NCBI RefSeq assembly: GCF_013155125.1
Contig: NZ_CP053564.1
Location: forward strand, 193,501 to 257,500
Direction: 5' to 3'
Length of the DNA stretch: 64,000 nucleotides
DNA from: Pseudonocardia broussonetiae
Lineage (GTDB): Bacteria; Actinomycetota; Actinomycetes; Mycobacteriales; Pseudonocardiaceae
In this document: piece after piece, positions 1 through 64,000 of the stretch
Layout of the letters: each line of letters begins with the position of its first letter
Numbering within the stretch: position 1 is the stretch's first letter
Notes under the pieces: model-generated
What the model saw: the letters and a program-made list of their open reading frames with translations, nothing else
What the model was told of the DNA's origin: nothing
The model's database searches: none
Translations under genes and position numbers: made by a program

Positions 1-514
1 GGTCGCGGCTGCCGGCGTAGGCCTCCCGCAGCCAGGCGGGCTCGGGCAGCTCGGGGAGCGTGCGCGGGTCGACGTCGACGGGGTGGCCGTCGAGGTCGGC
101 GTGGCGGCGGCGACCCACGGCGAGCACGTCGGGGTTGCGGGCGACGCGCGCGGTCAGGTGCTCGAGGAACCCCGGCTCGGGCACGGTGTCGGCGTCGAGG
201 AAGACCAGCACCTCGGCGCTCGTGTGCGCGACGCCGAGGTTGCGCGCGGCCGCCGCCCGGAAGCCGAGGTCGGGCTGGGTCACCACGCGCACCGGCGGGC
301 CGCCCGCGGGCGGTGCGGGCGGCGGGTCCGAGCCGTCGTCGGCGATCACCACCTCCACCGGCGGCAGGGTCTGGTGGCACAGCGCGTGCCAGGTGCGGGC
401 GAGCTGCCCGGGCTGGCGGTAGTGCGCGACGACGACCGCGACGCGCGGGCGCGGGGCCGGGTGCGCGTCGAGCAGGTTGTAGCGGTTGCCGGGGACGGGG
501 ACGTCGATCAGCAC
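1..514 (-). CDS. Glycosyltransferase family 2, C-terminus beyond window
   Basis: A GT-A fold glycosyltransferase, presumably transferring a sugar from a nucleotide donor in surface-glycan assembly. The 171 visible residues include a beta-strand with HYRQ at about residue 31, the metal/nucleotide motif ADDGS (58-62) and the DxD-type FLDAD (105-109), all typical of GT2. The GTG start at 514-512 overlaps the end of the preceding glycosyltransferase gene by 7 nt, so the two are translationally coupled. The 3' part lies outside the window, so acceptor specificity and any membrane segment cannot be judged. Confidence 0.85.
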   Translation of the reverse strand, partial: MLIDVPVPGNRYNLLDAHPAPRPRVAVVVAHYRQPGQLARTWHALCHQTLPPVEVVIADDGSDPPPAPPAGGPPVRVVTQPDLGFRAAAARNLGVAHTSAEVLVFLDADTVPEPGFLEHLTARVARNPDVLAVGRRRHADLDGHPVDVDPRTLPELPEPAWLREAYAGSRD

Positions 515-1446
515 GCGCGCAGCCCCCGGTAGAGCGCGGCGTGCGCGACGCCGGCGCCGCACGGCGGTGGGGCGGGCAGCCAGGTGCCGTCCGGGTCGGC
601 CAGGGCGGCGGTGACGTCGAGGTCGTCGTAGGGCGTCAGCGCGCCCGGGCGGCGGGCGGCCTGCTCGCGCACGTAGGCGCCGCGCGCGGCCAGCGGGCGC
701 CGGCCGCACCCCCACCAGGTGGCCAGGGTGCCGCTCGCGCTGACCGAGCGCCCCGGCACGACCGGCACGGTCACCGCGCGGGCCGCGGCGGTGAGGTCGG
801 CGTCGCTCAGGGCACCGGTGACGACGAGGTCGACGCCCGCCGCCGCCGCGCGCCTGGCCAGCGCCGCCACCAGTGCCCCGTGCCCCGGCGAGGGCCCGCC
901 CGCGGCGACCACCCGGGGCCGCGACGGGTGCCGCGCGGCGGCGTCGAGCACCTCGGCGTGCCCCTTGCCGGGGTAGAGGAAGCCGAGCACGCCGAGCGTC
1001 GGGCGGTCGGCCCAGCCGGGCGCGGCGCCGCCGGGCACGGGTGCCGGCACCGGCAGGTCGACGACGGTCGCGACCCGCCCGGAGAACGCCGCCACCTTCG
1101 CCGCCTCGTGCTCGGCGGACACGACGACGGCGTCGGCCGCGGCCACGACCCGCGCGTAGCCCGCGGTGCGGCGGGCGTCGCGGGCCGGGTCGGGATCGGC
1201 GCCGGGCACGTCGTGCAGGGTGACGACCAGCGGGCGCGGGACGCCGGCCGCCCAGGCGGTGAACGCGGCGGCGGCCGCAGCGATGTCGGCGCCCCAGAGG
1301 GCGTCGGTGAACTGGGCGTGCGTGACGTCCGCCGCTCCCCCGTCGACGCGCTCGATCCCGTGGGCGGCCGCGCGCTCGGCCACCAGCGCGGCGTGGCGCA
1401 CCACCCCGTGCCCGGCCGGGCCGGGGGCGGCGACGCGCACCTTCAC
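508..1446 (-). CDS. Glycosyltransferase, GT4/GT-B type
   Basis: A 312-residue protein with two Rossmann-like halves. It has TLHDVPG at 76-82, which in GT4 enzymes ends the acceptor half, and LGFLYPGKGH at 154-163, the usual start of the nucleotide-binding half. The GTG start at 1446 overlaps the upstream gene stop as GTGA; an upstream in-frame extension to 1542 lies wholly inside that gene and was not used. It is short for GT4 (usually 350-400 residues), and the final E-x7-E motif is weak. Donor and acceptor are unknown. It is co-transcribed with both neighbours in the minus-strand glycan operon. Confidence 0.8.
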   Translation of the reverse strand: MKVRVAAPGPAGHGVVRHAALVAERAAAHGIERVDGGAADVTHAQFTDALWGADIAAAAAAFTAWAAGVPRPLVVTLHDVPGADPDPARDARRTAGYARVVAAADAVVVSAEHEAAKVAAFSGRVATVVDLPVPAPVPGGAAPGWADRPTLGVLGFLYPGKGHAEVLDAAARHPSRPRVVAAGGPSPGHGALVAALARRAAAAGVDLVVTGALSDADLTAAARAVTVPVVPGRSVSASGTLATWWGCGRRPLAARGAYVREQAARRPGALTPYDDLDVTAALADPDGTWLPAPPPCGAGVAHAALYRGLRAC

Positions 1447-2465
1447 GCGGCCGCCCGCGCCGTCACCGACCGGTAGACCTCCGCGTGCACCGCCGCGATC
1501 CGCTCCCGCTGCACCCGCCGCGCCGCCGGGTCGGCCCGCCACGCCGGGCGCTCGGCGTGGGCCCGGCGCACGGCCGCGTGCAGCGAGGCGGCGTCAAGGC
1601 GGTGCTCGTCGTGGCCGTAGAGCAGGCACGGCGCCTGCTCGGCGTAGAAGCCGCAGTCGGGCGCCAGCACCGCCGTGCCGAGGTCGTGGCAGGCCTCCAG
1701 CCAGCCCGAGTGGGTGCCGAAGCGGTACGGGAGCACCGAGAGGTCGAGCGCGGACAGGTACTCCCACAGCTCGTCGTCGGTGAAGGGGGCGTGCACGCGC
1801 ACGTCCAGGTCGGGCAGAGCCGAGGCGACGGCGCGCCCGCGCGGGTCGTCGTGCGCGTCGATCCGCAGCCGCGCTCCGGGCAGCCCGTCGACGGCCGCGG
1901 CCAGCGCGCGGGCCACCGGCACCGGGTCGGCGTTGGCCCGCACGCTCTTGGCGTGCATCCCGACGAGGAACCCCGCGCGCGGCGGGCGGGGCGCGGCGAT
2001 CCGCTCCGGCGGGACGGCGTGCGGGTGCGGCACCACGGTCGCCTCCCGCCCCCAGCGGCGGGCGATCTCGCCCGCCGCGCCGGCGGTGAGGGTCAGCAGC
2101 GCGTCGGCCGCCGGGACCAGGACGCCGAGCGCGGCGTCGTGCGCGGCGGCATCGGTGTGGTGGGGGTTGCGCAGGTCGTGGACGGTGACGACGAGCGCCC
2201 GGCCGGCGTCGCGCAGCGCGGTGACGAGCGCGGCGAGCTGCGCGGGCGTGCGGTCGTCGTAGCCGAAGTGGACGTGCAGGACGTCGAACCCGTCGGAGTG
2301 CTCGCGCACCCACGACGGGTCGAGCATCGGCGGCGGCCACCACCGCCCGGGCGGCGCGCCGGGCACGGGCGGGTCGGGCAGGCGGAGCACGCCGTGGTCG
2401 CGGCCGTCGGGGTCGGCGAGGTGCCGGACGTAGACGTGACCGGACGGGACCGACGCGATGCGCAC
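1443..2465 (-). CDS. Glycosyltransferase, GT-B type
   Basis: A 340-residue protein, first gene of the minus-strand glycan operon. The segment HVHFGY (64-69) followed by TVHDLRNPHH (94-103) matches the acceptor side of GT4-like enzymes. The C-terminal half holds a GMHAKS segment and a DLSVLPYRFGTHSGW stretch where GT4 proteins bind the sugar nucleotide. GTG at 2465 was chosen because the longer reading frame to 2513 would leave only a few bases before the divergent gene at 2521. The intergenic region contains the 8-bp palindrome TTCGCGAA. Substrate unknown. Confidence 0.78.
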   Translation of the reverse strand: MRIASVPSGHVYVRHLADPDGRDHGVLRLPDPPVPGAPPGRWWPPPMLDPSWVREHSDGFDVLHVHFGYDDRTPAQLAALVTALRDAGRALVVTVHDLRNPHHTDAAAHDAALGVLVPAADALLTLTAGAAGEIARRWGREATVVPHPHAVPPERIAAPRPPRAGFLVGMHAKSVRANADPVPVARALAAAVDGLPGARLRIDAHDDPRGRAVASALPDLDVRVHAPFTDDELWEYLSALDLSVLPYRFGTHSGWLEACHDLGTAVLAPDCGFYAEQAPCLLYGHDEHRLDAASLHAAVRRAHAERPAWRADPAARRVQRERIAAVHAEVYRSVTARAAA

Positions 2466-2520
2466 TCGCCCCAGGTGCCCCGACGCGCCGGTTCGCGAAA
2501 CCCCGGGCAGCATCGGTCAC

Positions 2521-3432
2521 ATGGATCACGGACGCCGCCGCCACTACGGCGAGTTCTACGGCCTGGTCGACGAGCCCGGCCCGGTGACCCTGGTGCACGG
2601 CAACTGCCAGGCGGAGTCGCTGCGCGTGCTGCTCGCCGGGTCGCCGACGTTCGCGCCGCGGCCGGTGCGCGTGCCGCCGGTGCACGAGCTCACCGCCGAC
2701 GACCTGCCGCACCTGCACGCCCTGCTCGCCCGCACCGCACTGCTGCTGTCCCAGCCCGTCCGCGACGGCTACCGCGACCTGCCGCTGGGCACCGCCGAGC
2801 TGGCCGCGCGCCTGCCCGCGGGCGCGCGCGTCCTGCGCTGGCCGGTGGTGCGCTACGCGGGCCTGCACCCGTGGACGGTGATCGTCCGGCACCCCCTCGA
2901 CATGGCCGCGGTGCCGCCCGTCGTGCCCTACCACGACCTGCGCACCCTCACCGCCGCCGCAGGCCTGCCCCCCGCGCCGCGGCCCGACGCCGCGGCGCTG
3001 CGGGCCGCCGCGGCGCTGTCGGTCGCCGAGCTGGCGGCGCGCGAGGAGGCCACCGACGTCGGCGTGGCCGACCTGCTCGCCGGGTTCGGCACCGACGCCG
3101 CGCACACCCTCAACCACCCCGGCAACCCCGTGCTCATCGCGCTGGCCCGCCGCGTGCAGGCCGCGGTCGGGCTCCCGCCCGACGCCGACGACCCGGGCCG
3201 GGCGCTGCTCGGCGGGGTGCGCGCGCCGCTGGACCCCGACGTCCTCGACGCGCTGGGGCTGGACGCCGAGCCCCGCGCCCACTGGCTCGTCGACGGCGTC
3301 CCGGTCGACGACGGGCAGGTGCGGGCGGCCCAGCGGGACTGGTACTCCGCCCACCCCGAGTGGGTCGCGGCCGGGCTCGAGCGCCACGCGCCGCGACGGG
3401 AGATCCTCGCTATGACGCAGGTCACAGCGTGA
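2521..3432 (+). CDS. WcbI-like polysaccharide biosynthesis protein
   Basis: A 303-residue soluble protein carrying HGNCQAESL at residues 26-34, the signature of the WcbI family. WcbI proteins are putative CoA-binding acetyltransferases or esterases found in capsule and surface-polysaccharide clusters. The ATG at 2521 is preferred over an in-frame ATG at 2458, because the latter would run across the promoter region shared with the divergent glycosyltransferase. The gene stands just before the GT operon, which supports a role in modifying the same glycan. The catalytic activity of the family is not settled. Confidence 0.7.
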   Translation: MDHGRRRHYGEFYGLVDEPGPVTLVHGNCQAESLRVLLAGSPTFAPRPVRVPPVHELTADDLPHLHALLARTALLLSQPVRDGYRDLPLGTAELAARLPAGARVLRWPVVRYAGLHPWTVIVRHPLDMAAVPPVVPYHDLRTLTAAAGLPPAPRPDAAALRAAAALSVAELAAREEATDVGVADLLAGFGTDAAHTLNHPGNPVLIALARRVQAAVGLPPDADDPGRALLGGVRAPLDPDVLDALGLDAEPRAHWLVDGVPVDDGQVRAAQRDWYSAHPEWVAAGLERHAPRREILAMTQVTA

Positions 3433-3496
3433 TCCACGCATGGGCGCGGGTATCCGGGGTCGCCATCACCCCGCTGTCCAGAACCAGGAGCCCGCC

Positions 3497-3523
3497 GTGT
3501 CGCCGACCCGTCGTTCCCGTTGA
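3497..3523 (+). CDS. Possible 8-codon leader ORF before the GT operon
   Basis: A GTG-initiated ORF of eight codons (V-S-P-T-R-R-S-R) has an AGGAG Shine-Dalgarno sequence at 3486-3490. Its TGA overlaps the TTG start of the next gene as TTGA. The TTG itself has no clear ribosome binding site, so the short ORF could deliver ribosomes by termination-reinitiation. It is visible in sequence only; the alternative is that the glycosyltransferase start is misplaced. Confidence 0.35.
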   Translation: MSPTRRSR

Positions 3524-4584
3524 GCAGACACCGCATCGCGCTCGTCGCCTCCGCCCGCTACCCCATCCGCGAACCGTTCGCCGGCGGCCTGGAGGCCCAC
3601 ACCTGGCAGCTCGCGTCGCGGCTGCGCGCGCGGGGCCACGAGGTCACCGTGTTCGGCGGGGCCGGCTCCGACCCCGCGCTCGGCGTCCGCGAGATGGCGC
3701 CCCTCCCCCCGCTGACCGGGCACGCCCGCAGCGACGTGAGCATGCCCGCCGAGTGGTTCCTGGCCGAGCACCACGCGTACCTGGGCCTCATGCTCGAGCT
3801 GTCGTCCCCCGACGCCCCCTACGACGTCGTGCACAACAACTCGCTGCACTACCTGCCCGTCGCGATGGGCCCGGCCGTGCGGCGCCCGGTCGTGACGACG
3901 CTGCACACCCCGCCGACGCCGTGGCTGGAGTCGGCGATCCGGCTGCCCCGCAGCGGGGGCCGGCCCCGGTTCGCCGCGGTCAGCCACACCACCGCGGGCC
4001 AGTGGCGCGGCCTCGTCCCCGACGTCCGGGTGGTGCGCAACGGCGTCGACACCGCCGCGTGGACGCCCGGCCCCGGCGGCGGCACGCCCGTCTGGTCGGG
4101 GCGGATCGTGCCCGAGAAGGGGCCGGTCGAGGCGATCCGTGCGGCCCGCGCCGCCGGGAGCGGGCTGCGCCTGGCCGGGCCGCGGCCCGACCGCCGCTGG
4201 TTCGAGGCCGAGGTCGCGCCGCTGCTGGGCGACGGCATCGAGTACGTCGGGCACCTCGACCACACCGCGCTCGCCCGGCTCGTCGGCTCGGCATCGGTGG
4301 CCGTGGTGTCGCCGTGCTGGGACGAGCCGTACGGGCTCGTCGTCGCCGAGGCGCTGGCCTGCGGCACGCCGATCGCGGGGTTCGCCCGGGGCGCGCTGCC
4401 CGAGCTGCTCGACGCGACGTGCGGCGTGCTCGCCGATCCCGGTGACGTCGACGGCCTCGCCGCCGCGATCCCGGCGGCCGCGCGGCTGGACCGAGCCGCC
4501 GTGCGCCGCCGCGCGGAAGACGTGTGCTCCGTCGAGGCGATGGTGCGCGGCTACGAGGACCTCTACGACGAGCTCGTCGCGTGA
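3520..4584 (+). CDS. Glycosyltransferase family 4
   Basis: A 354-residue GT4 retaining glycosyltransferase. Key segments are GGLEAHTW (22-29, the N-terminal glycine-rich acceptor loop), RNGVD then GRIVPEKGP (start of the nucleotide-sugar half), and DEPYGLVVAEALACGTP (268-284) with the E-x7-E pair that binds the donor. It starts the overlapping plus-strand operon. The TTG start gives the correct N-terminal beta-strand (RIALVASARYP). The stop overlaps the next GTG as GTGA. It likely acts on the cytoplasmic face of the membrane on a lipid-linked or free glycan; donor unknown. Confidence 0.85.
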   Translation: MSRHRIALVASARYPIREPFAGGLEAHTWQLASRLRARGHEVTVFGGAGSDPALGVREMAPLPPLTGHARSDVSMPAEWFLAEHHAYLGLMLELSSPDAPYDVVHNNSLHYLPVAMGPAVRRPVVTTLHTPPTPWLESAIRLPRSGGRPRFAAVSHTTAGQWRGLVPDVRVVRNGVDTAAWTPGPGGGTPVWSGRIVPEKGPVEAIRAARAAGSGLRLAGPRPDRRWFEAEVAPLLGDGIEYVGHLDHTALARLVGSASVAVVSPCWDEPYGLVVAEALACGTPIAGFARGALPELLDATCGVLADPGDVDGLAAAIPAAARLDRAAVRRRAEDVCSVEAMVRGYEDLYDELVA

Positions 4585-5588
4585 TCGCCTACTACGTGCA
4601 CCACCAGGGCAGCGGGCACGTCCACCGCGCCTCCTCCATCGCCGCGCAGGCGCGGACGCCGGTCGTCGGGCTGTCCGGCCGGCCCCGGCCCGCGGGCTGG
4701 ACCGGTGACTGGGTCGACCTGCCCGACGACAGCGACGGCGTCGACGCTTCCTCGCGGGACGTCACCGCGGGCGGCACCCTGCACTGGGTGCCGCGGCGGC
4801 ACGCGGGCCTGGCCGAGCGGATGCGGCGGGTGTCGGAGACCGTCGCGCGGGCGTCGCTCGTCGTCGTCGACGTGTCGGTGGAGGTGGCGCTGCTCGCGCG
4901 GCTGCACGGCGTGCCGGTCGTCGTCGTGGCGCAGCCGGGTGAGCGCACCGACCGCCCGCACCGCACCGCCTACGACCTGGCCGAGCGCATCCTCGCGCCC
5001 TGGCCCGTGCGCCCCGCCGGCGGCTGGCCCGACGGGTGGACCGCCAAGACCGTGCACCTCGGCGCGCTGTCCCGGTTCGACGCGCACCCGGCGCCGGCCG
5101 CGGGCGACCCGTGCCGCGTGCTGGTCCTGTGGGGCCGCGGCGGCATCGACGTCGGCCCGGACCGGATCGCCGCCGCGGCGGCCGCCACCCCCGGGCACCG
5201 CTGGGTCGTGGCCGGGCCGCACCCCGGCCCCGGCGCGTGGCCGGCGAACCTGACCTGGCTCGGCTGGGTCGACGACGTGTGGGCCGAGCTGTCCGCGGCC
5301 GGCGTCGTCGTGACCCACGCCGGGCAGAACGCGCTGGCCGAGGTGGCCGCGGCCCGGCGGCCGGCCGTCGTGGTGCCGCAGCGTCGCCCGTTCGGCGAGC
5401 AGGACGCGACGGCCGCGGCGCTCGCCCGCGCCGGGATCGCCGAGCCGACCGGGAGCTGGCCCGAGCCCGCCGCCTGGCCCGCGCTGCTGGCCCGCGCGGC
5501 GCAGCGGGGCGGCACCGGCTGGGACGCCTGGTCCACCGGCACGGGAGCCGCCCGCGCGGCGGCGCTGCTCGACGGGCTGGCCGCGTGA
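4581..5588 (+). CDS. MurG-like (GT28-type) glycosyltransferase
   Basis: A 335-residue GT-B protein. It opens with a Y-x-x-HHQGSGHVHRA nucleotide-fold loop at residues 4-16 and has THAGQNALAEV near 244-254, which matches the UDP-sugar binding loop of MurG and other GT28 C-terminal domains. GTG at 4581 overlaps the upstream stop by 4 nt, and its own TGA overlaps the next GTG. MurG relatives transfer GlcNAc, so an N-acetylhexosamine donor is plausible. That would suit the downstream PIG-L deacetylase, but it is inference. Confidence 0.78.
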   Translation: MIAYYVHHQGSGHVHRASSIAAQARTPVVGLSGRPRPAGWTGDWVDLPDDSDGVDASSRDVTAGGTLHWVPRRHAGLAERMRRVSETVARASLVVVDVSVEVALLARLHGVPVVVVAQPGERTDRPHRTAYDLAERILAPWPVRPAGGWPDGWTAKTVHLGALSRFDAHPAPAAGDPCRVLVLWGRGGIDVGPDRIAAAAAATPGHRWVVAGPHPGPGAWPANLTWLGWVDDVWAELSAAGVVVTHAGQNALAEVAAARRPAVVVPQRRPFGEQDATAAALARAGIAEPTGSWPEPAAWPALLARAAQRGGTGWDAWSTGTGAARAAALLDGLAA

Positions 5589-6415
5589 CCCGCACCGCCG
5601 TGATCACGCCCGTCCGCGGGCGCGCCGCGCACCTGCACCGCCAGCGCGCCGGGCTGGCGGCCGACCCGCCGGACGTGCACGTCGTCGTGGCGATGGGGGC
5701 CGAGCCCGAGCTCGCCGACGTGCCCGGTGCACCGCCCGTCACGGTCGTCCGGGTGCCGGTGCCGGCCACCGGGCTGCCGCTCTCGGCCGCCCGCAACGCC
5801 GGCGCGGCCGCCGCCGCGGGCGCCGACCTGCTCGTGTTCCTCGACGTCGACTGCGTCCCCGCACCCGGGATGCTGCGCCGCTACGCCGACGCCGCGCGCC
5901 GCGTCGACGGGCCGGCGCTGCTGTGCGGGCCGGTGCACCACCTGCCGCCCGCCCCGCACGGCGGCTACCCGGCCGCCGACCGGCTGGCGGCGCTCGCACC
6001 CCCGCACCCCGCCCGCCCCGCCCCGTCCGACGGGGAGATCGTCGCGGAGTCGCGGTGGGAGCTGTTCTGGTCGCTGTCCTTCGCCGTCACGCCCGCCACG
6101 TGGGACGCGCTCGGCGGGTTCTGCGAGGACTACACCGGCTACGGCGGCGAGGACACCGACTTCGCCTGCGCCGCCCGCGACGCCGGTGCCGGCCTGTTCT
6201 GGGTGGGCGGCGCGAGCGCGTTCCACCAGCACCACCCGCCCGCGCGGGAGACCCCGGAGCGGATCGCGGAGATCGTCCGCAACGCCCGGCTGTTCCGCCG
6301 CCGCCGGGGGTGGTGGCCGATGACCGGCTGGCTGCACGAGCTCCACGCGCGCGGGGTCGTGGTCTTCGACCCGGCGCGCGACGCGCTGCACCTGTCTGCG
6401 GAAGGAACCCCGTGA
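5585..6415 (+). CDS. Glycosyltransferase family 2 with galactosyltransferase-like C-terminus
   Basis: A 276-residue GT-A enzyme. It has an NAGAAAAAGADLL helix-strand followed by FLDVDCVP (about 84-91, DxD metal site), then YTGYGGEDTDFACAARDAG near residue 185. That last motif is the C-terminal signature of beta-1,4-galactosyltransferase-like and chondroitin-polymerase-like GT2 domains. It lies in the overlapping operon (GTGA at both ends). No membrane segment is seen, so it is probably cytoplasmic and acts on an intermediate made by the two preceding transferases. Confidence 0.83.
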   Translation: MTRTAVITPVRGRAAHLHRQRAGLAADPPDVHVVVAMGAEPELADVPGAPPVTVVRVPVPATGLPLSAARNAGAAAAAGADLLVFLDVDCVPAPGMLRRYADAARRVDGPALLCGPVHHLPPAPHGGYPAADRLAALAPPHPARPAPSDGEIVAESRWELFWSLSFAVTPATWDALGGFCEDYTGYGGEDTDFACAARDAGAGLFWVGGASAFHQHHPPARETPERIAEIVRNARLFRRRRGWWPMTGWLHELHARGVVVFDPARDALHLSAEGTP

Positions 6416-7353
6416 CCCTGCTCGACGCCCGTCCCCCCGCCGCCGTCCCCGACCCGGGCGCGGCGCTGGGCCCCGCCCTCGCCGACGCCGTCCGCGGCGC
6501 GCTGCCCCGCCCCGGCCACGGCGACACCGCGGGCCGCTGGCGGACGCTCGCCCGCTGGGGCCGCACCGACCTCGTCCTCGCCCGCCTGGCCGAGGGCCAC
6601 GCCGACGCGCTCGCGATCCTCGCCGAGGCCGGCTGCGACCCCGTCGGGAGAGCGCTCTACGGAGTCTGGGCCGCGCGGTCGGCCGGCACCGGCGCGGTCC
6701 TGCGCGACGGCGCCCTGCACGGCGTCGTCCGCTTCTGCTCCGGCGCGCACCGGCTCGACCGCGCGCTCGTCGTCGCCGGGGACGTGCTCGTCGACGTCGA
6801 CGTGCGCGACCCGCGCGTGCGGCCCGTGAAGGGCACCTGGAACCCGGCGGGGATGGTCGCCAGCGACAGCGTCGACGTGGAGTTCCAGGGTGTGCCCGCG
6901 GACCGCCGCGTCGGCCCGCCCGCGTTCTACACCGCCCGCCCGGGGTTCTGGTTCGGCGGCGGCGGGGTCGCGGCGGTGTGGCTCGGCGGCGCCGCCGGTG
7001 CCGTCGACGACGTGCGCGGGCTCACCGGCGACGACCCGCACCGCCTCGGCCACCTCGGCGCCCTGCACACCGCCCTCGCCGTGACCGACGCCCTGCTCGA
7101 GCGCACCGCGCACGACATCGACGCCGACCCGGCCGCCGACCACACCACGGCGGTGTGGACGGCCCGCGCGGCCGCCGAGCAGCTCGTCCGCACGGTCCTG
7201 GACCGGGCGCCGCGCATCGCGGGCACCACCGGGCTGACCCGCGAGCCCGGCCCCGGCCTGCGGCTCTCCGACCTGGGCGTCTACGTCCGCCAGCACCACG
7301 CCGAGCGCGACCTGGCCGCGCTCGGCGCCCGCCTCACCGAGGAGCCCGCATGA
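6412..7353 (+). CDS. Short acyl-CoA dehydrogenase-like flavoprotein
   Basis: A 313-residue protein resembling the middle and C-terminal domains of acyl-CoA dehydrogenases. It has VVRFCSGAHRLDRALV near 103-118, equivalent to the FAD/acyl-binding middle-domain strand (usually K-x-FCSGA), followed by a helical C-terminal half ending in YVRQHHAERDL. It is 60-90 residues shorter than normal, mostly at the N-terminus, and no obvious catalytic glutamate can be placed. In this operon it could desaturate or otherwise oxidise an acyl group or a sugar-linked substrate. Start GTG 6412 and stop both overlap neighbours by 4 nt. Confidence 0.68.
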   Translation: MTLLDARPPAAVPDPGAALGPALADAVRGALPRPGHGDTAGRWRTLARWGRTDLVLARLAEGHADALAILAEAGCDPVGRALYGVWAARSAGTGAVLRDGALHGVVRFCSGAHRLDRALVVAGDVLVDVDVRDPRVRPVKGTWNPAGMVASDSVDVEFQGVPADRRVGPPAFYTARPGFWFGGGGVAAVWLGGAAGAVDDVRGLTGDDPHRLGHLGALHTALAVTDALLERTAHDIDADPAADHTTAVWTARAAAEQLVRTVLDRAPRIAGTTGLTREPGPGLRLSDLGVYVRQHHAERDLAALGARLTEEPA

Positions 7354-8642
7354 CCCGGCCGCTGACCCCGCCCGCGGACTGGCGCCCGCTGCTCACCGGG
7401 CTCGGGGCCTTCGACGTCGCCGCGCTCGCCGGGGAGCGGGTGGTCGTCGTGGCCGCGCACCCCGACGACGAGACGCTCGGCGCCGGCGGGCTGATGCGGG
7501 CGCTGCACCGGGCGGGCGCGTGCGTGGAGCTCGTGGTGGCCACCGACGGCGAGGCCGCGTTCCCCGCGCTCGACGGGACCGCCCGCGCCGCGCTCGCCGC
7601 CACCCGGCGTGACGAGCTCGACGCCGCGCTCGACGCCCACGGGATGGCCGGTGTGCCGGTGCACCGCCTCGGGATGCCCGACTCCGCCCTCGACGCCGAC
7701 GTCCTCGCCGCCGCGCTGGCGCCGCTGCTCCTGGGCGCCGAGGCCGTCCTCGCCCCGTGGAGCGGCGACCCGCACCCCGACCACGCCGCGGCCGGGCGGG
7801 CCGTCGCGGCCGCCGCCCCCGTGACCACGACCCGCTGGAACTACCCGATCTGGATGTGGCCGTGGCTGCGCGCGGACGACCCGGACGTCCCCTGGCCGTT
7901 CGCCCGCGCCCACCACCTGGACGCCGACGCGCGGGACGCCAAGCGGCGGGCCGTGGCGTGCTTCGCGTCGCAGACCGGGCCGGGACCGGACGGCGCGGCG
8001 CCGGTCGTCGGTCCGGAGGTGCTCGCGCACTTCGACACCGGCACCGAGGTCGTGTTCCGCGATCCGGTCGCGGAGGGCGCGCCGGCCGGGCGCTTCGACG
8101 ACCTCTACGCCACCGACGGCGGCGACCCCTGGGACACCCGCACGAGCTTCTACGAGCGGCGCAAGCGCGCGGTGCTGCTCGCCTGCCTGCCCCGCGAGCA
8201 CTACCGGCACGCCGCCGAGCCCGCCTGCGGGACCGGCGCGCTGACCCGGGAGCTGGCCGCGCGCTGCGACCGGCTCGACGCCTCCGACGCCGCCGCGGCG
8301 GCCGTCGACCTCGCGCGCACCGCCGTCGAGGGGACCGGTGCGACCGTGGAGCGCGCCGCCCTGCCCGACGCCGCCGCGCTGCCCGCCGGGCTCGACCTCG
8401 CCGTCGTCTCCGAGGTCCTCTACTACCTCGCCGACGACGTCCTGGCCGCCACCGTCGACCGGATCGCCGAGGCCGTGGAGCCCGGCGGCGACGTCGTGAT
8501 CGCGCACTGGCGGGGCTGGCCGGCCGAGGCCCCGCGCGACGCCGCGGCGACCCACCGGGTGCTGCTCGACGACCCCCGGTTCACGGCGCTGGTGACCCAC
8601 GTCGACGAGGAGTTCCTGCTGCACGTGCTGCGGCGCGCGTGA
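7350..8642 (+). CDS. Fused PIG-L deacetylase / SAM-dependent methyltransferase
   Basis: A 430-residue two-domain enzyme. Residues about 25-235 form a PIG-L/LmbE zinc deacetylase with AHPDDETLGAGG near 35-46 and HPDH near 140 (zinc ligands and catalytic Asp). This family removes N-acetyl groups from GlcNAc conjugates (PIG-L, MshB, BshB). Residues 245-430 form a class I methyltransferase of NodS type, with EPACGTGALTREL near 290 as the SAM loop. The fusion suggests that a freed amine is methylated directly, as NodB then NodS do in Nod-factor synthesis, but this is analogy. Start ATG overlaps the previous stop (ATGA); stop overlaps the next GTG. Confidence 0.85.
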   Translation: MTRPLTPPADWRPLLTGLGAFDVAALAGERVVVVAAHPDDETLGAGGLMRALHRAGACVELVVATDGEAAFPALDGTARAALAATRRDELDAALDAHGMAGVPVHRLGMPDSALDADVLAAALAPLLLGAEAVLAPWSGDPHPDHAAAGRAVAAAAPVTTTRWNYPIWMWPWLRADDPDVPWPFARAHHLDADARDAKRRAVACFASQTGPGPDGAAPVVGPEVLAHFDTGTEVVFRDPVAEGAPAGRFDDLYATDGGDPWDTRTSFYERRKRAVLLACLPREHYRHAAEPACGTGALTRELAARCDRLDASDAAAAAVDLARTAVEGTGATVERAALPDAAALPAGLDLAVVSEVLYYLADDVLAATVDRIAEAVEPGGDVVIAHWRGWPAEAPRDAAATHRVLLDDPRFTALVTHVDEEFLLHVLRRA

Positions 8643-9367
8643 TCACCGCGGTCGGGGTCGTCGTGCCCGCGCGCGACGAGGAGCAGCGCATCGCCGCCTG
8701 CCTGGACAGCGTGCTCGCCGCGCTGCCCCCGGGCGTCGACGCAGCCGTGGTGGCGGTGCTGGACCGCTGCACCGACGCCACGGCGTCGCGCGTGCCGCCG
8801 GGCGTCGACGTGCTGGTCAACGACGCGCCGCTCACCGTCGGCGAGCTGCGCGACCGCGGCCTGCGCCACCTGCTGGCCCGGCTCGCCGACCGCGCCGACC
8901 CGGCCACGACGTGGCTGCTCAGCACCGACGCCGACTCCATCGTCGGACCGGGCTGGGCGCACGACCACCTGCGCCACGCCGCGGCGGGGGCGCACGCCGT
9001 CGCCGGGCTCGTCGACCTCGACCCGGCGCTGGACGGTGCGCCGGACCCGGGGCCCGAGTACACCCGCATCGTCGGCTCGGGCCTGCGTCCGGACGGTCAC
9101 GGCCACGTCTACGGCGCCAACCTCGGCGTGCGCGCCGACGCCTACCTCGCGGCCGGCGGCTTCCCGGCCGTGGTCCACGGCGAGGACCACGCGCTGGTCG
9201 GGCGGCTGCGCGCCGCCGGGTTCCGCGTCGTCACCGCGCTCGACGGGCGGGTGCGGACCAGCGCGCGGACCGTCGGCCGGGCGCCCGGGGGTCTGGCCGA
9301 CCTGCTCGCCGCGCTGGAGGGCACCGGTGACCGGGGACTCCCCGGGGGCACCGTCGCCGGAGGTTGA
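8639..9367 (+). CDS. Glycosyltransferase family 2
   Basis: A 242-residue GT2 enzyme and last gene of the overlapping operon. It begins with the GT2 strand VVVPARDEEQRI, has LDRCTDAT, and a metal-binding STDADS near residue 94. The segment YGANLGVRADAYLAAGGF is the usual post-catalytic GT2 motif, and GEDHAL follows as the acceptor loop. No transmembrane helix is present. The operon therefore has four glycosyltransferases, three more lie on the minus strand, and a multi-residue glycan is the expected product. Confidence 0.84.
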   Translation: MITAVGVVVPARDEEQRIAACLDSVLAALPPGVDAAVVAVLDRCTDATASRVPPGVDVLVNDAPLTVGELRDRGLRHLLARLADRADPATTWLLSTDADSIVGPGWAHDHLRHAAAGAHAVAGLVDLDPALDGAPDPGPEYTRIVGSGLRPDGHGHVYGANLGVRADAYLAAGGFPAVVHGEDHALVGRLRAAGFRVVTALDGRVRTSARTVGRAPGGLADLLAALEGTGDRGLPGGTVAGG

Positions 9368-9395
9368 GCCCCCGGGCGTCCGGGAAACCGATCAC

Positions 9396-11228
9396 ATGTC
9401 GATCGCCCAGCCGCAGCAGCCCACCACGGGTGACGAGCCCCGCCGTCCCACCGTCGCCGACCACATCGTCGACCGGCTGGCGTCCTGGGGCGTCCGGCAC
9501 TACTACGGCTACCCCGGCGACGGCATCAACGGCATGACCGCGGCGCTGCAGCGCCGCGAGGACACCCGGTTCGTGCAGGTGCGCCACGAGGAGACCGCGG
9601 GCTTCGCCGCGTCGGCCCACGTCAAGTACGGCGGCGGGCCCATCGGGGCGGCGCTCGTGACATCGGGCCCGGGCGCGGTGCACCTGCTCAACGGCCTGTA
9701 CGACGCGAAGCTCGACCACCAGCCCGTCGTCGCGCTCGTCGGGCAGACCGGGCTGACGGCGCAGGGCGGCGGCTACTACCAGGAGGTCGACCTCCTCTCG
9801 CTCTACAAGGACGTCGCCGGGTTCCTCGCCCAGCTCGACGACCCGAGCCAGGTCCGCCACCTCGTCGACCGCGCCTGCCGCACCGCGCTCTCGGACCGCA
9901 CCGTCGCCGTGCTCGTGCTGCCCAACGACGTCCAGGACGAGAAGGCGGTCCTCGACCCGCCGCACGCGCACGGCTACTACGCCACCTCCAACGCCCCGAG
10001 CACCCGCCCGACGGTGCCCGCCGAGGACGACCTGCGCGCCGCCGCCGACGTGCTGCGCGGCGGGGAGAAGGTGGCGATGCTCGTCGGGCAGGGCGCGCTC
10101 GGCGCGGAGGCCGAGGTGGCGGCGATCGCCGCGCGGCTGGGCGCCTGCGTGGCGACGGGGCTGCTCGGGCTCGCCGCCGTCGACCAGCGCGAGCCCTGGG
10201 TCACCGGGCCGCTGGGCCTGCTCGGCACGACCCCGAGCTCCTACCTGATGCAGCACTGCGACCGGCTGCTCATCGTCGGGTCGAACACGCCCTACAGCGA
10301 GTTCTACCCGCCGGAGGGCCGCCCGGCCGTGCAGATCGACATCCAGGGCTCGCAGATGGGGCTGCGCTACCCGACGCAGGTCAACCTCACCGGAGACGCC
10401 GGGCCGACGCTGCGGGCGCTGGACGCGCTGCTCGCCGACCACGTCGCGCCGACCGCGTGGCGCGAGGACATCGCCGGGCGCACGGCGTCGTGGCGGACCG
10501 GGCAGCTCGAGGTGGCGCAGCAGGCCGCCGAGCCGGTGAACCCGCAGCTCACGCTCACCGAGCTCGACGCGCGGCTGCCCGACGACGCGATGGTCGCCGT
10601 CGACTGCGGCACCGTGACGGCCTGGTACGCCCGGCACCTGCACGTGCGCCCCGGGATGCTCGCCTCGCTGTCGGGCACGCTGCTGTCGATGGGCGGCGCG
10701 ATGCCCTACGGGATCGCCGCGAAGTTCGCCCACCCCGACCGCCCGCTGTTCGCGCTGCTCGGCGACGGCGCCATGCAGATGAACGGCGTCAACGAGCTCA
10801 TCACGGTGGCCAAGTACTGGAAGGAGTGGGCCGACCCGCGGTTCGCGGTGCTCGTGCTCAACAACCGCGACCTCGCCTTCGTGAGCTGGGAGCAGCGCAG
10901 CGCGGAGGGCACGCCGAAGTTCGACGCCAGCCAGGACGTGCCGGACGTCGACTACGCCGCGTGGGCCCGCAGCCTGGGCCTGCACGGCGTCCGCGTCGAC
11001 GACCCGTCGCAGGTCGGGCCGGCCTGGGACGCCGCGCTGGCCGCCGACCGGCCGATGGTCATCGACGCCGTCGTCGACCCCGCCGAGCTGATGATCCCGC
11101 CGCAGTTCACCCGCGACCAGGCCGTGAAGACCGCGATGTCGGTGATCCGCGGGGACTCGGACTGGCGCGGGATCCTGCGCCGCGGCATCCCCGCCGCGGC
11201 GGCCACCCTGCTGCCGCACCGGGGCTGA
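9396..11228 (+). CDS. Thiamine-pyrophosphate enzyme of pyruvate oxidase type
   Basis: A 610-residue TPP enzyme with the three domains of pyruvate oxidase/acetolactate synthase proteins. The N-terminal Pyr domain has RHEETAGFAAS near residue 62, where the Glu activates the cofactor. A central Rossmann-like domain is followed by a C-terminal PP domain with GDGAMQM near 455 and the NN of LVLNNRD about 30 residues later. It would decarboxylate pyruvate or a related 2-oxo acid, passing electrons to FAD/quinone or oxygen. ATG 9396 is preceded by the end of the glycan operon and the gene may be independent. Exact substrate uncertain. Confidence 0.78.
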   Translation: MSIAQPQQPTTGDEPRRPTVADHIVDRLASWGVRHYYGYPGDGINGMTAALQRREDTRFVQVRHEETAGFAASAHVKYGGGPIGAALVTSGPGAVHLLNGLYDAKLDHQPVVALVGQTGLTAQGGGYYQEVDLLSLYKDVAGFLAQLDDPSQVRHLVDRACRTALSDRTVAVLVLPNDVQDEKAVLDPPHAHGYYATSNAPSTRPTVPAEDDLRAAADVLRGGEKVAMLVGQGALGAEAEVAAIAARLGACVATGLLGLAAVDQREPWVTGPLGLLGTTPSSYLMQHCDRLLIVGSNTPYSEFYPPEGRPAVQIDIQGSQMGLRYPTQVNLTGDAGPTLRALDALLADHVAPTAWREDIAGRTASWRTGQLEVAQQAAEPVNPQLTLTELDARLPDDAMVAVDCGTVTAWYARHLHVRPGMLASLSGTLLSMGGAMPYGIAAKFAHPDRPLFALLGDGAMQMNGVNELITVAKYWKEWADPRFAVLVLNNRDLAFVSWEQRSAEGTPKFDASQDVPDVDYAAWARSLGLHGVRVDDPSQVGPAWDAALAADRPMVIDAVVDPAELMIPPQFTRDQAVKTAMSVIRGDSDWRGILRRGIPAAAATLLPHRG

Positions 11229-11784
11229 GGCGGCTCCGGCCCGGGCTCGCATACAGGGTGCGGGGGTGGCACACAGGGCGCGGGGGTCGCACACAGGGCC
11301 GGACCCGTGTGCGAGCACCGGAAGGTGTGTGCGAGCCGGGCGGGAGTGGCGCGGCGGGCCACTCTCCTGCGGCCGACGGGGCGGCAGCGCGTGCGTGCTG
11401 GAACGCCCGCTGAGGCGGGGGCGGGGCGGGGGCTCGCACACAGGCCGCGGGGTCGCACACAGGCCGCGGGGTCGCACACAGGCCGCGGGGTCGCACACAG
11501 GCCGCGGGGTCGCACACAGGGCCGGACCTGTGTGCGAGCACCGGGAGGTGTGTGCGAGCCGGGCGCGAGCGGCGCGGCGGGCCTCTCTCCTGCGGCCGAC
11601 GGACGTGACGGCGGGTCGTGCGTGCTCGATCGCCCTCCGAGGCGGAGGCAGGGGCTCGCACACAGGCCGCGGGGTTGGCACATAGGGCCAGACCTGTGTG
11701 CGAGCACCGGGAGGTGTGTGCGAGCGGGGCACGCGGTCATAACCGGCGGACCGCATCCGCCAGGGGGCCACTCTTGCATATCAC
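11229..11784. repeat. Gene-free stretch of repeats built from CTCGCACACAGG / CCTGTGTGCGAG
   Basis: No gene is supported here. Three related modules (about 11250-11433, 11434-11650 and 11655-11735) each carry an inverted pair of the word TCGCACACAGG around a 6-nt GCCGGA-like loop: 11287-11314 with one mismatch, 11510-11537 perfect, and 11676-11703 decayed. Each is followed by a second half-site TGTGTGCGAG. The first two modules also share the flanking words CTCTCCTGCGGCCGACGG and GAGGCGG. The array could terminate transcription from 11228, bind a protein, or be the scar of a small element. No terminal transposon repeats or target duplication were found. Confidence 0.75.
11434..11520. repeat. 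Perfect 19-bp tandem repeat, four units plus part
   Basis: TCGCACACAGGCCGCGGGG is repeated at 11434, 11453, 11472 and 11491 without mismatch. A partial fifth unit runs from 11510 to 11520 and forms the left arm of the perfect hairpin at 11510-11537. Identical units without spacers rule out a CRISPR array and suggest recent slippage expansion. Confidence 0.9.
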
Positions 11785-11800
11785 TCGAACACATGTTCGA
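11785..11800 (+). promoter_or_regulatory. LexA binding site (SOS box)
   Basis: The sequence TCGAAC-ACAT-GTTCGA is an exact match to the mycobacterial/actinobacterial SOS-box consensus TCGAAC-N4-GTTCGA. It overlaps the -35 area of the promoter for the DUF222/HNH gene, where bound LexA would block transcription until DNA damage. Confidence 0.88.
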
Positions 11801-11825
11801 CTCTGGACGCAGTTCCTGGTATTCT
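11796..11825 (+). promoter_or_regulatory. Promoter of DUF222/HNH gene, leaderless
   Basis: A TATTCT -10 box at 11820-11825 ends 6 nt before the ATG at 11832, so transcription should begin at or next to the start codon. A weak -35 (TTCGAC, 11796-11801) lies 18 nt upstream, inside the right half of the SOS box. Confidence 0.6.
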
Positions 11826-11831
11826 TCGGAC

Positions 11832-13046
11832 ATGTCAGCCAACCGTTCCTGCACGCCGTCCGAGGCGCTGCTCGTCGAACGGATCGCGCGACTCGAGCAA
11901 CGAAAAGCGGCGATCGCGGCCGAACAATCGGAAGCGATCCTCGCATTCGCACGAGCACACGCGAAATCGCAGACCGCCGGCGGCACCGTCGACCCCGAAG
12001 CGCTCGAACGCAGCATCGCCGCCCAGGTCGGTCTCGCCTGCCGGGTGTCACCCACCGAGGGCCGCCGGCGCGTCCGCACCGCCCGGGACCTGCACGCCGG
12101 ACACACCCGCATCCGTGCACTGTTCGCCGCCGGACAGCTGAGCGAGTACAAGACCAGCGTCATCGCCGCCGCCACCGCCCACCTCTCCCCCGGCGAACGC
12201 GCGCAGGTCGACCGCGAGCTGGCCGAGCAGCGGGTGGAGACCCTCGGCGTCCGCCGGATCCACGACCTGACCCGGACGCTCGCCGCACAGGTGGCGCCGG
12301 AAAAGTTCACGGCCCGGTGCCGGGCCGCCCGGTCGGGCCGGCGGGTGTCGGTCCGTCCCTCGGCCGACGGCATGGCCGACCTCACCGCCCACCTGCCGGT
12401 CGAAGAGGCCGTGGCCTGCTACGCCGCCCTCGCAGCCGCGGTCAACGAGATCGCGGTCCAACCCGAACCGGTCACCCGCGGCCGCGGCCAGATCATGGCC
12501 GACACCCTCGTCGAACGACTCACCGGACAAGCCACCGCCCGCGACGTCGCCGTCGAGATCCAGGTCCTCGTGCCCGTGGAGGCGCTCGTCGACCCACGCA
12601 GCCCGCTCCCCGCGCAGATCCCCGGCCACGGCCCCGTCCCCGTCGACCTCCTCACCAACAGCACCGGCCGCACGATCTGGCGACGACTGGTCACCCGCGA
12701 CGGCATCATCATCGGCGGCGACTCCCGCAGCCGCCGCTTCACCGGACAACTGGCCGCACTCATCCGCGCCAGGGACGGCCACCGCTGCCGCGAGCCCTAC
12801 TGCGACGCCCCGATCCGCCACATCGACCACATCCACCGCTGGTCCGAACTCGGCCGCACCGAGTTCGACAACGGCCGCGGACTGTGCGCATTCCACAACC
12901 ACGTCCGGGAAACAGCCGGGTGGCGGGCCGAGGTCACCTCCGGAACGGTCAGGACGACGACGCCGACGGGTGCGCACTACCATTCCGAGCTGCGCGCCGA
13001 AAACAGTTCCGGTATCGGCGAGAAGAGTAGTCCCGGCGCGGCGTGA
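11832..13046 (+). CDS. DUF222 / HNH endonuclease domain protein (13E12 repeat family)
   Basis: A 404-residue protein. The N-terminal 250 residues are the helical DUF222 domain of the 13E12 family. The C-terminus is an HNH nuclease: RDGHRCREPYCD at about 315-326 (zinc Cys pair), then HIDHIHRW, and CAFHNHVRE near 355 with the final Asn/His. These genes are multicopy in actinobacteria, and several in Mycobacterium tuberculosis are LexA-regulated; the perfect SOS box upstream fits. ATG 11832 is preferred over an in-frame ATG at 11793, because the latter lies inside the operator. Function is unproven; DNA cleavage during damage or recombination is likely. Confidence 0.88.
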   Translation: MSANRSCTPSEALLVERIARLEQRKAAIAAEQSEAILAFARAHAKSQTAGGTVDPEALERSIAAQVGLACRVSPTEGRRRVRTARDLHAGHTRIRALFAAGQLSEYKTSVIAAATAHLSPGERAQVDRELAEQRVETLGVRRIHDLTRTLAAQVAPEKFTARCRAARSGRRVSVRPSADGMADLTAHLPVEEAVACYAALAAAVNEIAVQPEPVTRGRGQIMADTLVERLTGQATARDVAVEIQVLVPVEALVDPRSPLPAQIPGHGPVPVDLLTNSTGRTIWRRLVTRDGIIIGGDSRSRRFTGQLAALIRARDGHRCREPYCDAPIRHIDHIHRWSELGRTEFDNGRGLCAFHNHVRETAGWRAEVTSGTVRTTTPTGAHYHSELRAENSSGIGEKSSPGAA

Positions 13047-13137
13047 ACTTCCTCGGCTCGCCGAAACAAGCACGAGGACGGCGCTTTGCCGCGTCGATCA
13101 GCCGAGAGGCGCGTCAGAGGTGCGCCGCGCCCGCCCG

Positions 13138-13167
13138 CCGCTCGCACCACTGCCGCTCGCACCACTG
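13138..13167. repeat. Two perfect copies of a 15-bp word
   Basis: CCGCTCGCACCACTG occurs back to back in the 241-bp gap between the convergent HNH and XRE genes. Nothing else was recognised in this gap. Confidence 0.8.
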
Positions 13168-13287
13168 CCCGGAGTGCTCCCCTACGGCAGGAGCGCACAC
13201 CGCACGGATCTCCGAGCGTCGAATGTCGCCGCCCAGCAGCCCGACGCCCACCCGATCCGGCTCTGCGTCGGCGCCGCGGAGCGAACC

Positions 13288-14154
13288 TCAGTTGCCCGCT
13301 CCGGGCGTCAGCGCCACTGCCTCCACCCCCCACCCCGCCAGCAGGGGGAGGACGTGCGCGGTCGGCGAGTCGGGCTCGACGGTGTAGACGACCAGGCGCT
13401 GCTCCGGGTCGTGCGGGGTCGACACCGCCTCGATCCCGAAGGCCAGCGGGCCGGCGGTGGGGTGGGCGATGCGCTTGGCGACGGAGGTGTGGTCGCGGAC
13501 TCCGTGGTCGTCCCACCACCGGGCCACGTCGGGGTCGGCGGCGCGCAGCTCGGCCACCAGCGCCGCGAGCCGGCGGTCGTCGGGGCGGCGTCCGGCCTCG
13601 AACCGGAGCGCGCCGACGGCCGCCGCCGCGAAGTGGGCCCAGTTGACGATCCGCTCGCGGGCCGACGGGTCGAGGAACAGGTACCGCGCGAACGACGAGC
13701 CGGGTTCGAGCGGGCGCCCGAGCACGGCGGGCAGGAGGGCGTTGCGGGCGAGGACCTGGGCGCGGCGGCCGAGCAGCAGGACCGGGACGTGGTCGAGCGC
13801 GGTCATCAGCCGCAGCAGGCCGGGGTCGGGCTGCTGCGGCGCCTCCGCTCCCCCGCCGCGCCGACGCCGCGAGGTGGGGGCGGCGAGGTCACGCAGGTGC
13901 GCGTGCTCGACGTCGTCGAGGCGCAGCGCGCGGGCCAGGGCGTCGACGACCGAGTCGGTGACGGTGGCCTGGCGCCCCTGCTCGAGCCGGCTGTAGTGGT
14001 CGGGGCTGAGCCCGGCGAGCACCGCGAGCTCCTCCTTGCGCAGGCCGGGCACGCGGCGGGGGCCGGGGAAGGGCGCCATGCCCGCCTGGGCCGGAGTGAG
14101 GCGGTCGCGCCGGGAGCGCAGGAAGTCGCCGAAGGCCGTGCGGTCGGGGGGCAC
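13288..14154 (-). CDS. Helix-turn-helix regulator with MmyB-like ligand domain
   Basis: A 288-residue regulator. Residues about 8-75 form an XRE-type HTH, with LRKEELAVLAGLSPDHYSRLE as recognition helices. The rest matches the MmyB-type PAS-like domain, which includes an FLDPSARERIVNW segment and is thought to bind a small molecule. Such proteins commonly repress a divergent short-chain dehydrogenase, which is exactly the neighbour here (start 14257). GTG at 14154 lies 7 nt after a TACGCT -10 box, consistent with a leaderless mRNA. The inducer is unknown. Confidence 0.85.
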   Translation of the reverse strand: MPPDRTAFGDFLRSRRDRLTPAQAGMAPFPGPRRVPGLRKEELAVLAGLSPDHYSRLEQGRQATVTDSVVDALARALRLDDVEHAHLRDLAAPTSRRRRGGGAEAPQQPDPGLLRLMTALDHVPVLLLGRRAQVLARNALLPAVLGRPLEPGSSFARYLFLDPSARERIVNWAHFAAAAVGALRFEAGRRPDDRRLAALVAELRAADPDVARWWDDHGVRDHTSVAKRIAHPTAGPLAFGIEAVSTPHDPEQRLVVYTVEPDSPTAHVLPLLAGWGVEAVALTPGAGN

Positions 14155-14161
14155 GCCGTCG

Positions 14162-14167
14162 AGCGTA
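14162..14167 (-). promoter_or_regulatory. -10 box of the XRE gene
   Basis: TACGCT on the minus strand ends 7 nt before the GTG start, predicting a leaderless transcript. Confidence 0.45.
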
Positions 14168-14244
14168 GGTCGCGGCGCGGCGATCCTGCCCGGTCACGCC
14201 GTGCCCCGGTCCCGCTCGCCCTGGGGCCGGCGGGCGACCGTGCG

Positions 14245-14250
14245 TAGACA
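14245..14250 (+). promoter_or_regulatory. -10 box of the SDR gene
   Basis: TAGACA ends 6 nt before the ATG at 14257, predicting a leaderless transcript. Both divergent -10 boxes lie within about 90 bp, so one regulator could control both genes. Confidence 0.45.
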
Positions 14251-14256
14251 GGGCTC

Positions 14257-15021
14257 ATGACCAGCACCCGCCTCACCGGCCGCCACGCGATCGTCACCGG
14301 ATCCACCAGCGGCATCGGCGCCGCCACCGCCCGCGTCCTCGCCGCCGAGGGCGCCGCGGTCGTCGTCACCGGCCGCGACCGCGCCCGCGGCGAGGCCGTC
14401 GTGAAGGAGATCACCGGCGACGGCGGCACCGCGTTCTTCGTGCCGTCCGACCTCGCGGGCACCCCCGACGAGGTCCGCGCGTTCGCCGCCGCCGCCCGTG
14501 ACGCCCTCGGCGGCCGCGTCGACGTCCTCGTCAACAACGCCGCCGTCTGCCACCCGACCACGACCACGGGCCTGAGCGACGCCCAGCTCGACGAGTCGCT
14601 CGCCGTGAACGTCCGCGCCCCGCACGTCCTCGTCGCCGCGCTCGTGCCCGGGATGGTGGAGCGCGGCGACGGCGCCGTCGTCACCATCGGCTCCTGGATG
14701 GCGAGCACCGGCAGCCCGGCCGTCGGCCTCTACGCGGCGACGAAGGCCGCCGAGCAGCAGCTCACCCGCAGCTGGGCGGCGGAGTTCGGGCCGTCGGGGG
14801 TGCGGTGCAACACCGTGGCGCCGGGCGTCACGCGCACGCCGATCAACGAGTCCGACGGCGACGTCCTGGACCGGCTCGCCGCCGGCACCCCGGCCGGGCG
14901 GACCGTCCGCCCCGAGGACGTCGCGCACGCCGTCGCCTGGCTCGCCTCGTCCGACGCGGCGCTGGTGCACGGCGTGACGCTGGCCGTGGACGGCGGGATC
15001 TCGACGACCCGGGCGCTGTAG
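14257..15021 (+). CDS. Short-chain dehydrogenase/reductase
   Basis: A 254-residue classical SDR. It has the cofactor loop TGSTSGIG (about 14-21), NNAA near 92, a catalytic Ser in TIGSWMAS and the YAATK catalytic Tyr-Lys pair. The C-terminus VTLAVDGGIS is also standard. GRDR after the second strand suggests NADP(H). It oxidises or reduces an alcohol/carbonyl of unknown identity. It is divergent from its probable MmyB-type regulator, with the cyclase/TPP pair 81 bp downstream on the same strand. Confidence 0.88.
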   Translation: MTSTRLTGRHAIVTGSTSGIGAATARVLAAEGAAVVVTGRDRARGEAVVKEITGDGGTAFFVPSDLAGTPDEVRAFAAAARDALGGRVDVLVNNAAVCHPTTTTGLSDAQLDESLAVNVRAPHVLVAALVPGMVERGDGAVVTIGSWMASTGSPAVGLYAATKAAEQQLTRSWAAEFGPSGVRCNTVAPGVTRTPINESDGDVLDRLAAGTPAGRTVRPEDVAHAVAWLASSDAALVHGVTLAVDGGISTTRAL

Positions 15022-15034
15022 CCGACCCGGTCTC

Positions 15035-15056
15035 CCGCACGCCGGATGGTGCGGGC
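15035..15056 (+). promoter_or_regulatory. Operator-like site upstream of the cyclase/TPP operon
   Basis: The inverted repeat CCCGCAC - 8 nt - GTGCGGG contains CGCAC-N8-GTGCG with ATG just before the right arm. The same pattern and spacing occur at the PaaX gene (17536-17553) and before the RidA/cupin genes (18802-18819), suggesting one repressor. Confidence 0.55.
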
Positions 15057-15102
15057 GGGCCGGACCGAGCATCGTGGCGGCAACCCGTCCCGAGGAGCCG
15101 CC

Positions 15103-15876
15103 ATGTCCGTCCTGTCCGCCGTCCTCGACGCCGCGCGCTCCGGCGCGGTCCGGATCGTCGACCTCACCACGCCGCTGCGGGAGACGACGCCGATCCTGGA
15201 GCTGCCGCCGCCGTTCGCGAACACCTCGCGGTTCCGGCTCGAGGAGCTCTCCCGCTACGACGACCGCGGCCCCGCCTGGTACTGGAACGACATCCACACC
15301 GGCGAGCACACCGGCACGCACCTCGACGCGCCGGTGCACTGGGTGTCGGGCAAGGACGGCCTCGACGTGTCGCAGGCGCCGCTGAGCACGCTCGTCGGGG
15401 CGGCCGCGGTGATCGACATGACCGCGCAGGTGGAGGCGGACGCCGACTTCCTGCTGGAGGTCGAGCACGTGCGGGCGTGGGAGGCCGAGCACGGCCCGCT
15501 GCCCGAGGGCGGCTGGCTGCTCTACCGCACCGGCTGGTCGGCGCGCGGCGACGACGCGGCCGCGTTCGCCAACGCCGACGAGAACGGCCCGCACACGCCG
15601 GGCGTCTCGGTCGAGTGCGCGCGCTGGCTCGCGCAGGAGTCGCCGATCAGCGGGTTCGGGGTGGAGACCGTCGGCACCGACGCGGGCGCCGCGGCCGGGT
15701 TCGACCCGCCCTTCGCGTGCCACGACTTCCTCATGGGCGCCGACAAGTGGGGCCTGACCAGCCTGCGCAACCTCGACGCGCTCCCGCCGACCGGCGCGGT
15801 GCTCATCGTGTGCCCGCTGCCGATCGTCGGCGGGTCGGGGAGCCCGGCCCGCGTCCTGGCGCTGGTGGAGGGGTGA
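15103..15876 (+). CDS. Cyclase family (kynurenine-formamidase-like) hydrolase
   Basis: A 257-residue member of the cyclase/KynB family (PF04199). Metal-binding histidines sit in HTGEHTGTHLDAPVHW at about residues 66-81, with the H-x3-H-x3-D pattern that binds zinc or manganese. Family members hydrolyse N-formylkynurenine, isatin or similar cyclic or amide compounds. ATG 15103 was chosen over an in-frame start at 15046, because that upstream stretch lies between the operator and the gene. The stop overlaps the TPP-enzyme GTG by 4 nt, so the two products probably act on one pathway. Confidence 0.8.
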   Translation: MSVLSAVLDAARSGAVRIVDLTTPLRETTPILELPPPFANTSRFRLEELSRYDDRGPAWYWNDIHTGEHTGTHLDAPVHWVSGKDGLDVSQAPLSTLVGAAAVIDMTAQVEADADFLLEVEHVRAWEAEHGPLPEGGWLLYRTGWSARGDDAAAFANADENGPHTPGVSVECARWLAQESPISGFGVETVGTDAGAAAGFDPPFACHDFLMGADKWGLTSLRNLDALPPTGAVLIVCPLPIVGGSGSPARVLALVEG

Positions 15877-17525
15877 ACGGCTCCGCCGCACCGGCCCCAC
15901 CGACGACCGTCGCGCAGGTCGTCGGCGCGCTGCTGGCGGAGCTCGGCGTCGGGCACGCGTTCGGCGTCGTCGGCAGCGGCAACTTCCACGTCACCAACGC
16001 CCTGCGCGCGCACGGGGTGCCGTTCACCGCGGCCCGCCACGAGGGCGGCGCCGCGACCATGGCCGACGCCTACGCCCGCACCGCGGGCGGCGTCGCGGTG
16101 CTCACGCTGCACCAGGGCTGCGGCCTCACCAACGCCCTGACCGGCATCACCGAGGCCGCGAAGAGCCGCACCCCGCTGCTGGTGCTCGCCGCCGACACCG
16201 CCGGGGCCGCGGTGCGGTCGAACTTCCGCATCGACCAGGACGCACTGGTCGCCTCCGTCGGCGCCGTCGCGGAGCGGGTGCACTCGGCCGCGTCCGCCGC
16301 CGCCGACGTCCGGCGGGCCTACGCGACCTGCCGCGGCCTGCGCCGCACGGTGGTGCTCAGCCTGCCCCTGGACGTGCAGGACCAGCCCTGCGCACCCGCC
16401 GCGGTCGCCTTCACGCCGCTGCCCCCGACCCGCCCGGACGCCGACGTGGCTGCCGAGCTCGCCCGTCTCCTCGACGACGCGCGGCGGCCGGTGTTCATCG
16501 CGGGTCGCGGTGCGCGCGGAGCCGGCCCCGAGCTCGCCGCGCTCGCCGACTCCTGCGGCGCCCTGCTCGCCACCTCCGCGGTGGCGAACGGGCTCTTCAC
16601 CGGTCGGGGGTGGAACCTCGGCATCTCCGGCGGGTTCGCCACCGACCTCGCCGCGGAGCTGATCACCGGCGCCGACCTGGTCGTGGCCTGGGGCGCGTCG
16701 CTGACGATGTGGACCACCCGGCACGGTGCGCTGCTCGGCGAGGACACCACCGTCGTGCAGGTCGACGACACCCCCGAGGCACTCGGCGCGCAGCGACCCG
16801 TCGACCTGGCCGTGCTCGGCGACGTCCGCGCGACCGCGCTCGACGTGGCCGCGCACGTCCGGGGCGGGCCCGGCTACCGGACCGACGACGTGCGCGCCCG
16901 GATCGCCGCGGAGGGCCGCTGGACGCAGGTCCCGGTGCCGGAGCAGGCGCCCGACTCGGACCGCATCGACCCCCGCACCCTCTCGACGGCGCTCGACGCC
17001 CTGCTCCCCGCCGAGCGCACGCTCGCCGTCGACTCCGGGAACTTCATGGGCTACCCGAGCGCCTACCTGGCCGTGCCGGACGCCGCCGGGTTCTGCTTCA
17101 CGCAGGGGTTCCAGTCGATCGGGCTCGGCCTCGCGACGGCGATCGGCGCCGCGCTGGCCCGCCCGGACCGGCTGCCCGTGGCCGCGCTCGGCGACGGCGG
17201 GTTCCTCATGGGGATCTCCGAGCTGGAGACGCTGGTGCGGCTCGGGATCGGGATGCTCGTCGTGGTCTACGACGACGCCGGCTACGGCGCCGAGTTCCAC
17301 CACTTCGACGGCGCCGACCACGCCACCGTCCGCTTCCCCGACGCCGACCTGGCCGCCATCGCGACCGGGTACGGCTGCGACGCCGTCACCGTCCGGTCGG
17401 TCGACGACCTGGCCCCGGTGGCGCAGTGGCTGGACGGGCCGCGGGAACGGCCGGTGCTCGTCGACGCGAAGGTGCGCAGCGACGAGGCGTCCTGGTGGCT
17501 GGTGGAGGCGTTCCGCGGGCACTGA
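15873..17525 (+). CDS. Thiamine-pyrophosphate-dependent decarboxylase/carboligase
   Basis: A 550-residue TPP enzyme of the acetolactate synthase/benzoylformate decarboxylase superfamily. RHEGGAATMADAYAR (about 48-62) carries the catalytic Glu position as H-E-G. The TPP-diphosphate motif begins GDGGFLM near residue 440, but the usual closing NN is replaced by DDAGYG. An unusual HQGCGLTNALTG segment follows the Pyr domain. The gene is coupled to the cyclase gene, so a 2-oxo acid produced by hydrolysis of a cyclic or amide compound is a reasonable substrate. Specificity unknown. Confidence 0.78.
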   Translation: MNGSAAPAPPTTVAQVVGALLAELGVGHAFGVVGSGNFHVTNALRAHGVPFTAARHEGGAATMADAYARTAGGVAVLTLHQGCGLTNALTGITEAAKSRTPLLVLAADTAGAAVRSNFRIDQDALVASVGAVAERVHSAASAAADVRRAYATCRGLRRTVVLSLPLDVQDQPCAPAAVAFTPLPPTRPDADVAAELARLLDDARRPVFIAGRGARGAGPELAALADSCGALLATSAVANGLFTGRGWNLGISGGFATDLAAELITGADLVVAWGASLTMWTTRHGALLGEDTTVVQVDDTPEALGAQRPVDLAVLGDVRATALDVAAHVRGGPGYRTDDVRARIAAEGRWTQVPVPEQAPDSDRIDPRTLSTALDALLPAERTLAVDSGNFMGYPSAYLAVPDAAGFCFTQGFQSIGLGLATAIGAALARPDRLPVAALGDGGFLMGISELETLVRLGIGMLVVVYDDAGYGAEFHHFDGADHATVRFPDADLAAIATGYGCDAVTVRSVDDLAPVAQWLDGPRERPVLVDAKVRSDEASWWLVEAFRGH

Positions 17526-17533
17526 GCCCGTCG

Positions 17534-17555
17534 GACGCACCGGATATGGTGCGTC
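17534..17555 (+). promoter_or_regulatory. Autoregulatory operator and -10 box of the PaaX-type gene
   Basis: A perfect inverted repeat GACGCACC - GGATAT - GGTGCGTC. The TATGGT -10 box (17545-17550) lies inside it and ends 6 nt before the GTG start, so a protein bound here would block a leaderless promoter. Confidence 0.65.
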
Positions 17556-17556
17556 G

Positions 17557-18399
17557 GTGACCGTGGCCGAGGACGCAGCAGAGGTCGGGGTCGTCGCCGC
17601 ACCGCGGGCCCTGATCGTCTCCCTGTACGGCCTCTACGCCCGCCAGCAGGACGGGTGGCTGTCGGTGGCGTCGGTCGTGCGGATGATGGCCGAGTTCGGC
17701 GTCGACGGGCAGGCGGTGCGCTCGTCGGTGTTCCGGCTCAAGCGCCGCGGCCTGCTGATCGCGGAGAAGGTCGGGCGCGCGGCCGGGTACCGGCTCTCCG
17801 ACGTCGGCCAGGCCATCCTCGCCGAGGGCGACTCCCGGATCTTCACCCGCCGCCGCGGCACCCTCGACGAGGGGTGGCTGCTCGTGACGTTCTCGGTGCC
17901 GGAGGCCGAGCGGGAGAAGCGCCACCTGCTGCGCACCCAGCTCGCCCGCCTCGGGCTCGGCACGGTCGCGCCCGGCCTGTGGATCGCCCCCGCGCACCGC
18001 GAGACCGAGGTCGCCGCGGCGCTGGAGCGCGCGGGCCTGCGCGGGTTCACCGATCTGTTCCGCAGCCACCACGTCTCGTCGCGGCCGGCGCGCGAGACCG
18101 TGCGCACCTGGTGGGACCTCGACGCCCTCGACGCCGTCCACGCCGAGTTCGTGCTGCGCTTCGAGCCCGTCCGCGCCCGCTGGGCCGCCGACCCCGACGG
18201 GCCGGCCGCCCGGGCGTTCACCGACTTCGTCGAGGTCGTCACGGCCTGGCGCCGGCTGCCCTACCTCGACCCCGGCCTGCCCCTGGAGGTGCTGCCGGTC
18301 GGCTGGGTCGGGGTGACGGCGGAGGAGCTGTTCGCCGCCCTGCGCGAGCGCCTCGCCGGCCCCGCCGCCGCCCACGCCCGCACGCTGCTCGCCGGTTAG
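17557..18399 (+). CDS. PaaX-family transcriptional regulator
   Basis: A 280-residue regulator. The N-terminal winged helix is LSVASVVRMMAEFGVDGQAVRSSVFRLKRRGLL (described by its start; residues about 32-64), matching PaaX HTH domains. It is followed by the PaaX middle and C-terminal domains (LVTFSVPEAEREKRH and WWDLDALD). PaaX proteins repress aromatic-acid catabolic operons and are released by an aryl-CoA. GTG at 17557 sits 6 nt after TATGGT inside an inverted repeat. The gene lies between two catabolic operons that carry the same operator pattern. Its last 4 nt overlap the convergent RidA gene. Confidence 0.87.
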   Translation: MTVAEDAAEVGVVAAPRALIVSLYGLYARQQDGWLSVASVVRMMAEFGVDGQAVRSSVFRLKRRGLLIAEKVGRAAGYRLSDVGQAILAEGDSRIFTRRRGTLDEGWLLVTFSVPEAEREKRHLLRTQLARLGLGTVAPGLWIAPAHRETEVAAALERAGLRGFTDLFRSHHVSSRPARETVRTWWDLDALDAVHAEFVLRFEPVRARWAADPDGPAARAFTDFVEVVTAWRRLPYLDPGLPLEVLPVGWVGVTAEELFAALRERLAGPAAAHARTLLAG

Positions 18400-18788
18400 G
18401 CCGCCCGCGCCGCCGCCACGCCCTGGATCTCGATCAGCGCCTCGGGCTGCCAGAGGGCGGTGACGCCGATGCCGGCCATCGCCGGGTAGTCGCTGCCCGC
18501 CATCTCCCGCCAGATCCGGCCGATCTCGCGCCCGTTCGCCTGGTAGTCGGGGATGTCGGTCAGGTAGATCGTGACGCTGAGCAGGTCCGACGGCTGGCCG
18601 CCCGCCGCGCGCAGCGCCGTCAGCAGGTTGCCGAACGCCTGCCGGAACTGCTCGACGATCCCGCCCTCGACGATCTTCCCGTCCGCGTCCATGGCCGTCT
18701 GCCCGGCGAGGTGGACGGTGTCGCCGTGCCGGACCGCGTAGGTGAAGCCGGACGGCCTGGCCAGCTCGGGCGGGTTGACGAATTCCAT
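18396..18788 (-). CDS. RidA/YjgF-family imine or enamine deaminase
   Basis: A 130-residue RidA-type protein. It has GQTAMDADGKIVEGGIVEQ near residue 28 and TIYLTDIPDY in the middle, and ends with IEIQGVAA where the family has the substrate-binding Glu. RidA proteins form trimers and hydrolyse reactive enamines/imines, releasing ammonia. ATG 18788 has a GAGGAG Shine-Dalgarno 5 nt upstream. It diverges from the cupin/thioesterase/ligase/monooxygenase operon. An enamine formed from 2-aminobenzoyl-CoA would be a natural substrate, but this is inference. Confidence 0.85.
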   Translation of the reverse strand: MEFVNPPELARPSGFTYAVRHGDTVHLAGQTAMDADGKIVEGGIVEQFRQAFGNLLTALRAAGGQPSDLLSVTIYLTDIPDYQANGREIGRIWREMAGSDYPAMAGIGVTALWQPEALIEIQGVAAARAA

Positions 18789-18801
18789 CGCTGCTCCTCG
18801 A

Positions 18802-18819
18802 CGCATCGCACATGGTGTG
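18802..18819. promoter_or_regulatory. Third operator-like site, between RidA and cupin genes
   Basis: CGCAT - CGCACATG - GTGTG repeats the CGCAY-N8-GTGYG pattern and the ATG before the right arm seen at 15037 and 17536, with weaker arm symmetry. A second palindrome, ATCGT-A-ACGAT, follows at 18831-18841. Either could control this divergent promoter. Confidence 0.45.
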
Positions 18820-18865
18820 CTTCCATGACTATCGTAACGATGACGCGATACAGAAGCGAGGGGCC

Positions 18866-19297
18866 ATGTCCACCGACCTGAAGCTCGTGCCGGTCGTCAC
18901 CCGCAAGGGCCAGGAGCACGGCGCCACCGGCCAGTCCGGCGGCGCGCTGCGGGTCTCCGGCGTCTCGCCGCAGCACACGCCGGCCACGCGCATCTGGTTC
19001 GGCAAGGTCAGCAACGAGCCCGGCTACCGGTCGCTGCCCCACCACCACGGCGAGGCCGAGACCGGCGGCTACGTGCTGACCGGCACCGCGCGCATCTACT
19101 TCGGCGAGGGCTACGCCGAGTTCCTCGACATGACCGAGGGCGACTTCGTGTTCGTCCCGCCGCACATGCCGCACGTCGAGGCCAACATGAGCACCACCGA
19201 GGAGCTCGTCTGGCTGACCTGTCGCACGCCGGACAACATCGTCGTCAACCTCGACGAGGTCGACGACTCCGTGCTCGAGGGGTTCCGACGGGCATGA
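18866..19297 (+). CDS. Small single-domain cupin protein
   Basis: A 143-residue cupin. Metal ligands are visible in LPHHHGEAETGGYVLTG (H-x-H followed by E) and in the second cupin motif FVPPHMPH. It is too short to be a bicupin dioxygenase such as gentisate dioxygenase, so it may be an isomerase, hydrolase or ligand sensor. ATG 18866 follows GCGAGGGG. Its stop overlaps the next ATG (ATGA). It heads the operon leading to the fused monooxygenase; no specific reaction can be assigned. Confidence 0.8.
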   Translation: MSTDLKLVPVVTRKGQEHGATGQSGGALRVSGVSPQHTPATRIWFGKVSNEPGYRSLPHHHGEAETGGYVLTGTARIYFGEGYAEFLDMTEGDFVFVPPHMPHVEANMSTTEELVWLTCRTPDNIVVNLDEVDDSVLEGFRRA

Positions 19298-20136
19298 GCA
19301 CCAGCAAGCACCTCCTCGACGTCCTGTCCCTCACGCCCGACGGTGACGACGCGTTCGTCGGCCACCCGCAGGTCATCCCGTCCGGCCGGGTCTACGGCGG
19401 CGAGCTCGTGGCGCAGGCGCAGGTGGCGATGTCGCACACCGTCGGCGACGACCGCCGCATCCACTCGCTGCACGGCTACTTCCTCCGCGCCGGCGACGTC
19501 CGCACGCCCACCCGCTGGGCCGTGCAGCGGCTGCGCGACGGCCGCAACTTCTCCGTCCGCACGGTGCAGGGGATGCAGGGCGACCGCGTCCTGTTCCACG
19601 CGATGGCCTCGTTCCAGGTGCCGGGCCAGGGCGTCGAGCACCAGGAGCCGATGCCCGACCTCCCGGACCCCGAGGGCCTGCCGACGTCCGAGCAGGCGCT
19701 GGCCGGGTCGACCGTCCGCGACGCCGAGTACTGGTCGCACGACCGCAGCTTCGACATCCGCCACTCCCCCGCCGCGATCTACACCACGTCCGACGGCGAG
19801 CCCGTCCGCCGCCAGACGGTGTGGCTGCGCGCCTGGGAGACCCTGCCCGACGACCCGGCCGTGCACCGCAGCGCGCTCGCCTACGTCTGCGACTACACGC
19901 TGCTCGAGCCGATCCTGCGGCAGCACGGGGCCGCCTGGTCCGACGACGGCGTCGTCACCGCGAGCCTCGACCACGCGATGTGGTGGCACCACGACGGCCG
20001 GATGGACGACTGGGTCGCGCTCGTGCAGGAGTCGCCGGTGGCACTGCGCGGCCTCGGCCTCGGCTCGGCCCGCCTCTACTCGCGCGACGGCGCGCTGCTG
20101 GCGAGCGTGACGCAGGAGGGGCTGGTGCACCTGTGA
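19294..20136 (+). CDS. TesB-type acyl-CoA thioesterase
   Basis: A 280-residue double-hotdog thioesterase of the TesB/ACOT8 family. SGRVYGGELVAQAQVA near 32-47 and LHGYFLRAGD near 60-69 belong to the first hotdog. SLDHAMWWH near 226-234 carries the conserved Asp-His of the second, with the terminal Q-E-G-L-V. It hydrolyses acyl-CoA or aryl-CoA esters. In this operon it could release free gentisate from gentisyl-CoA or drain a dead-end CoA ester. It overlaps both neighbours by 4 nt. Confidence 0.87.
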   Translation: MSTSKHLLDVLSLTPDGDDAFVGHPQVIPSGRVYGGELVAQAQVAMSHTVGDDRRIHSLHGYFLRAGDVRTPTRWAVQRLRDGRNFSVRTVQGMQGDRVLFHAMASFQVPGQGVEHQEPMPDLPDPEGLPTSEQALAGSTVRDAEYWSHDRSFDIRHSPAAIYTTSDGEPVRRQTVWLRAWETLPDDPAVHRSALAYVCDYTLLEPILRQHGAAWSDDGVVTASLDHAMWWHHDGRMDDWVALVQESPVALRGLGLGSARLYSRDGALLASVTQEGLVHL

Positions 20137-21455
20137 GCGAGTACTGGAACCCCAAGACCGAGCTGCTGCCGCGCGAGGACCTCCGCGCGCTGCAGCTCGC
20201 CAAGCTGCGCCTGCTCGTCGAGTGGGCGCAGGCGCGCAGCCCGCACTACCGGCGCACGCTCGCGGGGATCCGCCCCGAGCAGCTCCGGACGTGGGCCGAC
20301 ATCGACCGCATCCCGTTCCTCACCCGCGAGGAGTGGATGCGCAGCCAGGAGGAGCACCCGCCCTACGGCGAGCTCCCGGTCGTCGGCCCGGACGCGGCGA
20401 TCCGCGTCCACACCACCAGCGGCACGTCCGGCCGCACGCCGCTGCGCGCGCTGGACAGCCGCAAGGACTGGGCCTGGGCCGCGGAGATGTGGTGCTACGC
20501 GCTGTGGGCGGCGGGCGTGCGGGCGCACGACGTCGGCTACGTCGCCTTCGGCTACGGCTCGTTCATCGGGTTCTGGGGCCTGCACAACGGGTTGGAGCGG
20601 ATCGGCGCGCTGACCGTCCCCGGCGGGGCGCAGACCACGCCGAACCGCGTGAAGCAGATCGTCGACTTCGGGGCCACCGTCGTCGCCTCGACGCCCACCT
20701 ACGCGCTGCGCCTGGCCGCCGAGGCCGAGGCGACGGGCGTCGACCTGCGCGGCGGGCCGGTGCGCACCGTGATCCTCTCCGGTGAGCCCGTCGTCGCGGA
20801 GACGAAGGCGATCATCGAGGAGCGCTGGGGCGCCCGGGCCCACGACACCGCGGGGATGACCGAGATCTCGACGGTCTTCATGTTCGAGCCGACCGGCCGG
20901 CCCGGCGGCAGCCACATCATCGAGGACCACTTCATCGAGCAGGTGATCGACCCGGAGACGGGCCGCGAGGTCGGCTACGGGGAGCGCGGCGAGCGCGTCT
21001 GCACCTCCTTCGGCCGCAGCACCACCCCGCTGCTGCGCTACCGCACCGCCGACGTGGTGGTGAAGGTGCCCAGCCGCAGCGCCCGCACGTTCGACCTCTA
21101 CGAGGGCGGCATCCTCGGCCGCGTCGACGACATGAAGCTCGTGCGCGGCACCAACGTCTACCCGAGCGCGATCGAGGCCGTCGTCCGCGGCTTCGACGGC
21201 ATCGAGGAGTTCCAGGTCCGCATCGAGCGCCGCGGCGACCGCGACGAGATCGTCCTGTGCGTCGAGCCGGTGCCGACGATGGGCGACGAGCCGTGGGGAC
21301 GCCTGGCCGACGACCTCGGCCGCGAGCTCGCCGACGCCCACGAGGGCCTGCGCTTCCACGTCGAGCGGGCCGCCACCGAGACCCTGCCCCGCTTCGAGCT
21401 CAAGGCCAAGCGGCTGACCGACCTGCGGCCCGCCCCGACGACGAGGAGCGTGTGA
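20133..21455 (+). CDS. Phenylacetate-CoA-ligase-like aryl-CoA ligase
   Basis: A 440-residue AMP-forming ligase of the PaaK family. The ATP loop TTSGTSGRTP lies near 90-99, the A5-type DTAGMTE near 246-252, and the hinge region LVRGTNVYPSAIE near 335. The C-terminal PaaK subdomain follows. PaaK relatives activate phenylacetate, benzoate, salicylate or 2-aminobenzoate. The product is probably the substrate of the fused monooxygenase two genes downstream. GTG 20133 overlaps the thioesterase stop (GTGA). Confidence 0.85.
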   Translation: MSEYWNPKTELLPREDLRALQLAKLRLLVEWAQARSPHYRRTLAGIRPEQLRTWADIDRIPFLTREEWMRSQEEHPPYGELPVVGPDAAIRVHTTSGTSGRTPLRALDSRKDWAWAAEMWCYALWAAGVRAHDVGYVAFGYGSFIGFWGLHNGLERIGALTVPGGAQTTPNRVKQIVDFGATVVASTPTYALRLAAEAEATGVDLRGGPVRTVILSGEPVVAETKAIIEERWGARAHDTAGMTEISTVFMFEPTGRPGGSHIIEDHFIEQVIDPETGREVGYGERGERVCTSFGRSTTPLLRYRTADVVVKVPSRSARTFDLYEGGILGRVDDMKLVRGTNVYPSAIEAVVRGFDGIEEFQVRIERRGDRDEIVLCVEPVPTMGDEPWGRLADDLGRELADAHEGLRFHVERAATETLPRFELKAKRLTDLRPAPTTRSV

Positions 21456-21655
21456 TGGCCACCGACCTGCTGCACCGCACGACCACCGCCGACGAGGACG
21501 CCCTGCTGGCCGTCCACGACCAGCTCCGCGCGCTGCTCGCCGCCGACCTGCCGCCGTGCGCCGCCGCCGGGCTGCGGACCGCGCTCGCCAGCGTCGCCGT
21601 CGTGGTCACCGACCTGGGGCTGCGGTTCGAGCACCTGCTGGACGAGGGGGTCTGA
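21455..21655 (+). CDS. 66-residue hypothetical protein
   Basis: A small acidic, mostly helical protein that begins MATDLLHRTT and ends HLLDEGV. The ATG overlaps the ligase stop codon (TGATG), and the stop lies one base before the monooxygenase start, so it is translated within the operon. No family is recognised, and no cysteine cluster or membrane segment is present apart from Cys in PPCAAAG. It could be an accessory subunit of the adjacent ligase or monooxygenase. Confidence 0.72.
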   Translation: MATDLLHRTTTADEDALLAVHDQLRALLAADLPPCAAAGLRTALASVAVVVTDLGLRFEHLLDEGV

Positions 21656-21656
21656 C

Positions 21657-23939
21657 GTGCGGATCGCCTCCGTCGGCGGCGGGCCGGGCGGCCTGTTCAG
21701 CTCGATCCTGCTGAAGAAGGCCGACCCCACCCGCGAGATCACCGTCTACGAGCGCAACGCCGCCGACGACACGTTCGGCTTCGGCGTCGTGTTCTCGCAG
21801 GAGACGCTGGACAACATCGCTGCGGCCGACCCGGAGTCGTTCGGCCGCATCGAGGCCGAGTTCCGGCACTGGAGCGCGATCGACACCGACTTCCTCGGCG
21901 CCCGCGAGCGCTCCGACGGCCACGCGTTCGCCGCGCTGGAGCGCAAGCGGCTGCTCGCGATCCTCGGCGAGCGGGCGCGGGAGCTCGGCGTCGACGTCCG
22001 CTACCGCACCGAGGCCCCGGACCTGGCGACGCTGCAGGGCGGGCACGACCTCGTCATCGCCTCCGACGGCGTCAACTCCCCGATCCGCGCGCAGCTGGCC
22101 GACCACCTCGACCCCCGCGTCGAGCACCGCTCCGCCAAGTACGTCTGGTTCGGCACGACGCGCCCGTTCGACTGCTTCACGTTCCTGTTCGTGGAGACCG
22201 AGTTCGGGCTGTTCTGGGCGCACGTCTACCCGTTCGACCAGGAGCGCTCGACGTTCATCGTCGAGACCGACGAGGAGACCTGGCGCCGCGCCGGGCTCGA
22301 CGCCTTCGCCGCCGTCCCGCGCCGGCCGGGCGAGAACGACGAGGCGACGATCGCGTTCTGCGAGCGGATCTTCGCCGGGCACCTCGACGGGCACCCGCTG
22401 ATCGGCAACAACTCCGGCTGGCTCTCGTTCGCCGTGATCCGCAACCGCAGCTGGTCGGCCGAGGGCGTCGCGCTCGTCGGCGACGCCGCGCACACCGCAC
22501 ACTTCTCGATCGGCTCGGGCACCAAGCTGGCGCTGGAGGACGCGATCAGCCTGGCCGTCAGCGTCGACCGCGAGCCGAGCATCGAGGCCGCGCTCAAGGC
22601 GTACGAGCAGGACCGCCAGCCCGTCGTCGCGTCGCTGCAGCGCTCGGCGCAGACCAGCCTGGAGTGGTTCGAGGGCGCGGCGCGCTACCGGCACCTGCCG
22701 CCGGAGCAGTTCGTGTTCCAGCTGCTGACCCGCAGCCAGCGCGTCACCTACGACAACCTGAAGCTGCGCGACGCCGACTACGTCGCCCGGCTGGACCGCT
22801 GGCTCGCCGACCGCACCCGCGCCACCGGCCTCGACGTCGCCGACGGCACGCCGCCGATGTTCCACCCCTACCGGCTTCGCGGGATGGAGCTGGCCAACCG
22901 GATTGTCGTCTCGCCGATGGCGCAGTACTCCGCCGTCGACGGGATGCCCACCGACTGGCACCTCGTGCACCTGGGCGGGCGCGCCGTCGGCGGGGCCGGG
23001 CTCGTCATGACGGAGATGACGTGCACGTCCCCGGACGCGCGTATCACCCCGGGCTGCCCCGGGATCTGGGACGACGAGCAGGCCGCGGCGTGGGGGCGGG
23101 TCGTCGACTTCGTGCACGCCCACAGCGGCGCGAAGATCGGGATGCAGCTCGGGCACGCGGGCCGCAAGGGCTCCACGAAGGTCATGTGGGAGGGCATCGA
23201 CGACCCCCTGGAGCACGGCGGCTGGGAGATCGTCGGGCCGTCGCCGGTGCCGTACCGGTCCGACAGCGCCGTGCCGCGGGAGATGACGCACGCCGACATC
23301 GCGCAGGTGATCGACGACCACGTGGCGGCCGCTCGCCGGGCCGCCGACGCCGGCTTCGACCTGCTGGAGCTGCACTACGCGCACGGCTACCTGGTGTCGA
23401 GCTTCCTGTCGCCGCTGTCGAACCACCGCACGGACGGCTACGGCGGCGACCTGCGCGGCCGCGCCCGCTTCGGCCTGGAACTGCTCGACGCCGTGCGCGC
23501 CGCGTGGCCGCAGGACCGCCCGATCAGCGTGCGGATCAGCGCCACCGACTGGGTCGACGGCGGGTTCGACGGCGACGACGCGGTGGAGCTGGCCCGGATG
23601 CTGGCCGAGCACGGCGCCGACATCGTCGACGTCTCCACCGGCCAGACCAGCACCGAGGCGGAGCCGGCGTACGGGCGGCTCTACCAGACGCCGTTCGCGG
23701 ACCGGATCCGCCAGGAGACCGGGGTGCCGACCATGACCGTCGGCGCGATCGCGTCGGTCGAGGACGCCAACACGATCGTCGCCGCGGGCCGGGCCGACCT
23801 CTGCTGCCTCGCGCGGCCGCACCTCGTCGACCCGTACTGGACGCTCAACGCGGCGATCGACCAGGGCTACCGCGGCTTCACCCCGCCGGTGCAGTACCGC
23901 TCCGGGATGACCGCGCGGCGGCGGGCGCAGGAGCCCTGA
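21657..23939 (+). CDS. Fused aryl-CoA monooxygenase / Old-yellow-enzyme-type reductase
   Basis: A 760-residue two-domain flavoenzyme. The N-terminal 390 residues are an FAD aromatic hydroxylase: VGGGPGGL (6-13), ASDGVNSP (DG motif), and VGDAAHTAHFSIGSGTK (GD motif). The C-terminal 370 residues are an OYE/2,4-dienoyl-CoA-reductase TIM barrel, with YAHGYLVSSFLSPLSNHRTD. This layout is that of 2-aminobenzoyl-CoA monooxygenase/reductase and of proteins annotated as bifunctional salicylyl-CoA 5-hydroxylase/oxidoreductase. It would hydroxylate, and perhaps dearomatise, the CoA ester made by the upstream ligase. RidA nearby favours the amino substrate. Confidence 0.85.
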   Translation: MRIASVGGGPGGLFSSILLKKADPTREITVYERNAADDTFGFGVVFSQETLDNIAAADPESFGRIEAEFRHWSAIDTDFLGARERSDGHAFAALERKRLLAILGERARELGVDVRYRTEAPDLATLQGGHDLVIASDGVNSPIRAQLADHLDPRVEHRSAKYVWFGTTRPFDCFTFLFVETEFGLFWAHVYPFDQERSTFIVETDEETWRRAGLDAFAAVPRRPGENDEATIAFCERIFAGHLDGHPLIGNNSGWLSFAVIRNRSWSAEGVALVGDAAHTAHFSIGSGTKLALEDAISLAVSVDREPSIEAALKAYEQDRQPVVASLQRSAQTSLEWFEGAARYRHLPPEQFVFQLLTRSQRVTYDNLKLRDADYVARLDRWLADRTRATGLDVADGTPPMFHPYRLRGMELANRIVVSPMAQYSAVDGMPTDWHLVHLGGRAVGGAGLVMTEMTCTSPDARITPGCPGIWDDEQAAAWGRVVDFVHAHSGAKIGMQLGHAGRKGSTKVMWEGIDDPLEHGGWEIVGPSPVPYRSDSAVPREMTHADIAQVIDDHVAAARRAADAGFDLLELHYAHGYLVSSFLSPLSNHRTDGYGGDLRGRARFGLELLDAVRAAWPQDRPISVRISATDWVDGGFDGDDAVELARMLAEHGADIVDVSTGQTSTEAEPAYGRLYQTPFADRIRQETGVPTMTVGAIASVEDANTIVAAGRADLCCLARPHLVDPYWTLNAAIDQGYRGFTPPVQYRSGMTARRRAQEP

Positions 23940-23943
23940 CCCC

Positions 23944-25056
23944 TTACTGCAGGGCCAGGGTGCGCACGACCTGGCGCGCGGCGGCGCCGCCCGCCTGCAG
24001 GGCGACCTCCATCGCCGCGGGAACGTCGAGGTCGTCGAGCAGGGCGGCGCGGACGGCGGCGACGTCGGCGTCGGAGCCGCCACCGGTGGCCGCGGCGCGG
24101 TAGAGGCGGTCGAGCCGGGCGGCGGCGGCGTCGAGGTCCCCGGGCCGGTACTCCCAGTCCGCGGCCCACGGGCGCTCCAGCAGCAGGAGGCGCAGGGCCG
24201 CGCCCGGGTACCGGTCGACGAGGTCGCCGACCAGCACGAGGTTGCCCGTCGACTTCGCCATCTTGGCGCCGTCGACGTGCACGGTGCCGACCGGCATCCG
24301 CCGCCGCGCGTACGGCGCCGCGCCGGTGGCCGCCGCGGCCAGGGCCACCTGGTAGGCGTGGTGCGGGAAGGCGAGGTCGGCGCCGCCGACCAGGACGTCG
24401 ACGGTGCCGCCGAGCGTGGCCAGCGCCATCGCCGCGCAGGTGGCGTGCCAGCCCGGCCGCCCCGGGCCCCACGGGCTCGGCCACGACGGGCCGTGGCCGT
24501 CGGCGGGCCACCAGACCGGCACGTCGAAGGGGTCGTCGCGGCGGGGGTCGTCGGGGTCGTCGCCGTTGGCGCGGGCCAGAGCGAGCGCGGTGTCGCGGTC
24601 GAGGCCGGCCGCAGTGGGCACCGCCGCACCGCGGAACCAGACGCCGCCCCCGCGCTCGTAGGCCGCGCCCGCGCCGAGCAGCGCGGCGGCCAGGGCCACG
24701 ACGTGGCGGACGTGGTGGCGCGCGTGCGGCTCGTGGTCGGGGCGCCGGACGTGCAGCGCCGCGAGGTCGTGCTCGACGGTGAACTCCTGCGAGAGCCCGA
24801 ACTCGTCGTAGGGCTTGCCGCGCGCGGCGGCGGCGCGCGTCAGCTCGTCGTCGACGTCGGTGACGTTGCGGGCGACGACCGTGTCGGTCCCGGTCATCCG
24901 CACGACCCGCGCCACCGTGTCGGCCCAGACGAACGTGGACGCGTGCCCGAGGTGCGTGACGTCGTACGGGGTGATGCCGCAGACGTAGAGGCGGGCGGGC
25001 ACGGTCAGTGGCACGGGCGCTCCGGCCAGCGTCAGCGTCGGGTCGGGTGCGGTCAC
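23944..25056 (-). CDS. MshC-like cysteine ligase (cysteinyl-tRNA-synthetase fold)
   Basis: A 370-residue class I synthetase-fold enzyme. CGITPYD (26-32, zinc Cys) precedes THLGHA (34-39, HIGH motif). GWHATCAAMA and FPHH supply the other zinc ligands, and KMAKS lies near 265-269. CysS is about 460 residues with an anticodon-binding tail, which is missing here; MshC is about 410. MshC joins cysteine to GlcN-inositol in mycothiol synthesis. The protein is shorter than usual, and CysS-type FPHHENE is FPHHAYQ, so it may be a divergent paralog. GTG 25056 was chosen by homology of the N-terminus. Confidence 0.78.
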   Translation of the reverse strand: MTAPDPTLTLAGAPVPLTVPARLYVCGITPYDVTHLGHASTFVWADTVARVVRMTGTDTVVARNVTDVDDELTRAAAARGKPYDEFGLSQEFTVEHDLAALHVRRPDHEPHARHHVRHVVALAAALLGAGAAYERGGGVWFRGAAVPTAAGLDRDTALALARANGDDPDDPRRDDPFDVPVWWPADGHGPSWPSPWGPGRPGWHATCAAMALATLGGTVDVLVGGADLAFPHHAYQVALAAAATGAAPYARRRMPVGTVHVDGAKMAKSTGNLVLVGDLVDRYPGAALRLLLLERPWAADWEYRPGDLDAAAARLDRLYRAAATGGGSDADVAAVRAALLDDLDVPAAMEVALQAGGAAARQVVRTLALQ

Positions 25057-25150
25057 CGCGCCATCCTCGCAAGTGCCGTTCGGCGACGCGCGGGGCCGTG
25101 TCGGCGTGCTCTCCGTAGTCGTTCCGTCACCCGATCGGTACCGTCCCTCC

Positions 25151-25486
25151 ATGCTCATCTGGGTGACGCTGGCCATCGGCACCGCCACGATCGTGATCGG
25201 CTCGCTCGCGATGACCCGCGTCGACGAGCGCTGGCGCGCCGCCCACCTGCAGTGCTGCCGCTGCCTGCGCACGTGGCACGGGCGGGAGAAGATGTGCGAG
25301 CGGTGCGGGGGGCGGGGCAACCGCTACGACTGGATGGCCGAGAAGTACGCCGGCTTCCCGACCCACGACTGGCAGGGCTACCTCGACACGGGCCCCATTC
25401 CCGTCGTGCCGGTGCAGCGGAGCCTCTCCACCTCCTTCACCGGAGCGCCCGCGGTGCCGGAGCAGCGGAGTGAGCAGCGGGTCTGA
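25151..25486 (+). CDS. Small membrane protein with zinc-ribbon motif
   Basis: A 111-residue protein. Residues 1-21 form one hydrophobic helix (LIWVTLAIGTATIVIGSLAM). It is followed by CCRCLRTWHGREKMCERCGG (about 38-57), two C-x2-C knuckles that could bind zinc. The C-terminal tail is polar. ATG 25151 places the helix at the N-terminus. It diverges from the MshC-like gene, with under 100 bp between starts, and is not linked to any pathway by homology I can recognise. Confidence 0.7.
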   Translation: MLIWVTLAIGTATIVIGSLAMTRVDERWRAAHLQCCRCLRTWHGREKMCERCGGRGNRYDWMAEKYAGFPTHDWQGYLDTGPIPVVPVQRSLSTSFTGAPAVPEQRSEQRV

Positions 25487-25771
25487 TCCTGCTCGCTCCG
25501 TGATGCGGGCGGCCACACCGACCGGCAGGTCCGCATGCGCGACGAACTCCCCCGAGTTCCTTCCACCCCACGTGGATCGACCCGCACCAGACACCGCGCC
25601 GGGAAGTCATCGCCCACCTCGCAGCGGCCTGAAGCCTTCAAGATCGCCAAGAATGGTGCGAGGCGGTCATCGGTGACCGCCTGGCACCACTCGTGGCGAT
25701 CATGACGCCCCGCGCGCCCGAATCCGCCCCCACGCGCCTCGGACCCGCCCTCACCCCACCCCTGACCCGGC
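25487..25771. other. Non-coding stretch, nothing recognised
   Basis: This interval lies between the small zinc-ribbon gene and the terminator-like hairpin. Short reading frames are present, but none has a start, a ribosome binding site or a recognisable domain. It may contain remnants of an older gene. Confidence 0.5.
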
Positions 25772-25827
25772 GATCAAGGGCGGATGGTCGCTAGTGGATC
25801 ACCCACCACGACCATCTCCCCTTGATC
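25772..25827. terminator. Long hairpin between convergent genes
   Basis: GATCAAGGGCGGATGGTCG at 25772-25790 pairs with 25809-25827 with two mismatches in 19 bp, and the stem continues partly inward (GTGG with CCAC). It lies between the plus-strand gene ending at 25486 and the minus-strand gene ending at 25923, as expected for a bidirectional terminator. There is no T-run. Confidence 0.5.
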
Positions 25828-25922
25828 ACCGGACGGGCGGGGCCGACGCGAGGAGAGAGCCGCCACGCACAGTGCGGCGACCGTCCCCGCCGGTAGCCCG
25901 CGAGCAGCCCGCCGACGCGGCA

Positions 25923-27242
25923 TCAGCAGAACCCGGGCACCCGCCGCTCCACGATCCCCCGCACCCCCACGGTGCAGTCCCACTGCGCGAGTACCGCCAT
26001 CCACCCCGACAGCACGCGGAGCACGAGCACGTGCTCCGGAGGCAGGTTCAGCGCCCGCCCCGTCCCCTGGAACGCGCGGTTCGTCGGGTTCGCCACCCGC
26101 GCCCCCTGCCGCGACATCCACGCCCGCGTGAAGTGGAACTCCGGCTCCCGCAACGGGTCGGCGAGCGCCCCCACCCAGCGCAGGACGTCGGCGTCGGGGG
26201 CGTCCGGGGCGAGGAAGCCCTCCTCCACGAGGAGGTCGTTGAGCGACTCCCCGTCCGCGGCGAGCCGCAGGATCCGCACCAGCACGGGCGGGATGCCGTC
26301 CGGCAGCCGCGCGACCGCCCCGAAGTCGATCATCCCGAGGCGTCCGTCGTCGAGGACGAGGAAGTTGCCGGGGTGCGGGTCGGCGTGCAGCAGGCCGATC
26401 TCCGCGGGCGAGGCGAACATCGTGTCGACGATCGTGGCGGCGTGGGCGTCGCGGACGGCCTGCTCGTCGTCGTCGACGGCCGGGGTGCCGATGACCCGGC
26501 CCAGCGGCACGCCGTCGAGCCACTCCGACACGAGCACCTTCGGCGCCGACGCCACGACCGACGGCACGTGCAGGTCGGGCCCGTCGGCGAACGCCGCGGC
26601 GAAGGCGCGCTGGTGGTCGGCCTCGGCGCGGTAGTCGACCTCCTCCAGCATCCGCTCGCGCAGCTCGTGGATCAGCGCGCGGGCGTCGAGGCCGGGGAGC
26701 AGGGTGCCGAAGAGCCCGGCGAAGCGCTGGAGCTGGCGCAGGTCGGCGTCGAGCGCGACGTCGGCGCCCGGGTACTGCACCTTCACGGCGACGGCCCGCC
26801 CGTCGTGCCAGACCGCCCGGTGCACCTGCCCCAGGCTCGCCGACGCGACCGGCTCGTCGTCGAAGGAGGAGAAGCGCCCGCGCCAGCCGGAGCCGAGCTG
26901 CTCGGCGAGCACGCGGTGCGCCTCGCGGGCCGGCATCGGCGGGCCCGCGGTCTGCAGCCGGCCCAGCGCCTCGTGGTAGGCGTCGGCGAACTCCGGCGGC
27001 ACCATCGCGTCGTAGACGCTGAGCGCCTGGCCGAGCTTCATCGCCCCGCCCTTGAGCTTGCCCAGCACCGCGAACAGCTGCTCCGCGTTGCGCGCGGCGG
27101 TGCCGGCGGCCACCTCGTCGGCGTCGGCCCCGGCGAGCGACCGGCCCCAGCCGGCCACGGCCCGCCCGGCGAAACCGAGCGGGAGCATCGCGAGCCGCGC
27201 CGACCGCGCCATCCCGCGCTGGGGGATCCCGTCGTCTCCCAT
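25923..27242 (-). CDS. UbiB/ABC1-family atypical kinase
   Basis: A 439-residue ABC1/AarF protein. Family motifs in order are KLGQALS near 68-74 (KxGQ extension), ASASLGQVHRA (alanine-rich nucleotide loop), AVKVQYPG (lysine), LLHADPHPGNFLV (catalytic loop) and MIDFGAVARL (metal-binding DFG). UbiB-like proteins are ATPases/kinases that support lipid or quinone metabolism; actinobacteria make menaquinone, so the substrate is unknown. The gene stands alone. A TAGGTT -10 box ends 6 nt before the ATG, giving a leaderless transcript. Confidence 0.88.
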   Translation of the reverse strand: MGDDGIPQRGMARSARLAMLPLGFAGRAVAGWGRSLAGADADEVAAGTAARNAEQLFAVLGKLKGGAMKLGQALSVYDAMVPPEFADAYHEALGRLQTAGPPMPAREAHRVLAEQLGSGWRGRFSSFDDEPVASASLGQVHRAVWHDGRAVAVKVQYPGADVALDADLRQLQRFAGLFGTLLPGLDARALIHELRERMLEEVDYRAEADHQRAFAAAFADGPDLHVPSVVASAPKVLVSEWLDGVPLGRVIGTPAVDDDEQAVRDAHAATIVDTMFASPAEIGLLHADPHPGNFLVLDDGRLGMIDFGAVARLPDGIPPVLVRILRLAADGESLNDLLVEEGFLAPDAPDADVLRWVGALADPLREPEFHFTRAWMSRQGARVANPTNRAFQGTGRALNLPPEHVLVLRVLSGWMAVLAQWDCTVGVRGIVERRVPGFC

Positions 27243-27248
27243 GTGATC

Positions 27249-27254
27249 AACCTA
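27249..27254 (-). promoter_or_regulatory. -10 box of the UbiB-type gene
   Basis: TAGGTT on the minus strand ends 6 nt upstream of the ATG at 27242. The perfect palindrome at 27258-27297 covers its -35 region, so that element may serve both as terminator for the upstream gene and as operator here. Confidence 0.5.
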
Positions 27255-27257
27255 CTC

Positions 27258-27297
27258 GTGAGCGGGAACCGTGGTCAGGGCCACGGTTCCCGCTCAC
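27258..27297. terminator. Perfect 17-bp stem-loop after the Rpf gene
   Basis: GTGAGCGGGAACCGTGG pairs perfectly with 27281-27297 around the 6-nt loop TCAGGG. It starts 8 nt beyond the stop of the minus-strand Rpf gene at 27305. There is no T-run. The outer sequence CCCGTGAG and the 6-nt loop resemble the palindromes at 34896 and 53587. Confidence 0.65.
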
Positions 27298-27304
27298 GGG
27301 CGGT

Positions 27305-27913
<609 letters not shown>

Positions 27914-30900
27914 TCATGCCCTCCCGAGTACCCGGAGGAGGTCCTCCAGGCAGGCGTAGTGCGCGGTGCGGGCCGCGCACCCGCTGATCTGGAACCGCAG
28001 ACCCTCCGCGAGCTGCCTCCGGCTGTCGTCGGACAACGTCCAGCCCAGAGGAGAGCTGACCCCCGGAACGGTGGCGGGAGCGGCGAGCACCACGCCGCCC
28101 GGGACGCCCTGGCGCACGACACGAACCGCGTCCTCGCACCGGCTCCCGGCGACCGCCGGGCAGGGGTCGGCGAGGGCGTCCGCGCTCCTCTGCAGCCACG
28201 CGTCCGTCCGGACCAACTGCCCTGCGGCGTCTCCGCCCACCACGGGCACGAGCAGCTCCGGTGCCAGGTCGGGCGGATCGGCGATGACGTCGCTGCGGGT
28301 CTCGTCCTCCAGGTAGAGCACGAGCGGTACGACGATCGCGCCGTCGGCCGGAACCGTCGCGTTGTGCTCGCGGACCAGGTCCGCCACGGCCGGGGCGAGG
28401 TCGGCGACGGTGGCGATCCCCGTCCCCTCCGCGTAGCCGCCGTCCACGAGCTGGAGGTCGGTCGGGGCCCTCGCGCCGTCCGGCCTCAGCACCTCGCAGT
28501 CGACCCGGCCGGCCGGCGTGACGAACGGGAACCGGGCCGAGAGCATGGCCGCCGTGGCCCACGTCATCCGGCCGAGGCAGCGCTCGTAGGCGCCGAGATC
28601 CAGTGTCGCGGCCGGAAGCCCGTCGAGGGAGCCCTGACAACCGGGCAGGTCGGGCCCGGCGGTCAGGTCGATCTGGCTGACGAGGACCCGGCACCCCGGT
28701 CCGGCCGCGGTCGAGTTGAGGATCAGCGCACCGCCGGGTCCGCGCACGTCGCCGCCGAACGGCTCGTCGAGCACGTCGGCCGCGCCCTCCCAGGACGACT
28801 CCATCAGGCCCGCCCGATCCCGCCACTCCGCGGCACCACCGCTGGAGAGGCGGACACCCGTGACGGCCGCGGCGACGTCCCCCACGAGCGCGCCGGCGAT
28901 GCCGGAGGCCAGCGCATCGGGCCCGGACAGTCGCGTCGCGGCGTCCAGGGCGTCCGGCGCGCGGGAGAGGGCGAGACCGACGGATCCGCCGCTGACCCCG
29001 CTGGAGAACAGGACGCCGGGCCCGCACGGCAGCTCCCGCAGGGCGTCCATCACCCCGGCCGTCCACACGGCGGCCCGGACCCCGCCGCCGCTCGCCGCCA
29101 CGAGGACCAGCGGCCGGACGGTCGCCTCGGGGCAGGCCGCCTCCCCGTCCCGCACCCACGCGACGAACACCTCCCGCAGCGCCGGGCGTCCGGCGAACCC
29201 GGCGTCGCCTGCGGTGGTCCGCACCTCGTGGAGATCGGGGTCCCCTCCGGAGAGGCTGACGAGGAGCAGCACCGCGACGACGAGGCTGAGCACGGGGTTC
29301 GCCGTCAGCCGGAGGAAGCGGAAGACCTCGAGCGGCTGGCGGTCCTGCAGCGAGACGATGAAGAAGCCGAGCAGCACGGCCCAGCTGCCGAGCGCGAGCA
29401 CGGCCGTACCCACCACACCGACGCGCGCGGTCACCGCCTCGGTACGGGTCACGAGCGCCACCAGCACCAGGACGGAGAGGACCCCGAACGCGACGGGCAG
29501 CGCCGTGGCCAGCGCCCGGGCCGGGCGGGGGTCCCGGACCAGCGGGTCGCCGGAGTCCGGACGCAGCAGCCGGCGCAGGTCCCGGGACGTCGCGCTGCCC
29601 GTGGTGAGCGGGTCCCGGTCGATCCAGGTGATCAGGACGAGCCGCGCGTACGGCGCTCCCAGGGCCAGGAGCAGCCCGAACGCCACCAGCACGAGCTGCC
29701 ACGCGTAGCGCGACGGCGGGGTGCCCGCCGGCACGAACAGGGGCGCGACGAACGACCGCACGAGGCCCAGCCCCGCGACCACCAGCATCCCGAACGACAG
29801 GAGGTCGCCCGCTACCCGTACGTCCCCGGCTCGTTGCAGCCGCACGTCCCGCTCGACCGCCTCGGTGGGGTGTCCACGTCCGGGCCAGGACCAGAGGTCC
29901 TTCCCGCCACGGGCCATCAGCACGGCGATGCCCACCGCGACGAGGACGAGGACGCCTCCCCCGACGGCGACCGCCCAGCCCACGGAGTCCGTGCCTGCGC
30001 CGTGACCGAGCGCCCACGCGGCTCCGAGGAGCGCCAGCGCCACGAGCCCGGACCCGAGCGCGTCGCGGCGCTCCGACCGCCCGTTCCGATCGCGGTCCCG
30101 GACCCCCAGTACGACGGACGCCAGCACCACCGAGGCGGGCACGGCGAGGAACACCGCCAGGGCCTGCCCGTCGACGGGGGCCACCGCGCCGCTGCGCCAC
30201 CACACCAGCGCCGCAGCGGTCGCGACCCCGACGGGCGCGAGGAGCCACCAGAAGTACCTGCCCTTCCGGAGCGGGTCCGCCTCCGGCGCGAACGGCCCGA
30301 GCCCCGCCGTCCACGCCATCTCGACGGTCCACGCCTTCCGCGCGCGCCAGCGGCCCTGGAAGAACAGGACGACGGCGAAGAGGGCCACCATCACGACCGC
30401 GGCCCCGAGGTGCCACCCGCCCGCCCGGGCCGCACCGGCCGGGCCGTCCTGGTCGAGCCAGGCGCGCTGCGCGTCCGGCATCTGATCGAGGATCTCCCCC
30501 ACCGGTGCCAGGCTCAGCGCGCCGATCAGCAGCACGGAGACCGCGGACAGGCGCTGCACCCAGACGGCGGAACCTGCGCGACGGACGCCCTGCACGATCC
30601 GCTCGCGCACCGGGGCCTGTCGCCACACGACGACCGCGAGGGCACCGGCGAGTGCCCACTTCGCCGTCGACACCCCGGCGAGGAGCACCGTGCCCCGGAC
30701 GTCCGGATCCAGCCGGAACGCTGCCGTCAGGAGTCCCACCGCTTCCAGCCCCTCGGCGAGCACCAGGAGCAGCAGCAGCACTCGCCACGTCCGGCCGGCC
30801 GCTCCCACGCGGCACAGGAGCCTGAGGAGCAGCAGCGCGGAGGCGATGACGAACACGGTGTCGACGGCGGTGTGCCCGACCAGGAACCGGGTGATGCCGA

Positions 30901-31153
30901 TGTCCCCCGCCGGCTCGGCCGCCCACACCGTCCACGCCGACCTCTCCTGCGCCGCGTCGGCCAGTGCCAGGGGTCCGAGGACGTCGGACACCGCCGCGCT
31001 GCGCCCGTCGACCGTCACCCAGTCCCGGACCAGGCGCTCGATCTCCCCCAGGGCGATGAACGTCGCGGTGGCGAGGACGGCCAGGACGAGGGTCAGGGCC
31101 TCGGACAGGTGGGGCGGGGCATCCCGGAACCCGCGGAGATCGTCGTCGACCAC
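27914..31153 (-). CDS. Large membrane protein with C-terminal patatin-like phospholipase domain
   Basis: A 1079-residue protein. Residues 1 to about 640 hold many hydrophobic helices, probably ten or more, separated by Arg-rich loops. The last 400 residues are a patatin lipase: ASGGGVRAAVW near 683 (oxyanion-hole glycine loop), SSGVSGGSVG near 716 (GxSxG nucleophile Ser) and VDGGYAEG near 903 (catalytic Asp). It would hydrolyse phospholipids or other lipid esters at the membrane. The fusion of a long polytopic region to patatin is uncommon. GTG 31153 was used. It stands alone between Rpf and the catabolic operon; several cysteines follow the active site. Confidence 0.8.
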   Translation of the reverse strand: MVDDDLRGFRDAPPHLSEALTLVLAVLATATFIALGEIERLVRDWVTVDGRSAAVSDVLGPLALADAAQERSAWTVWAAEPAGDIGITRFLVGHTAVDTVFVIASALLLLRLLCRVGAAGRTWRVLLLLLVLAEGLEAVGLLTAAFRLDPDVRGTVLLAGVSTAKWALAGALAVVVWRQAPVRERIVQGVRRAGSAVWVQRLSAVSVLLIGALSLAPVGEILDQMPDAQRAWLDQDGPAGAARAGGWHLGAAVVMVALFAVVLFFQGRWRARKAWTVEMAWTAGLGPFAPEADPLRKGRYFWWLLAPVGVATAAALVWWRSGAVAPVDGQALAVFLAVPASVVLASVVLGVRDRDRNGRSERRDALGSGLVALALLGAAWALGHGAGTDSVGWAVAVGGGVLVLVAVGIAVLMARGGKDLWSWPGRGHPTEAVERDVRLQRAGDVRVAGDLLSFGMLVVAGLGLVRSFVAPLFVPAGTPPSRYAWQLVLVAFGLLLALGAPYARLVLITWIDRDPLTTGSATSRDLRRLLRPDSGDPLVRDPRPARALATALPVAFGVLSVLVLVALVTRTEAVTARVGVVGTAVLALGSWAVLLGFFIVSLQDRQPLEVFRFLRLTANPVLSLVVAVLLLVSLSGGDPDLHEVRTTAGDAGFAGRPALREVFVAWVRDGEAACPEATVRPLVLVAASGGGVRAAVWTAGVMDALRELPCGPGVLFSSGVSGGSVGLALSRAPDALDAATRLSGPDALASGIAGALVGDVAAAVTGVRLSSGGAAEWRDRAGLMESSWEGAADVLDEPFGGDVRGPGGALILNSTAAGPGCRVLVSQIDLTAGPDLPGCQGSLDGLPAATLDLGAYERCLGRMTWATAAMLSARFPFVTPAGRVDCEVLRPDGARAPTDLQLVDGGYAEGTGIATVADLAPAVADLVREHNATVPADGAIVVPLVLYLEDETRSDVIADPPDLAPELLVPVVGGDAAGQLVRTDAWLQRSADALADPCPAVAGSRCEDAVRVVRQGVPGGVVLAAPATVPGVSSPLGWTLSDDSRRQLAEGLRFQISGCAARTAHYACLEDLLRVLGRA

Positions 31154-31227
31154 GGTCCACCGCCGTCCGCCCGCGGAGCGGTGGGGACCGCGCCGTCACC
31201 GCGGAGTCGCCGACCGGACGCTCTGCG

Positions 31228-32109
31228 TTACGGCGGCGACGGAGTCCCGAGCCCCAGCACCCGCACCGCGTTCTCCTTCATGATCAGCGGCCGGACCTCC
31301 TCCTTGATCTCCAGCTTGGCGAAGTCGGCGATCCAGCGGTCCGGGGTCAGGACGGGGAAGTCGGAGCCGAACAGCACCTTGTGCCGCAGCATCGAGTTCG
31401 CCGCCCGCACGAGCTGGGGCGGGAAGTACTTCGGCGACCAGCCGGAGAGGTCGATGAAGACGTTGGCCTTGTGCGTGGCCATCGAGATCGCGGAGTCCTG
31501 CCACGGCACCGAGGGGTGCGCGAGGACGACGGTGAGCTCGGGGAAGTCGGCGGCCACGTCGTCGATCAGCATCGGGTCCGACAGCCGCAGCTTGATGCCG
31601 CGCCCGCCCGGCAGCCCGGCGCCGATGCCCGTCTGGCCGGTGTGGAACAGCGCGGGCACGCCGGCCTCGGTGATCGCCTCGTAGAGCGGGTAGAACGCCG
31701 GGTCGTTGGGCGCGAAGCCCTGCAGGCTCGGGTGGAACTTGAACCCGCGGACCGCGTGCTGCTCCACCAGCGAGCGGATCCGGCGCACCGCCGCCTTCCC
31801 GCCGTGCGGGTCGACCGAGCCGAACGGGATCAGCACGTCGGGGTGCGCGGCGGCGGCGTCGGCGATCTCCTCGCTCGACAGCGCCGGGTGCCCGGTGGCC
31901 GAGGTCGCGTCGACGGTGAACACGACGGCGGCCATGCGGCGCTCGCGGTAGTGCGCGGCGATCGTCTCCACGGTCGGCGTGCGGTCGGCGTCGGCGCGGA
32001 AGTAGGCGGCCGACGCGTCGATCAGCTCCTGGTCGAGCGACAGGCAGCCGTGGCCGTCCTGCTCGACGTGGACGTGCACGTCGATGGCGTCGATCGTCGA
32101 CAGGTCCAT
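31228..32109 (-). CDS. Amidohydrolase-2 family protein, probable aryl-beta-ketoacyl-CoA hydrolase
   Basis: A 293-residue PF04909 TIM-barrel hydrolase. DVHVHVE at 10-16 supplies the first metal histidines. RGFKFHPSLQGF near 140, FHTGQTG, LAHPSVPW and FGSDFP (catalytic Asp) follow in the family order. In Rhodococcus jostii RHA1, a protein of this type (CouO) cleaves 4-hydroxyphenyl-beta-ketopropionyl-CoA during p-coumarate catabolism, and the surrounding genes match that pathway. Its ATG overlaps the dehydrogenase stop by 1 nt. It is last in a five-gene operon. Confidence 0.8.
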   Translation of the reverse strand: MDLSTIDAIDVHVHVEQDGHGCLSLDQELIDASAAYFRADADRTPTVETIAAHYRERRMAAVVFTVDATSATGHPALSSEEIADAAAAHPDVLIPFGSVDPHGGKAAVRRIRSLVEQHAVRGFKFHPSLQGFAPNDPAFYPLYEAITEAGVPALFHTGQTGIGAGLPGGRGIKLRLSDPMLIDDVAADFPELTVVLAHPSVPWQDSAISMATHKANVFIDLSGWSPKYFPPQLVRAANSMLRHKVLFGSDFPVLTPDRWIADFAKLEIKEEVRPLIMKENAVRVLGLGTPSPP

Positions 32110-32996
32110 CACGGGGTCCTCTCCTTGGCCGCGAGCACCGCGCGGACGACGGTGTCGCGGTAGCGGGCGAGCGCGGCGGGGTCGACGCCGGCCAGCTCCT
32201 CGTCCACCCCCTCGACGATCTTCCGTTCGAGCTCGGGGGTCATCGTGGGGTGGCCGAGGTCGCGCCACCACGCCTCGGTCGGCGGACCGAGGTGCTCCAG
32301 CACGTGCGCGATGCCACCCGGACCGCCGGAGAGGTGCTGGTTGGCGAACGGCCCGAGCACCGCCCAGCGCAGCCCCGGCCCGTGCGAGATCGCGGCGTCG
32401 ATGTCGGCGACCGAGGCCACGCCGCGGTCGACCAGCGAGTACGCCTCGCGCCACAGCGCCGCCTGCAACCGGTTGGCGATGTGGCCGGGCAGCTCCTGGC
32501 GCAGCCGGATCGGCTTCTTGCCGACGCCGGTGTAGAACGCCATCGCCGCGTCGACGGCGGCCTCCGACGTCCGCTCCCCCGGCACGACCTCCACCAGCGG
32601 CACGAGGTGCGGCGGGTGGAACGGGTGCCCGACGACGACGCGCTCCGGGTGCGCCGTGCAGGCCGTCGCGATCGCCGTCGGCAGCATGCCCGACGAGCTG
32701 CTGGCCAGCACGACGTCCGGACGGGCGGCGGCGTCGAGGACGGCGAACAGCGCGTGCTTGACGTCCTCGCGCTCGGGCGCGTTCTCCTGCACGAAGTCGG
32801 CGGCCGCGGCGGCCTCCCCGGCGTCGGTCGTGAAGGACAGCCGGGCCGCGTCCGCACCGATCTCGGCCACGCCCGCCCGCAGCCGCTCCTCCGCCCCCGG
32901 CGCCGGGTCCGTGGCGACGACGTCGAGGCCGTGCGCGAGGAAGTGCGCCGCCCAGCTGACGCCGATCGCGCCCGTGCCGACGACCGCGACCCTCAT
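32109..32996 (-). CDS. 3-Hydroxyacyl-CoA dehydrogenase
   Basis: A 295-residue NAD-dependent dehydrogenase of the 3-hydroxyacyl-CoA/carnitine dehydrogenase family. The Rossmann loop is VVGTGAIGVSW (5-15) with D at the end of the second strand (ATDP). SSSSGMLP and VVGHPFHPPHLVPLVEVV carry the catalytic Ser and His. PGHIANRLQAALWREA begins the helical C-terminal dimer domain. In this operon it should oxidise the beta-hydroxy group made by the hydratase. ATGA overlap with the upstream ligase; TGATG with the amidohydrolase. Confidence 0.85.
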   Translation of the reverse strand: MRVAVVGTGAIGVSWAAHFLAHGLDVVATDPAPGAEERLRAGVAEIGADAARLSFTTDAGEAAAAADFVQENAPEREDVKHALFAVLDAAARPDVVLASSSSGMLPTAIATACTAHPERVVVGHPFHPPHLVPLVEVVPGERTSEAAVDAAMAFYTGVGKKPIRLRQELPGHIANRLQAALWREAYSLVDRGVASVADIDAAISHGPGLRWAVLGPFANQHLSGGPGGIAHVLEHLGPPTEAWWRDLGHPTMTPELERKIVEGVDEELAGVDPAALARYRDTVVRAVLAAKERTP

Positions 32997-34957
32997 CGCA
33001 GGGCCTCGAACCCGTCGAGCGCCGTCGGGTCGGCGAGGACCCCGCGCGCGGTGTCGTCGACGGGCGCGCCGAGCAGGATCCGCTTCACCGGCAGCTCCAG
33101 CTTCTTGCCCGTGCGGTTGCGCGGCACCACCGGCACGGCGGCGACCCGGTCGGGCACGTGCCGCGGGCTCAGCGCCGTGCGCAGCTCGCGGGCGATCCGG
33201 GCGCGCAGGGCGTCGTCGAGCCCGGCTCCGTCGACGAGCTGGACGAACAGCAGCAGCTCCCCGTTGCCGCCCGCCGGGTCCTCCAGGTGCACGACGAGGC
33301 TGTCGGCGACCTCGGGGAGCTCCTCCACCACGGCGTAGAACTCCGCGGTGCCCAGCCGCACGCCGCCGCGGTTGAGGGTGGCGTCGGAGCGCCCGGCGAT
33401 GACGCAGCTCCCGGAGTCGGAGAACCGCACCCAGTCGCCGTGGCGCCAGACGCCGGGGTAGACGTCGAAGTACGACGCCCGGTAGCGCGAGTCCGGCTCG
33501 GTCGGCGGGAGGTCGCCCCAGAACCCCACCGGCATCGACGGCATCGGCTCGGTGATCACCAGCTCCCCCAGCTCCCCGACGACGGGCTTCCCGTCGGCGT
33601 CGAACGCCGCGGCCGCGACGCCCAGAGCCGGCCCCGCGATCTCGCCCGTCACGACCGGTTGCCAGGGGCTGCCCTGCACGATCCCGGTGCACACGTCGGT
33701 GCCGCCGCTGCCCACGTTGAGCAGCACACCGTCGCCCAGGTGCTCGGCCACCCACGCGTACCCCTCCGGGGGCAGCGGGCTGCCGGCCGCGCCGAGCTGG
33801 CGCAGCCGCGGCAGCGGGGGCGGCGCGTAGCCCTGCGCGCGGCAGGCCATGAGGAACCCGGGCGACGCGCCCATCAGCGTGGCGCCGGTGTCGCGGGCCA
33901 GGCGCCACTGCCAGCCGACGTCGGGGTGCACCGGGTTGCCGTCGACCAGCACCACCGACGCCCCGCAGAGCAGGCCCGAGACCAGTGCGTTCCACATCAT
34001 CCAGGCGGTCGTGGAGAACCAGAGGATGCGGTCGCCGGGGCCGAGGTCCCAGCTCAGTGCGTGGTTCTTCAGGTGCTCGACGGTGATGCCGCCGTGCCCG
34101 TGCACGATCGCCTTCGGCTTCCCCGTGGTGCCCGAGGAGAACAGGACGTAGAGGGGGTGGTCGAAGGGCACCGGGTCGTAGGCGGGCTCAGCGGGCTCCG
34201 CGAGCAGCTCGTCCCAGGCGACGGCGTCCGGCAGCTCCCCGGCGCCGTAGGGCACGGCGACGACGTGGCGCAGCGTCGGCAGTCCGGCGCGCAGTGCGGC
34301 CACCTCGTCGCGGCGGTCGACGGGCTTGTCGCCGTAGGTGTAGCCGGGCGCGGCGAGCAGCACCGACGGCTCGACCTGCGCGAACCGGTCGACCACGCTG
34401 CGCGCCCCGAACTCCGGCGCGCAGCTCGCCCAGACCGCGCCGAGGCTCGCGGCGGCGAGGAACGCGACGAGGGTCTCGGGGATGTTGGGGAGGTAGGCGA
34501 CGACGGTGTCGCCGCGGCCGACGCCCAGGCGGAGCAGCCCCGCGCGGGCCCGCGCGACCTGGTCGCGCAGCTGCGCCCACGTCAGCTCGACGACGTCGCG
34601 GGTCTGCGAGTGCGCGACGACGGCGACGTCCCCGTCGGCCGTGCCGGCCCCGCGCAGCGCGTGCGCGGCGTAGTTGAGCTCGGCGCCCGGGAACCACTCC
34701 GCGCCCGGCATCTCGCGGCGCCCGAGCACGGCCCGCGGCGGCGTGGTGAGGTCGACGTCGAAGAACTCGACGACGGCGCTCCAGAACCCCTCCAGGTCGG
34801 TGACCGACCAGCGGTGCAGGGCGGCGTAGTCGTCGGCGGGGACGCCGCGGTGCTCACGGACCCAGTCGGCGAACGCCCCGATGCGGCTGACGCCACCCGT
34901 GAGTGGATACGAGTGCTGGGGCACTCGTATCCACTCACGGGCGTCGGAGGCGCTCAC
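32993..34957 (-). CDS. Acetoacetyl-CoA-synthetase-like ligase
   Basis: A 654-residue AMP-forming ligase with the long N-terminal ACAS domain (DYAALHRWSVTDLEGFW), SSGTTGKPKAIVHGHGG near 275 (P-loop), and TGKKLELPVKRIL near the C-terminus (catalytic Lys loop). This is the acetoacetate-CoA ligase layout. It may activate acetoacetate or another beta-keto acid produced by the pathway. Codons 6-20 (REWIRVPQHSYPLTGG) are encoded by a perfect 20-bp palindrome, so the natural N-terminus may have been altered by insertion of that element. GTG 34957 overlaps the upstream stop; GTG remains the only nearby start before the palindrome. Confidence 0.82.
   Translation of the reverse strand: MSASDAREWIRVPQHSYPLTGGVSRIGAFADWVREHRGVPADDYAALHRWSVTDLEGFWSAVVEFFDVDLTTPPRAVLGRREMPGAEWFPGAELNYAAHALRGAGTADGDVAVVAHSQTRDVVELTWAQLRDQVARARAGLLRLGVGRGDTVVAYLPNIPETLVAFLAAASLGAVWASCAPEFGARSVVDRFAQVEPSVLLAAPGYTYGDKPVDRRDEVAALRAGLPTLRHVVAVPYGAGELPDAVAWDELLAEPAEPAYDPVPFDHPLYVLFSSGTTGKPKAIVHGHGGITVEHLKNHALSWDLGPGDRILWFSTTAWMMWNALVSGLLCGASVVLVDGNPVHPDVGWQWRLARDTGATLMGASPGFLMACRAQGYAPPPLPRLRQLGAAGSPLPPEGYAWVAEHLGDGVLLNVGSGGTDVCTGIVQGSPWQPVVTGEIAGPALGVAAAAFDADGKPVVGELGELVITEPMPSMPVGFWGDLPPTEPDSRYRASYFDVYPGVWRHGDWVRFSDSGSCVIAGRSDATLNRGGVRLGTAEFYAVVEELPEVADSLVVHLEDPAGGNGELLLFVQLVDGAGLDDALRARIARELRTALSPRHVPDRVAAVPVVPRNRTGKKLELPVKRILLGAPVDDTARGVLADPTALDGFEALR
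34896..34941. repeat. Perfect 20-bp palindrome inside a coding sequence (copy 1)
   Basis: CCCGTGAGTGGATACGAGTG (34896-34915) pairs with 34922-34941 without mismatch, around the loop CTGGGG. It lies in the first codons of the acetoacetyl-CoA-synthetase-like gene. A second copy, in the opposite orientation (loop CCCCAG), is at 53587-53632. The arrangement suggests a short REP-like or MITE-like element. Confidence 0.9.
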
Positions 34958-35727
34958 CGCTGCACCTTCGGCCCGCGCCCCGCCAGGAACTCCCTCATCC
35001 GCTCCTGCGCCTCCCCGCTGCTCGACGCCACCGCCGCCATCAGCGACTCCATCAGGTACCCCTGGTCGGGGTCGGCCTCCGCGATCCGCGGCAGGGCCTG
35101 CAGCACCGCGAAGTTCGTGACGGGCGAGTTGCCCGCGATCTTCTTCGCCAGCTCCAGCGCGTGCGGCAGGCCCTGCCCGGCGTCGACCCGGTACTGCGAC
35201 AGCCCCAGCGCCTGGCCCTCGTCGGCGTCCAGGACGCGGCCGGTGAGCATCATGTCGGCCATCCGGTGCACCCCCACCAGCTTCGGCACCCGCACCGACG
35301 CCCCGCCCCCGACGAACAGCCCGCGCTGTCCCTCCGGCAGGGCGTAGAACGCGCTCGGCTCGGCCACGCGGATGTGCGCGGCGCACGCCAGCTCCAGCCC
35401 GCCGCCGACGACCGCGCCCTTGAGCACGGCCACGACCGGGACGGTGCCGCGCTCGATCCGGTCGAACACGCGGTGCCACATGCGGGAGTGCTGCAGCCCC
35501 TCGAAGGCGTCGCGCTCGGCGAGCTCGCCGAGGTCGAGCCCCGCGGAGAAGTGGTCGCCCTCCGCATCGAGGACGACGGCGCGCACGCCCGCGGGCGGGT
35601 CGGCGAACACCGCCTCCAGGCCGAGCACCGTGGCGTCGTCGAGGGCGTTGCGCTTGGCCGCGCGGGCGAGCCGCACCACCGCGACCTCGCCGTGGTCCTC
35701 GACCTGCACCGAGTCGGGCAGGGTCAT
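34954..35727 (-). CDS. Enoyl-CoA hydratase/isomerase
   Basis: A 257-residue crotonase. HFSAGLDLGEL near 60-70 forms one oxyanion-hole strand, and LKGAVVGGGLELACA near 105-119 the second. The usual first catalytic Glu of hydratases falls in the E-G-Q-R-G-L stretch. It would hydrate a cinnamoyl-type enoyl-CoA in the beta-oxidation sequence. ATG 35727 overlaps the stop of the upstream CoA ligase by 4 nt, and its TGA overlaps the next GTG. Confidence 0.86.
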   Translation of the reverse strand: MTLPDSVQVEDHGEVAVVRLARAAKRNALDDATVLGLEAVFADPPAGVRAVVLDAEGDHFSAGLDLGELAERDAFEGLQHSRMWHRVFDRIERGTVPVVAVLKGAVVGGGLELACAAHIRVAEPSAFYALPEGQRGLFVGGGASVRVPKLVGVHRMADMMLTGRVLDADEGQALGLSQYRVDAGQGLPHALELAKKIAGNSPVTNFAVLQALPRIAEADPDQGYLMESLMAAVASSSGEAQERMREFLAGRGPKVQR

Positions 35728-37214
35728 GGCATCTCCTCCGCTCGCGCCCGCAGCTCGGTGCGGCGGATCTTGCCGGTGGCGTTGCGCGGCAGCTCGTCGA
35801 CGACGACCAGCCGCTTGGGCACCTTGTACCTCGCCAGGTGCGCCGCGAGGTGCGCGCGCAGGGCGTCGACGTCGAGCACCGCGCCCGGCGCCGCCTGCAC
35901 GAACCCGACGCCCGTCTCGCCCCACCGCTCGTCGGGCACCCCGACGACGGCCGCGCCCACCACCCCGTCGACGCCGAGCAGCACGGCCTCGACCTCGGCC
36001 GGGTACACGTTCTCGCCGCCGGAGATGATCACGTCCTTCACCCGGTCGACGACCGTGGCCCACCCGTCCTCGGCGACGGTCAGGACGTCGCCGGTGCGGA
36101 ACCAGCCGTCCAGCATCGCGTCGGCGGTGTCGGCGGGACGGCCGTGGTAGCCCGCGAACACGTGCGGCCCGCGCACCAGGAGCTCGGCCGGACCGGCGTG
36201 CAGCGGCGCCACCTCCCCGTCGCGCACCATCGCCACGTCGGTGAAGAAGTGCGGCACGCCCACCGCGACCGGGTGCGCGGGCGAGCCCTCGCGGGTGGCC
36301 ATCAGCACCCCCGGCGACGCCTCGGTCATGCCGTAGCCCTGCTGCAGCGTGACGCCGCGGTCGAGCCACGCGCGCGCCACCCGCTCGGGCACCGGCGACC
36401 CGCCGTACTGCACGACGCGCAGCGAGGAGAGGTCGGCGGCGGCGAAGCCGGGGTGGTCGCACATCATCTGCAGCATCGTCGGCACGGCGGAGAAGCCGGT
36501 GATCCCCGCGGCGCCGATCCGGGCCAGGATCGCCCCCGGGTCGACCTTCGCGACCGGCTCCACCGACCCGCCCTTGAACAGCGTCGGCAGCGTGATCTGC
36601 CCGATCCCCACGCAGTGGAACAGCGGGGCGATGCACAGCACGCGGTCGGTGCTCGCGACGTCGACGTGCGCGAGCTGGTTGACCGTGTTCCAGGTCAGGT
36701 TGCCGTGGGTGAGCACCGCGCCCTTGGGACGCCCGGTGGTGCCGGAGGTGTAGAGGACGAGCGCGGCGTCGTCGAGCCCGACGGGGTGCGCCGCCCCCTC
36801 CCCGCCCGCGACGGCCTCCTCGTACTGGGGCCCGACCTCCAGCCGGGGCCCGGTGAACTCGGCGGCGAGCGCCGCGGCGTCGGGGCTGGACACGAGGAAC
36901 GAGGCGCCCACGTCGTCGAGCATGTAGGCGATCTCGGGCCCGGCGAGCCGGTGGTTGAGCGGCACGGCGACCGCGCCCAGGCGCCACACCGCGAAGAACG
37001 TCTCCAGCACCTCGACGGCGTTGACGCCGAGCTGCGCGACGCGGTCGCCCGGCCCGACGCCCGCGGCGGCCAGCGCCCCGGCGAGCCGGTCGACGCGGGC
37101 GGCCAGCTCGCCGTAGCCCACGCCGGTGCCGTCGGGGCGCACGAGCGCCGTGCGGGAGGCGTCGATCCGGGCCCGCCGCGCGGGCCAGCTGCCGAGTCCG
37201 TCAGGGGGGTGCAC
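35724..37214 (-). CDS. AMP-dependent acyl/aryl-CoA ligase
   Basis: A 496-residue ANL-superfamily ligase and first gene of the operon. Motifs are LYTSGTTGRPKG near 153-164 (P-loop), QQGYGMTEASPG (A5), GWFRTGDV (A7), DRVKDVIISGGENVYPAEVE (hinge) and NATGKIRR (A10 lysine). By context it activates a hydroxycinnamic or similar aromatic acid. GTG 37214 lies 7 nt after a TATCGT -10 box inside a palindromic operator shared with the divergent MarR gene, so expression is probably repressed by MarR and relieved by the CoA-ester product. Confidence 0.87.
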   Translation of the reverse strand: MHPPDGLGSWPARRARIDASRTALVRPDGTGVGYGELAARVDRLAGALAAAGVGPGDRVAQLGVNAVEVLETFFAVWRLGAVAVPLNHRLAGPEIAYMLDDVGASFLVSSPDAAALAAEFTGPRLEVGPQYEEAVAGGEGAAHPVGLDDAALVLYTSGTTGRPKGAVLTHGNLTWNTVNQLAHVDVASTDRVLCIAPLFHCVGIGQITLPTLFKGGSVEPVAKVDPGAILARIGAAGITGFSAVPTMLQMMCDHPGFAAADLSSLRVVQYGGSPVPERVARAWLDRGVTLQQGYGMTEASPGVLMATREGSPAHPVAVGVPHFFTDVAMVRDGEVAPLHAGPAELLVRGPHVFAGYHGRPADTADAMLDGWFRTGDVLTVAEDGWATVVDRVKDVIISGGENVYPAEVEAVLLGVDGVVGAAVVGVPDERWGETGVGFVQAAPGAVLDVDALRAHLAAHLARYKVPKRLVVVDELPRNATGKIRRTELRARAEEMP

Positions 37215-37220
37215 GCCGGT

Positions 37221-37247
37221 GACGATAACAGGAAACCTGTTATTGTC
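37221..37247. promoter_or_regulatory. MarR operator covering two divergent leaderless promoters
   Basis: GACGATAACAGG - AAA - CCTGTTATTGTC is an inverted repeat with one mismatch in 12 bp. It holds the -10 box of the MarR gene (TATTGT, 37241-37246, 6 nt before GTG 37253) and, on the other strand, that of the ligase operon (TATCGT, 7 nt before GTG 37214). One bound dimer would shut both promoters. Confidence 0.75.
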
Positions 37248-37252
37248 GAGCG

Positions 37253-37666
37253 GTGCCGCCGTCCCTGCTCTACGTCGTCAAGCAGGTGGAGCTCGCCGTC
37301 CGCTCCCACCTCGACGAGCTGCTGCGCCCGCACGGGCTGACGACGTCGACCTACACCGCGCTCACCGTGCTCGAGCGCCGCGACGGCCTCACGACGGCCG
37401 ACCTCGCCCGCACCTCGTTCGTCACGCCGCAGGCGATGGCCGACATCGTCACGGCCCTGGAGGGGCGCGGGCACATCGTCCGCAGCCCCGACCCCGCGCA
37501 CGGCAGGCGCCTGCGCACGAGCCTCACCCCGGCCGGCCGCGCACTGCTGGCGATGGTCCGCGCCGAGGTCGAGGCGCTGGAGGAGCGGATGCTGGGCGCC
37601 CTGGACGACGACGAACGCGCGACCCTGCGCTCGCACCTCGACCGCTGCCGCGCCGCCCTCAGCTGA
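37253..37666 (+). CDS. MarR-family transcriptional repressor
   Basis: A 137-residue MarR protein. The winged helix has LTTADLARTSFVTPQAMADIVTALE at about 46-70 (helices 3-4), with the wing in SPDPAHGRRLRTSLT. It is divergent from the ligase-hydratase-dehydrogenase-hydrolase operon and overlaps a strong operator, the same arrangement as CouR in Rhodococcus, which is released by p-coumaroyl-CoA. That ligand is inference here. Its 3' end overlaps the convergent PaaX-type gene. Confidence 0.88.
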   Translation: MPPSLLYVVKQVELAVRSHLDELLRPHGLTTSTYTALTVLERRDGLTTADLARTSFVTPQAMADIVTALEGRGHIVRSPDPAHGRRLRTSLTPAGRALLAMVRAEVEALEERMLGALDDDERATLRSHLDRCRAALS

Positions 37667-38477
37667 CGCCCGCCGGCACCGATCTCAGGATCTCCGCCGC
37701 CACCCGGGCGGCCTCCGGCGCGACCTCGCCGTGGCGGCGCAGGAACAGCGCGTGCGCCGCGGGGGCGGGCCACGACGCCGGGAGGTGCCCGACCGGCAGC
37801 CGCGGGTCGTGGCGGATCGCGCGCAGCCAGTCGGCCTCCAGCAGCACCTGGCGGGCCAGCGGGTCGGCGGGCGCCCGCACCGGGTCGGACCACCGGCGCA
37901 CGAACCGCTCGTAGTCCCCCGCCGGGACGGTCAGGTCCCAGGCGTCGCGGACCAGGGCGTCGACGTCGGTCGGGGGCAGCGCCGTCGCGGTGAACACCGA
38001 CAGGTGCGCGGCCGCCTCCAGCCCGTCGACGACCGCCGCGACGTCGACGGGCCCCGCCGCCAGCCACAGCCCGCCGCGCAGCGACCCGAACCCCGCCCAC
38101 ACCAGCCGGGCGCGCAGCGCGTGCCGCTGCCGGGTCCAGGAGTCGGGCAGCGAGTACGACAGCAGGGTCCAGGTGCCGTCCCAGCCGTCGTTGACCGGGC
38201 CGGTGTGCCACATCCGCTCGCCGCCGTCGGTCAGCACGCGCTCGGCGAGCGGGGTGAGCCCGAGGTAGACCTCCCGGCCGCGGCGGGTGCGCTCGAGCAG
38301 CCCGCGCCGCGCCATCCGGCTCAGCGTCGAGCGCGCCGCCTGCTCGGACACCTCCGCCCGGCGCAGCAGCTCCAGCACCCCCGCCGTCGCCACCCGCACG
38401 TCACGACCCAGCACGTACGCGCCGAGGAGGGCCAGCAGCACGGTCTGCGGGCGGCTGCCGTCGCGCTCCTCGTCCAC
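37659..38477 (-). CDS. PaaX-family transcriptional regulator (second copy)
   Basis: A 272-residue PaaX-type regulator. The N-terminal winged helix is VLELLRRAEVSEQAARSTLSRMARRGLLERTRRGREVYLGLT (described by its start; residues about 34-75). It is followed by WDGTWTLLSYSLPDSWTRQRHALRARL, the family middle-domain start. GTG 38477 lies 7 nt after a TAGGCT -10 box. It diverges from the MHS transporter gene, which it probably controls, and is different from the first PaaX gene (17557) in sequence. Ligand probably an aryl-CoA. Confidence 0.86.
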   Translation of the reverse strand: MDEERDGSRPQTVLLALLGAYVLGRDVRVATAGVLELLRRAEVSEQAARSTLSRMARRGLLERTRRGREVYLGLTPLAERVLTDGGERMWHTGPVNDGWDGTWTLLSYSLPDSWTRQRHALRARLVWAGFGSLRGGLWLAAGPVDVAAVVDGLEAAAHLSVFTATALPPTDVDALVRDAWDLTVPAGDYERFVRRWSDPVRAPADPLARQVLLEADWLRAIRHDPRLPVGHLPASWPAPAAHALFLRRHGEVAPEAARVAAEILRSVPAGVS

Positions 38478-38484
38478 GCGGGCG

Positions 38485-38490
38485 AGCCTA
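38485..38490 (-). promoter_or_regulatory. -10 box of the second PaaX-type gene
   Basis: TAGGCT on the minus strand ends 7 nt before the GTG at 38477, predicting a leaderless transcript. Confidence 0.45.
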
Positions 38491-38516
38491 TCCGCGGCCC
38501 GACACTGGGCGTTCTG

Positions 38517-38546
38517 TTGACGGTCGTCGACGACAATGCCTACTCT
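38517..38546 (+). promoter_or_regulatory. Promoter of the MHS transporter with central palindrome
   Basis: TTGACG (38517-38522) and TACTCT (38541-38546) are 18 nt apart. The spacer contains the perfect 12-bp palindrome GTCGTCGACGAC (38523-38534), a candidate operator for the divergent PaaX-type regulator. Confidence 0.6.
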
Positions 38547-38583
38547 TCTGCGTGACGTGGACCACCCGACGAGAGGCCGCCCG

Positions 38584-39891
38584 ATGACCGCACCCGGCCC
38601 GACCACCCCGCAGCTGCGCCGCGCCGCGCTGTCCAGCTACCTCGGCAGCGTGATCGAGTACTACGACTTCCTGCTCTACGCGACGGCCGCCGCCCTGGTG
38701 TTCGGGCCGGTCTTCTTCGCCGGCCTCGACCCGCTCGTCGGCACGATCGCGAGCCTGGGCACGCTCGCCACCGGCTACCTGGCCCGCCCGCTCGGCGGCA
38801 TCCTGTTCGGCCACTTCGGCGACCGCCTCGGCCGCAAGAAGATGCTGGTCACGACGATGACGCTGATGGGTGTGGCCAGCATCCTCATCGGCCTGCTGCC
38901 CACCCCGGCGCAGATCGGCGCGCTCGCGCCGGTGCTGCTGGTGGTGCTGCGGATCGCGCAGGGCATCGCCGTCGGCGGCGAGTGGGGCGGCGCGGTCCTG
39001 CTCTCGGCCGAGCACGCCACCTCCCGGCGCGGGCTGTGGGCGAGCTTCACCAACGCCGGCGCGCCCAGCGGCGGCGTGCTCTCGACGGTCGTGCTGGCCG
39101 TCACCGCGGCCGCCATGACCGAGGAGCAGTTCCTGGCCTGGGGCTGGCGCATCCCGTTCCTGCTCAGCGCCGTGCTGCTGGCGCTGGGGCTGTTCGTCCG
39201 CTCCCGGGTGGAGGAGACGCCGGTGTTCCGCGCCGTCGTCGCCGACGACGCCGCGCCCGCGCCGTTCCCGCTGGTCGACGTGCTGCGCAACCACCCCCGG
39301 GTGCTCGCCCTGTCGGTCGGCATCGGCTTCGCCGCGTTCGTCGTGCAGGCCACGATCACCACGTTCTCGCTGTCCTACGCGGTCGAGGCCGGCATCCCGC
39401 GCTCGACGGTCCTCAACGCGCTGACGGCGTCGTCGGTGGCCGCGGTGGTCGGGATCGTCGCGTGGTCGGCGCTGTCGGACCGCCTCGGCCGCCGCCCGGT
39501 CATGATCGGCGGCGCGCTGGCCTGCGCGGCGTGGGCGTTCGCACTGTTCCCGCTGATCGACAGCGGCTCGACGGCGCTGCTCGTCGTCGCCGTCGTCGTG
39601 GCGCAGGGGATCGCCCACCCGGCCCTCTACGGGCCGCTCGCCGCGCTCTACACCGAGCTGTTCGCCACCCGCTCGCGCTACACCGGCGCCTCGCTGGGCT
39701 ACCAGCTCGCCGGCACCGGCGCGGGGTTCGCCCCGCTCGTGTTCGCCGCGCTCTACGGCGCCACCGGCAGCGCGCTCGTCATCTCGGTGATCATCGCCGC
39801 GCTGTGCCTGCTCACCGTCGTCTGCCTGGTCCTGGCCCCGGAGACCAGCCGCCGCAGCCTGAGCGAGCCGGAGCGGACCGCCGCCTACTGA
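38584..39891 (+). CDS. MFS transporter, metabolite:H+ symporter type
   Basis: A 435-residue permease with twelve predicted helices. It carries SVIEYYDFLLY in helix 1 and GHFGDRLGRKKML between helices 2 and 3, plus RIAQGIAVGGEWGGA, which together mark the metabolite:H+ symporter (MHS) group that imports organic and aromatic acids. It likely brings in the acid degraded by the adjacent ligase operon. ATG 38584 was chosen because it gives a short cytoplasmic N-terminus; the promoter lies 38 nt upstream. Stop overlaps the convergent LysR gene. Confidence 0.87.
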   Translation: MTAPGPTTPQLRRAALSSYLGSVIEYYDFLLYATAAALVFGPVFFAGLDPLVGTIASLGTLATGYLARPLGGILFGHFGDRLGRKKMLVTTMTLMGVASILIGLLPTPAQIGALAPVLLVVLRIAQGIAVGGEWGGAVLLSAEHATSRRGLWASFTNAGAPSGGVLSTVVLAVTAAAMTEEQFLAWGWRIPFLLSAVLLALGLFVRSRVEETPVFRAVVADDAAPAPFPLVDVLRNHPRVLALSVGIGFAAFVVQATITTFSLSYAVEAGIPRSTVLNALTASSVAAVVGIVAWSALSDRLGRRPVMIGGALACAAWAFALFPLIDSGSTALLVVAVVVAQGIAHPALYGPLAALYTELFATRSRYTGASLGYQLAGTGAGFAPLVFAALYGATGSALVISVIIAALCLLTVVCLVLAPETSRRSLSEPERTAAY

Positions 39892-40799
39892 GCTGCGACC
39901 CGGCGCCCGGCCTCGACGAACACCGACCGCAGCCAGCGGTGCTCGGGGTCGGCGTCGTGGACCGGGTGCCACCACAGGGCCTCGGTGATCGGCAGGGCGT
40001 CGAACGGACAGTCCAGCACGCGGATCTCGCCGGTCCGCGCGAGCCGGTCGGCCAGGTGCCCCTGCACGAGGGCGAGCCGGTCCGTGCCCGTGACCAGCCA
40101 GGGCAGGGCCAGGAACGTCTCCGCGACGACCTGCACCCGCGGCTCGACGCCGAGCATCTCCAGCTGGCGGCTCGCGGGCGTGAACGCCGACGGCGCGTGG
40201 TAGGTGAAGACCCACGGCAGCTCGGCGAGGTCCTCCATCGTCAGCGCCTCGCCGACGCGGGTGTTCGTCGTCGAGACCAGGATCTTCCAGCCGTCGGAGT
40301 GCAGGTCGACGTGCGGCACGTCGGTGACGAACCCGTGCGGCAGCACCAGCCCGTCGACGTCGCGCAGGCTGTGCTGGGCCGACTCGATGATCGTCGAGTT
40401 GTGGTGCTCGAAGCGCAGCCGGACCTGCGGCGCGGTCGCGTCGAGGATCCGTCCGACGTGCTCGCCCAGCACGGCCATCGGGTAGTCGGAGGCGAGGACG
40501 GTGAACGTGCGGCGCGAGGTGGCCGGGTCGAACACCGCCTGGCTGGCGAAGACGCGCTCCACCCCGGCCAGCGCCAGGACCGTGCGCCGCTGCAGCGCGA
40601 CCGCGAGCGGGGTGAGCTGGTAGGTGTTGCCGACGCGGGTGAGCAGCTCGTCGTCGAAGTGGCGGCGCAGCCGTCCCAGCGACGTCGACAGCGCGGGCTG
40701 GCTCAGCCCCATCCGGGCCGCCGCGCGCGTGACGCTCTGCTCGCGCAGCAGGTGGTCGAGCGAGACGAGCAGGTTGAGGTCCAGGTTCGCGAGGTTCAT
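39885..40799 (-). CDS. LysR-family transcriptional regulator
   Basis: A 304-residue LysR protein. The N-terminal HTH is MNLANLDLNLLVSLDHLL then SVTRAAARMGLSQPALSTSLGRLR (described by its start; residues about 22-45). The effector domain begins at FTVLASDYPM and resembles the NodD/PcpR-like group. ATG 40799 has an excellent GGAGGT ribosome binding site 6 nt upstream. It diverges from an NTF2-like gene at 40884, its probable target. Inducer unknown. Confidence 0.88.
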   Translation of the reverse strand: MNLANLDLNLLVSLDHLLREQSVTRAAARMGLSQPALSTSLGRLRRHFDDELLTRVGNTYQLTPLAVALQRRTVLALAGVERVFASQAVFDPATSRRTFTVLASDYPMAVLGEHVGRILDATAPQVRLRFEHHNSTIIESAQHSLRDVDGLVLPHGFVTDVPHVDLHSDGWKILVSTTNTRVGEALTMEDLAELPWVFTYHAPSAFTPASRQLEMLGVEPRVQVVAETFLALPWLVTGTDRLALVQGHLADRLARTGEIRVLDCPFDALPITEALWWHPVHDADPEHRWLRSVFVEAGRRVAAQ

Positions 40800-40883
40800 C
40801 GTCGGACCTCCATCGGCACCGGTGATGCCGGTCATCATGGGATTCGTCTTCTCGGGACGCAACGACCCGGCCAGTGTGGGGCG

Positions 40884-41372
40884 ATGACGCACCCGATCAC
40901 CGACCCCGCCGCCGCGCTGCGCTGGCTCGTCGACCGCGCGCACGTCTCCGACCTCCTGGTGGAGTTCGCCCGCGCGCTCGACGTCCGCGACTGGGACGCC
41001 TACGCCGCCACGTACACCGAGGACGCGGTCCTCGAGATCGGCGACCTCGCACGGCTGGAGGGCCGCGCCGCCATCCGGGCGGCGACGGCCTCGGAGCGGG
41101 GGCTCGGCGGCTACGCCGGCACCTGGCACGGGTCCTCCAACCACGCGGTCACGGTCGACGGGGACACGGCGACGAGCCGGTCCTACCTGCTCGGCGTGCA
41201 CCTGCTGGGCGGCGGCTCGGCCCACCACGCCGACGGCGCCGGCTGGTACGACTGCGCGCTGCGCCGCACCGCCGACGTCGACCTGGCCGGGGGCTGGCGC
41301 TTCACGCGCGTCCGCATCACCGAGGTGTGGCACGCGGGCGAGCCGCTCCCCCACGTCGCCCCGCGCCCCTGA
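40884..41372 (+). CDS. NTF2-like (SnoaL/ring-hydroxylating beta-type) protein
   Basis: A 162-residue cone-fold protein. It has the N-terminal helix LLVEFARALDVRDWDAYAATYTEDAVLEI and the later strand GWRFTRVRITEVWH typical of SnoaL-like polyketide cyclase/dehydratase proteins. These proteins act as isomerases, dehydratases or small-molecule binders. The ATG sits 6 nt after CAGTGT, a possible -10. It faces the LysR gene and converges with an MFS exporter across a hairpin. No catalytic residue can be assigned. Confidence 0.75.
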   Translation: MTHPITDPAAALRWLVDRAHVSDLLVEFARALDVRDWDAYAATYTEDAVLEIGDLARLEGRAAIRAATASERGLGGYAGTWHGSSNHAVTVDGDTATSRSYLLGVHLLGGGSAHHADGAGWYDCALRRTADVDLAGGWRFTRVRITEVWHAGEPLPHVAPRP

Positions 41373-41380
41373 CGCGCACG

Positions 41381-41415
41381 GCACCGCCGGCCCGGGGCTC
41401 CCGGACCGGCGGTGC
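41381..41415. terminator. Hairpin between convergent genes
   Basis: GCACCGCCGG (41381-41390) pairs perfectly with CCGGCGGTGC (41406-41415). It lies between the plus-strand stop at 41372 and the minus-strand stop at 41428, as expected for a bidirectional terminator. Confidence 0.7.
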
Positions 41416-41427
41416 GGCAGGCGCGCG

Positions 41428-42663
41428 TCAGGCGTGGACGGCGTCGGCGTCGAGGGGCTCGTGCGTGCCGCGCAGCGCCAGGAACGTCGCCACCGCCATC
41501 ACCGCGGCCCCGACGCCGAGCACCGCCAGCGCCGGCTGCAGCCCGCCGACCACACCGGTCACGGCCACGATCAGCACCGGGCACAGGAACTGGCCGATGA
41601 ACAGCGACCCGGTCCAGATGCCGGTGCCGCGCCCGCGCTGGGCGAACGCCAGCCGGTTCATCGTCCAGGTCAGCAGCGTGGGCAGCAGCATCCCGGTGCC
41701 GAACCCGGTGACGACCGCACCCGCGACCACCAGCGGCAGCGCCGTCGAGGAGGCGACGACGAGCAGGCCCACCGCGGTCAGCGCGAACTCGACGGGCAGC
41801 AGGACCCGCGGGCCGCGGCCCGCGGTGCGGGAGAACACGAACGCCCCGACCGCGGTGGCCACCGACATGGCCGCGGCGGCGGCGCCGATCGCGGCGGGGT
41901 CGGTGACGCCGAGACCCGACAGCACGAACGACAGCTCGACGATGAGCGCGTAGAACCAGATGCCGCCCAGGAACGTGACGGCGACCGGCCCCGCCAGCGC
42001 GCGCCACGGCACGGGCTCCAGGCGCCGGCGGACCCCCTCGACGGCCGCGGGCCGCGCCGGGCTCCACAGCGCGAACACCATCGGCACCGCGATGACGACG
42101 GCGGCCGCGTAGAGCCAGAACGGCGTGCGCCAGCCGGTGGCGCCGAGCGCGCCGCCCGCGGCGAAGAACACGGTGGCCGCCAGCGCGGTCACGATCGTCT
42201 GCAGCCCGAGGTAGCGGCTGCGCCGCGCCCCGGTCCAGTAGTCGCCGATCAGCGTCGTGCAGCAGGTCATGATCGCGGCCTCGCAGACGCCGACCCCGAC
42301 CCGGCTGGCGACGATCGCGCCGAGCGTGTCGAGGTAGAGCGGCGCCGTGCCGAACACCGAGTACAGGACCATCGCGGCGATCAGCACGCGCTTGCGGTCG
42401 ACGGCGTCGGCGATCACCCCGGCGAACGGGGAGATCAGGCCGATCATCAGCGCGGGCACCGTCAGGGCGACGGGCACCAGCAGCGCGACGCCGGGGGTGT
42501 CCGCGAACTCCGCGGCCATCTGCGGCAGCACCGGCGCGAGCAGCACCGTGCCGAGCACGGACATGCAGCTCCCGGCGATCAGGAGGACGAGCTGGGCGGT
42601 GCCGGCGGTGCGGGATCCGGACGGGTCGGCGGAGCGGCGGCGGGGGACGGTCTTCTCGGCCAT
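41428..42663 (-). CDS. MFS transporter, drug-efflux type
   Basis: A 411-residue permease with twelve hydrophobic helices. SPFAGVIADAVDRKRVL is the loop 2-3 signature, and helix 5 carries GGALGATGWRTPFW, similar to motif C of 12-helix drug:H+ antiporters. It probably exports a small hydrophobic compound. The ATG has a GAGGA ribosome binding site. It is convergent with the NTF2-like gene and has no visible dedicated regulator of its own. Confidence 0.85.
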   Translation of the reverse strand: MAEKTVPRRRSADPSGSRTAGTAQLVLLIAGSCMSVLGTVLLAPVLPQMAAEFADTPGVALLVPVALTVPALMIGLISPFAGVIADAVDRKRVLIAAMVLYSVFGTAPLYLDTLGAIVASRVGVGVCEAAIMTCCTTLIGDYWTGARRSRYLGLQTIVTALAATVFFAAGGALGATGWRTPFWLYAAAVVIAVPMVFALWSPARPAAVEGVRRRLEPVPWRALAGPVAVTFLGGIWFYALIVELSFVLSGLGVTDPAAIGAAAAAMSVATAVGAFVFSRTAGRGPRVLLPVEFALTAVGLLVVASSTALPLVVAGAVVTGFGTGMLLPTLLTWTMNRLAFAQRGRGTGIWTGSLFIGQFLCPVLIVAVTGVVGGLQPALAVLGVGAAVMAVATFLALRGTHEPLDADAVHA

Positions 42664-42804
42664 CGAGAGTCCTCACGTGGGGGTGTGGTGCGTCCCACGA
42701 TCCAAGCGACGCGGCGGGCGCCGGGGAACGCCGATCTGCCGATGCGGCGCATCACCCCCGCTGATGCGTGCAACCCCCGGCGGCACCCGTTCCGTCCTCC
42801 CGGC

Positions 42805-43506
42805 ATGAAGCACGCACTCACCCTCGCCGCGGTCGCCCTCGCCCTCGCCGGCTGCGCCGCTCCCGCCGCGGCGACCGGCCCGGCCGCCGCCCCGCCCGGC
42901 ATCTCGGCCCGCGGCGTCGGGACGGTGACCGGCACGCCCGACACCGTGACGGTGGTGCTCGGCGTCGCGACGAACGGCTCTGCCGCCGCGGCCGCGCTGG
43001 AGGACAACAACACCCGGGCCGCCGCGCTGATCGAGGTGCTGCGCGGGAGCGGGGTGGCGGCCGAGGACCTGCGCACCAGCGGCCTGTCGATCTACCCGAC
43101 CTACGCCGACGGCGGCACGATCAGCGGCTACGAGGTGAGCAACCAGGTCACGGCGGTGCTGCGCGACCTCGCCGGCGCGGGCGCCCTGATCGACGCGGCG
43201 GCGCGGGCGGCCGGCGACGCCGTGCGCGTGCAGCAGATCGGCTTCTCCCTCGACGACGACGCCGAGCAGCGCGCGGCCGCCCGCGCCGACGCGGTGCGCC
43301 GGGCCGAGGCCCAGATCGCGGAGATGGCGCAGGCCGCGGGCACGTCCCCCGGCGGGCTGCTCTCGATCACCGAGATCCCGGTCGAGCCCGGGCCGCAGCC
43401 CTTCGCCGCGGCCGACGGGGCGGCCGCCCAGGAGTCGGCGGTGCCGCTGCTGCCCGGGACCCGGGACGTCACGGTCGTCGTGGAGGTGGTGCGCGCCATC
43501 GGCTGA
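42805..43506 (+). CDS. SIMPL-domain (DUF541) lipoprotein
   Basis: A 233-residue exported protein. The signal peptide ends in the lipobox LAGC (Cys 16), so it should be lipid-anchored. The rest is a SIMPL/DUF541 domain: ISARGVGTVTGTPDTVTV, VRGSG-like VLRGSGVAAEDLRTSGLSIYP, and a terminal TRDVTVVVEVV strand. SIMPL proteins form periplasmic or surface oligomers of unclear role. The gap before it (42664-42804) shows no further gene. Confidence 0.85.
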   Translation: MKHALTLAAVALALAGCAAPAAATGPAAAPPGISARGVGTVTGTPDTVTVVLGVATNGSAAAAALEDNNTRAAALIEVLRGSGVAAEDLRTSGLSIYPTYADGGTISGYEVSNQVTAVLRDLAGAGALIDAAARAAGDAVRVQQIGFSLDDDAEQRAAARADAVRRAEAQIAEMAQAAGTSPGGLLSITEIPVEPGPQPFAAADGAAAQESAVPLLPGTRDVTVVVEVVRAIG

Positions 43507-43548
43507 GCCGACGGCCGCCCGCCCCGGCGGTCACGGGAGGATCTCGCC

Positions 43549-44847
43549 ATGAGCTCCCCCCGGCACGGGCCCCGCCACCGCAGCAGCGGCGCCACCCGCA
43601 CCGGCCCGCACCGGGCGCAGCCCGGGGCGCACGGGCACGGCCACGGGCACGGCCACGGACCGCCGCCGGGCGCCGACCGCCGCGTCCGCCTGGCCATCGC
43701 CGCGCTCCTCGTCCCGGCCGCGCTCGCCACGCTCGTGGGGATCGTCCTGCTGTTCCCCTACCAGCCGGCGCAGCCGCTCGAGGGCGCCGCGGCCGTGCCG
43801 CGCGTGCCCGGCACCGTCACGGCCACCGCGCAGAGCGACTGCTCCCCCGGCGAGGGCGACCGCGGCTGCGCGGCGCTCACCGTGCGCCTGGACGGCGGCC
43901 CGGCGGCGGGGTCGAGCATCGTCACGCTCGTGTCGGTCGTGCGCGGGGTCGCCCCGTTCACCACCGGCGACGCCGTCCAGCTCTCCCTCGACGGCGACCC
44001 GGGCGACCCCGGGTCCTACCAGGTCGTCGACTTCCAGCGCGGCGTCCCGCTGCTCGTGCTGGCGCTGCTGTTCGCGGCGGCCGTCGTGGCGCTGGGCCGG
44101 TTCCGCGGGGTCGCGGCGCTGGGCTCGCTGGTGCTCACCGGGGTCGTGCTCGCCGGGTTCGTGCTGCCCGCGATCCTGGCCGGGCGCGACCCGCTGCTCG
44201 TCGCGGTCGTCGGCTGCACGGCGATCATGTTCTGCACGCTCTACCTCACCCACGGCGTCTCCGCGCGCACCTCGACCGCCGTGCTCGGGACGTTCGGCAG
44301 CCTCGTGCTCATCGGCGTGCTCGGCGTCGCGTTCGCCGCCGCGGCCCGGCTCACCGGCGCCGACGAGGACACCGCGAGCCTGGCCAACAGCCTCGGCACC
44401 GCCGTCGACGGGCGCGGCCTCGTGCTGGCCGGGCTGATGATCGGCGCGCTGGGCGCGCTCGACGACGTCACCGTCACCCAGACCAGCGCCGTCTGGGAGC
44501 TGCGCGCCGCCGACCCGACCCTGCGCCCGGCCGCCCTGTTCACGTCGGCCATGCGGATCGGGCGCGACCACGTGGCGTCGGCGGTCAACACGCTCGTCCT
44601 CGCCTACGCCGGCGCCGCGCTGCCCCTGCTGCTGCTGTTCAGCGTGGCCGAGCGGGGGCTGGCGAGCACGCTGACCAGCCAGGTCATCGCCACCGAGATC
44701 GTCCGGACGCTGGTGGGCAGCATCGGGCTCGTCGCGTCGGTCCCGCTGACGACGGCGCTGGCCGTGGCCGTGTCCACGCGCGGGCGCCTGACCGCGGACA
44801 CCGGGAACGTCCGGGCCGTCGACCCCCGAACCGCGGACGCCCGGTGA
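43549..44847 (+). CDS. YibE/F-family membrane protein
   Basis: A 432-residue integral membrane protein. The N-terminus is basic with a His-Gly run (HGHGHGHGH near 30-38). A first helix lies near 48-68, then an extracytoplasmic domain with two Cys (CSPGEGDRGC), then seven more helices including GCTAIMFCTLYLTHG and GALGALDDVTVTQTSAVWEL, the YibE/F signature. Function of the family is unknown; transport has been proposed. The His run may bind metal. Stop overlaps the aldolase gene. Confidence 0.83.
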   Translation: MSSPRHGPRHRSSGATRTGPHRAQPGAHGHGHGHGHGPPPGADRRVRLAIAALLVPAALATLVGIVLLFPYQPAQPLEGAAAVPRVPGTVTATAQSDCSPGEGDRGCAALTVRLDGGPAAGSSIVTLVSVVRGVAPFTTGDAVQLSLDGDPGDPGSYQVVDFQRGVPLLVLALLFAAAVVALGRFRGVAALGSLVLTGVVLAGFVLPAILAGRDPLLVAVVGCTAIMFCTLYLTHGVSARTSTAVLGTFGSLVLIGVLGVAFAAAARLTGADEDTASLANSLGTAVDGRGLVLAGLMIGALGALDDVTVTQTSAVWELRAADPTLRPAALFTSAMRIGRDHVASAVNTLVLAYAGAALPLLLLFSVAERGLASTLTSQVIATEIVRTLVGSIGLVASVPLTTALAVAVSTRGRLTADTGNVRAVDPRTADAR

Positions 44848-45482
44848 GCGCCCGCGCCGCCGTCGTCGACCTGTGCCGGGGGATGGTCGCGCGCGGGCTC
44901 GTCGTCGGCACCGCGGGCAACGTCTCGGTGCGCGAGGGCGACACGATCGCGGTGTCCCCCTCGGGCGTCGACTACGCGTCGCTGACGCCGGCGATGGTCG
45001 GCCTGCACGCCCTCGACGGCACCGCGCTCGACGCCCCGCTGCGCCCCACCTCCGAGCTCGCGCTGCACGTCCTGCTGCACACCCGCGACGGCGCGCGCGA
45101 CGGCGAGGTCGTGCTGCACACGCACGCCGCGGCGTCGACGGCGCTGTCGACCGTCGTCGACGAGGTGCCGCTGACGCACTACTACGCCGCGTTCTTCGGC
45201 GGCGCCGTGCGCGTGGCCCCGTACGCGACGTTCGGGACGCCCGAGCTCGCCGTGCACGTGCTGGCCGCGATGGCCGGTCGCACCGCCGCGCTGATGGCCA
45301 ACCACGGCGCCGTGCTCGTCGCCCCGGCCGTGGAGGGGGCGCTGGACCGGGCCGGGTACCTGGAGTACGTGTGCGACGTCGCGCTGCGCGCGCTGGGCAC
45401 CGGGCTGCCGCCCCGGACCCTGGACGACGCGGAGATCGCGCGCGTGGCCCGGGCCCTCGGCACGCACGGGCAGCCGCGCTGA
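44844..45482 (+). CDS. Class II aldolase/adducin-family protein
   Basis: A 212-residue class II aldolase of the fuculose-phosphate aldolase type. GTAGNVSVRE near 22-31 binds the phosphate, SPSGVDYASL carries the Ser/Asp pair, VLHTHAAAS near 90 gives two zinc His, and LMANHGAVLV the third. It would cleave or form a sugar or hydroxy-acid C-C bond using zinc. GTG 44844 overlaps the YibE/F stop (GTGA). Substrate unknown. Confidence 0.85.
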   Translation: MSARAAVVDLCRGMVARGLVVGTAGNVSVREGDTIAVSPSGVDYASLTPAMVGLHALDGTALDAPLRPTSELALHVLLHTRDGARDGEVVLHTHAAASTALSTVVDEVPLTHYYAAFFGGAVRVAPYATFGTPELAVHVLAAMAGRTAALMANHGAVLVAPAVEGALDRAGYLEYVCDVALRALGTGLPPRTLDDAEIARVARALGTHGQPR

Positions 45483-45524
45483 CCGGGTGACGGCGTCTAT
45501 GCTCGCGGTGATGGGGGGACACCT

Positions 45525-46412
45525 GTGAGCACTCCGACACCACCCGGCGTACCCGACCAGGGCGGCCCCACCGTCCTGCGCATCCTGCTGGGCACCCAGC
45601 TGCGCCGGCTGCGCGAGGCCCACGGCATCACCCGCGAGGTCGCCGGCGACGCGATCCGCGCGTCCAGCGCGAAGATCAGCCGCCTGGAGCTGGGGCGCGT
45701 CGGCTGCAAGGAGCGCGACGTCCTCGACCTCCTCACCCTCTACGGCGTCACCGACCCGGCCGAGCGCGAGGGCTACCGCGACCTCGCGACCCGCGCCAAC
45801 GCCCGCGGCTGGTGGCAGCAGCACAGCGAGGTCCTGCCCAGCTGGTTCGAGATGTACCTGCGCCTGGAGCAGGCCGCGCAGGTCATCCGCGGCTTCGAGC
45901 TGCAGTTCGTGCCCGGGCTGCTGCAGACCGAGGAGTACGCGCGCACCGTCGTCCTGCTCGGGCACCGCGGCGCCCCGCCCGCCGACGTCGACCAGCGCGT
46001 GCGGCTGCGCATGGCGCGCCAGAAGATGCTGCGCGAGCCCGAGGCCCCGCAGCTGTGGGCGGTGCTCGACGAGGCCGCCGTCAGCCGGGCCTACGGCTCC
46101 CGCGCCGTCATGCGCGGCCAGCTCGAGCACCTGCTCGAGGCCAGCCGCTGGCCGAACGTGACGATCCAGCTGCTGCCGTTCAACGCGGGCAGTCACGCCG
46201 CGGCGGGCGGCCCGTTCTCGATCCTGCGCTTCGCTGAGCCCGACCTGCCCGACATCGTCTACCTCGAGCAGCTCAACAGCGCGATCTACCTCGACAAGCG
46301 CTCCGAGGTGGAGGACTACCTCGGCGTCTGGGAGCGCCTGGTGGTGCAGGCACTCACGCCGAAGGACACCCGCCAGGCCCTGACGGACCTGATCGAGCGC
46401 CTCTACTCCTGA
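45525..46412 (+). CDS. XRE-family regulator with DUF5753 domain
   Basis: A 295-residue regulator. The HTH (LRRLREAHGITREVAGDAIRASSAKISRLE, described by its start; residues about 26-55) is followed by the DUF5753 domain, with WFEMYLRLEQAAQVIRGFE and FVPGLLQTEEYAR. This BldB/Scr1-type architecture is expanded in mycelial actinobacteria, often beside small DUF397 proteins; none is seen here. Instead a SAM methyltransferase of the DUF574 type converges on it with only 3 bp between stops. A TATGCT -10 lies at 45498-45503. Confidence 0.88.
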   Translation: MSTPTPPGVPDQGGPTVLRILLGTQLRRLREAHGITREVAGDAIRASSAKISRLELGRVGCKERDVLDLLTLYGVTDPAEREGYRDLATRANARGWWQQHSEVLPSWFEMYLRLEQAAQVIRGFELQFVPGLLQTEEYARTVVLLGHRGAPPADVDQRVRLRMARQKMLREPEAPQLWAVLDEAAVSRAYGSRAVMRGQLEHLLEASRWPNVTIQLLPFNAGSHAAAGGPFSILRFAEPDLPDIVYLEQLNSAIYLDKRSEVEDYLGVWERLVVQALTPKDTRQALTDLIERLYS

Positions 46413-46415
46413 CCG

Positions 46416-47237
46416 CTACGCCTTCCGCCCCACGCCCGCGGCGTAGAGGGTGTGGGTGGGGCTGTCGGTGGGGGTCTGGTCGTCGGGCCGCCAGTCGTTG
46501 GCGTAGGTCAGGCCCGGCTCCACGAGCTCCAGGCCCTCGAAGAACCGCTGCTGCTCGGCCCAGGTGCGGAACCGGCCGGTGCCCAGGCCGCCGTCGAGGA
46601 ACGCGCGCTCCAGCGCCTTCGCCCGCGGCTCGTCGTCGTCGAGGAAGTTGCTGAACAGCGCGTAGCTGCCCGGGCTGAGCTTCGCCGTGATCGAGGCGGC
46701 CACCCCGTACGGGTCCTCGTCGTCGGACAGGTGGTGCAGGATGCTGGCCGCGAGCACCGCGAAGGGCTGCGTGGTGTCGATCATCGAGCGCACGGCGGGG
46801 TGGTCGAAGACCGCGTCGATGTCGCGGATGTCGCCGAGGATGACCGTGGTGGTCTCGTCGTCCTCGAGCAGCGCGCGGCCGTGGGCCAGCACGATGGGGT
46901 CGATGTCGACGTAGACGACCCGCACCGAGGGGTCGACGGCGTGCGCGATCGCGTGCACGTTGCCCGCGGTCGGCAGGCCCGAGCCGAGGTCGAGGATCTG
47001 CCGGATGCCGGCCTCGCGCACCAGCCAGGTGACGGCGCGGCGCAGGTGGTTGCGGTTGTCCAGGGCGAGCTGGCTGGTCTCGGGCACGGCGCGGAACAGC
47101 GCGGCGGAGACCTGCCGGTCGATCTCGTAGTGGTCCTTGCCGCCGAGCACGTAGTCGTAGACGCGCGCGATCGACGGACGGGTCAGGTCGACGTCCGGGA
47201 TCGCGGGCGCGTCGTCGAGGCCCCTGTCGTCGCTCAT
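46416..47237 (-). CDS. SAM-dependent methyltransferase, SAV2177/DUF574 family
   Basis: A 273-residue methyltransferase of the actinobacterial PF04672 family. It begins with the diagnostic PSIARVYDYVLGGKDHYEIDR (described by its start; residues about 21-41). The SAM loop is ILDLGSGLPTAGNVH near 82, with VVYVDIDPIVLAHGR the acidic loop. Substrate unknown; several such genes sit beside XRE-DUF5753 regulators in this phylum, as here. Confidence 0.87.
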   Translation of the reverse strand: MSDDRGLDDAPAIPDVDLTRPSIARVYDYVLGGKDHYEIDRQVSAALFRAVPETSQLALDNRNHLRRAVTWLVREAGIRQILDLGSGLPTAGNVHAIAHAVDPSVRVVYVDIDPIVLAHGRALLEDDETTTVILGDIRDIDAVFDHPAVRSMIDTTQPFAVLAASILHHLSDDEDPYGVAASITAKLSPGSYALFSNFLDDDEPRAKALERAFLDGGLGTGRFRTWAEQQRFFEGLELVEPGLTYANDWRPDDQTPTDSPTHTLYAAGVGRKA

Positions 47238-47344
47238 CCGGCGTTCTCCCCACTCACGGTCGTGCCTGTCGGGCGCAGCCTATCGCCACTGATCCGTAAG
47301 ACGCGGCGGGCGGGGGACGCGTCGCGCGGGAGGAGGATGACGGG

Positions 47345-48898
47345 GTGAGCACGACGACCGACGCCCCCGCCCCGCTCCTCCCGCGCCGCACGGCCGCGCT
47401 GGTGGGCGTGCTGTCCGTCGCGGCCGCGCTGGGGGCGGGGCACCTCGTCGCCGGCCTGGTGTCGCCGGCGTCGTCGCCGTTCCTCGCCGTCGGCAACGGG
47501 GCGATCGCGCTGGCGCCGCAGTGGCTCGTCGAGTTCGCGAAGTCGGCGTTCGGCACGGCCGACAAGCCGGTGCTGCTCGCGGGGATGGCGCTCGTGCTCG
47601 CCGCGGCCGCCGCGGGTGCCGGCCTCGCCTCGCGCGCGCGGCCGCAGCCGGGCGTGCGGGCGATCACGGCGCTGGGCCTGCTGGGGTTCGCGGCCGTCGC
47701 CCTCTCCCCCGCGTTCACCCCCGTCGACCTGCTCGCCCCGGCCGCGTCCGCGGGCGCCGGGATCCTGGTGCTGCGCCGCCTGCACGCGCTCGCGCAGCCG
47801 CGCCCGGCCACCGCGGGCCCCGGCCGGCGGTCCGTGCTCGCCGGCGCCTCCGGCGTCGTCGCCTTCGGCGCGCTCGCCGCGGGCGGGCTCGGTCAGCTCC
47901 TCGGCGGGCGGCTCACCGGCTCCCGCGACGAGGTCACGGCCGCCCTGCGCGGGCTGCCGCGGGCCGAGCGCGCCCCCGCGGTCCCCGCCGGCGCCGCGTT
48001 CCCCGACCAGGGCACGCCCACGTTCCTCACGTCGAACGCCGACTTCTACCGCATCGACACCGCCCTGCGGATCCCCACGCAGACCGCCGCGGACTGGTCG
48101 CTGCGGATCCACGGGATGGTCGGGCGCGAGCTCGTCCTCACCTTCGACGACCTGCTCGCCCGCCCGCTGGTCGAGCGCACGATCACGATGATCTGCGTGT
48201 CGAACGAGGTCGGCGGGGAGTACGTGTCCACGGCCGACTTCGTCGGGGTCGACCTGCGGGCGATCCTGCTGGAGGCCGGCATCGCCCCCGGGGCCGACCA
48301 GGTGCTCTCCACCAGCAGCGACGGCCTGTGGACCGCGGGCACGCCCGTCGACGTCCTGCTCGAGCCCGACCGCGGCGCCCTGCTCGCCGTCGGCATGAAC
48401 GGGGAGGCGCTGCCGCCCGAGCACGGCTTCCCGGTGCGGATGGTCGTGCCCGGGCTCTACGGGTACGTGTCGGCGACTAAGTGGGTCACCGACCTGGAGG
48501 TCACGACGTTCGGGGCGAAGCAGGCGTACTGGTTGCAGCGCGGGTGGGGCGAGCGCGGGCCGGTGAAGACGCAGTCGCGCATCGACGCGCCGCGCGGCTA
48601 CGGCAGCACGCCCGCCGGGCGCGTCGCCGTGGCCGGGATCGCCTGGTCGCCGCCGCGGGGCGTCAGCCGGGTCGAGGTCCGCCTCGACGACGGCCCGTGG
48701 GCCGACGCCGAGCTCGCCACCGAGGTCGGCGGGCGCACCTGGCGCATGTGGCGGACCAGCGTCGACGTCGTCCCGGGCTCCCACGTCGTGGCCGTCCGGG
48801 CCACCGACGCCGACGGCACGACCCAGACCGAGGAGCGCGCCGACGTGCTGCCCGACGGCGCGACCGGGTACCACTCGGTGGTGTTCACGGCGTCCTGA
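47345..48898 (+). CDS. Membrane-anchored molybdopterin oxidoreductase, sulfite-oxidase type
   Basis: A 517-residue protein. The first 150 residues hold about four membrane helices, and RRSVLAGASG starts a further one. The catalytic domain has TITMICVSNEVGGEYV near 279-294, whose Cys would bind the molybdenum, and YGYVSATKWVTDLEV. A C-terminal dimerisation (immunoglobulin-like) domain begins near 420 (VEVRLDDGPWADAEL). It probably oxidises or reduces a small sulfur or other oxo compound outside the membrane. GTG 47345 has a GGAGGAGG ribosome binding site. Confidence 0.86.
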   Translation: MSTTTDAPAPLLPRRTAALVGVLSVAAALGAGHLVAGLVSPASSPFLAVGNGAIALAPQWLVEFAKSAFGTADKPVLLAGMALVLAAAAAGAGLASRARPQPGVRAITALGLLGFAAVALSPAFTPVDLLAPAASAGAGILVLRRLHALAQPRPATAGPGRRSVLAGASGVVAFGALAAGGLGQLLGGRLTGSRDEVTAALRGLPRAERAPAVPAGAAFPDQGTPTFLTSNADFYRIDTALRIPTQTAADWSLRIHGMVGRELVLTFDDLLARPLVERTITMICVSNEVGGEYVSTADFVGVDLRAILLEAGIAPGADQVLSTSSDGLWTAGTPVDVLLEPDRGALLAVGMNGEALPPEHGFPVRMVVPGLYGYVSATKWVTDLEVTTFGAKQAYWLQRGWGERGPVKTQSRIDAPRGYGSTPAGRVAVAGIAWSPPRGVSRVEVRLDDGPWADAELATEVGGRTWRMWRTSVDVVPGSHVVAVRATDADGTTQTEERADVLPDGATGYHSVVFTAS

Positions 48899-49518
48899 GC
48901 GACGCCGCCCCGGGCGCGCCTGCGCAGCAGCACCCCCCGCAGCCGCCGCACCCCCTCGACCACGAACCCGACGGCCGTGGCGAAGCCGAACCCGACGAGC
49001 AGCGCCGTGACGGTGTCGTGCGCGAACGCCGCCCCGCCGACGAACCCGAGCAGCGCCGACCACGACGCCGACAGGACGGTCCCGGGCACGGTGAAGGCCA
49101 CGAACCGCGACGGCGGGTAGCCGGTGGCACCGGCCGCGAGCGTCGCCACGGTGCGCCCGGCCGGCAGGAACCGGGCCGTCAGCAGGACCGTGCCGCCGCG
49201 GCGGTGCAGCAGCCGCGCGGCGCGGTCGTAGTTCTCCGCGCGGCTGCCGTGGGCGGCGTAGCGGCCCCGCACGGCCGGGCCCACCCCGCGCCCGATGAGG
49301 TAGCCCGCGCACTCGCCGAGGAACGAGCCGAACGCCGCCGCCGCGATCACCGCGACGAGGTTCTGCTCCCCGGTCACCGCCGACACCCCGGCGGCGATGA
49401 TCAGGGCCTCGCTGGGCACCACGGGCAGCAGGGCGTCGACGACCGCCATCCCGACGATCACCGCGAGCAGCCACGGCGACGCCAGTGCCGCCTCGGTCAC
49501 GAGCCGCAAGAGGTCCAC
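48598..49518 (-). CDS. DedA-family membrane protein with antisense tail
   Basis: A DedA/SNARE-associated protein. PVVPSEALIIAAG near 30-42, FLGECAGYLIGRGVG and TVLLTARFLPAGRTVATLAAG are family signatures, with four to five membrane helices. DedA proteins act in lipid flipping and envelope homeostasis. A normal DedA would end near residue 215, but no stop occurs, and the frame continues to 48598, 301 bp antisense to the end of the molybdopterin gene. The tail has no domain. GTG 49518 gives the right N-terminus. Total 306 residues. Confidence 0.75.
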   Translation of the reverse strand: MDLLRLVTEAALASPWLLAVIVGMAVVDALLPVVPSEALIIAAGVSAVTGEQNLVAVIAAAAFGSFLGECAGYLIGRGVGPAVRGRYAAHGSRAENYDRAARLLHRRGGTVLLTARFLPAGRTVATLAAGATGYPPSRFVAFTVPGTVLSASWSALLGFVGGAAFAHDTVTALLVGFGFATAVGFVVEGVRRLRGVLLRRRARGGVAQDAVNTTEWYPVAPSGSTSARSSVWVVPSASVARTATTWEPGTTSTLVRHMRQVRPPTSVASSASAHGPSSRRTSTRLTPRGGDQAIPATATRPAGVLP

Positions 49519-49663
49519 GGGAGGAACGATGCCGCGGAGCGCCACCCGGTTACATCGGGAGGAAGTCGTAGATCCCTCAGGGATGACCCCGACCCCGGGG
49601 TGAACCGTGCCGCGGTCCCGTCCGTGTGGGAGGTGACGATCCGCTCCCCACGGAGGTTCCCCC

Positions 49664-50170
49664 ATGTTCCGCAGCACCCCGGCGCTCGCCGCCGCCACCG
49701 CGATCGCCGCGATCGCCCTGACGGCCTGCGGCGGGTCCGGCGGCGGTGACGGGTACGGCGCGAGCGCCCCGGTGGCCGCGCCCGAGACCCTCGCCCCGCC
49801 CGCCGGCACCGTCCTCACCGCGAACAGCACGGCGCAGCTGGGCACCGTCGTCATCGACGGGCTGGGCTGGACGCTCTACCGCTTCGACGACGACACCGCC
49901 CAGCCCCCGGCGTCGAACTGCGCGGGCGACTGCGCCACGACCTGGCCGCCGGTGCTCGCCGAGCCCGGCACGCCGCTGACGGTCGACGGCATCGACCAGG
50001 CCGCCATCGGGACGATCACCCGCGCCGACGGCGGCGTCCAGCTCACGATCGGCGGCTGGCCGGTGTACCGCTACGCCGCCGACTCCGCGCCCGGCGCCAC
50101 CGACGGCAACGGCAAGGGCGAGAAGTGGTTCGCGGTCACCCCCGAGGGCGGGCGGGCCGAGGCGCCCTGA
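49664..50170 (+). CDS. Secreted lipoprotein of COG4315 type
   Basis: A 168-residue lipoprotein. The lipobox is LTAC (Cys 22), followed by a Gly-rich linker and two copies of the PF03640 repeat. The first repeat contains GWTLYRFDDD and CAGDCATTWPPVLA; the second contains GGWPVYRYAADSAPGATDGNG and ends KWFAVTPEG. Such proteins are surface-exposed and of unknown function. ATG 49664 has a GGAGG ribosome binding site 6 nt upstream. Confidence 0.86.
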   Translation: MFRSTPALAAATAIAAIALTACGGSGGGDGYGASAPVAAPETLAPPAGTVLTANSTAQLGTVVIDGLGWTLYRFDDDTAQPPASNCAGDCATTWPPVLAEPGTPLTVDGIDQAAIGTITRADGGVQLTIGGWPVYRYAADSAPGATDGNGKGEKWFAVTPEGGRAEAP

Positions 50171-50186
50171 GCCGCCGCGTCCCGAC

Positions 50187-50390
50187 CTACCGCGCCGCGG
50201 TCAGCACCTCGTCGAGCACGCCCTTGCGGACGTCGTCGACGAGGTCGGAGAGCTGGCCGACGCTCATCTGGATGCGCTGGCCGAAGTCGTCGGTGATCAC
50301 GATGCGCCTCTCCGGCGCCGCGGCGTCGTCGACGAACAGCTCCGGGCAGCCGCAGTTGCACTGGCCGCAGAACGTGGCGATGTGGCGCAT
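50187..50390 (-). CDS. Small cysteine-rich conserved-looking protein
   Basis: A 67-residue protein with FCGQCNCGCPELF at 7-19 (four Cys in C-x2-C-x-C-x-C spacing). A two-strand segment ERRIVITDDFGQRIQM and a helix LSDLVDDVRKG follow. The cysteine cluster could bind zinc or iron-sulfur. It ends 16 bp from the convergent lipoprotein gene and lies 26 bp downstream of the LLM flavin enzyme on the same strand, so the two may form an operon. No family name can be given with certainty. Confidence 0.7.
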   Translation of the reverse strand: MRHIATFCGQCNCGCPELFVDDAAAPERRIVITDDFGQRIQMSVGQLSDLVDDVRKGVLDEVLTAAR

Positions 50391-50416
50391 GGATCTCACT
50401 CCCGGTGGTCGGACGA

Positions 50417-51268
50417 TCACGATCCGATCAAGCGTAGGCGCCCGGGGCGGGAGGCGGAACCGCCCTGCAGCGCCCGCAGCAGCGGCGCCACCGGGGCGGG
50501 GCGGTCCGGGTCGGCCCGCCCGGCGGTGAGCGCGCGGACCGTCGCGAGGTGGGTCGCGAGGGGGGCGTGCGCGGGCTGGGTCTGCACGACGAGCTCGGTG
50601 GCCCACTCGCGCACCGGGTCGGCGCGCCAGCGCTCCCGCAGCGCCTCCGGCCGCTCCCCCGGCGCCACGGCCCGCACGGCCGCGACGCGCGGCTCGCCCG
50701 CGGCGCGGGCCCAGTAGCGCGCGAGGTGCGGGGCGGCGTCGGCGCGCCCGGTGATCAGCCCGAGGCCCCGCGCACCGGCGTCGGCGATGCCCCCGGGCGT
50801 GCCGGTGGCCTGCCACAGCCGCCCGTCGAGGCCGGGGGCGGCGGGCACGATGCGCGCGAGGTGCCCGCGCAGCGCGTCGACCGCGGCGGCGCAGTCGGCG
50901 TGGCGGCGGGCGTGGTCGCGGCCGAACGCCTCCGAGGCGGCCTCGTCCGCCCCCGCGCCGACGCCGAGCTCCAGGCGCCCGCCGGACAGGGCGTCGAGCA
51001 CGGCCGCGTCCTCGGCGAGCCGGCGCGGGTCCTCGCACGCCGCGGTGACGACGGCGGTGCCGAGCCGGATCGTCGAGGTCGCCTGCGCCACGGCCGCGAG
51101 CAGCACGAGCGGCGAGGGCAGCAGCCCGTCGAGGTGGCCGTCGTGGTGCTGGGCGACCCAGAACGTCGAGAAGCCCGACTCCTCCGCCGCGACGGCCAGC
51201 GCGACCGTGTCGCGGTAGGCCCGCGCGGGGTCCGCCCCGGCGACGTGCGTGAGGTACCCGAGCCGCAT
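50417..51268 (-). CDS. LLM-class flavin-dependent oxidoreductase
   Basis: A 283-residue luciferase-like TIM-barrel protein. The opening RLGYLTHVAG, FWVAQHHDGH near 37-46 and LELGVGAGADEAASEAFGRD near 98-117 match the bacterial-luciferase/F420 group. It probably uses FMN or F420. It is somewhat short at the C-terminus (usual 300-340 residues). ATG 51268 faces the hydrolase gene at 51446. The small cysteine-rich gene follows. Confidence 0.82.
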   Translation of the reverse strand: MRLGYLTHVAGADPARAYRDTVALAVAAEESGFSTFWVAQHHDGHLDGLLPSPLVLLAAVAQATSTIRLGTAVVTAACEDPRRLAEDAAVLDALSGGRLELGVGAGADEAASEAFGRDHARRHADCAAAVDALRGHLARIVPAAPGLDGRLWQATGTPGGIADAGARGLGLITGRADAAPHLARYWARAAGEPRVAAVRAVAPGERPEALRERWRADPVREWATELVVQTQPAHAPLATHLATVRALTAGRADPDRPAPVAPLLRALQGGSASRPGRLRLIGS

Positions 51269-51445
51269 GACGGAACGTTACCTCTGACCACGCACAGCGA
51301 CGACACCAGCCGGTGAACGACGCGTAACGGCCCGGCGCCCGATCTTGTCCGGCACCCCCGGGACGGGCGACAGTGGCCACCCCCTTGCGCGGACCGCCCC
51401 CACGGTCCGACAGTGGGCCGCTGCCGAGTACGAGGGACGTGACAC

Positions 51446-52291
51446 ATGACCGACGGCATCGTCCGGGCCGCCATCCTGCAGGCGAAGTGGACCGGGGACA
51501 CCGCCTCCATGATCGAGGTGCACGAGTCCTACGCGCGCGCCGCCGCCGAGCAGGGCGCGCAGGTGATGGGCTTCCAGGAGGTCTTCAACGCGCCGTACTT
51601 CTGCCAGGTGCAGGAGTCCGAGCACTACCGCTGGGCCGAGCCGGTCCCGAGCGGGCCGACGATCGTGCGGATGCAGGCGCTGGCCCGCGAGACGGGGATG
51701 GTGCTCGTGGTCCCGGTCTTCGAGATCGAGGACGCGGGCCACTACTACAACACCGCCGCGGTGATCGACGCCGACGGCACGGTGCTCGGGAAGTACCGCA
51801 AGCACCACATCCCGCAGGTCAAGGGCTTCTGGGAGAAGTTCTACTTCCGGCCCGGCAACCTCGGGTGGCCGATCTTCGACACCGCCGTGGGCCGGATCGG
51901 CGTCTACATCTGCTACGACCGCCACTTCCCCGAGGGCTGGCGCGCGCTCGGCCTGGCCGGGGCGCAGATCGTGTTCAACCCCTCGGCCACGAGCCGCGGC
52001 CTGTCGTCGTACCTGTGGAAGCTGGAGCAGCCGGCCGCCGCCGTCGCCAACGAGTACTTCGTCGCCGCGATCAACCGCGTCGGCGTCGAGGAGTACGGCG
52101 ACAACGACTTCTACGGCACCAGCTACTTCGTCGACCCGCGCGGCCAGTTCGTCGGCGACGTCGCGAGCGGCGACGACGAGGAGCTCGTCGTCCGCGACCT
52201 CGACCTCGGCATGATCGACGAGGTGCGGCAGCAGTGGGCGTTCTACCGGGACCGCCGCCCCGACGCCTACGGCCCGCTGGTCGAGTCATGA
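51446..52291 (+). CDS. Carbon-nitrogen hydrolase, beta-ureidopropionase-like
   Basis: A 281-residue nitrilase-superfamily amidase. The catalytic triad is visible as Glu 45 (GFQEVF), Lys 119 (YRKHHIP) and Cys 156 (YICYDRHFPEG). FVAAINRVG and FYGTSYFVDPRG follow in the order of N-carbamoyl-beta-alanine amidohydrolases. It would hydrolyse N-carbamoyl-beta-alanine (or an N-carbamoyl amino acid) to the amine, CO2 and ammonia. ATGA overlap couples it to the aminotransferase. Confidence 0.87.
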   Translation: MTDGIVRAAILQAKWTGDTASMIEVHESYARAAAEQGAQVMGFQEVFNAPYFCQVQESEHYRWAEPVPSGPTIVRMQALARETGMVLVVPVFEIEDAGHYYNTAAVIDADGTVLGKYRKHHIPQVKGFWEKFYFRPGNLGWPIFDTAVGRIGVYICYDRHFPEGWRALGLAGAQIVFNPSATSRGLSSYLWKLEQPAAAVANEYFVAAINRVGVEEYGDNDFYGTSYFVDPRGQFVGDVASGDDEELVVRDLDLGMIDEVRQQWAFYRDRRPDAYGPLVES

Positions 52292-53574
52292 GCTCGGAGC
52301 TGCTCAAGCGGACGCGGGCGGCGCTGCCGTCGTGGCTCGCGATCTACTACGACGAGCCGATCGAGCTCGAGCGCGGCGAGGGCCGCCACGTCTGGGACGC
52401 CGACGGCCACCGCTACCTGGACTTCTTCGGCGGCATCCTCACCACGATGACGGCGCACGCGCTGCCCGAGGTGACCAAGGCCGTCGCCGACCAGGCCGGG
52501 AAGATCATCCACAGCTCCACGCTGTACCTGAACCGGCCGATGGTGGAGCTGGCCGAGCAGATCGCGGCCGTGTCGGAGATCCCGGACGCGAAGGTGTTCC
52601 TCACCCCGAGCGGCACCGAGGCCAACGACGCGGCGCTGCTGCTGGCGTCGTCGCTGCGGCGGAGCAACCAGATCCTGGCGCTGCGCAACAGCTACCACGG
52701 GCGCTCGTTCTCGACGATCGCGATCACCGGCAACCGGTCGTGGAGCCCGACGTCGCTGTCGCCGTTCCAGACCTACTACGTGCACGGCGGGCAGCAGTAC
52801 CGCTCGCCGTTCGCAGGGCTGTCCGACGGCGAGTACATCGCGGCCTGCGTCGCCGACCTGCGCGAGGTGCTCGACCAGGCGGGCGGCGACGTCGCGGCGT
52901 TCATCGCGGAGCCGGTGCAGGGCGTCGGCGGGTTCACCTCCGGCCCCGACGGCCTGCTGGGCGCGTTCGCCGAGGTGCTGCGCGAGAAGGGCATCCTCTG
53001 GATCTCCGACGAGGTCCAGACCGGCTGGGGCCGCACCGGCGAGCACTTCTGGGGCTGGCAGGCGTCGGGCGCCACCCCGGACCTGGTGACGTTCGCCAAG
53101 GGCATCGGCAACGGGCTGTCCATGGGCGGCGTGATCGCGCCGGCCGCGATCATGGACTCGCTGGGCGCCAACCACATCTCGACGTTCGGCGGCTCGCCGC
53201 TGACGTCCGCGGGCGCGCTGGCCAACCTGCGCTACCTGCTCGACCACGACCTGCAGGCCAACGCGGCCGCGCAGGGACCGGCGCTGTTCGAGGGCCTGCG
53301 CGCGCTGGGCTCCCCCATCGTCGGCGACGTCCGCGGCAAGGGGCTGATGCTGGGCGTGGAGCTGGTCCGCCCCGGCACCGGGACGCCCGGCGACCCCGCT
53401 CCGGAGCTGGCCGGCGCTGTGCTGGAGGGCTGCCGGCGGCGCGGGCTGCTGGTCGGCAAGGGCGGGCTGCACGGCAACGTGCTGCGCATCGCCCCGCCCC
53501 TGACCCTGACGGCCGACGAGGCGGCGGAGGGCCTGGCGGCCCTGCTCGCCGCGATCGAGGAGGCCACCCCATGA
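52288..53574 (+). CDS. Class III PLP-dependent aminotransferase
   Basis: A 428-residue omega-aminotransferase. [15 protein letters not shown] near 109 holds the cofactor-phosphate loop, [14 protein letters not shown] near 239 the PLP-binding Asp, and [10 protein letters not shown] the Schiff-base Lys (about residue 271). In pyrimidine catabolism it would move the amino group of beta-alanine to pyruvate or 2-oxoglutarate. It lies between the carbamoyl hydrolase and the dihydropyrimidinase. A palindromic repeat begins 13 bp after its stop. Confidence 0.88.
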
Positions 53575-53586
53575 GCGGCTTCGCCG

Positions 53587-53632
53587 CCCGTGAGTGGAAA
53601 CGAGTGCCCCAGCACCGATATCCACTCACGAC
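53587..53632. repeat. Imperfect palindrome, copy 2 of the 34896 element
   Basis: CCCGTGAGTGGAAACGAGTG - CCCCAG - CACCGATATCCACTCACG has the same arms and the complementary loop of the element at 34896-34941, so it is inserted in the opposite direction. The arms differ at four positions. It separates the aminotransferase from the dihydropyrimidinase gene. Confidence 0.85.
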
Positions 53633-53638
53633 CCCCGT

Positions 53639-53644
53639 AGGAGG
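53639..53644 (+). promoter_or_regulatory. Ribosome binding site deciding a TTG start
   Basis: AGGAGG lies 6 nt before TTG 53651. This favours the TTG over an in-frame ATG at 53594, which sits inside the palindrome. Confidence 0.75.
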
Positions 53645-53650
53645 ACCCCG

Positions 53651-55036
53651 TTGAGCCGCACCCTGATCACCGGCGGGCTCGTCGTCACGGCGTCGGACGA
53701 GATGGCCGTCGACGTCCTCGTCGAGGACGGCACCGTCGTCGCGCTGGGCGTCGGGCAGGACTGGACGGCCGACACCGTCCTCGACGCGACCGGGAAGTAC
53801 GTCATCCCCGGCGGCGTCGACGCGCACACGCACATGGAGATGCCCTTCGGCGGCACCTACGCCGCCGACACGTTCGAGACCGGCACCCGCGCCGCGGCCT
53901 GGGGCGGCACGACCACGATCGTCGACTTCGCGATCCAGTCGGTCGGCGGCTCGCTGCGCGAGGGGCTCGACGCCTGGCACGCCAAGGCCGAGGGCCGCTG
54001 CGCGATCGACTACGCGTTCCACATGATCCTGGCCGACGTCAACGACTCCTCGCTCAAGGAGATGGAGGCGCTCGTCGGCGAGGGCGTCACCAGCTTCAAG
54101 CTGTTCATGGCCTACCCCGGCGTCTTCTACAGCGACGACGGCAAGATCCTGCGCGCGATGCAGAAGGGCGCCGAGACCGGCGCGCTGACGATGATGCACG
54201 CCGAGAACGGCATCGCCATCGACGTGCTCGTGGAGCAGGCGCTGGCCCGCGGCGAGACCGACCCGCGGGTGCACGGCGAGGTCCGCCGCGAGCTGCTGGA
54301 GACCGAGGCGACGCACCGCGCGATCAAGCTGGCCCAGGTGGCCGGCGCGCCGCTCTACGTCGTGCACCTCTCGGCCCGCTCCGCCCTCGCGGAGATCGCG
54401 AAGGCCCGCGACGAGGGCTACAACGCCTTCGCCGAGACCTGCCCGCAGTACCTGTTCCTGTCCACCGACGACCTGGCGCGACCGGGCTTCGAGGGCGCCA
54501 AGTACGTCTGCTCGACGCCGCTGCGCCCCAAGGACCACCAGGCCGACCTGTGGCGGGGGCTGCGCACCGACGACCTGTCCGTCGTCTCCACCGACCACTG
54601 CCCGTTCTGCTTCACCGGCCAGAAGGAGATGGGCATCGGCGACTTCTCGAAGATCCCCAACGGGCTGCCGGGCGTCGAGAACCGGATGGACCTGCTGCAC
54701 CAGGGCGTCGTCGACGGCCACATCTCGCGGCGGCGCTGGATCGAGATCGCCTGCGCGACGCCCGCGCGCATGTTCGGGCTCTACCCGCGCAAGGGCACGA
54801 TCGCCCCGGGCGCCGACGCCGACATCGTCATCTACGACCCGGCCGCGAAGCAGGTGCTCTCCGCCGAGACCCACCACATGGCCGTCGACTACTCGGCCTA
54901 CGAGGGCAAGGAGATCACCGGCAGGGTCGAGACGGTGCTCTCCCGCGGGCGCGTCGTGATCGACGCGGGCGCGTACCACGGCAGGCCCGGCGACGGCGCG
55001 TACCTGCGCCGCGACACGTGCCAGTACCTCCGATGA
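53651..55036 (+). CDS. hydA: Dihydropyrimidinase (hydantoinase)
   Basis: A 461-residue cyclic amidohydrolase. [13 protein letters not shown] near 57-69 gives the first two metal His. [11 protein letters not shown] near 148 carries the Lys that is carboxylated to bridge two zinc ions. MMHAENG and VVHLSARSA supply further His, and VSTDHCPF the catalytic Asp. It opens the ring of dihydrouracil/dihydrothymine or hydantoins, giving N-carbamoyl amino acids for the carbon-nitrogen hydrolase upstream. TTG start with a perfect AGGAGG. ATGA overlap with the next gene. Confidence 0.9.
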
Positions 55037-56049
55037 GCGCGACGGGGATGGACGTCGGGCTCGTCCTGCAGACCGACCCGCCCGCGCAGGCCGTCGTCGA
55101 CCGGATGGTGCGCGCGGAGGGCCTCGGGTTCAGCCACGGCTGGACGTTCGACTCGCACGTGCTCTGGCAGGAGCCCTACGTCCTCTACCCGCGGATCCTG
55201 GAGCGCACGTCGCACCTGGTCGTCGGGCCGATGGTGACGAACCCGGCCACGCGCGACTGGACCGTCCTGGCCTCGATGCACGCCACGCTCGACGAGCAGT
55301 TCGGGCACCGGACGGTCTGCGGCATCGGCCGCGGCGACTCCGCCGTGCGCGTGCAGGGGCGGCCGCCGACGACGCTGGCGCGGCTCGAGGAGGCGATGCT
55401 CGTCATCCGCGAGCTGGCCGCGGGCCGGTCCGTCGACCTCGGCGGCACGCAGGTGCGGATCCCGTGGGTCGCCGAGGGCGTGCCGGAGCTGCCGGTGTGG
55501 ATGGCCGGCTACGGGCCGAAGGCGCTCGACCTCGTCGGCCGCGTCGCCGACGGCTTCATCCTCCAGCTCGCCGACCCCTACCTCGTCGAGTGGACGGTGA
55601 AGACGGTCCGCGCGGCCGCGGAGGCGGCGGGCCGCGACCCGGCGTCGATCACGATCTGCGTGGCCGCGCCGGCCTACGTCGGCGACGACGTGGCGCACGC
55701 GCGCGACCAGTGCCGCTGGTTCGGCGGCATGGTCGGCAACCACGTGGCCGACCTCGTGACGCGCTACGGGGCGGAGTCGGCGGCGGTGCCGGCCGCGCTC
55801 ACCGGCTACATCAAGGACCGCGACGGCTACGACTACAGCCACCACGGCCGCGCCGGCAACACCTCGACGAGCTTCGTGCCCGACGAGGTCGTCGACCGCT
55901 TCTGCCTGCTCGGCCCGCCCGGCGCCCAGCTCGAGCGGCTCGCGGAGCTGCGCGGGCTCGGCGTCGACCAGTTCGCGGTGTACGCGATGCACGACGCGGT
56001 CGACGAGACGGTCGCGGCCTACGGGGCGTCGGTGATCCCCGCGCTGTAG
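55033..56049 (+). CDS. F420/LLM-class oxidoreductase of the dihydropyrimidinase-linked group
   Basis: A 338-residue luciferase-like enzyme. GWTFDSHVLWQEPYV near 35-49, VGPMVTNPATRDWTVLAS and TVCGIGRGDSAVR match the group annotated as CPS_4043-type F420 or flavin oxidoreductases, which are often encoded next to hydantoinases. Since no dihydropyrimidine dehydrogenase lies in the window, it could supply or use a reduced pyrimidine. ATG overlaps the dihydropyrimidinase stop (ATGA). A perfect hairpin follows its stop. Confidence 0.82.
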   Translation: MSATGMDVGLVLQTDPPAQAVVDRMVRAEGLGFSHGWTFDSHVLWQEPYVLYPRILERTSHLVVGPMVTNPATRDWTVLASMHATLDEQFGHRTVCGIGRGDSAVRVQGRPPTTLARLEEAMLVIRELAAGRSVDLGGTQVRIPWVAEGVPELPVWMAGYGPKALDLVGRVADGFILQLADPYLVEWTVKTVRAAAEAAGRDPASITICVAAPAYVGDDVAHARDQCRWFGGMVGNHVADLVTRYGAESAAVPAALTGYIKDRDGYDYSHHGRAGNTSTSFVPDEVVDRFCLLGPPGAQLERLAELRGLGVDQFAVYAMHDAVDETVAAYGASVIPAL

Positions 56050-56056
56050 GACGCGC

Positions 56057-56088
56057 GACGGGGCGCCCGGATCACCGGGCGCCCCGTC
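56057..56088. terminator. Perfect 14-bp stem-loop between convergent genes
   Basis: GACGGGGCGCCCGG (56057-56070) pairs without mismatch with 56075-56088 around ATCA. It lies between the plus-strand stop at 56049 and the minus-strand stop at 56102. Confidence 0.8.
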
Positions 56089-56101
56089 CGTGCTGCGCAG
56101 G

Positions 56102-57301
56102 TCAGGGGGCGGCGAGGGCCCGGGCGCGGTGGCCGCGGGTGAAGTCCTCCGGGACGATCAGGTCGTCGGGCGTGAGGTCGTGGATGCTCGACTTGCCCAG
56201 CCCGAGCAGCGCCTCGTCGATGCCGCTGCGCAGGATCGACAGGACGTTGACGACGCCGGCCTCCCCGTTGGCGGCCATGCCCCACAGGTAGGCGCGGCCG
56301 ATCATGACGGCCTTCGCGCCCAGCGCCAGCGCCTTGACGACGTCGCCGCCGCGGCGGATGCCGCCGTCGAGCAGCACCTCGGTCTGGCTGCCGACCGCCT
56401 TGACGATGTCGGGCAGCGCGCGGATCGAGGCCGGCGTGCCGTCGAGGTTGTTGCCGCCGTGGTTGGACACCGAGATCGCGGTGGCCCCGGCGTCGACGGC
56501 GCGCTTGGCGTCGTCGGGGTGCATGATCCCCTTCACCGCGAACGGGCCGTCCCACTCGTTGCGCAGCCACGCGATGTCGTCCCACGTGGGCAGCGGGGTG
56601 CCCATCCACTCGCCGTACGCGCCGAAGAACGTGGGCGCGTCCTCGCCGGGTGCGGCCAGGTTCGGCGTCTTCAGGTCGGGCAGGCCGCCGCTGCGGGCCC
56701 ACTCCAGCACGTAGCGCGGCCGCATGATGCCCTCGGGGGCGAACTGCACGATCGCCTTGAGGTCCATCTTCTCCGGGATGGGCGGGCTGCCCCAGTCGCG
56801 GCGGGTGGCGAAGGTCCAGTCGAGGGTGACGATCAGGCCCTTCGCGCCGGCCTTCCTCGCCCGCTCGGCGCGCTGCAGGATGCGGTCGCGCGAGCCGACC
56901 CAGTACATCTGGAAGAACGTCTTCGGGTTGGCCGCGACGACGTCCTCGACGGGCTTGCTCGCGAACGAGCTCAGCCCCATCGCGGTGCCCACCTGGTTGG
57001 CCGCGCGCGCGACGCCGACCTCCCCGTCGGGGGTGACGGCCTGCACGCCCGTGGGCGAGATCAGCACCGGCAGGGAGACGTCCTGCCCCATCACCGTCGT
57101 CGACTGCACCCGCTCCTGCGGCAGGTTCGCGATGTGCGGGCGGAAGCCGATCTCGGAGAACGCCGCGACGTTGTCGTCGAGCGTGATCCCCTGCTCCGAT
57201 CCCGCGACCAGCGCGAGGTAGACCGAGCGCGGCAGCCGCTTCTTCGCGCGGCGCTGCGCCTCCGCCACCGTCTCGAACCACTCCTTGCTGCTGGCCATCA
57301 C
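56102..57301 (-). CDS. FMN-dependent alpha-hydroxy-acid oxidase family protein, MftD-like
   Basis: A 399-residue TIM-barrel flavoprotein of the glycolate/lactate oxidase family. Unlike ordinary family members it has WFETVAEAQRRAKKRLPRSVY at about 8-28 and FFGAYGEWMGTPLPTWDD near 220, both hallmarks I associate with MftD, the pre-mycofactocin synthase. VSNHGGNNLDGTP holds the catalytic His, and DGGIRRGGDVVKAL the FMN phosphate site. MftD deaminates the Val-Tyr-derived heterocycle of mycofactocin. No mftA, mftB or mftC is in the window, so it may be an orphan paralog with another substrate. Confidence 0.8.
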   Translation of the reverse strand: MMASSKEWFETVAEAQRRAKKRLPRSVYLALVAGSEQGITLDDNVAAFSEIGFRPHIANLPQERVQSTTVMGQDVSLPVLISPTGVQAVTPDGEVGVARAANQVGTAMGLSSFASKPVEDVVAANPKTFFQMYWVGSRDRILQRAERARKAGAKGLIVTLDWTFATRRDWGSPPIPEKMDLKAIVQFAPEGIMRPRYVLEWARSGGLPDLKTPNLAAPGEDAPTFFGAYGEWMGTPLPTWDDIAWLRNEWDGPFAVKGIMHPDDAKRAVDAGATAISVSNHGGNNLDGTPASIRALPDIVKAVGSQTEVLLDGGIRRGGDVVKALALGAKAVMIGRAYLWGMAANGEAGVVNVLSILRSGIDEALLGLGKSSIHDLTPDDLIVPEDFTRGHRARALAAP

Positions 57302-57420
57302 CGCTCCTTCGCGGGCGCGGGGGCGCCCATCAGTCCTCGTCGCACCCTAACCCGGCCACCCCCTCCCGGCCCCCGAGTCCCGTCGGATGTGACCGGTGGA
57401 CCTGTACGGCCGGAGAGGTG

Positions 57421-57830
57421 CGGCGCCCGTCCCTGGGTCCCCGGCCCCAGCACACGTTCCCGGCCCCGCACACGCTCCCGGCCCCAGCACACGTTTCCGG
57501 CTCCCGCGCACGTTCCCGGCTCGCGCGCACGTTCCCGGCTCCCGCGCGGTCCTCCTCCCGCGCGGGTATCTGGCTCCCGCGCTGGTTTACGGCTCGCGCG
57601 CACGTTCCCGGCTCCCGCGCACGTTCCCGGCTCCAGCGCATGCTCCCGGCTCCAGCGCACGCTCCCGGCTCCCGCGCACGCTCCCGGCTCCCGTGCACCG
57701 GCTCGCGCGCACGTTCTCGGCTCCCGCGCACTTTCGCGGCTCCCGCGCACGTTCGAGGCTCCCGCGTGCGCTCCCGGCTCCCGCGCACTTTCGCGGCTCC
57801 CGCGCGTCCCCGGGGGCGCGCGGGAACCCG
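57421..57830 (+). repeat. Array of about twenty degenerate 18-bp units
   Basis: Units approximate GCGCACGTTCCCGGCTCC, with changes such as GCTCCC or TTTCGC in the middle. The array is contiguous and has no constant spacer. Units near 57600-57680 and 57720-57800 are the best conserved. Confidence 0.8.
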
Positions 57831-57980
57831 GGCGGTGCGCGGGACGGGGCGGGGGCCGTCGAGTCGCCTGCCAACCGTGGCGCGCTGCTCGAGGCGGGTG
57901 CGCAGCTCGCCGGAGCCGGAACGGCCGTCGGCCTGGCCGGAGCGGCCGCAGCCCCTTACGGGAGCGGCCATCGGCCCGGG

Positions 57981-58141
57981 CGGTGATCACCGAGGCCGCG
58001 CCACCACGGTCTCCGCCGCGACCTCCACGTCACACTCCCGACGATCACCCACGTCGGCGGCCCGAACAGCGGCGGTGATCACCGGAACCGCACCACCACC
58101 GCCCTCGCCACGACCCGGACGTCACACTTCCGGCGATCACC
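57981..58141 (+). repeat. 92-bp imperfect direct repeat bounded by GATCACC words
   Basis: CGGTGATCAC at 57981 and 58073 begins two copies that share GCACCACCAC-like text and CGTCACACT, and each ends in GATCACC (58049 and 58141). The two copies differ at about one base in five. Confidence 0.7.
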
Positions 58142-58254
58142 AGCCCATTCGCGCCGAACTGCGCACCTTCCAGCGCCGCGCACCCATCCGGACGTGCGCA
58201 GGACGCCAGGAAGTGCGCAGGGCGTCGGGCAGGTGGTCGCATCAACTCCGATGA

Positions 58255-58565
58255 CGCCTCCCGCGCGCGTTCCCGGCTCCCGCGCGCCCCCGGGAGTCCG
58301 CGGGACCCCGGAACGTGGGCGGGACCCTGGACAGCGCGCGCGAGTCCGGCACGTGCGCGCCTCCGGGGTGCGCGGGGACCCGGGAGTCCGCGGGACCCCG
58401 AAAGGTGCGCGGGAGCCGGTGCGCGAGTCCGGCACGTACGCGGGATTTCGTACGGCGCGCGCAAGCCCGGAACGTGCGCGCGGCTCCGGAGTGCGCGGGA
58501 CCCGGAAGTGCGCGGGGCCCCCGAGTGCGCGGGAGCCGGCTGTGCGCGGTGGCCGGGAGAGCGCC
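58255..58565 (-). repeat. Second repeat field, opposite polarity
   Basis: Irregular repeats of CCGGAACGTGCGCG and GTGCGCGGGACCC are the complement of the word used in the 57421-57830 array. The phase is looser, with unit lengths about 16-24 bp. Confidence 0.65.
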
Positions 58566-58798
58566 GCCACCCGCGCACCGTCGCGACTCCGGTACAGCGG
58601 CCGTAGGGCGGGTAGCGAGGCGGGCCGGCGGGGGGCTGTGTCGCGCGGCCGACGTGGGAGTCACCGTCGGGCGGCGAGCAGCGTGACCCTCCGGGCGCCG
58701 GCCGCGGAGCGGCCAAGCGGAGCAGGCGGCCGGCAGGGGCCCACGATGTACTGCGTGAGCACACCGGCCGCGCGGGTTCGAGCAGACGTGCAGGAGCG

Positions 58799-59086
58799 TC
58801 AGCGACGCGCGTCGACGACCTCGGCCTCGACGACCGGCAGGACGGCGGTCGGCGCGGGGGGCGTCTTCGTGACGGCGGGCAGCGAGGCGGTCGCGGGGGC
58901 GTCCGGGGTCGCGGGCTCCGCGGGGGCCTCGGACGCGCGGTCCTCCTTGAGGCCCCGCATCTCGCCCTTGAACACGCGGGCGGACTGGCCGACCGAGCGG
59001 GCCATGTCGGGCAGCTTCTTCGCGCCGAAGATCAGCACGAGGACGCCGAGCAGGACGATGAGTTCCCAACCACCGAGGTTCGGCAC
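58799..59086 (-). CDS. tatA: Sec-independent protein translocase TatA/TatE type
   Basis: A 95-residue TatA. One membrane helix (ELIVLLGVLVLIFG, about 7-20) is followed by KKLPDMARSVGQSARVFKGEM, the amphipathic helix that lies on the membrane, then an acidic Pro/Ala-rich tail. TatA forms the pore for folded proteins with twin-arginine signals. GTG 59086 has a GGAAGGAAC ribosome binding site. It lies next to a gene whose product carries a Tat signal. No tatC is in the window. Confidence 0.9.
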   Translation of the reverse strand: MPNLGGWELIVLLGVLVLIFGAKKLPDMARSVGQSARVFKGEMRGLKEDRASEAPAEPATPDAPATASLPAVTKTPPAPTAVLPVVEAEVVDARR

Positions 59087-59130
59087 GGGACGTTCCTTCC
59101 GTTCGGGGAGCGGGTCTACCGGGCACAACG

Positions 59131-59169
59131 GACGGGCGGGGCCGAGGATGCGGCCCGCGCCCGCCCGTC
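59131..59169. terminator. Hairpin between ferritin-like gene and tatA
   Basis: GACGGGCGGG (59131-59140) pairs with CCCGCCCGTC (59160-59169). On the minus strand it follows the ferritin-like stop at 59188. Confidence 0.6.
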
Positions 59170-59187
59170 ACGCCGTCGGGGTGACGA

Positions 59188-60174
59188 TCAGGTCTGGTCG
59201 CCACTCGTGGTGAAGGTGCCGTTGGTGCCGTTCGGGAAGAAGCCGCCGGAGCCGGCCTCCTCCGGGGTGAGGTACACGATGTTGTGGACCTGGAAGACGT
59301 CGCGCGAGAACGCGATGCCGTTGGCGTCGGTCGGCACGATGTTGCTGTTGCCGTCGTCGTCGGTGATGCCCTGGTCGAGGTCGTCGGGCCCGTCGAGGCT
59401 GTCGCGGGCGTCGGAGATGGCGTTCGCGGCGTCCTCCAGGCCCTTGGCCAGCAGGACGGTGCGCACGAGGCCCGCGTGGTAGGCCTCGACCGCGAGGATG
59501 CCCGCGGCGGCCTCGAGGAAGGTCTTGTTGCTGATCAGGGCGGCGGCGCCCTTGTAGGCCGTGACGCCCACGTCCTCGAACACGAACGCGCCGAGCAGGA
59601 AGTTGTCCTCGTTGGCGTAGACGTCGAACGTCTCGCCGGGCTGGATCAGGCCGGCGGCCGTGGCCGCGGCGGAGAAGGCCGCCTCGATGTCGATCTCCGG
59701 GCGCGCGACCTTGGCGTCGCCGAGCGCGGCGCGCAGGAAGTCGACGTGCGCGCGCTCGTCGTTGGCGATCTCCTCGGCGTACTGCCGGGCGAGCTTCGAC
59801 TCGAACTCGACCTGGCGGCCGCCGGTGACGCCGCCGAGCTTGCCGACGCCGTCGATCTGCGAGTCCTTGAGGCCCTCACCGAAGGCGCCGCGGAGGTAGA
59901 ACTCGGCCTCGAGGTACTCGAGGTTGAGGGCGAAGTTGAGGACCGCGGCGTCGGTGACGGCGCCGTCGTCGCCGCCGTCGGACGCGAACGCCGAGCCGGA
60001 CAGCGCGAGGCCGCCGCCGGCGACACCCGCCACGCCGAGACCGGTCAGGCCGGCCGCGCGCAGGAAGCGGCGCCGGTCGACGGCGTTCTCCGAGCTGCGG
60101 TTGATGGCCTCGCGCACGAACGCCTTGCTGAACCCTTCGAACACTGCGATCTCCTCGATGCGATGTGCGTCCAT
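59188..60174 (-). CDS. Tat-exported ferritin-like protein
   Basis: A 328-residue protein. Residues about 33-68 form a twin-arginine signal: [13 protein letters not shown], a hydrophobic segment, and ASA-type ending SAFA. The mature part is a ferritin-like four-helix domain (PF13668): [14 protein letters not shown] supplies a Glu pair, [13 protein letters not shown] holds E-x2-H, and [11 protein letters not shown] another. It may bind a di-metal centre outside the cell; relatives are linked to desiccation or oxidative stress. ATG 60174 leaves a 30-residue cytosolic stretch before the signal, which is unusual. Confidence 0.87.
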
Positions 60175-60312
60175 GAACGACCCGCGCTGGGGTGCGGGTC
60201 GCGGCACAGCAGTGCCGCCGTTCGGGTCAACGAGATCCGTCGCGGCGCCGGTACGGCCACGCACCGTGAACGAAGTCCTTGAGCGCGCCGGTCAGCGGGC
60301 GCAGCGCGCCGG

Positions 60313-61005
60313 TCAGCGGGCGCGCAGCGCCCCGGCGACGACGTCCACGTCGTGCGGGTAGGTGATCTTGATGTTGCGCGGGTCGCCCGCGACGCCGTGC
60401 ACGGCGAGCCCCGGCGCGAACCGCTCCACGCACGACGCCGTGTCGGTGCCGGCGAACCCCTCGGCCGCGGCGCGCTCGTAGGCGGCCAGCAGCGGGGCGG
60501 CGCGGAAGCCCTGCGGCGTCTGCACGGCGGTGAGGCGCACCGGCGCCGAGAGCGTGGCGCCGTCGGCGACCGCGAGGTCGCTGCGCACCAGCCCGGGCAC
60601 CGCTCCCCCGGACGCGCGGGCGACGCGCAGCACCTCCGCCACCAGCGCGGGCCCGACGAGCGGCCGCGCCCCGTCGTGGACCAGCACGACGTCGACCTCG
60701 CCGCTGCCGATCCGCCCGGCGAGGGCCCGCAGCCCGGCCAGCTCCGACGCCTGGCGCGTGGCACCGCCGTCGACGACCTCCACGGCGTGGTCCACCTCGT
60801 GGTCGAGCAGCCGGCGGACGTGCCCGTGGTCCTCGGGGCGCACCACCAGCACCACCGGGCCGACGCCGGGCGCACCGGCGAGCGCGTCCACCGACCAGGC
60901 CAGCACCGAGCGCCCCGCCACGGGCAGGTACACCTTGTTCCGGTCGGCGCCGACCCGGCTGCCGCTGCCCCCGGCCAGCACCAACGCCGCCGCACCCACC
61001 CGCAC
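60313..61005 (-). CDS. ispD: 2-C-methyl-D-erythritol 4-phosphate cytidylyltransferase
   Basis: A 230-residue nucleotidyltransferase of the MEP isoprenoid pathway. LAGGSGSRVGADRNKVYLPV near 10-29 binds CTP with the conserved Arg and Lys. VLVHDGARPLV near 106 holds the metal Asp, and TPQGFR and NIKITYPHDV finish the substrate site. It makes CDP-methylerythritol. The usual fusion or pairing with ispF is absent in the window. GTG 61005 follows a GATACT -10 box by 6 nt. Confidence 0.9.
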   Translation of the reverse strand: MRVGAAALVLAGGSGSRVGADRNKVYLPVAGRSVLAWSVDALAGAPGVGPVVLVVRPEDHGHVRRLLDHEVDHAVEVVDGGATRQASELAGLRALAGRIGSGEVDVVLVHDGARPLVGPALVAEVLRVARASGGAVPGLVRSDLAVADGATLSAPVRLTAVQTPQGFRAAPLLAAYERAAAEGFAGTDTASCVERFAPGLAVHGVAGDPRNIKITYPHDVDVVAGALRAR

Positions 61006-61011
61006 CGCGCC

Positions 61012-61017
61012 AGTATC
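61012..61017 (-). promoter_or_regulatory. -10 box of ispD
   Basis: GATACT on the minus strand ends 6 nt before GTG 61005, predicting a leaderless transcript. Confidence 0.4.
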
Positions 61018-61029
61018 CGCCGTCCTGGT

Positions 61030-61035
61030 TACCGT
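61030..61035 (+). promoter_or_regulatory. -10 box of the divergent SDR gene
   Basis: TACCGT ends 6 nt before ATG 61042, predicting a leaderless transcript. Confidence 0.45.
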
Positions 61036-61041
61036 CGGGTC

Positions 61042-61944
61042 ATGGACCGGTGGACCGCTTCGGACATCCCGCCCCAGACCGGGCGCACGATCGTCGTGAC
61101 GGGGGCCAACAGCGGCATCGGCCTCGCCGCCGCGCGCGAGCTGGCGCGGGCGGGTGCGCGGGTCGTGCTGGCCGTGCGCGACACCGCGAAGGGCGAGGCG
61201 GCCGCCGCGACGCTGCACGGCCTGCCGGGCACCGCCGAGGTCCGCCGGCTCGACCTCGCCGACCTCGCGTCGGTCCGGGAGTTCGCGGCGGGCGTCGACC
61301 ACCCCGTGGACGTGCTCGTCAACAACGCCGGCCTGATGGCCGTGCCGTTCCGGCGCACCGTCGACGGCTTCGAGATGCAGACCGGCACCAACTTCCTCGG
61401 CCACTTCGCGCTCACCGGGCTGCTCCTGCCGCGGCTGACCGACCGCGTCGTGACGCTGTCGAGCGTGGCGCACCGGATCGGCCACCTCGACGTCGACGAC
61501 CTCAACTGGGAGCGCCGCCGCTACCAGCGCTGGCTGGCCTACGGGCAGTCGAAGCTGGCCGACCTGGTCTTCGCCTACGAGCTGCAGCGGCGCTTCGTCG
61601 CGGCGGGCTCGCTGCTGCGCTCGACGGCCGCGCACCCCGGCTACGCCGCCACCAACCTGCAGTCGCGCACCGAGTCGGTGCAGGACCTCGCGATGGGCCT
61701 GCTCAACCGCGTCGTGGCCCAGGGACCCGAGGGCGGGGCGCTCCCGACGCTCTACGCCGCGACCGTCCCCGACCTGCCCGGGGGCTCCTACATCGGCCCC
61801 GACGGGCCCGGGGAGGTCCGCGGCGCGCCGCGTCCGGTGGGCAGCTCGGCGGCCTCGCACGACCGCGCGCTGGGCCGCGCGCTCTGGGAGAGGGCGGAAG
61901 CCCTGACCGGTGTTCGGCCGGATGTCGCATCCGCCGTCGCCTGA
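61042..61944 (+). CDS. Short-chain dehydrogenase, retinol-dehydrogenase/protochlorophyllide-reductase-like
   Basis: A 300-residue SDR. The cofactor loop is TGANSGIG (20-27) with VRDTAKGE after strand 2, suggesting NADP. NNAG lies near 94, SSVAHRIG carries the Ser, and YGQSKLAD the Tyr-x3-Lys. The longer loop DDLNWERRRYQRW is typical of the RDH/WWOX-like group. Substrate unknown. It diverges from ispD with 36 bp between starts. Confidence 0.87.
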   Translation: MDRWTASDIPPQTGRTIVVTGANSGIGLAAARELARAGARVVLAVRDTAKGEAAAATLHGLPGTAEVRRLDLADLASVREFAAGVDHPVDVLVNNAGLMAVPFRRTVDGFEMQTGTNFLGHFALTGLLLPRLTDRVVTLSSVAHRIGHLDVDDLNWERRRYQRWLAYGQSKLADLVFAYELQRRFVAAGSLLRSTAAHPGYAATNLQSRTESVQDLAMGLLNRVVAQGPEGGALPTLYAATVPDLPGGSYIGPDGPGEVRGAPRPVGSSAASHDRALGRALWERAEALTGVRPDVASAVA

Positions 61945-61982
61945 CGAGGTCTCACGCCCGGACGGCGATCACGCACAGTACT

Positions 61983-62006
61983 CTCGACGGAGGTCTCACC
62001 GTCGAG
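61983..62006. terminator. Small hairpin between SDR and LCP genes
   Basis: CTCGACGG (61983-61990) pairs with CCGTCGAG (61999-62006). The word GAGGTCTCAC occurs twice around it (61946 and 61990). It could be a weak terminator or an operator for the next gene. Confidence 0.4.
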
Positions 62007-62112
62007 TGCCGGCGTGACGTCGCGACCCCCGGGCACCGGTGGGAGAGCCACGGGACAACGCGATCGGTCGTCGTGGAAGGGCACGTGCAGAGAGGGCGGG
62101 GGGTGACGCGCA

Positions 62113-64000
62113 GTGGACGAACGGATCCGACCGGGGCGTGACCGCACCCCTCCCCGGACGCCACCGGGCGACACCCCGTGGCCGCGGCGGGCCGAGCGCG
62201 AGCGGCTCGACCAGGAGCGTCGCGAGCAGGAGCGGCGCGACCGCGACCGGCGCGACCGCGAACGCCGCGAGCGCGACCGCGAGCGCCGGGAGCAGGACCG
62301 CCGCGAGCGCGCCCGGGCCCGGGCCGCCGACGGGCGCCCCCCGGTGCCGCCGCGCCGCCGCCCGACCGAGCCCGTGTCCGTCGAGGACCCGACCCGCCCG
62401 GTCGGCCCCCGGGTGCGCGCCGCCGCCGACCGCGCCGCCGCCGACCGCACCGCCACCGACCGCGCCGCCACCGACCGCGCCGCCGACTCCGCGGCCCGCC
62501 GCGCCCGGCGGGAGCGCGACCGCGGCGAGCCCGTCACCCGGATCACCCGCCCGGCCGTGCCCCGCCGTCCCGTCGACGACGGCGACGACCTGCGCACCCG
62601 CCCCGTGCGGCAGTCACCGCCGTCGGCCACGCCCCCGAAGGCCCCGCTGCCGGCGGCGCCGCCGACGAAGGCCCCGCCCGGGAAGGCGGCCGGCGCGAAG
62701 ACCCCGCTCGCGAAGGCCGCGCCGACCGGGAAGACCCCCACGACCCCCGCAGGCGGCAGCCGCCCGGCGGGGAAGGCGTCGACGAGCACCCCCGCCGGCG
62801 CGGTCGCGGCGAGCGCGGCTGCCGAGGCCGACGAGCCCGGCACGGCACGGCCCGAGCGGACCGGCGGCACCCGCCGCCCCACCCCGCCGCCGGTGCGCCG
62901 CACGGGCCGGCGCCGCCCCCGCACCCTGGGCCGCGCCCTGCTCACCACCGCGGCCGCCGCCGTCGCCCCGGGCAGCGGCCACCTCATGCTGCACCGCCGC
63001 CGCACGGGCTGGCTGATCCTCGGCCCGTTCCTGTTCCTCGTCGTCGCGCTCCTGCTGCTCCTGGCCACCCAACGGCGCTCCACGCTGCTCACGCCGCTGC
63101 TGTCGTCGAGCGGGCTGGGCCTGGCCGCGGCCGGCTGCGTGCTGGCCGCGCTGGCCTGGATCGCGGTGATCGTGCGGACCTGGCTGATCTCCCAGCCCCG
63201 TGGCCTCGACAGCACCCGGCGGACCGTCGGCGTCGCCGTCACCACCGCGCTGTGCCTGCTGGTGGCCGCGCCCTTCGGGTTCGCGGCGAACCTCGCCAAC
63301 TCCTCGCGCTCGGTGCTCGGCGAGCTGTTCACCGACGACGCCGACAGCGCCGCGGCGCTCGGCCCGCGCGTCAACCTGCTGCTGGTCGGCAGCGACGCGG
63401 GCCCCGACCGCACCGGCACCCGCACCGACACGATGATGGTCGCGAGCATCGACACGGCGTCGGGCCGCACCACGCTGTTCAGCCTGCCCCGCAACATCGC
63501 CTACGCGCAGTTCCCGCCGGGCTCCCCGATGGCCGAGGAGTTCCCCGACGGCTTCCACGACAGCGCGGAGCCCTCGGGCAACTACTACCTCAACGCCGTC
63601 TACGCCTACGGCCACGAGCACCCCGACCTCGCACCGACGACGCCGACCGACGACCCGGGCCTCAACCTGCTGCACCAGACGGTCTCGTACATGCTCGGGC
63701 TCGAGCTGGACTACTACGTCGAGCTCAACATGGCGGGCTTCGCCGCGATCATCGACTCCCTCGGCGGCGTGCGCGTCGACGTCGGCCCCGAGCGCATCCC
63801 GATCGGCGGCATCAGCCCGACCGGCCGCGCGGTCACGCCGACCGGCTACATCGAGCCCGGGGTCCAGCAGCTGGGCGGCGAGGACGCGCTCGCGTTCGCC
63901 CGCTCGCGCACCAACTCGACCGACTACGTGCGCATGGGCCGCCAGCGCTGCCTGATCCAGAACATCCTCGACCAGAACCAGCCGGCCGAGCTGCTCACGA
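62113..64000 (+). CDS. LytR-CpsA-Psr family cell-wall glycopolymer ligase, 3' end beyond window
   Basis: At least 629 residues. Residues about 27-70 are a charged stretch rich in RE, RD and RR dipeptides, probably coiled or disordered. A Pro/Ala/Lys linker runs to about 275. Three membrane helices (about 299-320, 334-358 and 372-392) precede the LCP domain from about 419: NLLLVGSDAG, RTDTMMVASID, FSLPRN and, further on, FARSRTNSTDYVRMGRQR with the catalytic Arg residues. LCP enzymes move a glycopolymer from its lipid carrier to peptidoglycan. The long cytoplasmic N-terminus and three helices are unusual; most LCPs have one helix. GTG 62113 is inferred from the open frame. Confidence 0.85.
   Translation, partial: MDERIRPGRDRTPPRTPPGDTPWPRRAERERLDQERREQERRDRDRRDRERRERDRERREQDRRERARARAADGRPPVPPRRRPTEPVSVEDPTRPVGPRVRAAADRAAADRTATDRAATDRAADSAARRARRERDRGEPVTRITRPAVPRRPVDDGDDLRTRPVRQSPPSATPPKAPLPAAPPTKAPPGKAAGAKTPLAKAAPTGKTPTTPAGGSRPAGKASTSTPAGAVAASAAAEADEPGTARPERTGGTRRPTPPPVRRTGRRRPRTLGRALLTTAAAAVAPGSGHLMLHRRRTGWLILGPFLFLVVALLLLLATQRRSTLLTPLLSSSGLGLAAAGCVLAALAWIAVIVRTWLISQPRGLDSTRRTVGVAVTTALCLLVAAPFGFAANLANSSRSVLGELFTDDADSAAALGPRVNLLLVGSDAGPDRTGTRTDTMMVASIDTASGRTTLFSLPRNIAYAQFPPGSPMAEEFPDGFHDSAEPSGNYYLNAVYAYGHEHPDLAPTTPTDDPGLNLLHQTVSYMLGLELDYYVELNMAGFAAIIDSLGGVRVDVGPERIPIGGISPTGRAVTPTGYIEPGVQQLGGEDALAFARSRTNSTDYVRMGRQRCLIQNILDQNQPAELLT

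Follow-up and report, generated by a model that had tools for sequence, protein, structure and literature searches.

An operon of six plus-strand genes in the soil actinobacterium Pseudonocardia broussonetiae joins two gene modules that are conserved yet apparently undescribed, and we see an even chance that it encodes a stress-controlled pathway, carried out by two cytosolic modules, for an N-methylated amino-sugar glycoconjugate. The operon occupies positions 3520-9367 of the window, by which we mean the whole stretch of 64,000 nucleotides analyzed (assembly GCF_013155125.1, contig NZ_CP053564.1, positions 193,501 to 257,500 of the forward strand). It contains four glycosyltransferases (GTs), a protein with the acyl-CoA dehydrogenase (ACAD) fold, and an intact fusion of a PIG-L deacetylase with a NodS-like methyltransferase, a content that an earlier note on this DNA had described and that Pfam and fold analysis confirmed. 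All five junctions between the ORFs are 4-bp overlaps (four GTGA, one ATGA), again as noted before, and the GC content at third codon positions is 0.95-0.98 in all six. The three flanking GTs and the WcbI-like gene mentioned in the same note are also present, as gtX, gtY, a third minus-strand GT2 and WcbI. The features are as follows.

1 to about 514, minus strand: third flanking GT2, start only, continuing beyond the window (L197:14822-16015, PF00535 75.1 bits)
508-1446, minus strand: gtX, GT4-like glycosyltransferase (PF13579, below cut-off)
1443-2513, minus strand: gtY, GT4-like glycosyltransferase (PF13439, below cut-off)
2521-3432, plus strand: WcbI-family putative acyltransferase (PF18588 226.6 bits, cut-off 29.2)
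3427-3453, plus strand: SigB/SigF-type promoter-like site, GCGTG-N16-GGGTAT, upstream of the operon
3497-3523, plus strand: short leader ORF (8 codons, preceded by AGGAG) whose stop codon overlaps the GT_A start codon TTG in the sequence TTGA
3520-4584, plus strand: GT_A, GT4-family glycosyltransferase, module 2 (PF13439 65.9 bits, PF00534)
4581-5588, plus strand: GT_B, GT28/MurG-like glycosyltransferase, marker of module 2 (PF04101)
5585-6415, plus strand: GT_C, GT2-family glycosyltransferase, module 2 (PF00535 24.2 bits, cut-off 23.3)
6412-7353, plus strand: ACAD-fold flavoprotein of a distinct clade, module 1 (AlphaFold2 model, Foldseek, VIA)
7350-8642, plus strand: fused PIG-L N-deacetylase/NodS-like SAM methyltransferase, module 1 (PF02585, PF05401)
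8639-9367, plus strand: GT_D, GT2-family glycosyltransferase, module 1 (PF13641/PF00535)

Module 1 consists of the ACAD-fold protein, PIG-L, the NodS-like methyltransferase and one GT2. Among 80 named loci, 77 had an ACAD gene within 3 kb of PIG-L/methyltransferase (exceptions: L077, where the ACAD side is cut off; L090, at a contig end; and L110, with PIG-L alone) and 77 had a GT2 within 3.5 kb (exceptions: L090, L103 and L110). A search of 296 genomes of the class found the ACAD clade in 53, of which 50 had a PIG-L or methyltransferase piece at most 1.5 kb from it, and this conserved proximity excludes a chance grouping. The ACAD clade was absent from 15 of the 66 class genomes with a strong PIG-L/methyltransferase piece (counted down to about E 3e-20), mostly genomes with PIG-L alone. 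The module is spread over four phyla and occurs in many Micrococcales, in Pseudomonas and in Bacteroidota; few copies (7 records) are on plasmids. In GT_D, residues T96, D97, A98, D99 and E182 were invariant in 12 rows. Only 3 of 84 loci had catalase in the vicinity of module 1.

Module 2 comprises gtY-GT_A-GT_B-GT_C, with gtX and WcbI variably present. Around GT_B, short loci contained GT_A in 29 of 30 cases (missing in L130), GT_C in 30 of 30 and gtY in 27 of 30 (missing in L116, L117 and L134, which are short stretches); elsewhere, gtY often immediately precedes GT_A. Among solved structures, the profile of the GT_B family comes closest to a MurG (41.8 bits), MurG being a GlcNAc transferase, and GT_C matched PF02709 just below the cut-off in addition to PF00535. 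WcbI genes also occur near module 2 or 1 in ten other loci (L015, L117, L130, L153, L154, L163, L208, L211, L215 and L216). Other neighbors of module 2 were catalase (6 of 20 class loci, four of them from one family), a sigma-factor gene family (recognized from the Pfam match of one member; 5 of 10 genus loci fetched) and LigD (one genus locus); queries with LigD, GlgE, trehalose-type and PA2169-like proteins each returned 1-2 loci, including the source locus.

The two modules are associated at the level of genomes, and in the class they usually lie apart. Within the genus, the ACAD clade was present in 19 of 20 genomes with GT_B (P 1e-5, kinship ignored; exception G598), within 2 kb of it in six genomes and at 8-18 kb in seven. 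In the class, 23 of 39 genomes with GT_B had the clade (odds ratio 10.9, kinship ignored; G259, the fortieth genome, with a weak GT_B, excluded). GT_B and the clade were within 7 kb of each other in 5 of these 23 genomes, and at least 20 kb apart or on different contigs in the other 18. The neighborhood comparison proposed in the earlier note came out in its favor, as the fusion, an ACAD gene and a GT gene stay together. The six-gene operon was rejected as a conserved unit, the modules being joined in few lineages. Module 1 is often found without module 2, and standing alone so often it may have a product that differs from that of module 2.

The site upstream of the operon resembles promoters of the SigB/SigF type, for which a GTTT-like -35 and a GGGTA(C/T) -10 are expected, and comparable Streptomyces coelicolor promoters are described in PMC8346170. 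Four relatives (L215, L216, L217 and L235) retain GCGTG and GGGTA with a divergent spacer between them; two of these, L215 and L217, escape the search pattern because their final base is different. The leader ORF is likewise kept in 5 of 5 genomes (the window and four relatives), with a length of 6-9 codons. Upstream of module 2, a relaxed pattern occurred in 11 of 31 discovery and 8 of 23 validation loci (19/54), whereas shuffled sequences averaged 0.47 and 0.37 and the antisense strand had 3 and 3 loci (6/54); the sets are not fully independent, because L035 and L210 are apparently the same genome, and the discovery set holds several loci of one genus. Validation had started from 25 loci, two of which were dropped: L234 lacked a match to GT_A, and L228, which does carry the motif, was only 127 bases long. 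The strict pattern was found in 6/31 and 2/23 loci (antisense 1 and 1), and the difference between 8 of 54 module-2 loci and 6 of 107 neighboring genes was borderline (P 0.05), perhaps because the whole neighborhood is under stress control. Neighboring genes also carry sites of the relaxed pattern (11/107). Enrichment was not clear upstream of module 1, where 66 named actinobacterial loci gave one strict and three relaxed matches (control means 0.1 and 1.0); 14 of 15 further loci had an ACAD match, and their four pattern hits lay at least 487 bases before the ACAD start.

The fusion protein belongs to both of its families, with 78.9 bits for PF02585 (PIG-L, cut-off 28.2) and 41.5 bits for PF05401 (NodS, cut-off 24). 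The zinc/catalytic motifs AHPDDE and HPDH are intact, residues H37, D39, D40, H142, D144 and H145 being invariant in an 18-row alignment. Among solved structures its profile matched 4isc_A with 217 bits over the whole length of that methyltransferase, the NodS structure 3ofj with 93 bits, a diacetylchitobiose deacetylase with 68 bits and MshB with 58 bits. 4isc_A is of the same methyltransferase family as the fusion's domain but is labelled simply 'Methyltransferase' in the structure table, and we know of no function assigned to it. On a 79-row tree, the fused and split states of PIG-L and methyltransferase require five changes, at least four of them being forced by well-supported branches; splits were taken from our own ORF calls, in which a draft-genome frameshift could mimic a split, and the two are annotated as separate genes on Kitasatospora and Deinococcus plasmids. 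Repeated fusion is a usual sign of consecutive enzymatic steps and, together with the intact zinc motif and the NodS-type methyltransferase, it supports the previously suggested deacetylation and subsequent methylation of the amine. The same order, deacetylation and then N-methylation, is given for Nod-factor synthesis in the relevant part of PMC5080398.

The ACAD-fold protein was modelled by AlphaFold2 with a pLDDT of 95, and Foldseek and VIA confirmed the fold; in Pfam, PF00441 remained below its cut-off (20.3 bits, cut-off 22.4), as did a probably spurious PF22471 (19.3 bits, cut-off 27). Its clade is annotated at the source as 'acyl-CoA dehydrogenase', and 4116 of 8000 scored candidates, some of which may be ordinary ACADs, reached E 0.001 with this query. 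The usual catalytic Glu (EGT position, residue 295; in MCAD the catalytic residue is Glu376) was present in 1 of 59 family rows, and 39 of the 59 have His there; the putative alternative position on a helix (residue 175) had Glu in 13 of 59. Eight paralogues from the same genome that match the clade's profile had Glu at the usual position in four cases (D, G, D and P in the others) and at the alternative position in none, so the Glu is not universal in the wider ACAD superfamily. A wider profile (A3) matched DszC first among PDB entries (72.8 bits) and then type-2 enzymes, and Foldseek also ranked DszC first. The Ser of an FCSG motif aligns, by manual count, with DszC residue 163; Ser163 and His391 are catalytic residues of DszC. 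The protein resembles the group D flavin monooxygenases (DszC, TdsC, MsuC, KijD3) in its fold, the FCSG Ser and the lost Glu, and differs from them in that His stands at 295 in no more than 39 of 59 rows and in a chain of 313 residues versus 417 in DszC; moreover, Pfam showed no flavin reductase in the stretch 508-11228, whose ten genes include the operon. Group D includes N-hydroxylases, and KijD3 acts as an N-oxygenase in the biosynthesis of a sugar, according to PMC5481743.

The suggestion in the earlier note that this protein perhaps oxidizes an acyl group is therefore doubtful, because the Glu is missing in 58 of 59 rows and the profile and Foldseek results lean towards group D; we judge acyl oxidation unlikely as its role. 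That it is a true acyl-CoA or acyl-chain dehydrogenase desaturating the lipid part of a glycolipid is improbable in our view, despite the partial PF00441 match, the VIA alignment, in which isovaleryl-CoA dehydrogenases are level with flavin monooxygenases, the A2 profile, whose best PDB match is ColB1, a dehydrogenase of carrier-bound substrates, and the paralogues that likewise lack the Glu. Besides the residue counts and the A3 ranking, the cluster itself argues against a dehydrogenase, as no acyl carrier or lipid gene is among the ten genes of 508-11228. The product could also be of another kind than we favor. A polysaccharide antigen of the surface or capsule, which the amino-sugar editing would decorate, is an unlikely alternative; it would account for the seven GTs, for a WcbI homologue whose sole solved relative at E 0.01 is a capsule protein (4bqn), and for a Deinococcus plasmid on which module 1 adjoins a GT gene and a UDP-galactopyranose mutase gene. 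However, the structural match of WcbI is weak (30.8 bits) in spite of its PF18588 score, and Pfam identified none of the ten genes of 508-11228 as an exporter, flippase, polymerase or lipid-initiating transferase. Ten further upstream genes scanned held no export, polymerase or initiating-transferase gene, the cluster proteins lack evident membrane-spanning stretches (hydropathy over 19 residues peaks at 1.93), and none of the other GTs near module 1 in the named loci reaches the conservation of GT_D.

We hold it equally unlikely that module 1 makes a small glycoside, such as a mycothiol-like protective molecule or a specialized metabolite, by glycosyl transfer, PIG-L deacetylation, N-methylation and oxidation. 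Glycosyl transfer followed by PIG-L deacetylation is the logic of the MshA/MshB and BshA/BshB pairs, the zinc motif is intact, and a single GT of the GT_D type recurs beside module 1 in most named loci. The MshB and BshB equivalog profiles, however, match the fusion weakly, far below their cut-offs; methylation follows here; the operon has no cysteine ligase, and in the named loci neither such a ligase nor a gene for making an acceptor is a recurrent neighbor of module 1. In addition, GT_D is a GT2 whereas MshA is a GT4 glycosyltransferase, and four to seven GTs together suggest an oligosaccharide. Very improbable is a secreted signal akin to the Nod-factor lipochitooligosaccharides, which the earlier note had entertained. 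NodB/NodS, too, N-deacetylate and then N-methylate an amino sugar, with a PF05401 methyltransferase, and two apparent Frankia genomes (L191, L196) have ACAD, methyltransferase and GT2 together. But the deacetylase here is PIG-L rather than NodB-type and is fused to the methyltransferase, the GTs are others, an ACAD-fold enzyme is added, and neither a NodC-like chitin synthase nor an acyltransferase of the NodA kind was recognized by Pfam in the ten genes of 508-11228. The fusion also missed the NCBIfam NodS equivalog cut-off (49.5 of 300 bits), the PIG-L gene of the Frankia-like genomes is elsewhere, and the spread over four phyla speaks against such a signal; to our knowledge, many of the genera with the module 1 core are not nodulating symbionts. 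A Parafrankia methyltransferase resembling NodS, for which no upstream Nod proteins were detected, is treated in PMC11093716, and we draw no link from it to this module.

We favor the N-methylated amino-sugar glycoconjugate. From the gene order, the intact motifs, the conservation, the fold, the missing Glu and the enriched promoter motif, we infer a pathway in which the GTs of module 2 (GT_A, GT_B, GT_C, gtY, gtX and the third GT2) would build an oligosaccharide on an acceptor, which WcbI may acylate, while module 1 would add and edit one amino sugar. GT_D would transfer an N-acetylhexosamine, probably GlcNAc, which PIG-L would deacetylate, and methylation of the freed amine would fall to the NodS-like domain of the fusion. 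The ACAD-fold flavoenzyme would then oxidize this product at the nitrogen, close to it or at another position of the sugar, instead of dehydrogenating an acyl-CoA. The pathway would stand under a SigB/SigF-type stress programme, which makes a protective glycoconjugate associated with the cell the probable product. In a bolder version, which we think has a small chance of being right, the stress-induced glycoconjugate would end in an amino sugar that is deacetylated and N-methylated and then N-oxidized (to N-hydroxy-N-methyl or nitrone) by a new ACAD-fold clade of sugar N-oxygenases present in four phyla.

In the open-licence papers searched, we found no described pathway with the operon's gene set, in agreement with the earlier note. 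Module 1 is a compact cassette of four phyla whose central enzymes are recurrently fused and for which no product is described in the literature found, and in it a deacetylase and an amine methyltransferase are combined in a setting other than symbiosis signalling. The labels of the ACAD-fold clade may mislead in many annotations, the usual catalytic residue being absent, and the stress-type promoter makes the conditions of induction testable. If the N-oxidation reading is true, the product would represent a class of protective glycans of bacteria that is new in its chemistry.

The six-gene operon of the window lies where the earlier note had placed it. Its genes overlap by 4 bp at all five junctions, and GC at the third codon position is 0.95-0.98 in all six frames. 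Pfam and NCBIfam assign the operon genes to the families listed here together with the flanking genes; gtX and gtY, on the minus strand, and the WcbI gene lie upstream, and a third minus-strand gene, encoding a GT2 protein, starts inside the window and ends beyond it.

508-1446, minus strand: gtX, GT4-like glycosyltransferase (GT)
1443-2513, minus strand: gtY, GT4-like GT
2521-3432, plus strand: WcbI
3520-9367, plus strand: six-gene operon, in the order GT_A (GT4), GT_B (GT28-like), GT_C (GT2), ACAD (ACAD-fold flavoprotein, sub-threshold family match), PIG-L/MT (fusion of PIG-L and a NodS-type methyltransferase) and GT_D (GT2)
9396-11228: TPP-dependent enzyme gene, following the operon

A TPP-dependent enzyme gene likewise follows two other joined operons (L215 and L217), and in the window the intergenic stretch after it (11228-11720) contains numerous copies of a CGCACACAGGCCGCGGGG-like unit.

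The ACAD, PIG-L and methyltransferase (MT) pieces and one GT2 form a widespread set, module 1. We searched with an alignment of the PIG-L/MT fusion and fetched the loci of the best 80 of 498 confirmed matches (the named loci). Among these best 80, which come from Actinomycetota, Pseudomonadota and Bacteroidota, 77 had an ACAD of the same clade within 3 kb of PIG-L/MT and 77 had a GT2 within 3.5 kb; PIG-L and MT were fused in 67 and split in 11. The set is also present on a Deinococcus plasmid, and the closest named relatives of the window's ACAD are from Pseudonocardia (78-81% identity). A reverse search starting from ACAD found its clade in 53 of the 296 class genomes, and 50 of the 53 carry a PIG-L/MT piece within 1.5 kb; among the other three, ACAD sits at the edge of a contig in one, and two have weak partial matches. 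Of 66 genomes in which a PIG-L or MT piece matched strongly, 15 lacked the ACAD clade, many of these 15 having PIG-L alone. In genome G038, apparently of the genus Frankia, ACAD, MT and GT2 lie together (L190, L191) and the orthologous PIG-L is at least hundreds of kilobases away on the same contig.

The other GT genes of the operon form, with gtY, module 2: gtY-GT_A-GT_B-GT_C. GT_B had matches in 40 of 296 class genomes, and 30 short loci around it contained GT_C (30/30), GT_A (29/30) and gtY (27/30), sometimes with gtX or WcbI. In the phylum sample, the GT_B profile matched 15 of 296 genomes; nine of the 15 belong to other classes, and in four of these nine the match is partial. GT_A, GT_B and GT_C also accompany module 1 in a Nostocoides (L079), a Microbacteriaceae bacterium (L081), Mucilaginibacter (L088) and Pedobacter (L103). 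Of 39 class genomes with GT_B, 23 carry the ACAD clade as well (odds ratio 10.9, P 3e-10, uncorrected for relatedness), with GT_B and ACAD at most 7 kb apart in 5 of the 23. Among 60 genomes of the genus, 20 have GT_B, 34 the ACAD clade and 19 both (P 1e-5); by their coordinates, GT_B and ACAD are separated by less than 2 kb in six of the 19 and by 8-18 kb in seven, and in the remaining six they are farther apart or on different contigs. The gene set of the earlier note is real, but the six genes do not form a conserved unit. Of ten genus regions fetched that hold both genes, three have the modules joined as in the window and seven have them apart. Hence, two linked modules have become joined into the six-gene operon in a lineage-specific way.

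Several neighbours of these modules may be stress-related. Five of the 10 genus loci share a gene family whose one scanned member has sigma-70 regions 2, 3 and 4; catalase occurs in 6 of 20 class module 2 loci, four of the six coming from one family. LigD is found at one genus locus and, in a Pseudomonas, next to module 1. A gene for spore photoproduct lyase is situated upstream of the window and also, on a Kitasatospora plasmid, close to module 1. Module 1 genes sit among ferritin-like, PRC-barrel and polyphosphate-kinase genes on a Kitasatospora plasmid (L112) and among catalase, PA2169-family and GlgE-type genes on a Cupriavidus plasmid (L115), surroundings with a stress-gene flavour.

A SigB/SigF-type site (G..T-N-GGGTA[CT]) was present 5' of the first module 2 gene in 11 of 31 loci (shuffles 0.47, antisense 3) and in 8 of 23 later-fetched module 2 loci serving as a check set (shuffles 0.37, antisense 3). 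Promoters of similar form are among those listed for S. coelicolor SigB homologues in PMC8346170. In the window's site (3427-3453, with GGGTAT at 3448-3453), GCGTG and GGGTA are kept in four relatives with a variable spacer, and the last base differs in two of the four. Neighbouring genes carry the same site (11/107), suggesting that the module 2 neighbourhood as a whole is under stress control. Before module 1, the named loci showed no clear enrichment of the site. A short leader ORF (3497-3523) has a good ribosome site and ends in a stop codon that shares bases with GT_A's TTG start, as TTGA; this design is kept in all five genomes examined, with varying leader length.

Other genes were observed in and near the window. 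A class I (C) tRNA-synthetase-like gene (23947-25320; PF01406, 223 bits) is a possible mycothiol cysteine ligase MshC. A 1079-aa open frame (27917-31153, minus strand) has no Pfam match at 0.001 and might have been read from the wrong strand. Some 11-13 kb before the window begins (L197:1578-4177), a gene resembling amine oxidases and a further GT2 gene are next to each other on the minus strand.

All 18 alignment rows have the same PIG-L zinc residues, and the best PIG-L relatives of solved structure are TT1542, diacetylchitobiose deacetylases and MshB. Against solved structures, the methyltransferase scored 217 bits with 4isc and 93 bits with NodS. PIG-L and MT changed between fused and split states five times on a 79-row tree, at least four of these changes being forced by well-supported branches, which fits with two activities that follow each other on a single substrate. 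For Nod-factor synthesis, PMC5080398 describes deacetylation as coming first and N-methylation as following. In the ACAD-fold protein, the conserved residues include R58, E61, H63, S110, W143, Y173 and Q294. The nearest relative of the GT_B family is MurG, a kinship compatible with UDP-GlcNAc as donor. None of the cluster proteins shows a clear membrane segment, and the operon genes include no export gene.

Judged by the cluster genes, the operon is very probably not a Nod-factor locus, and by our tests it is not a complete capsule locus either. The likeness to NodB/NodS lies in the type of amino-sugar editing, whereas the deacetylase here is a PIG-L protein. Overall, the system is real and conserved, and apparently undescribed so far; by analogy, it would work like NodB/NodS-type editing coupled to a multi-GT assembly line, with an unorthodox ACAD-fold flavoenzyme in addition.
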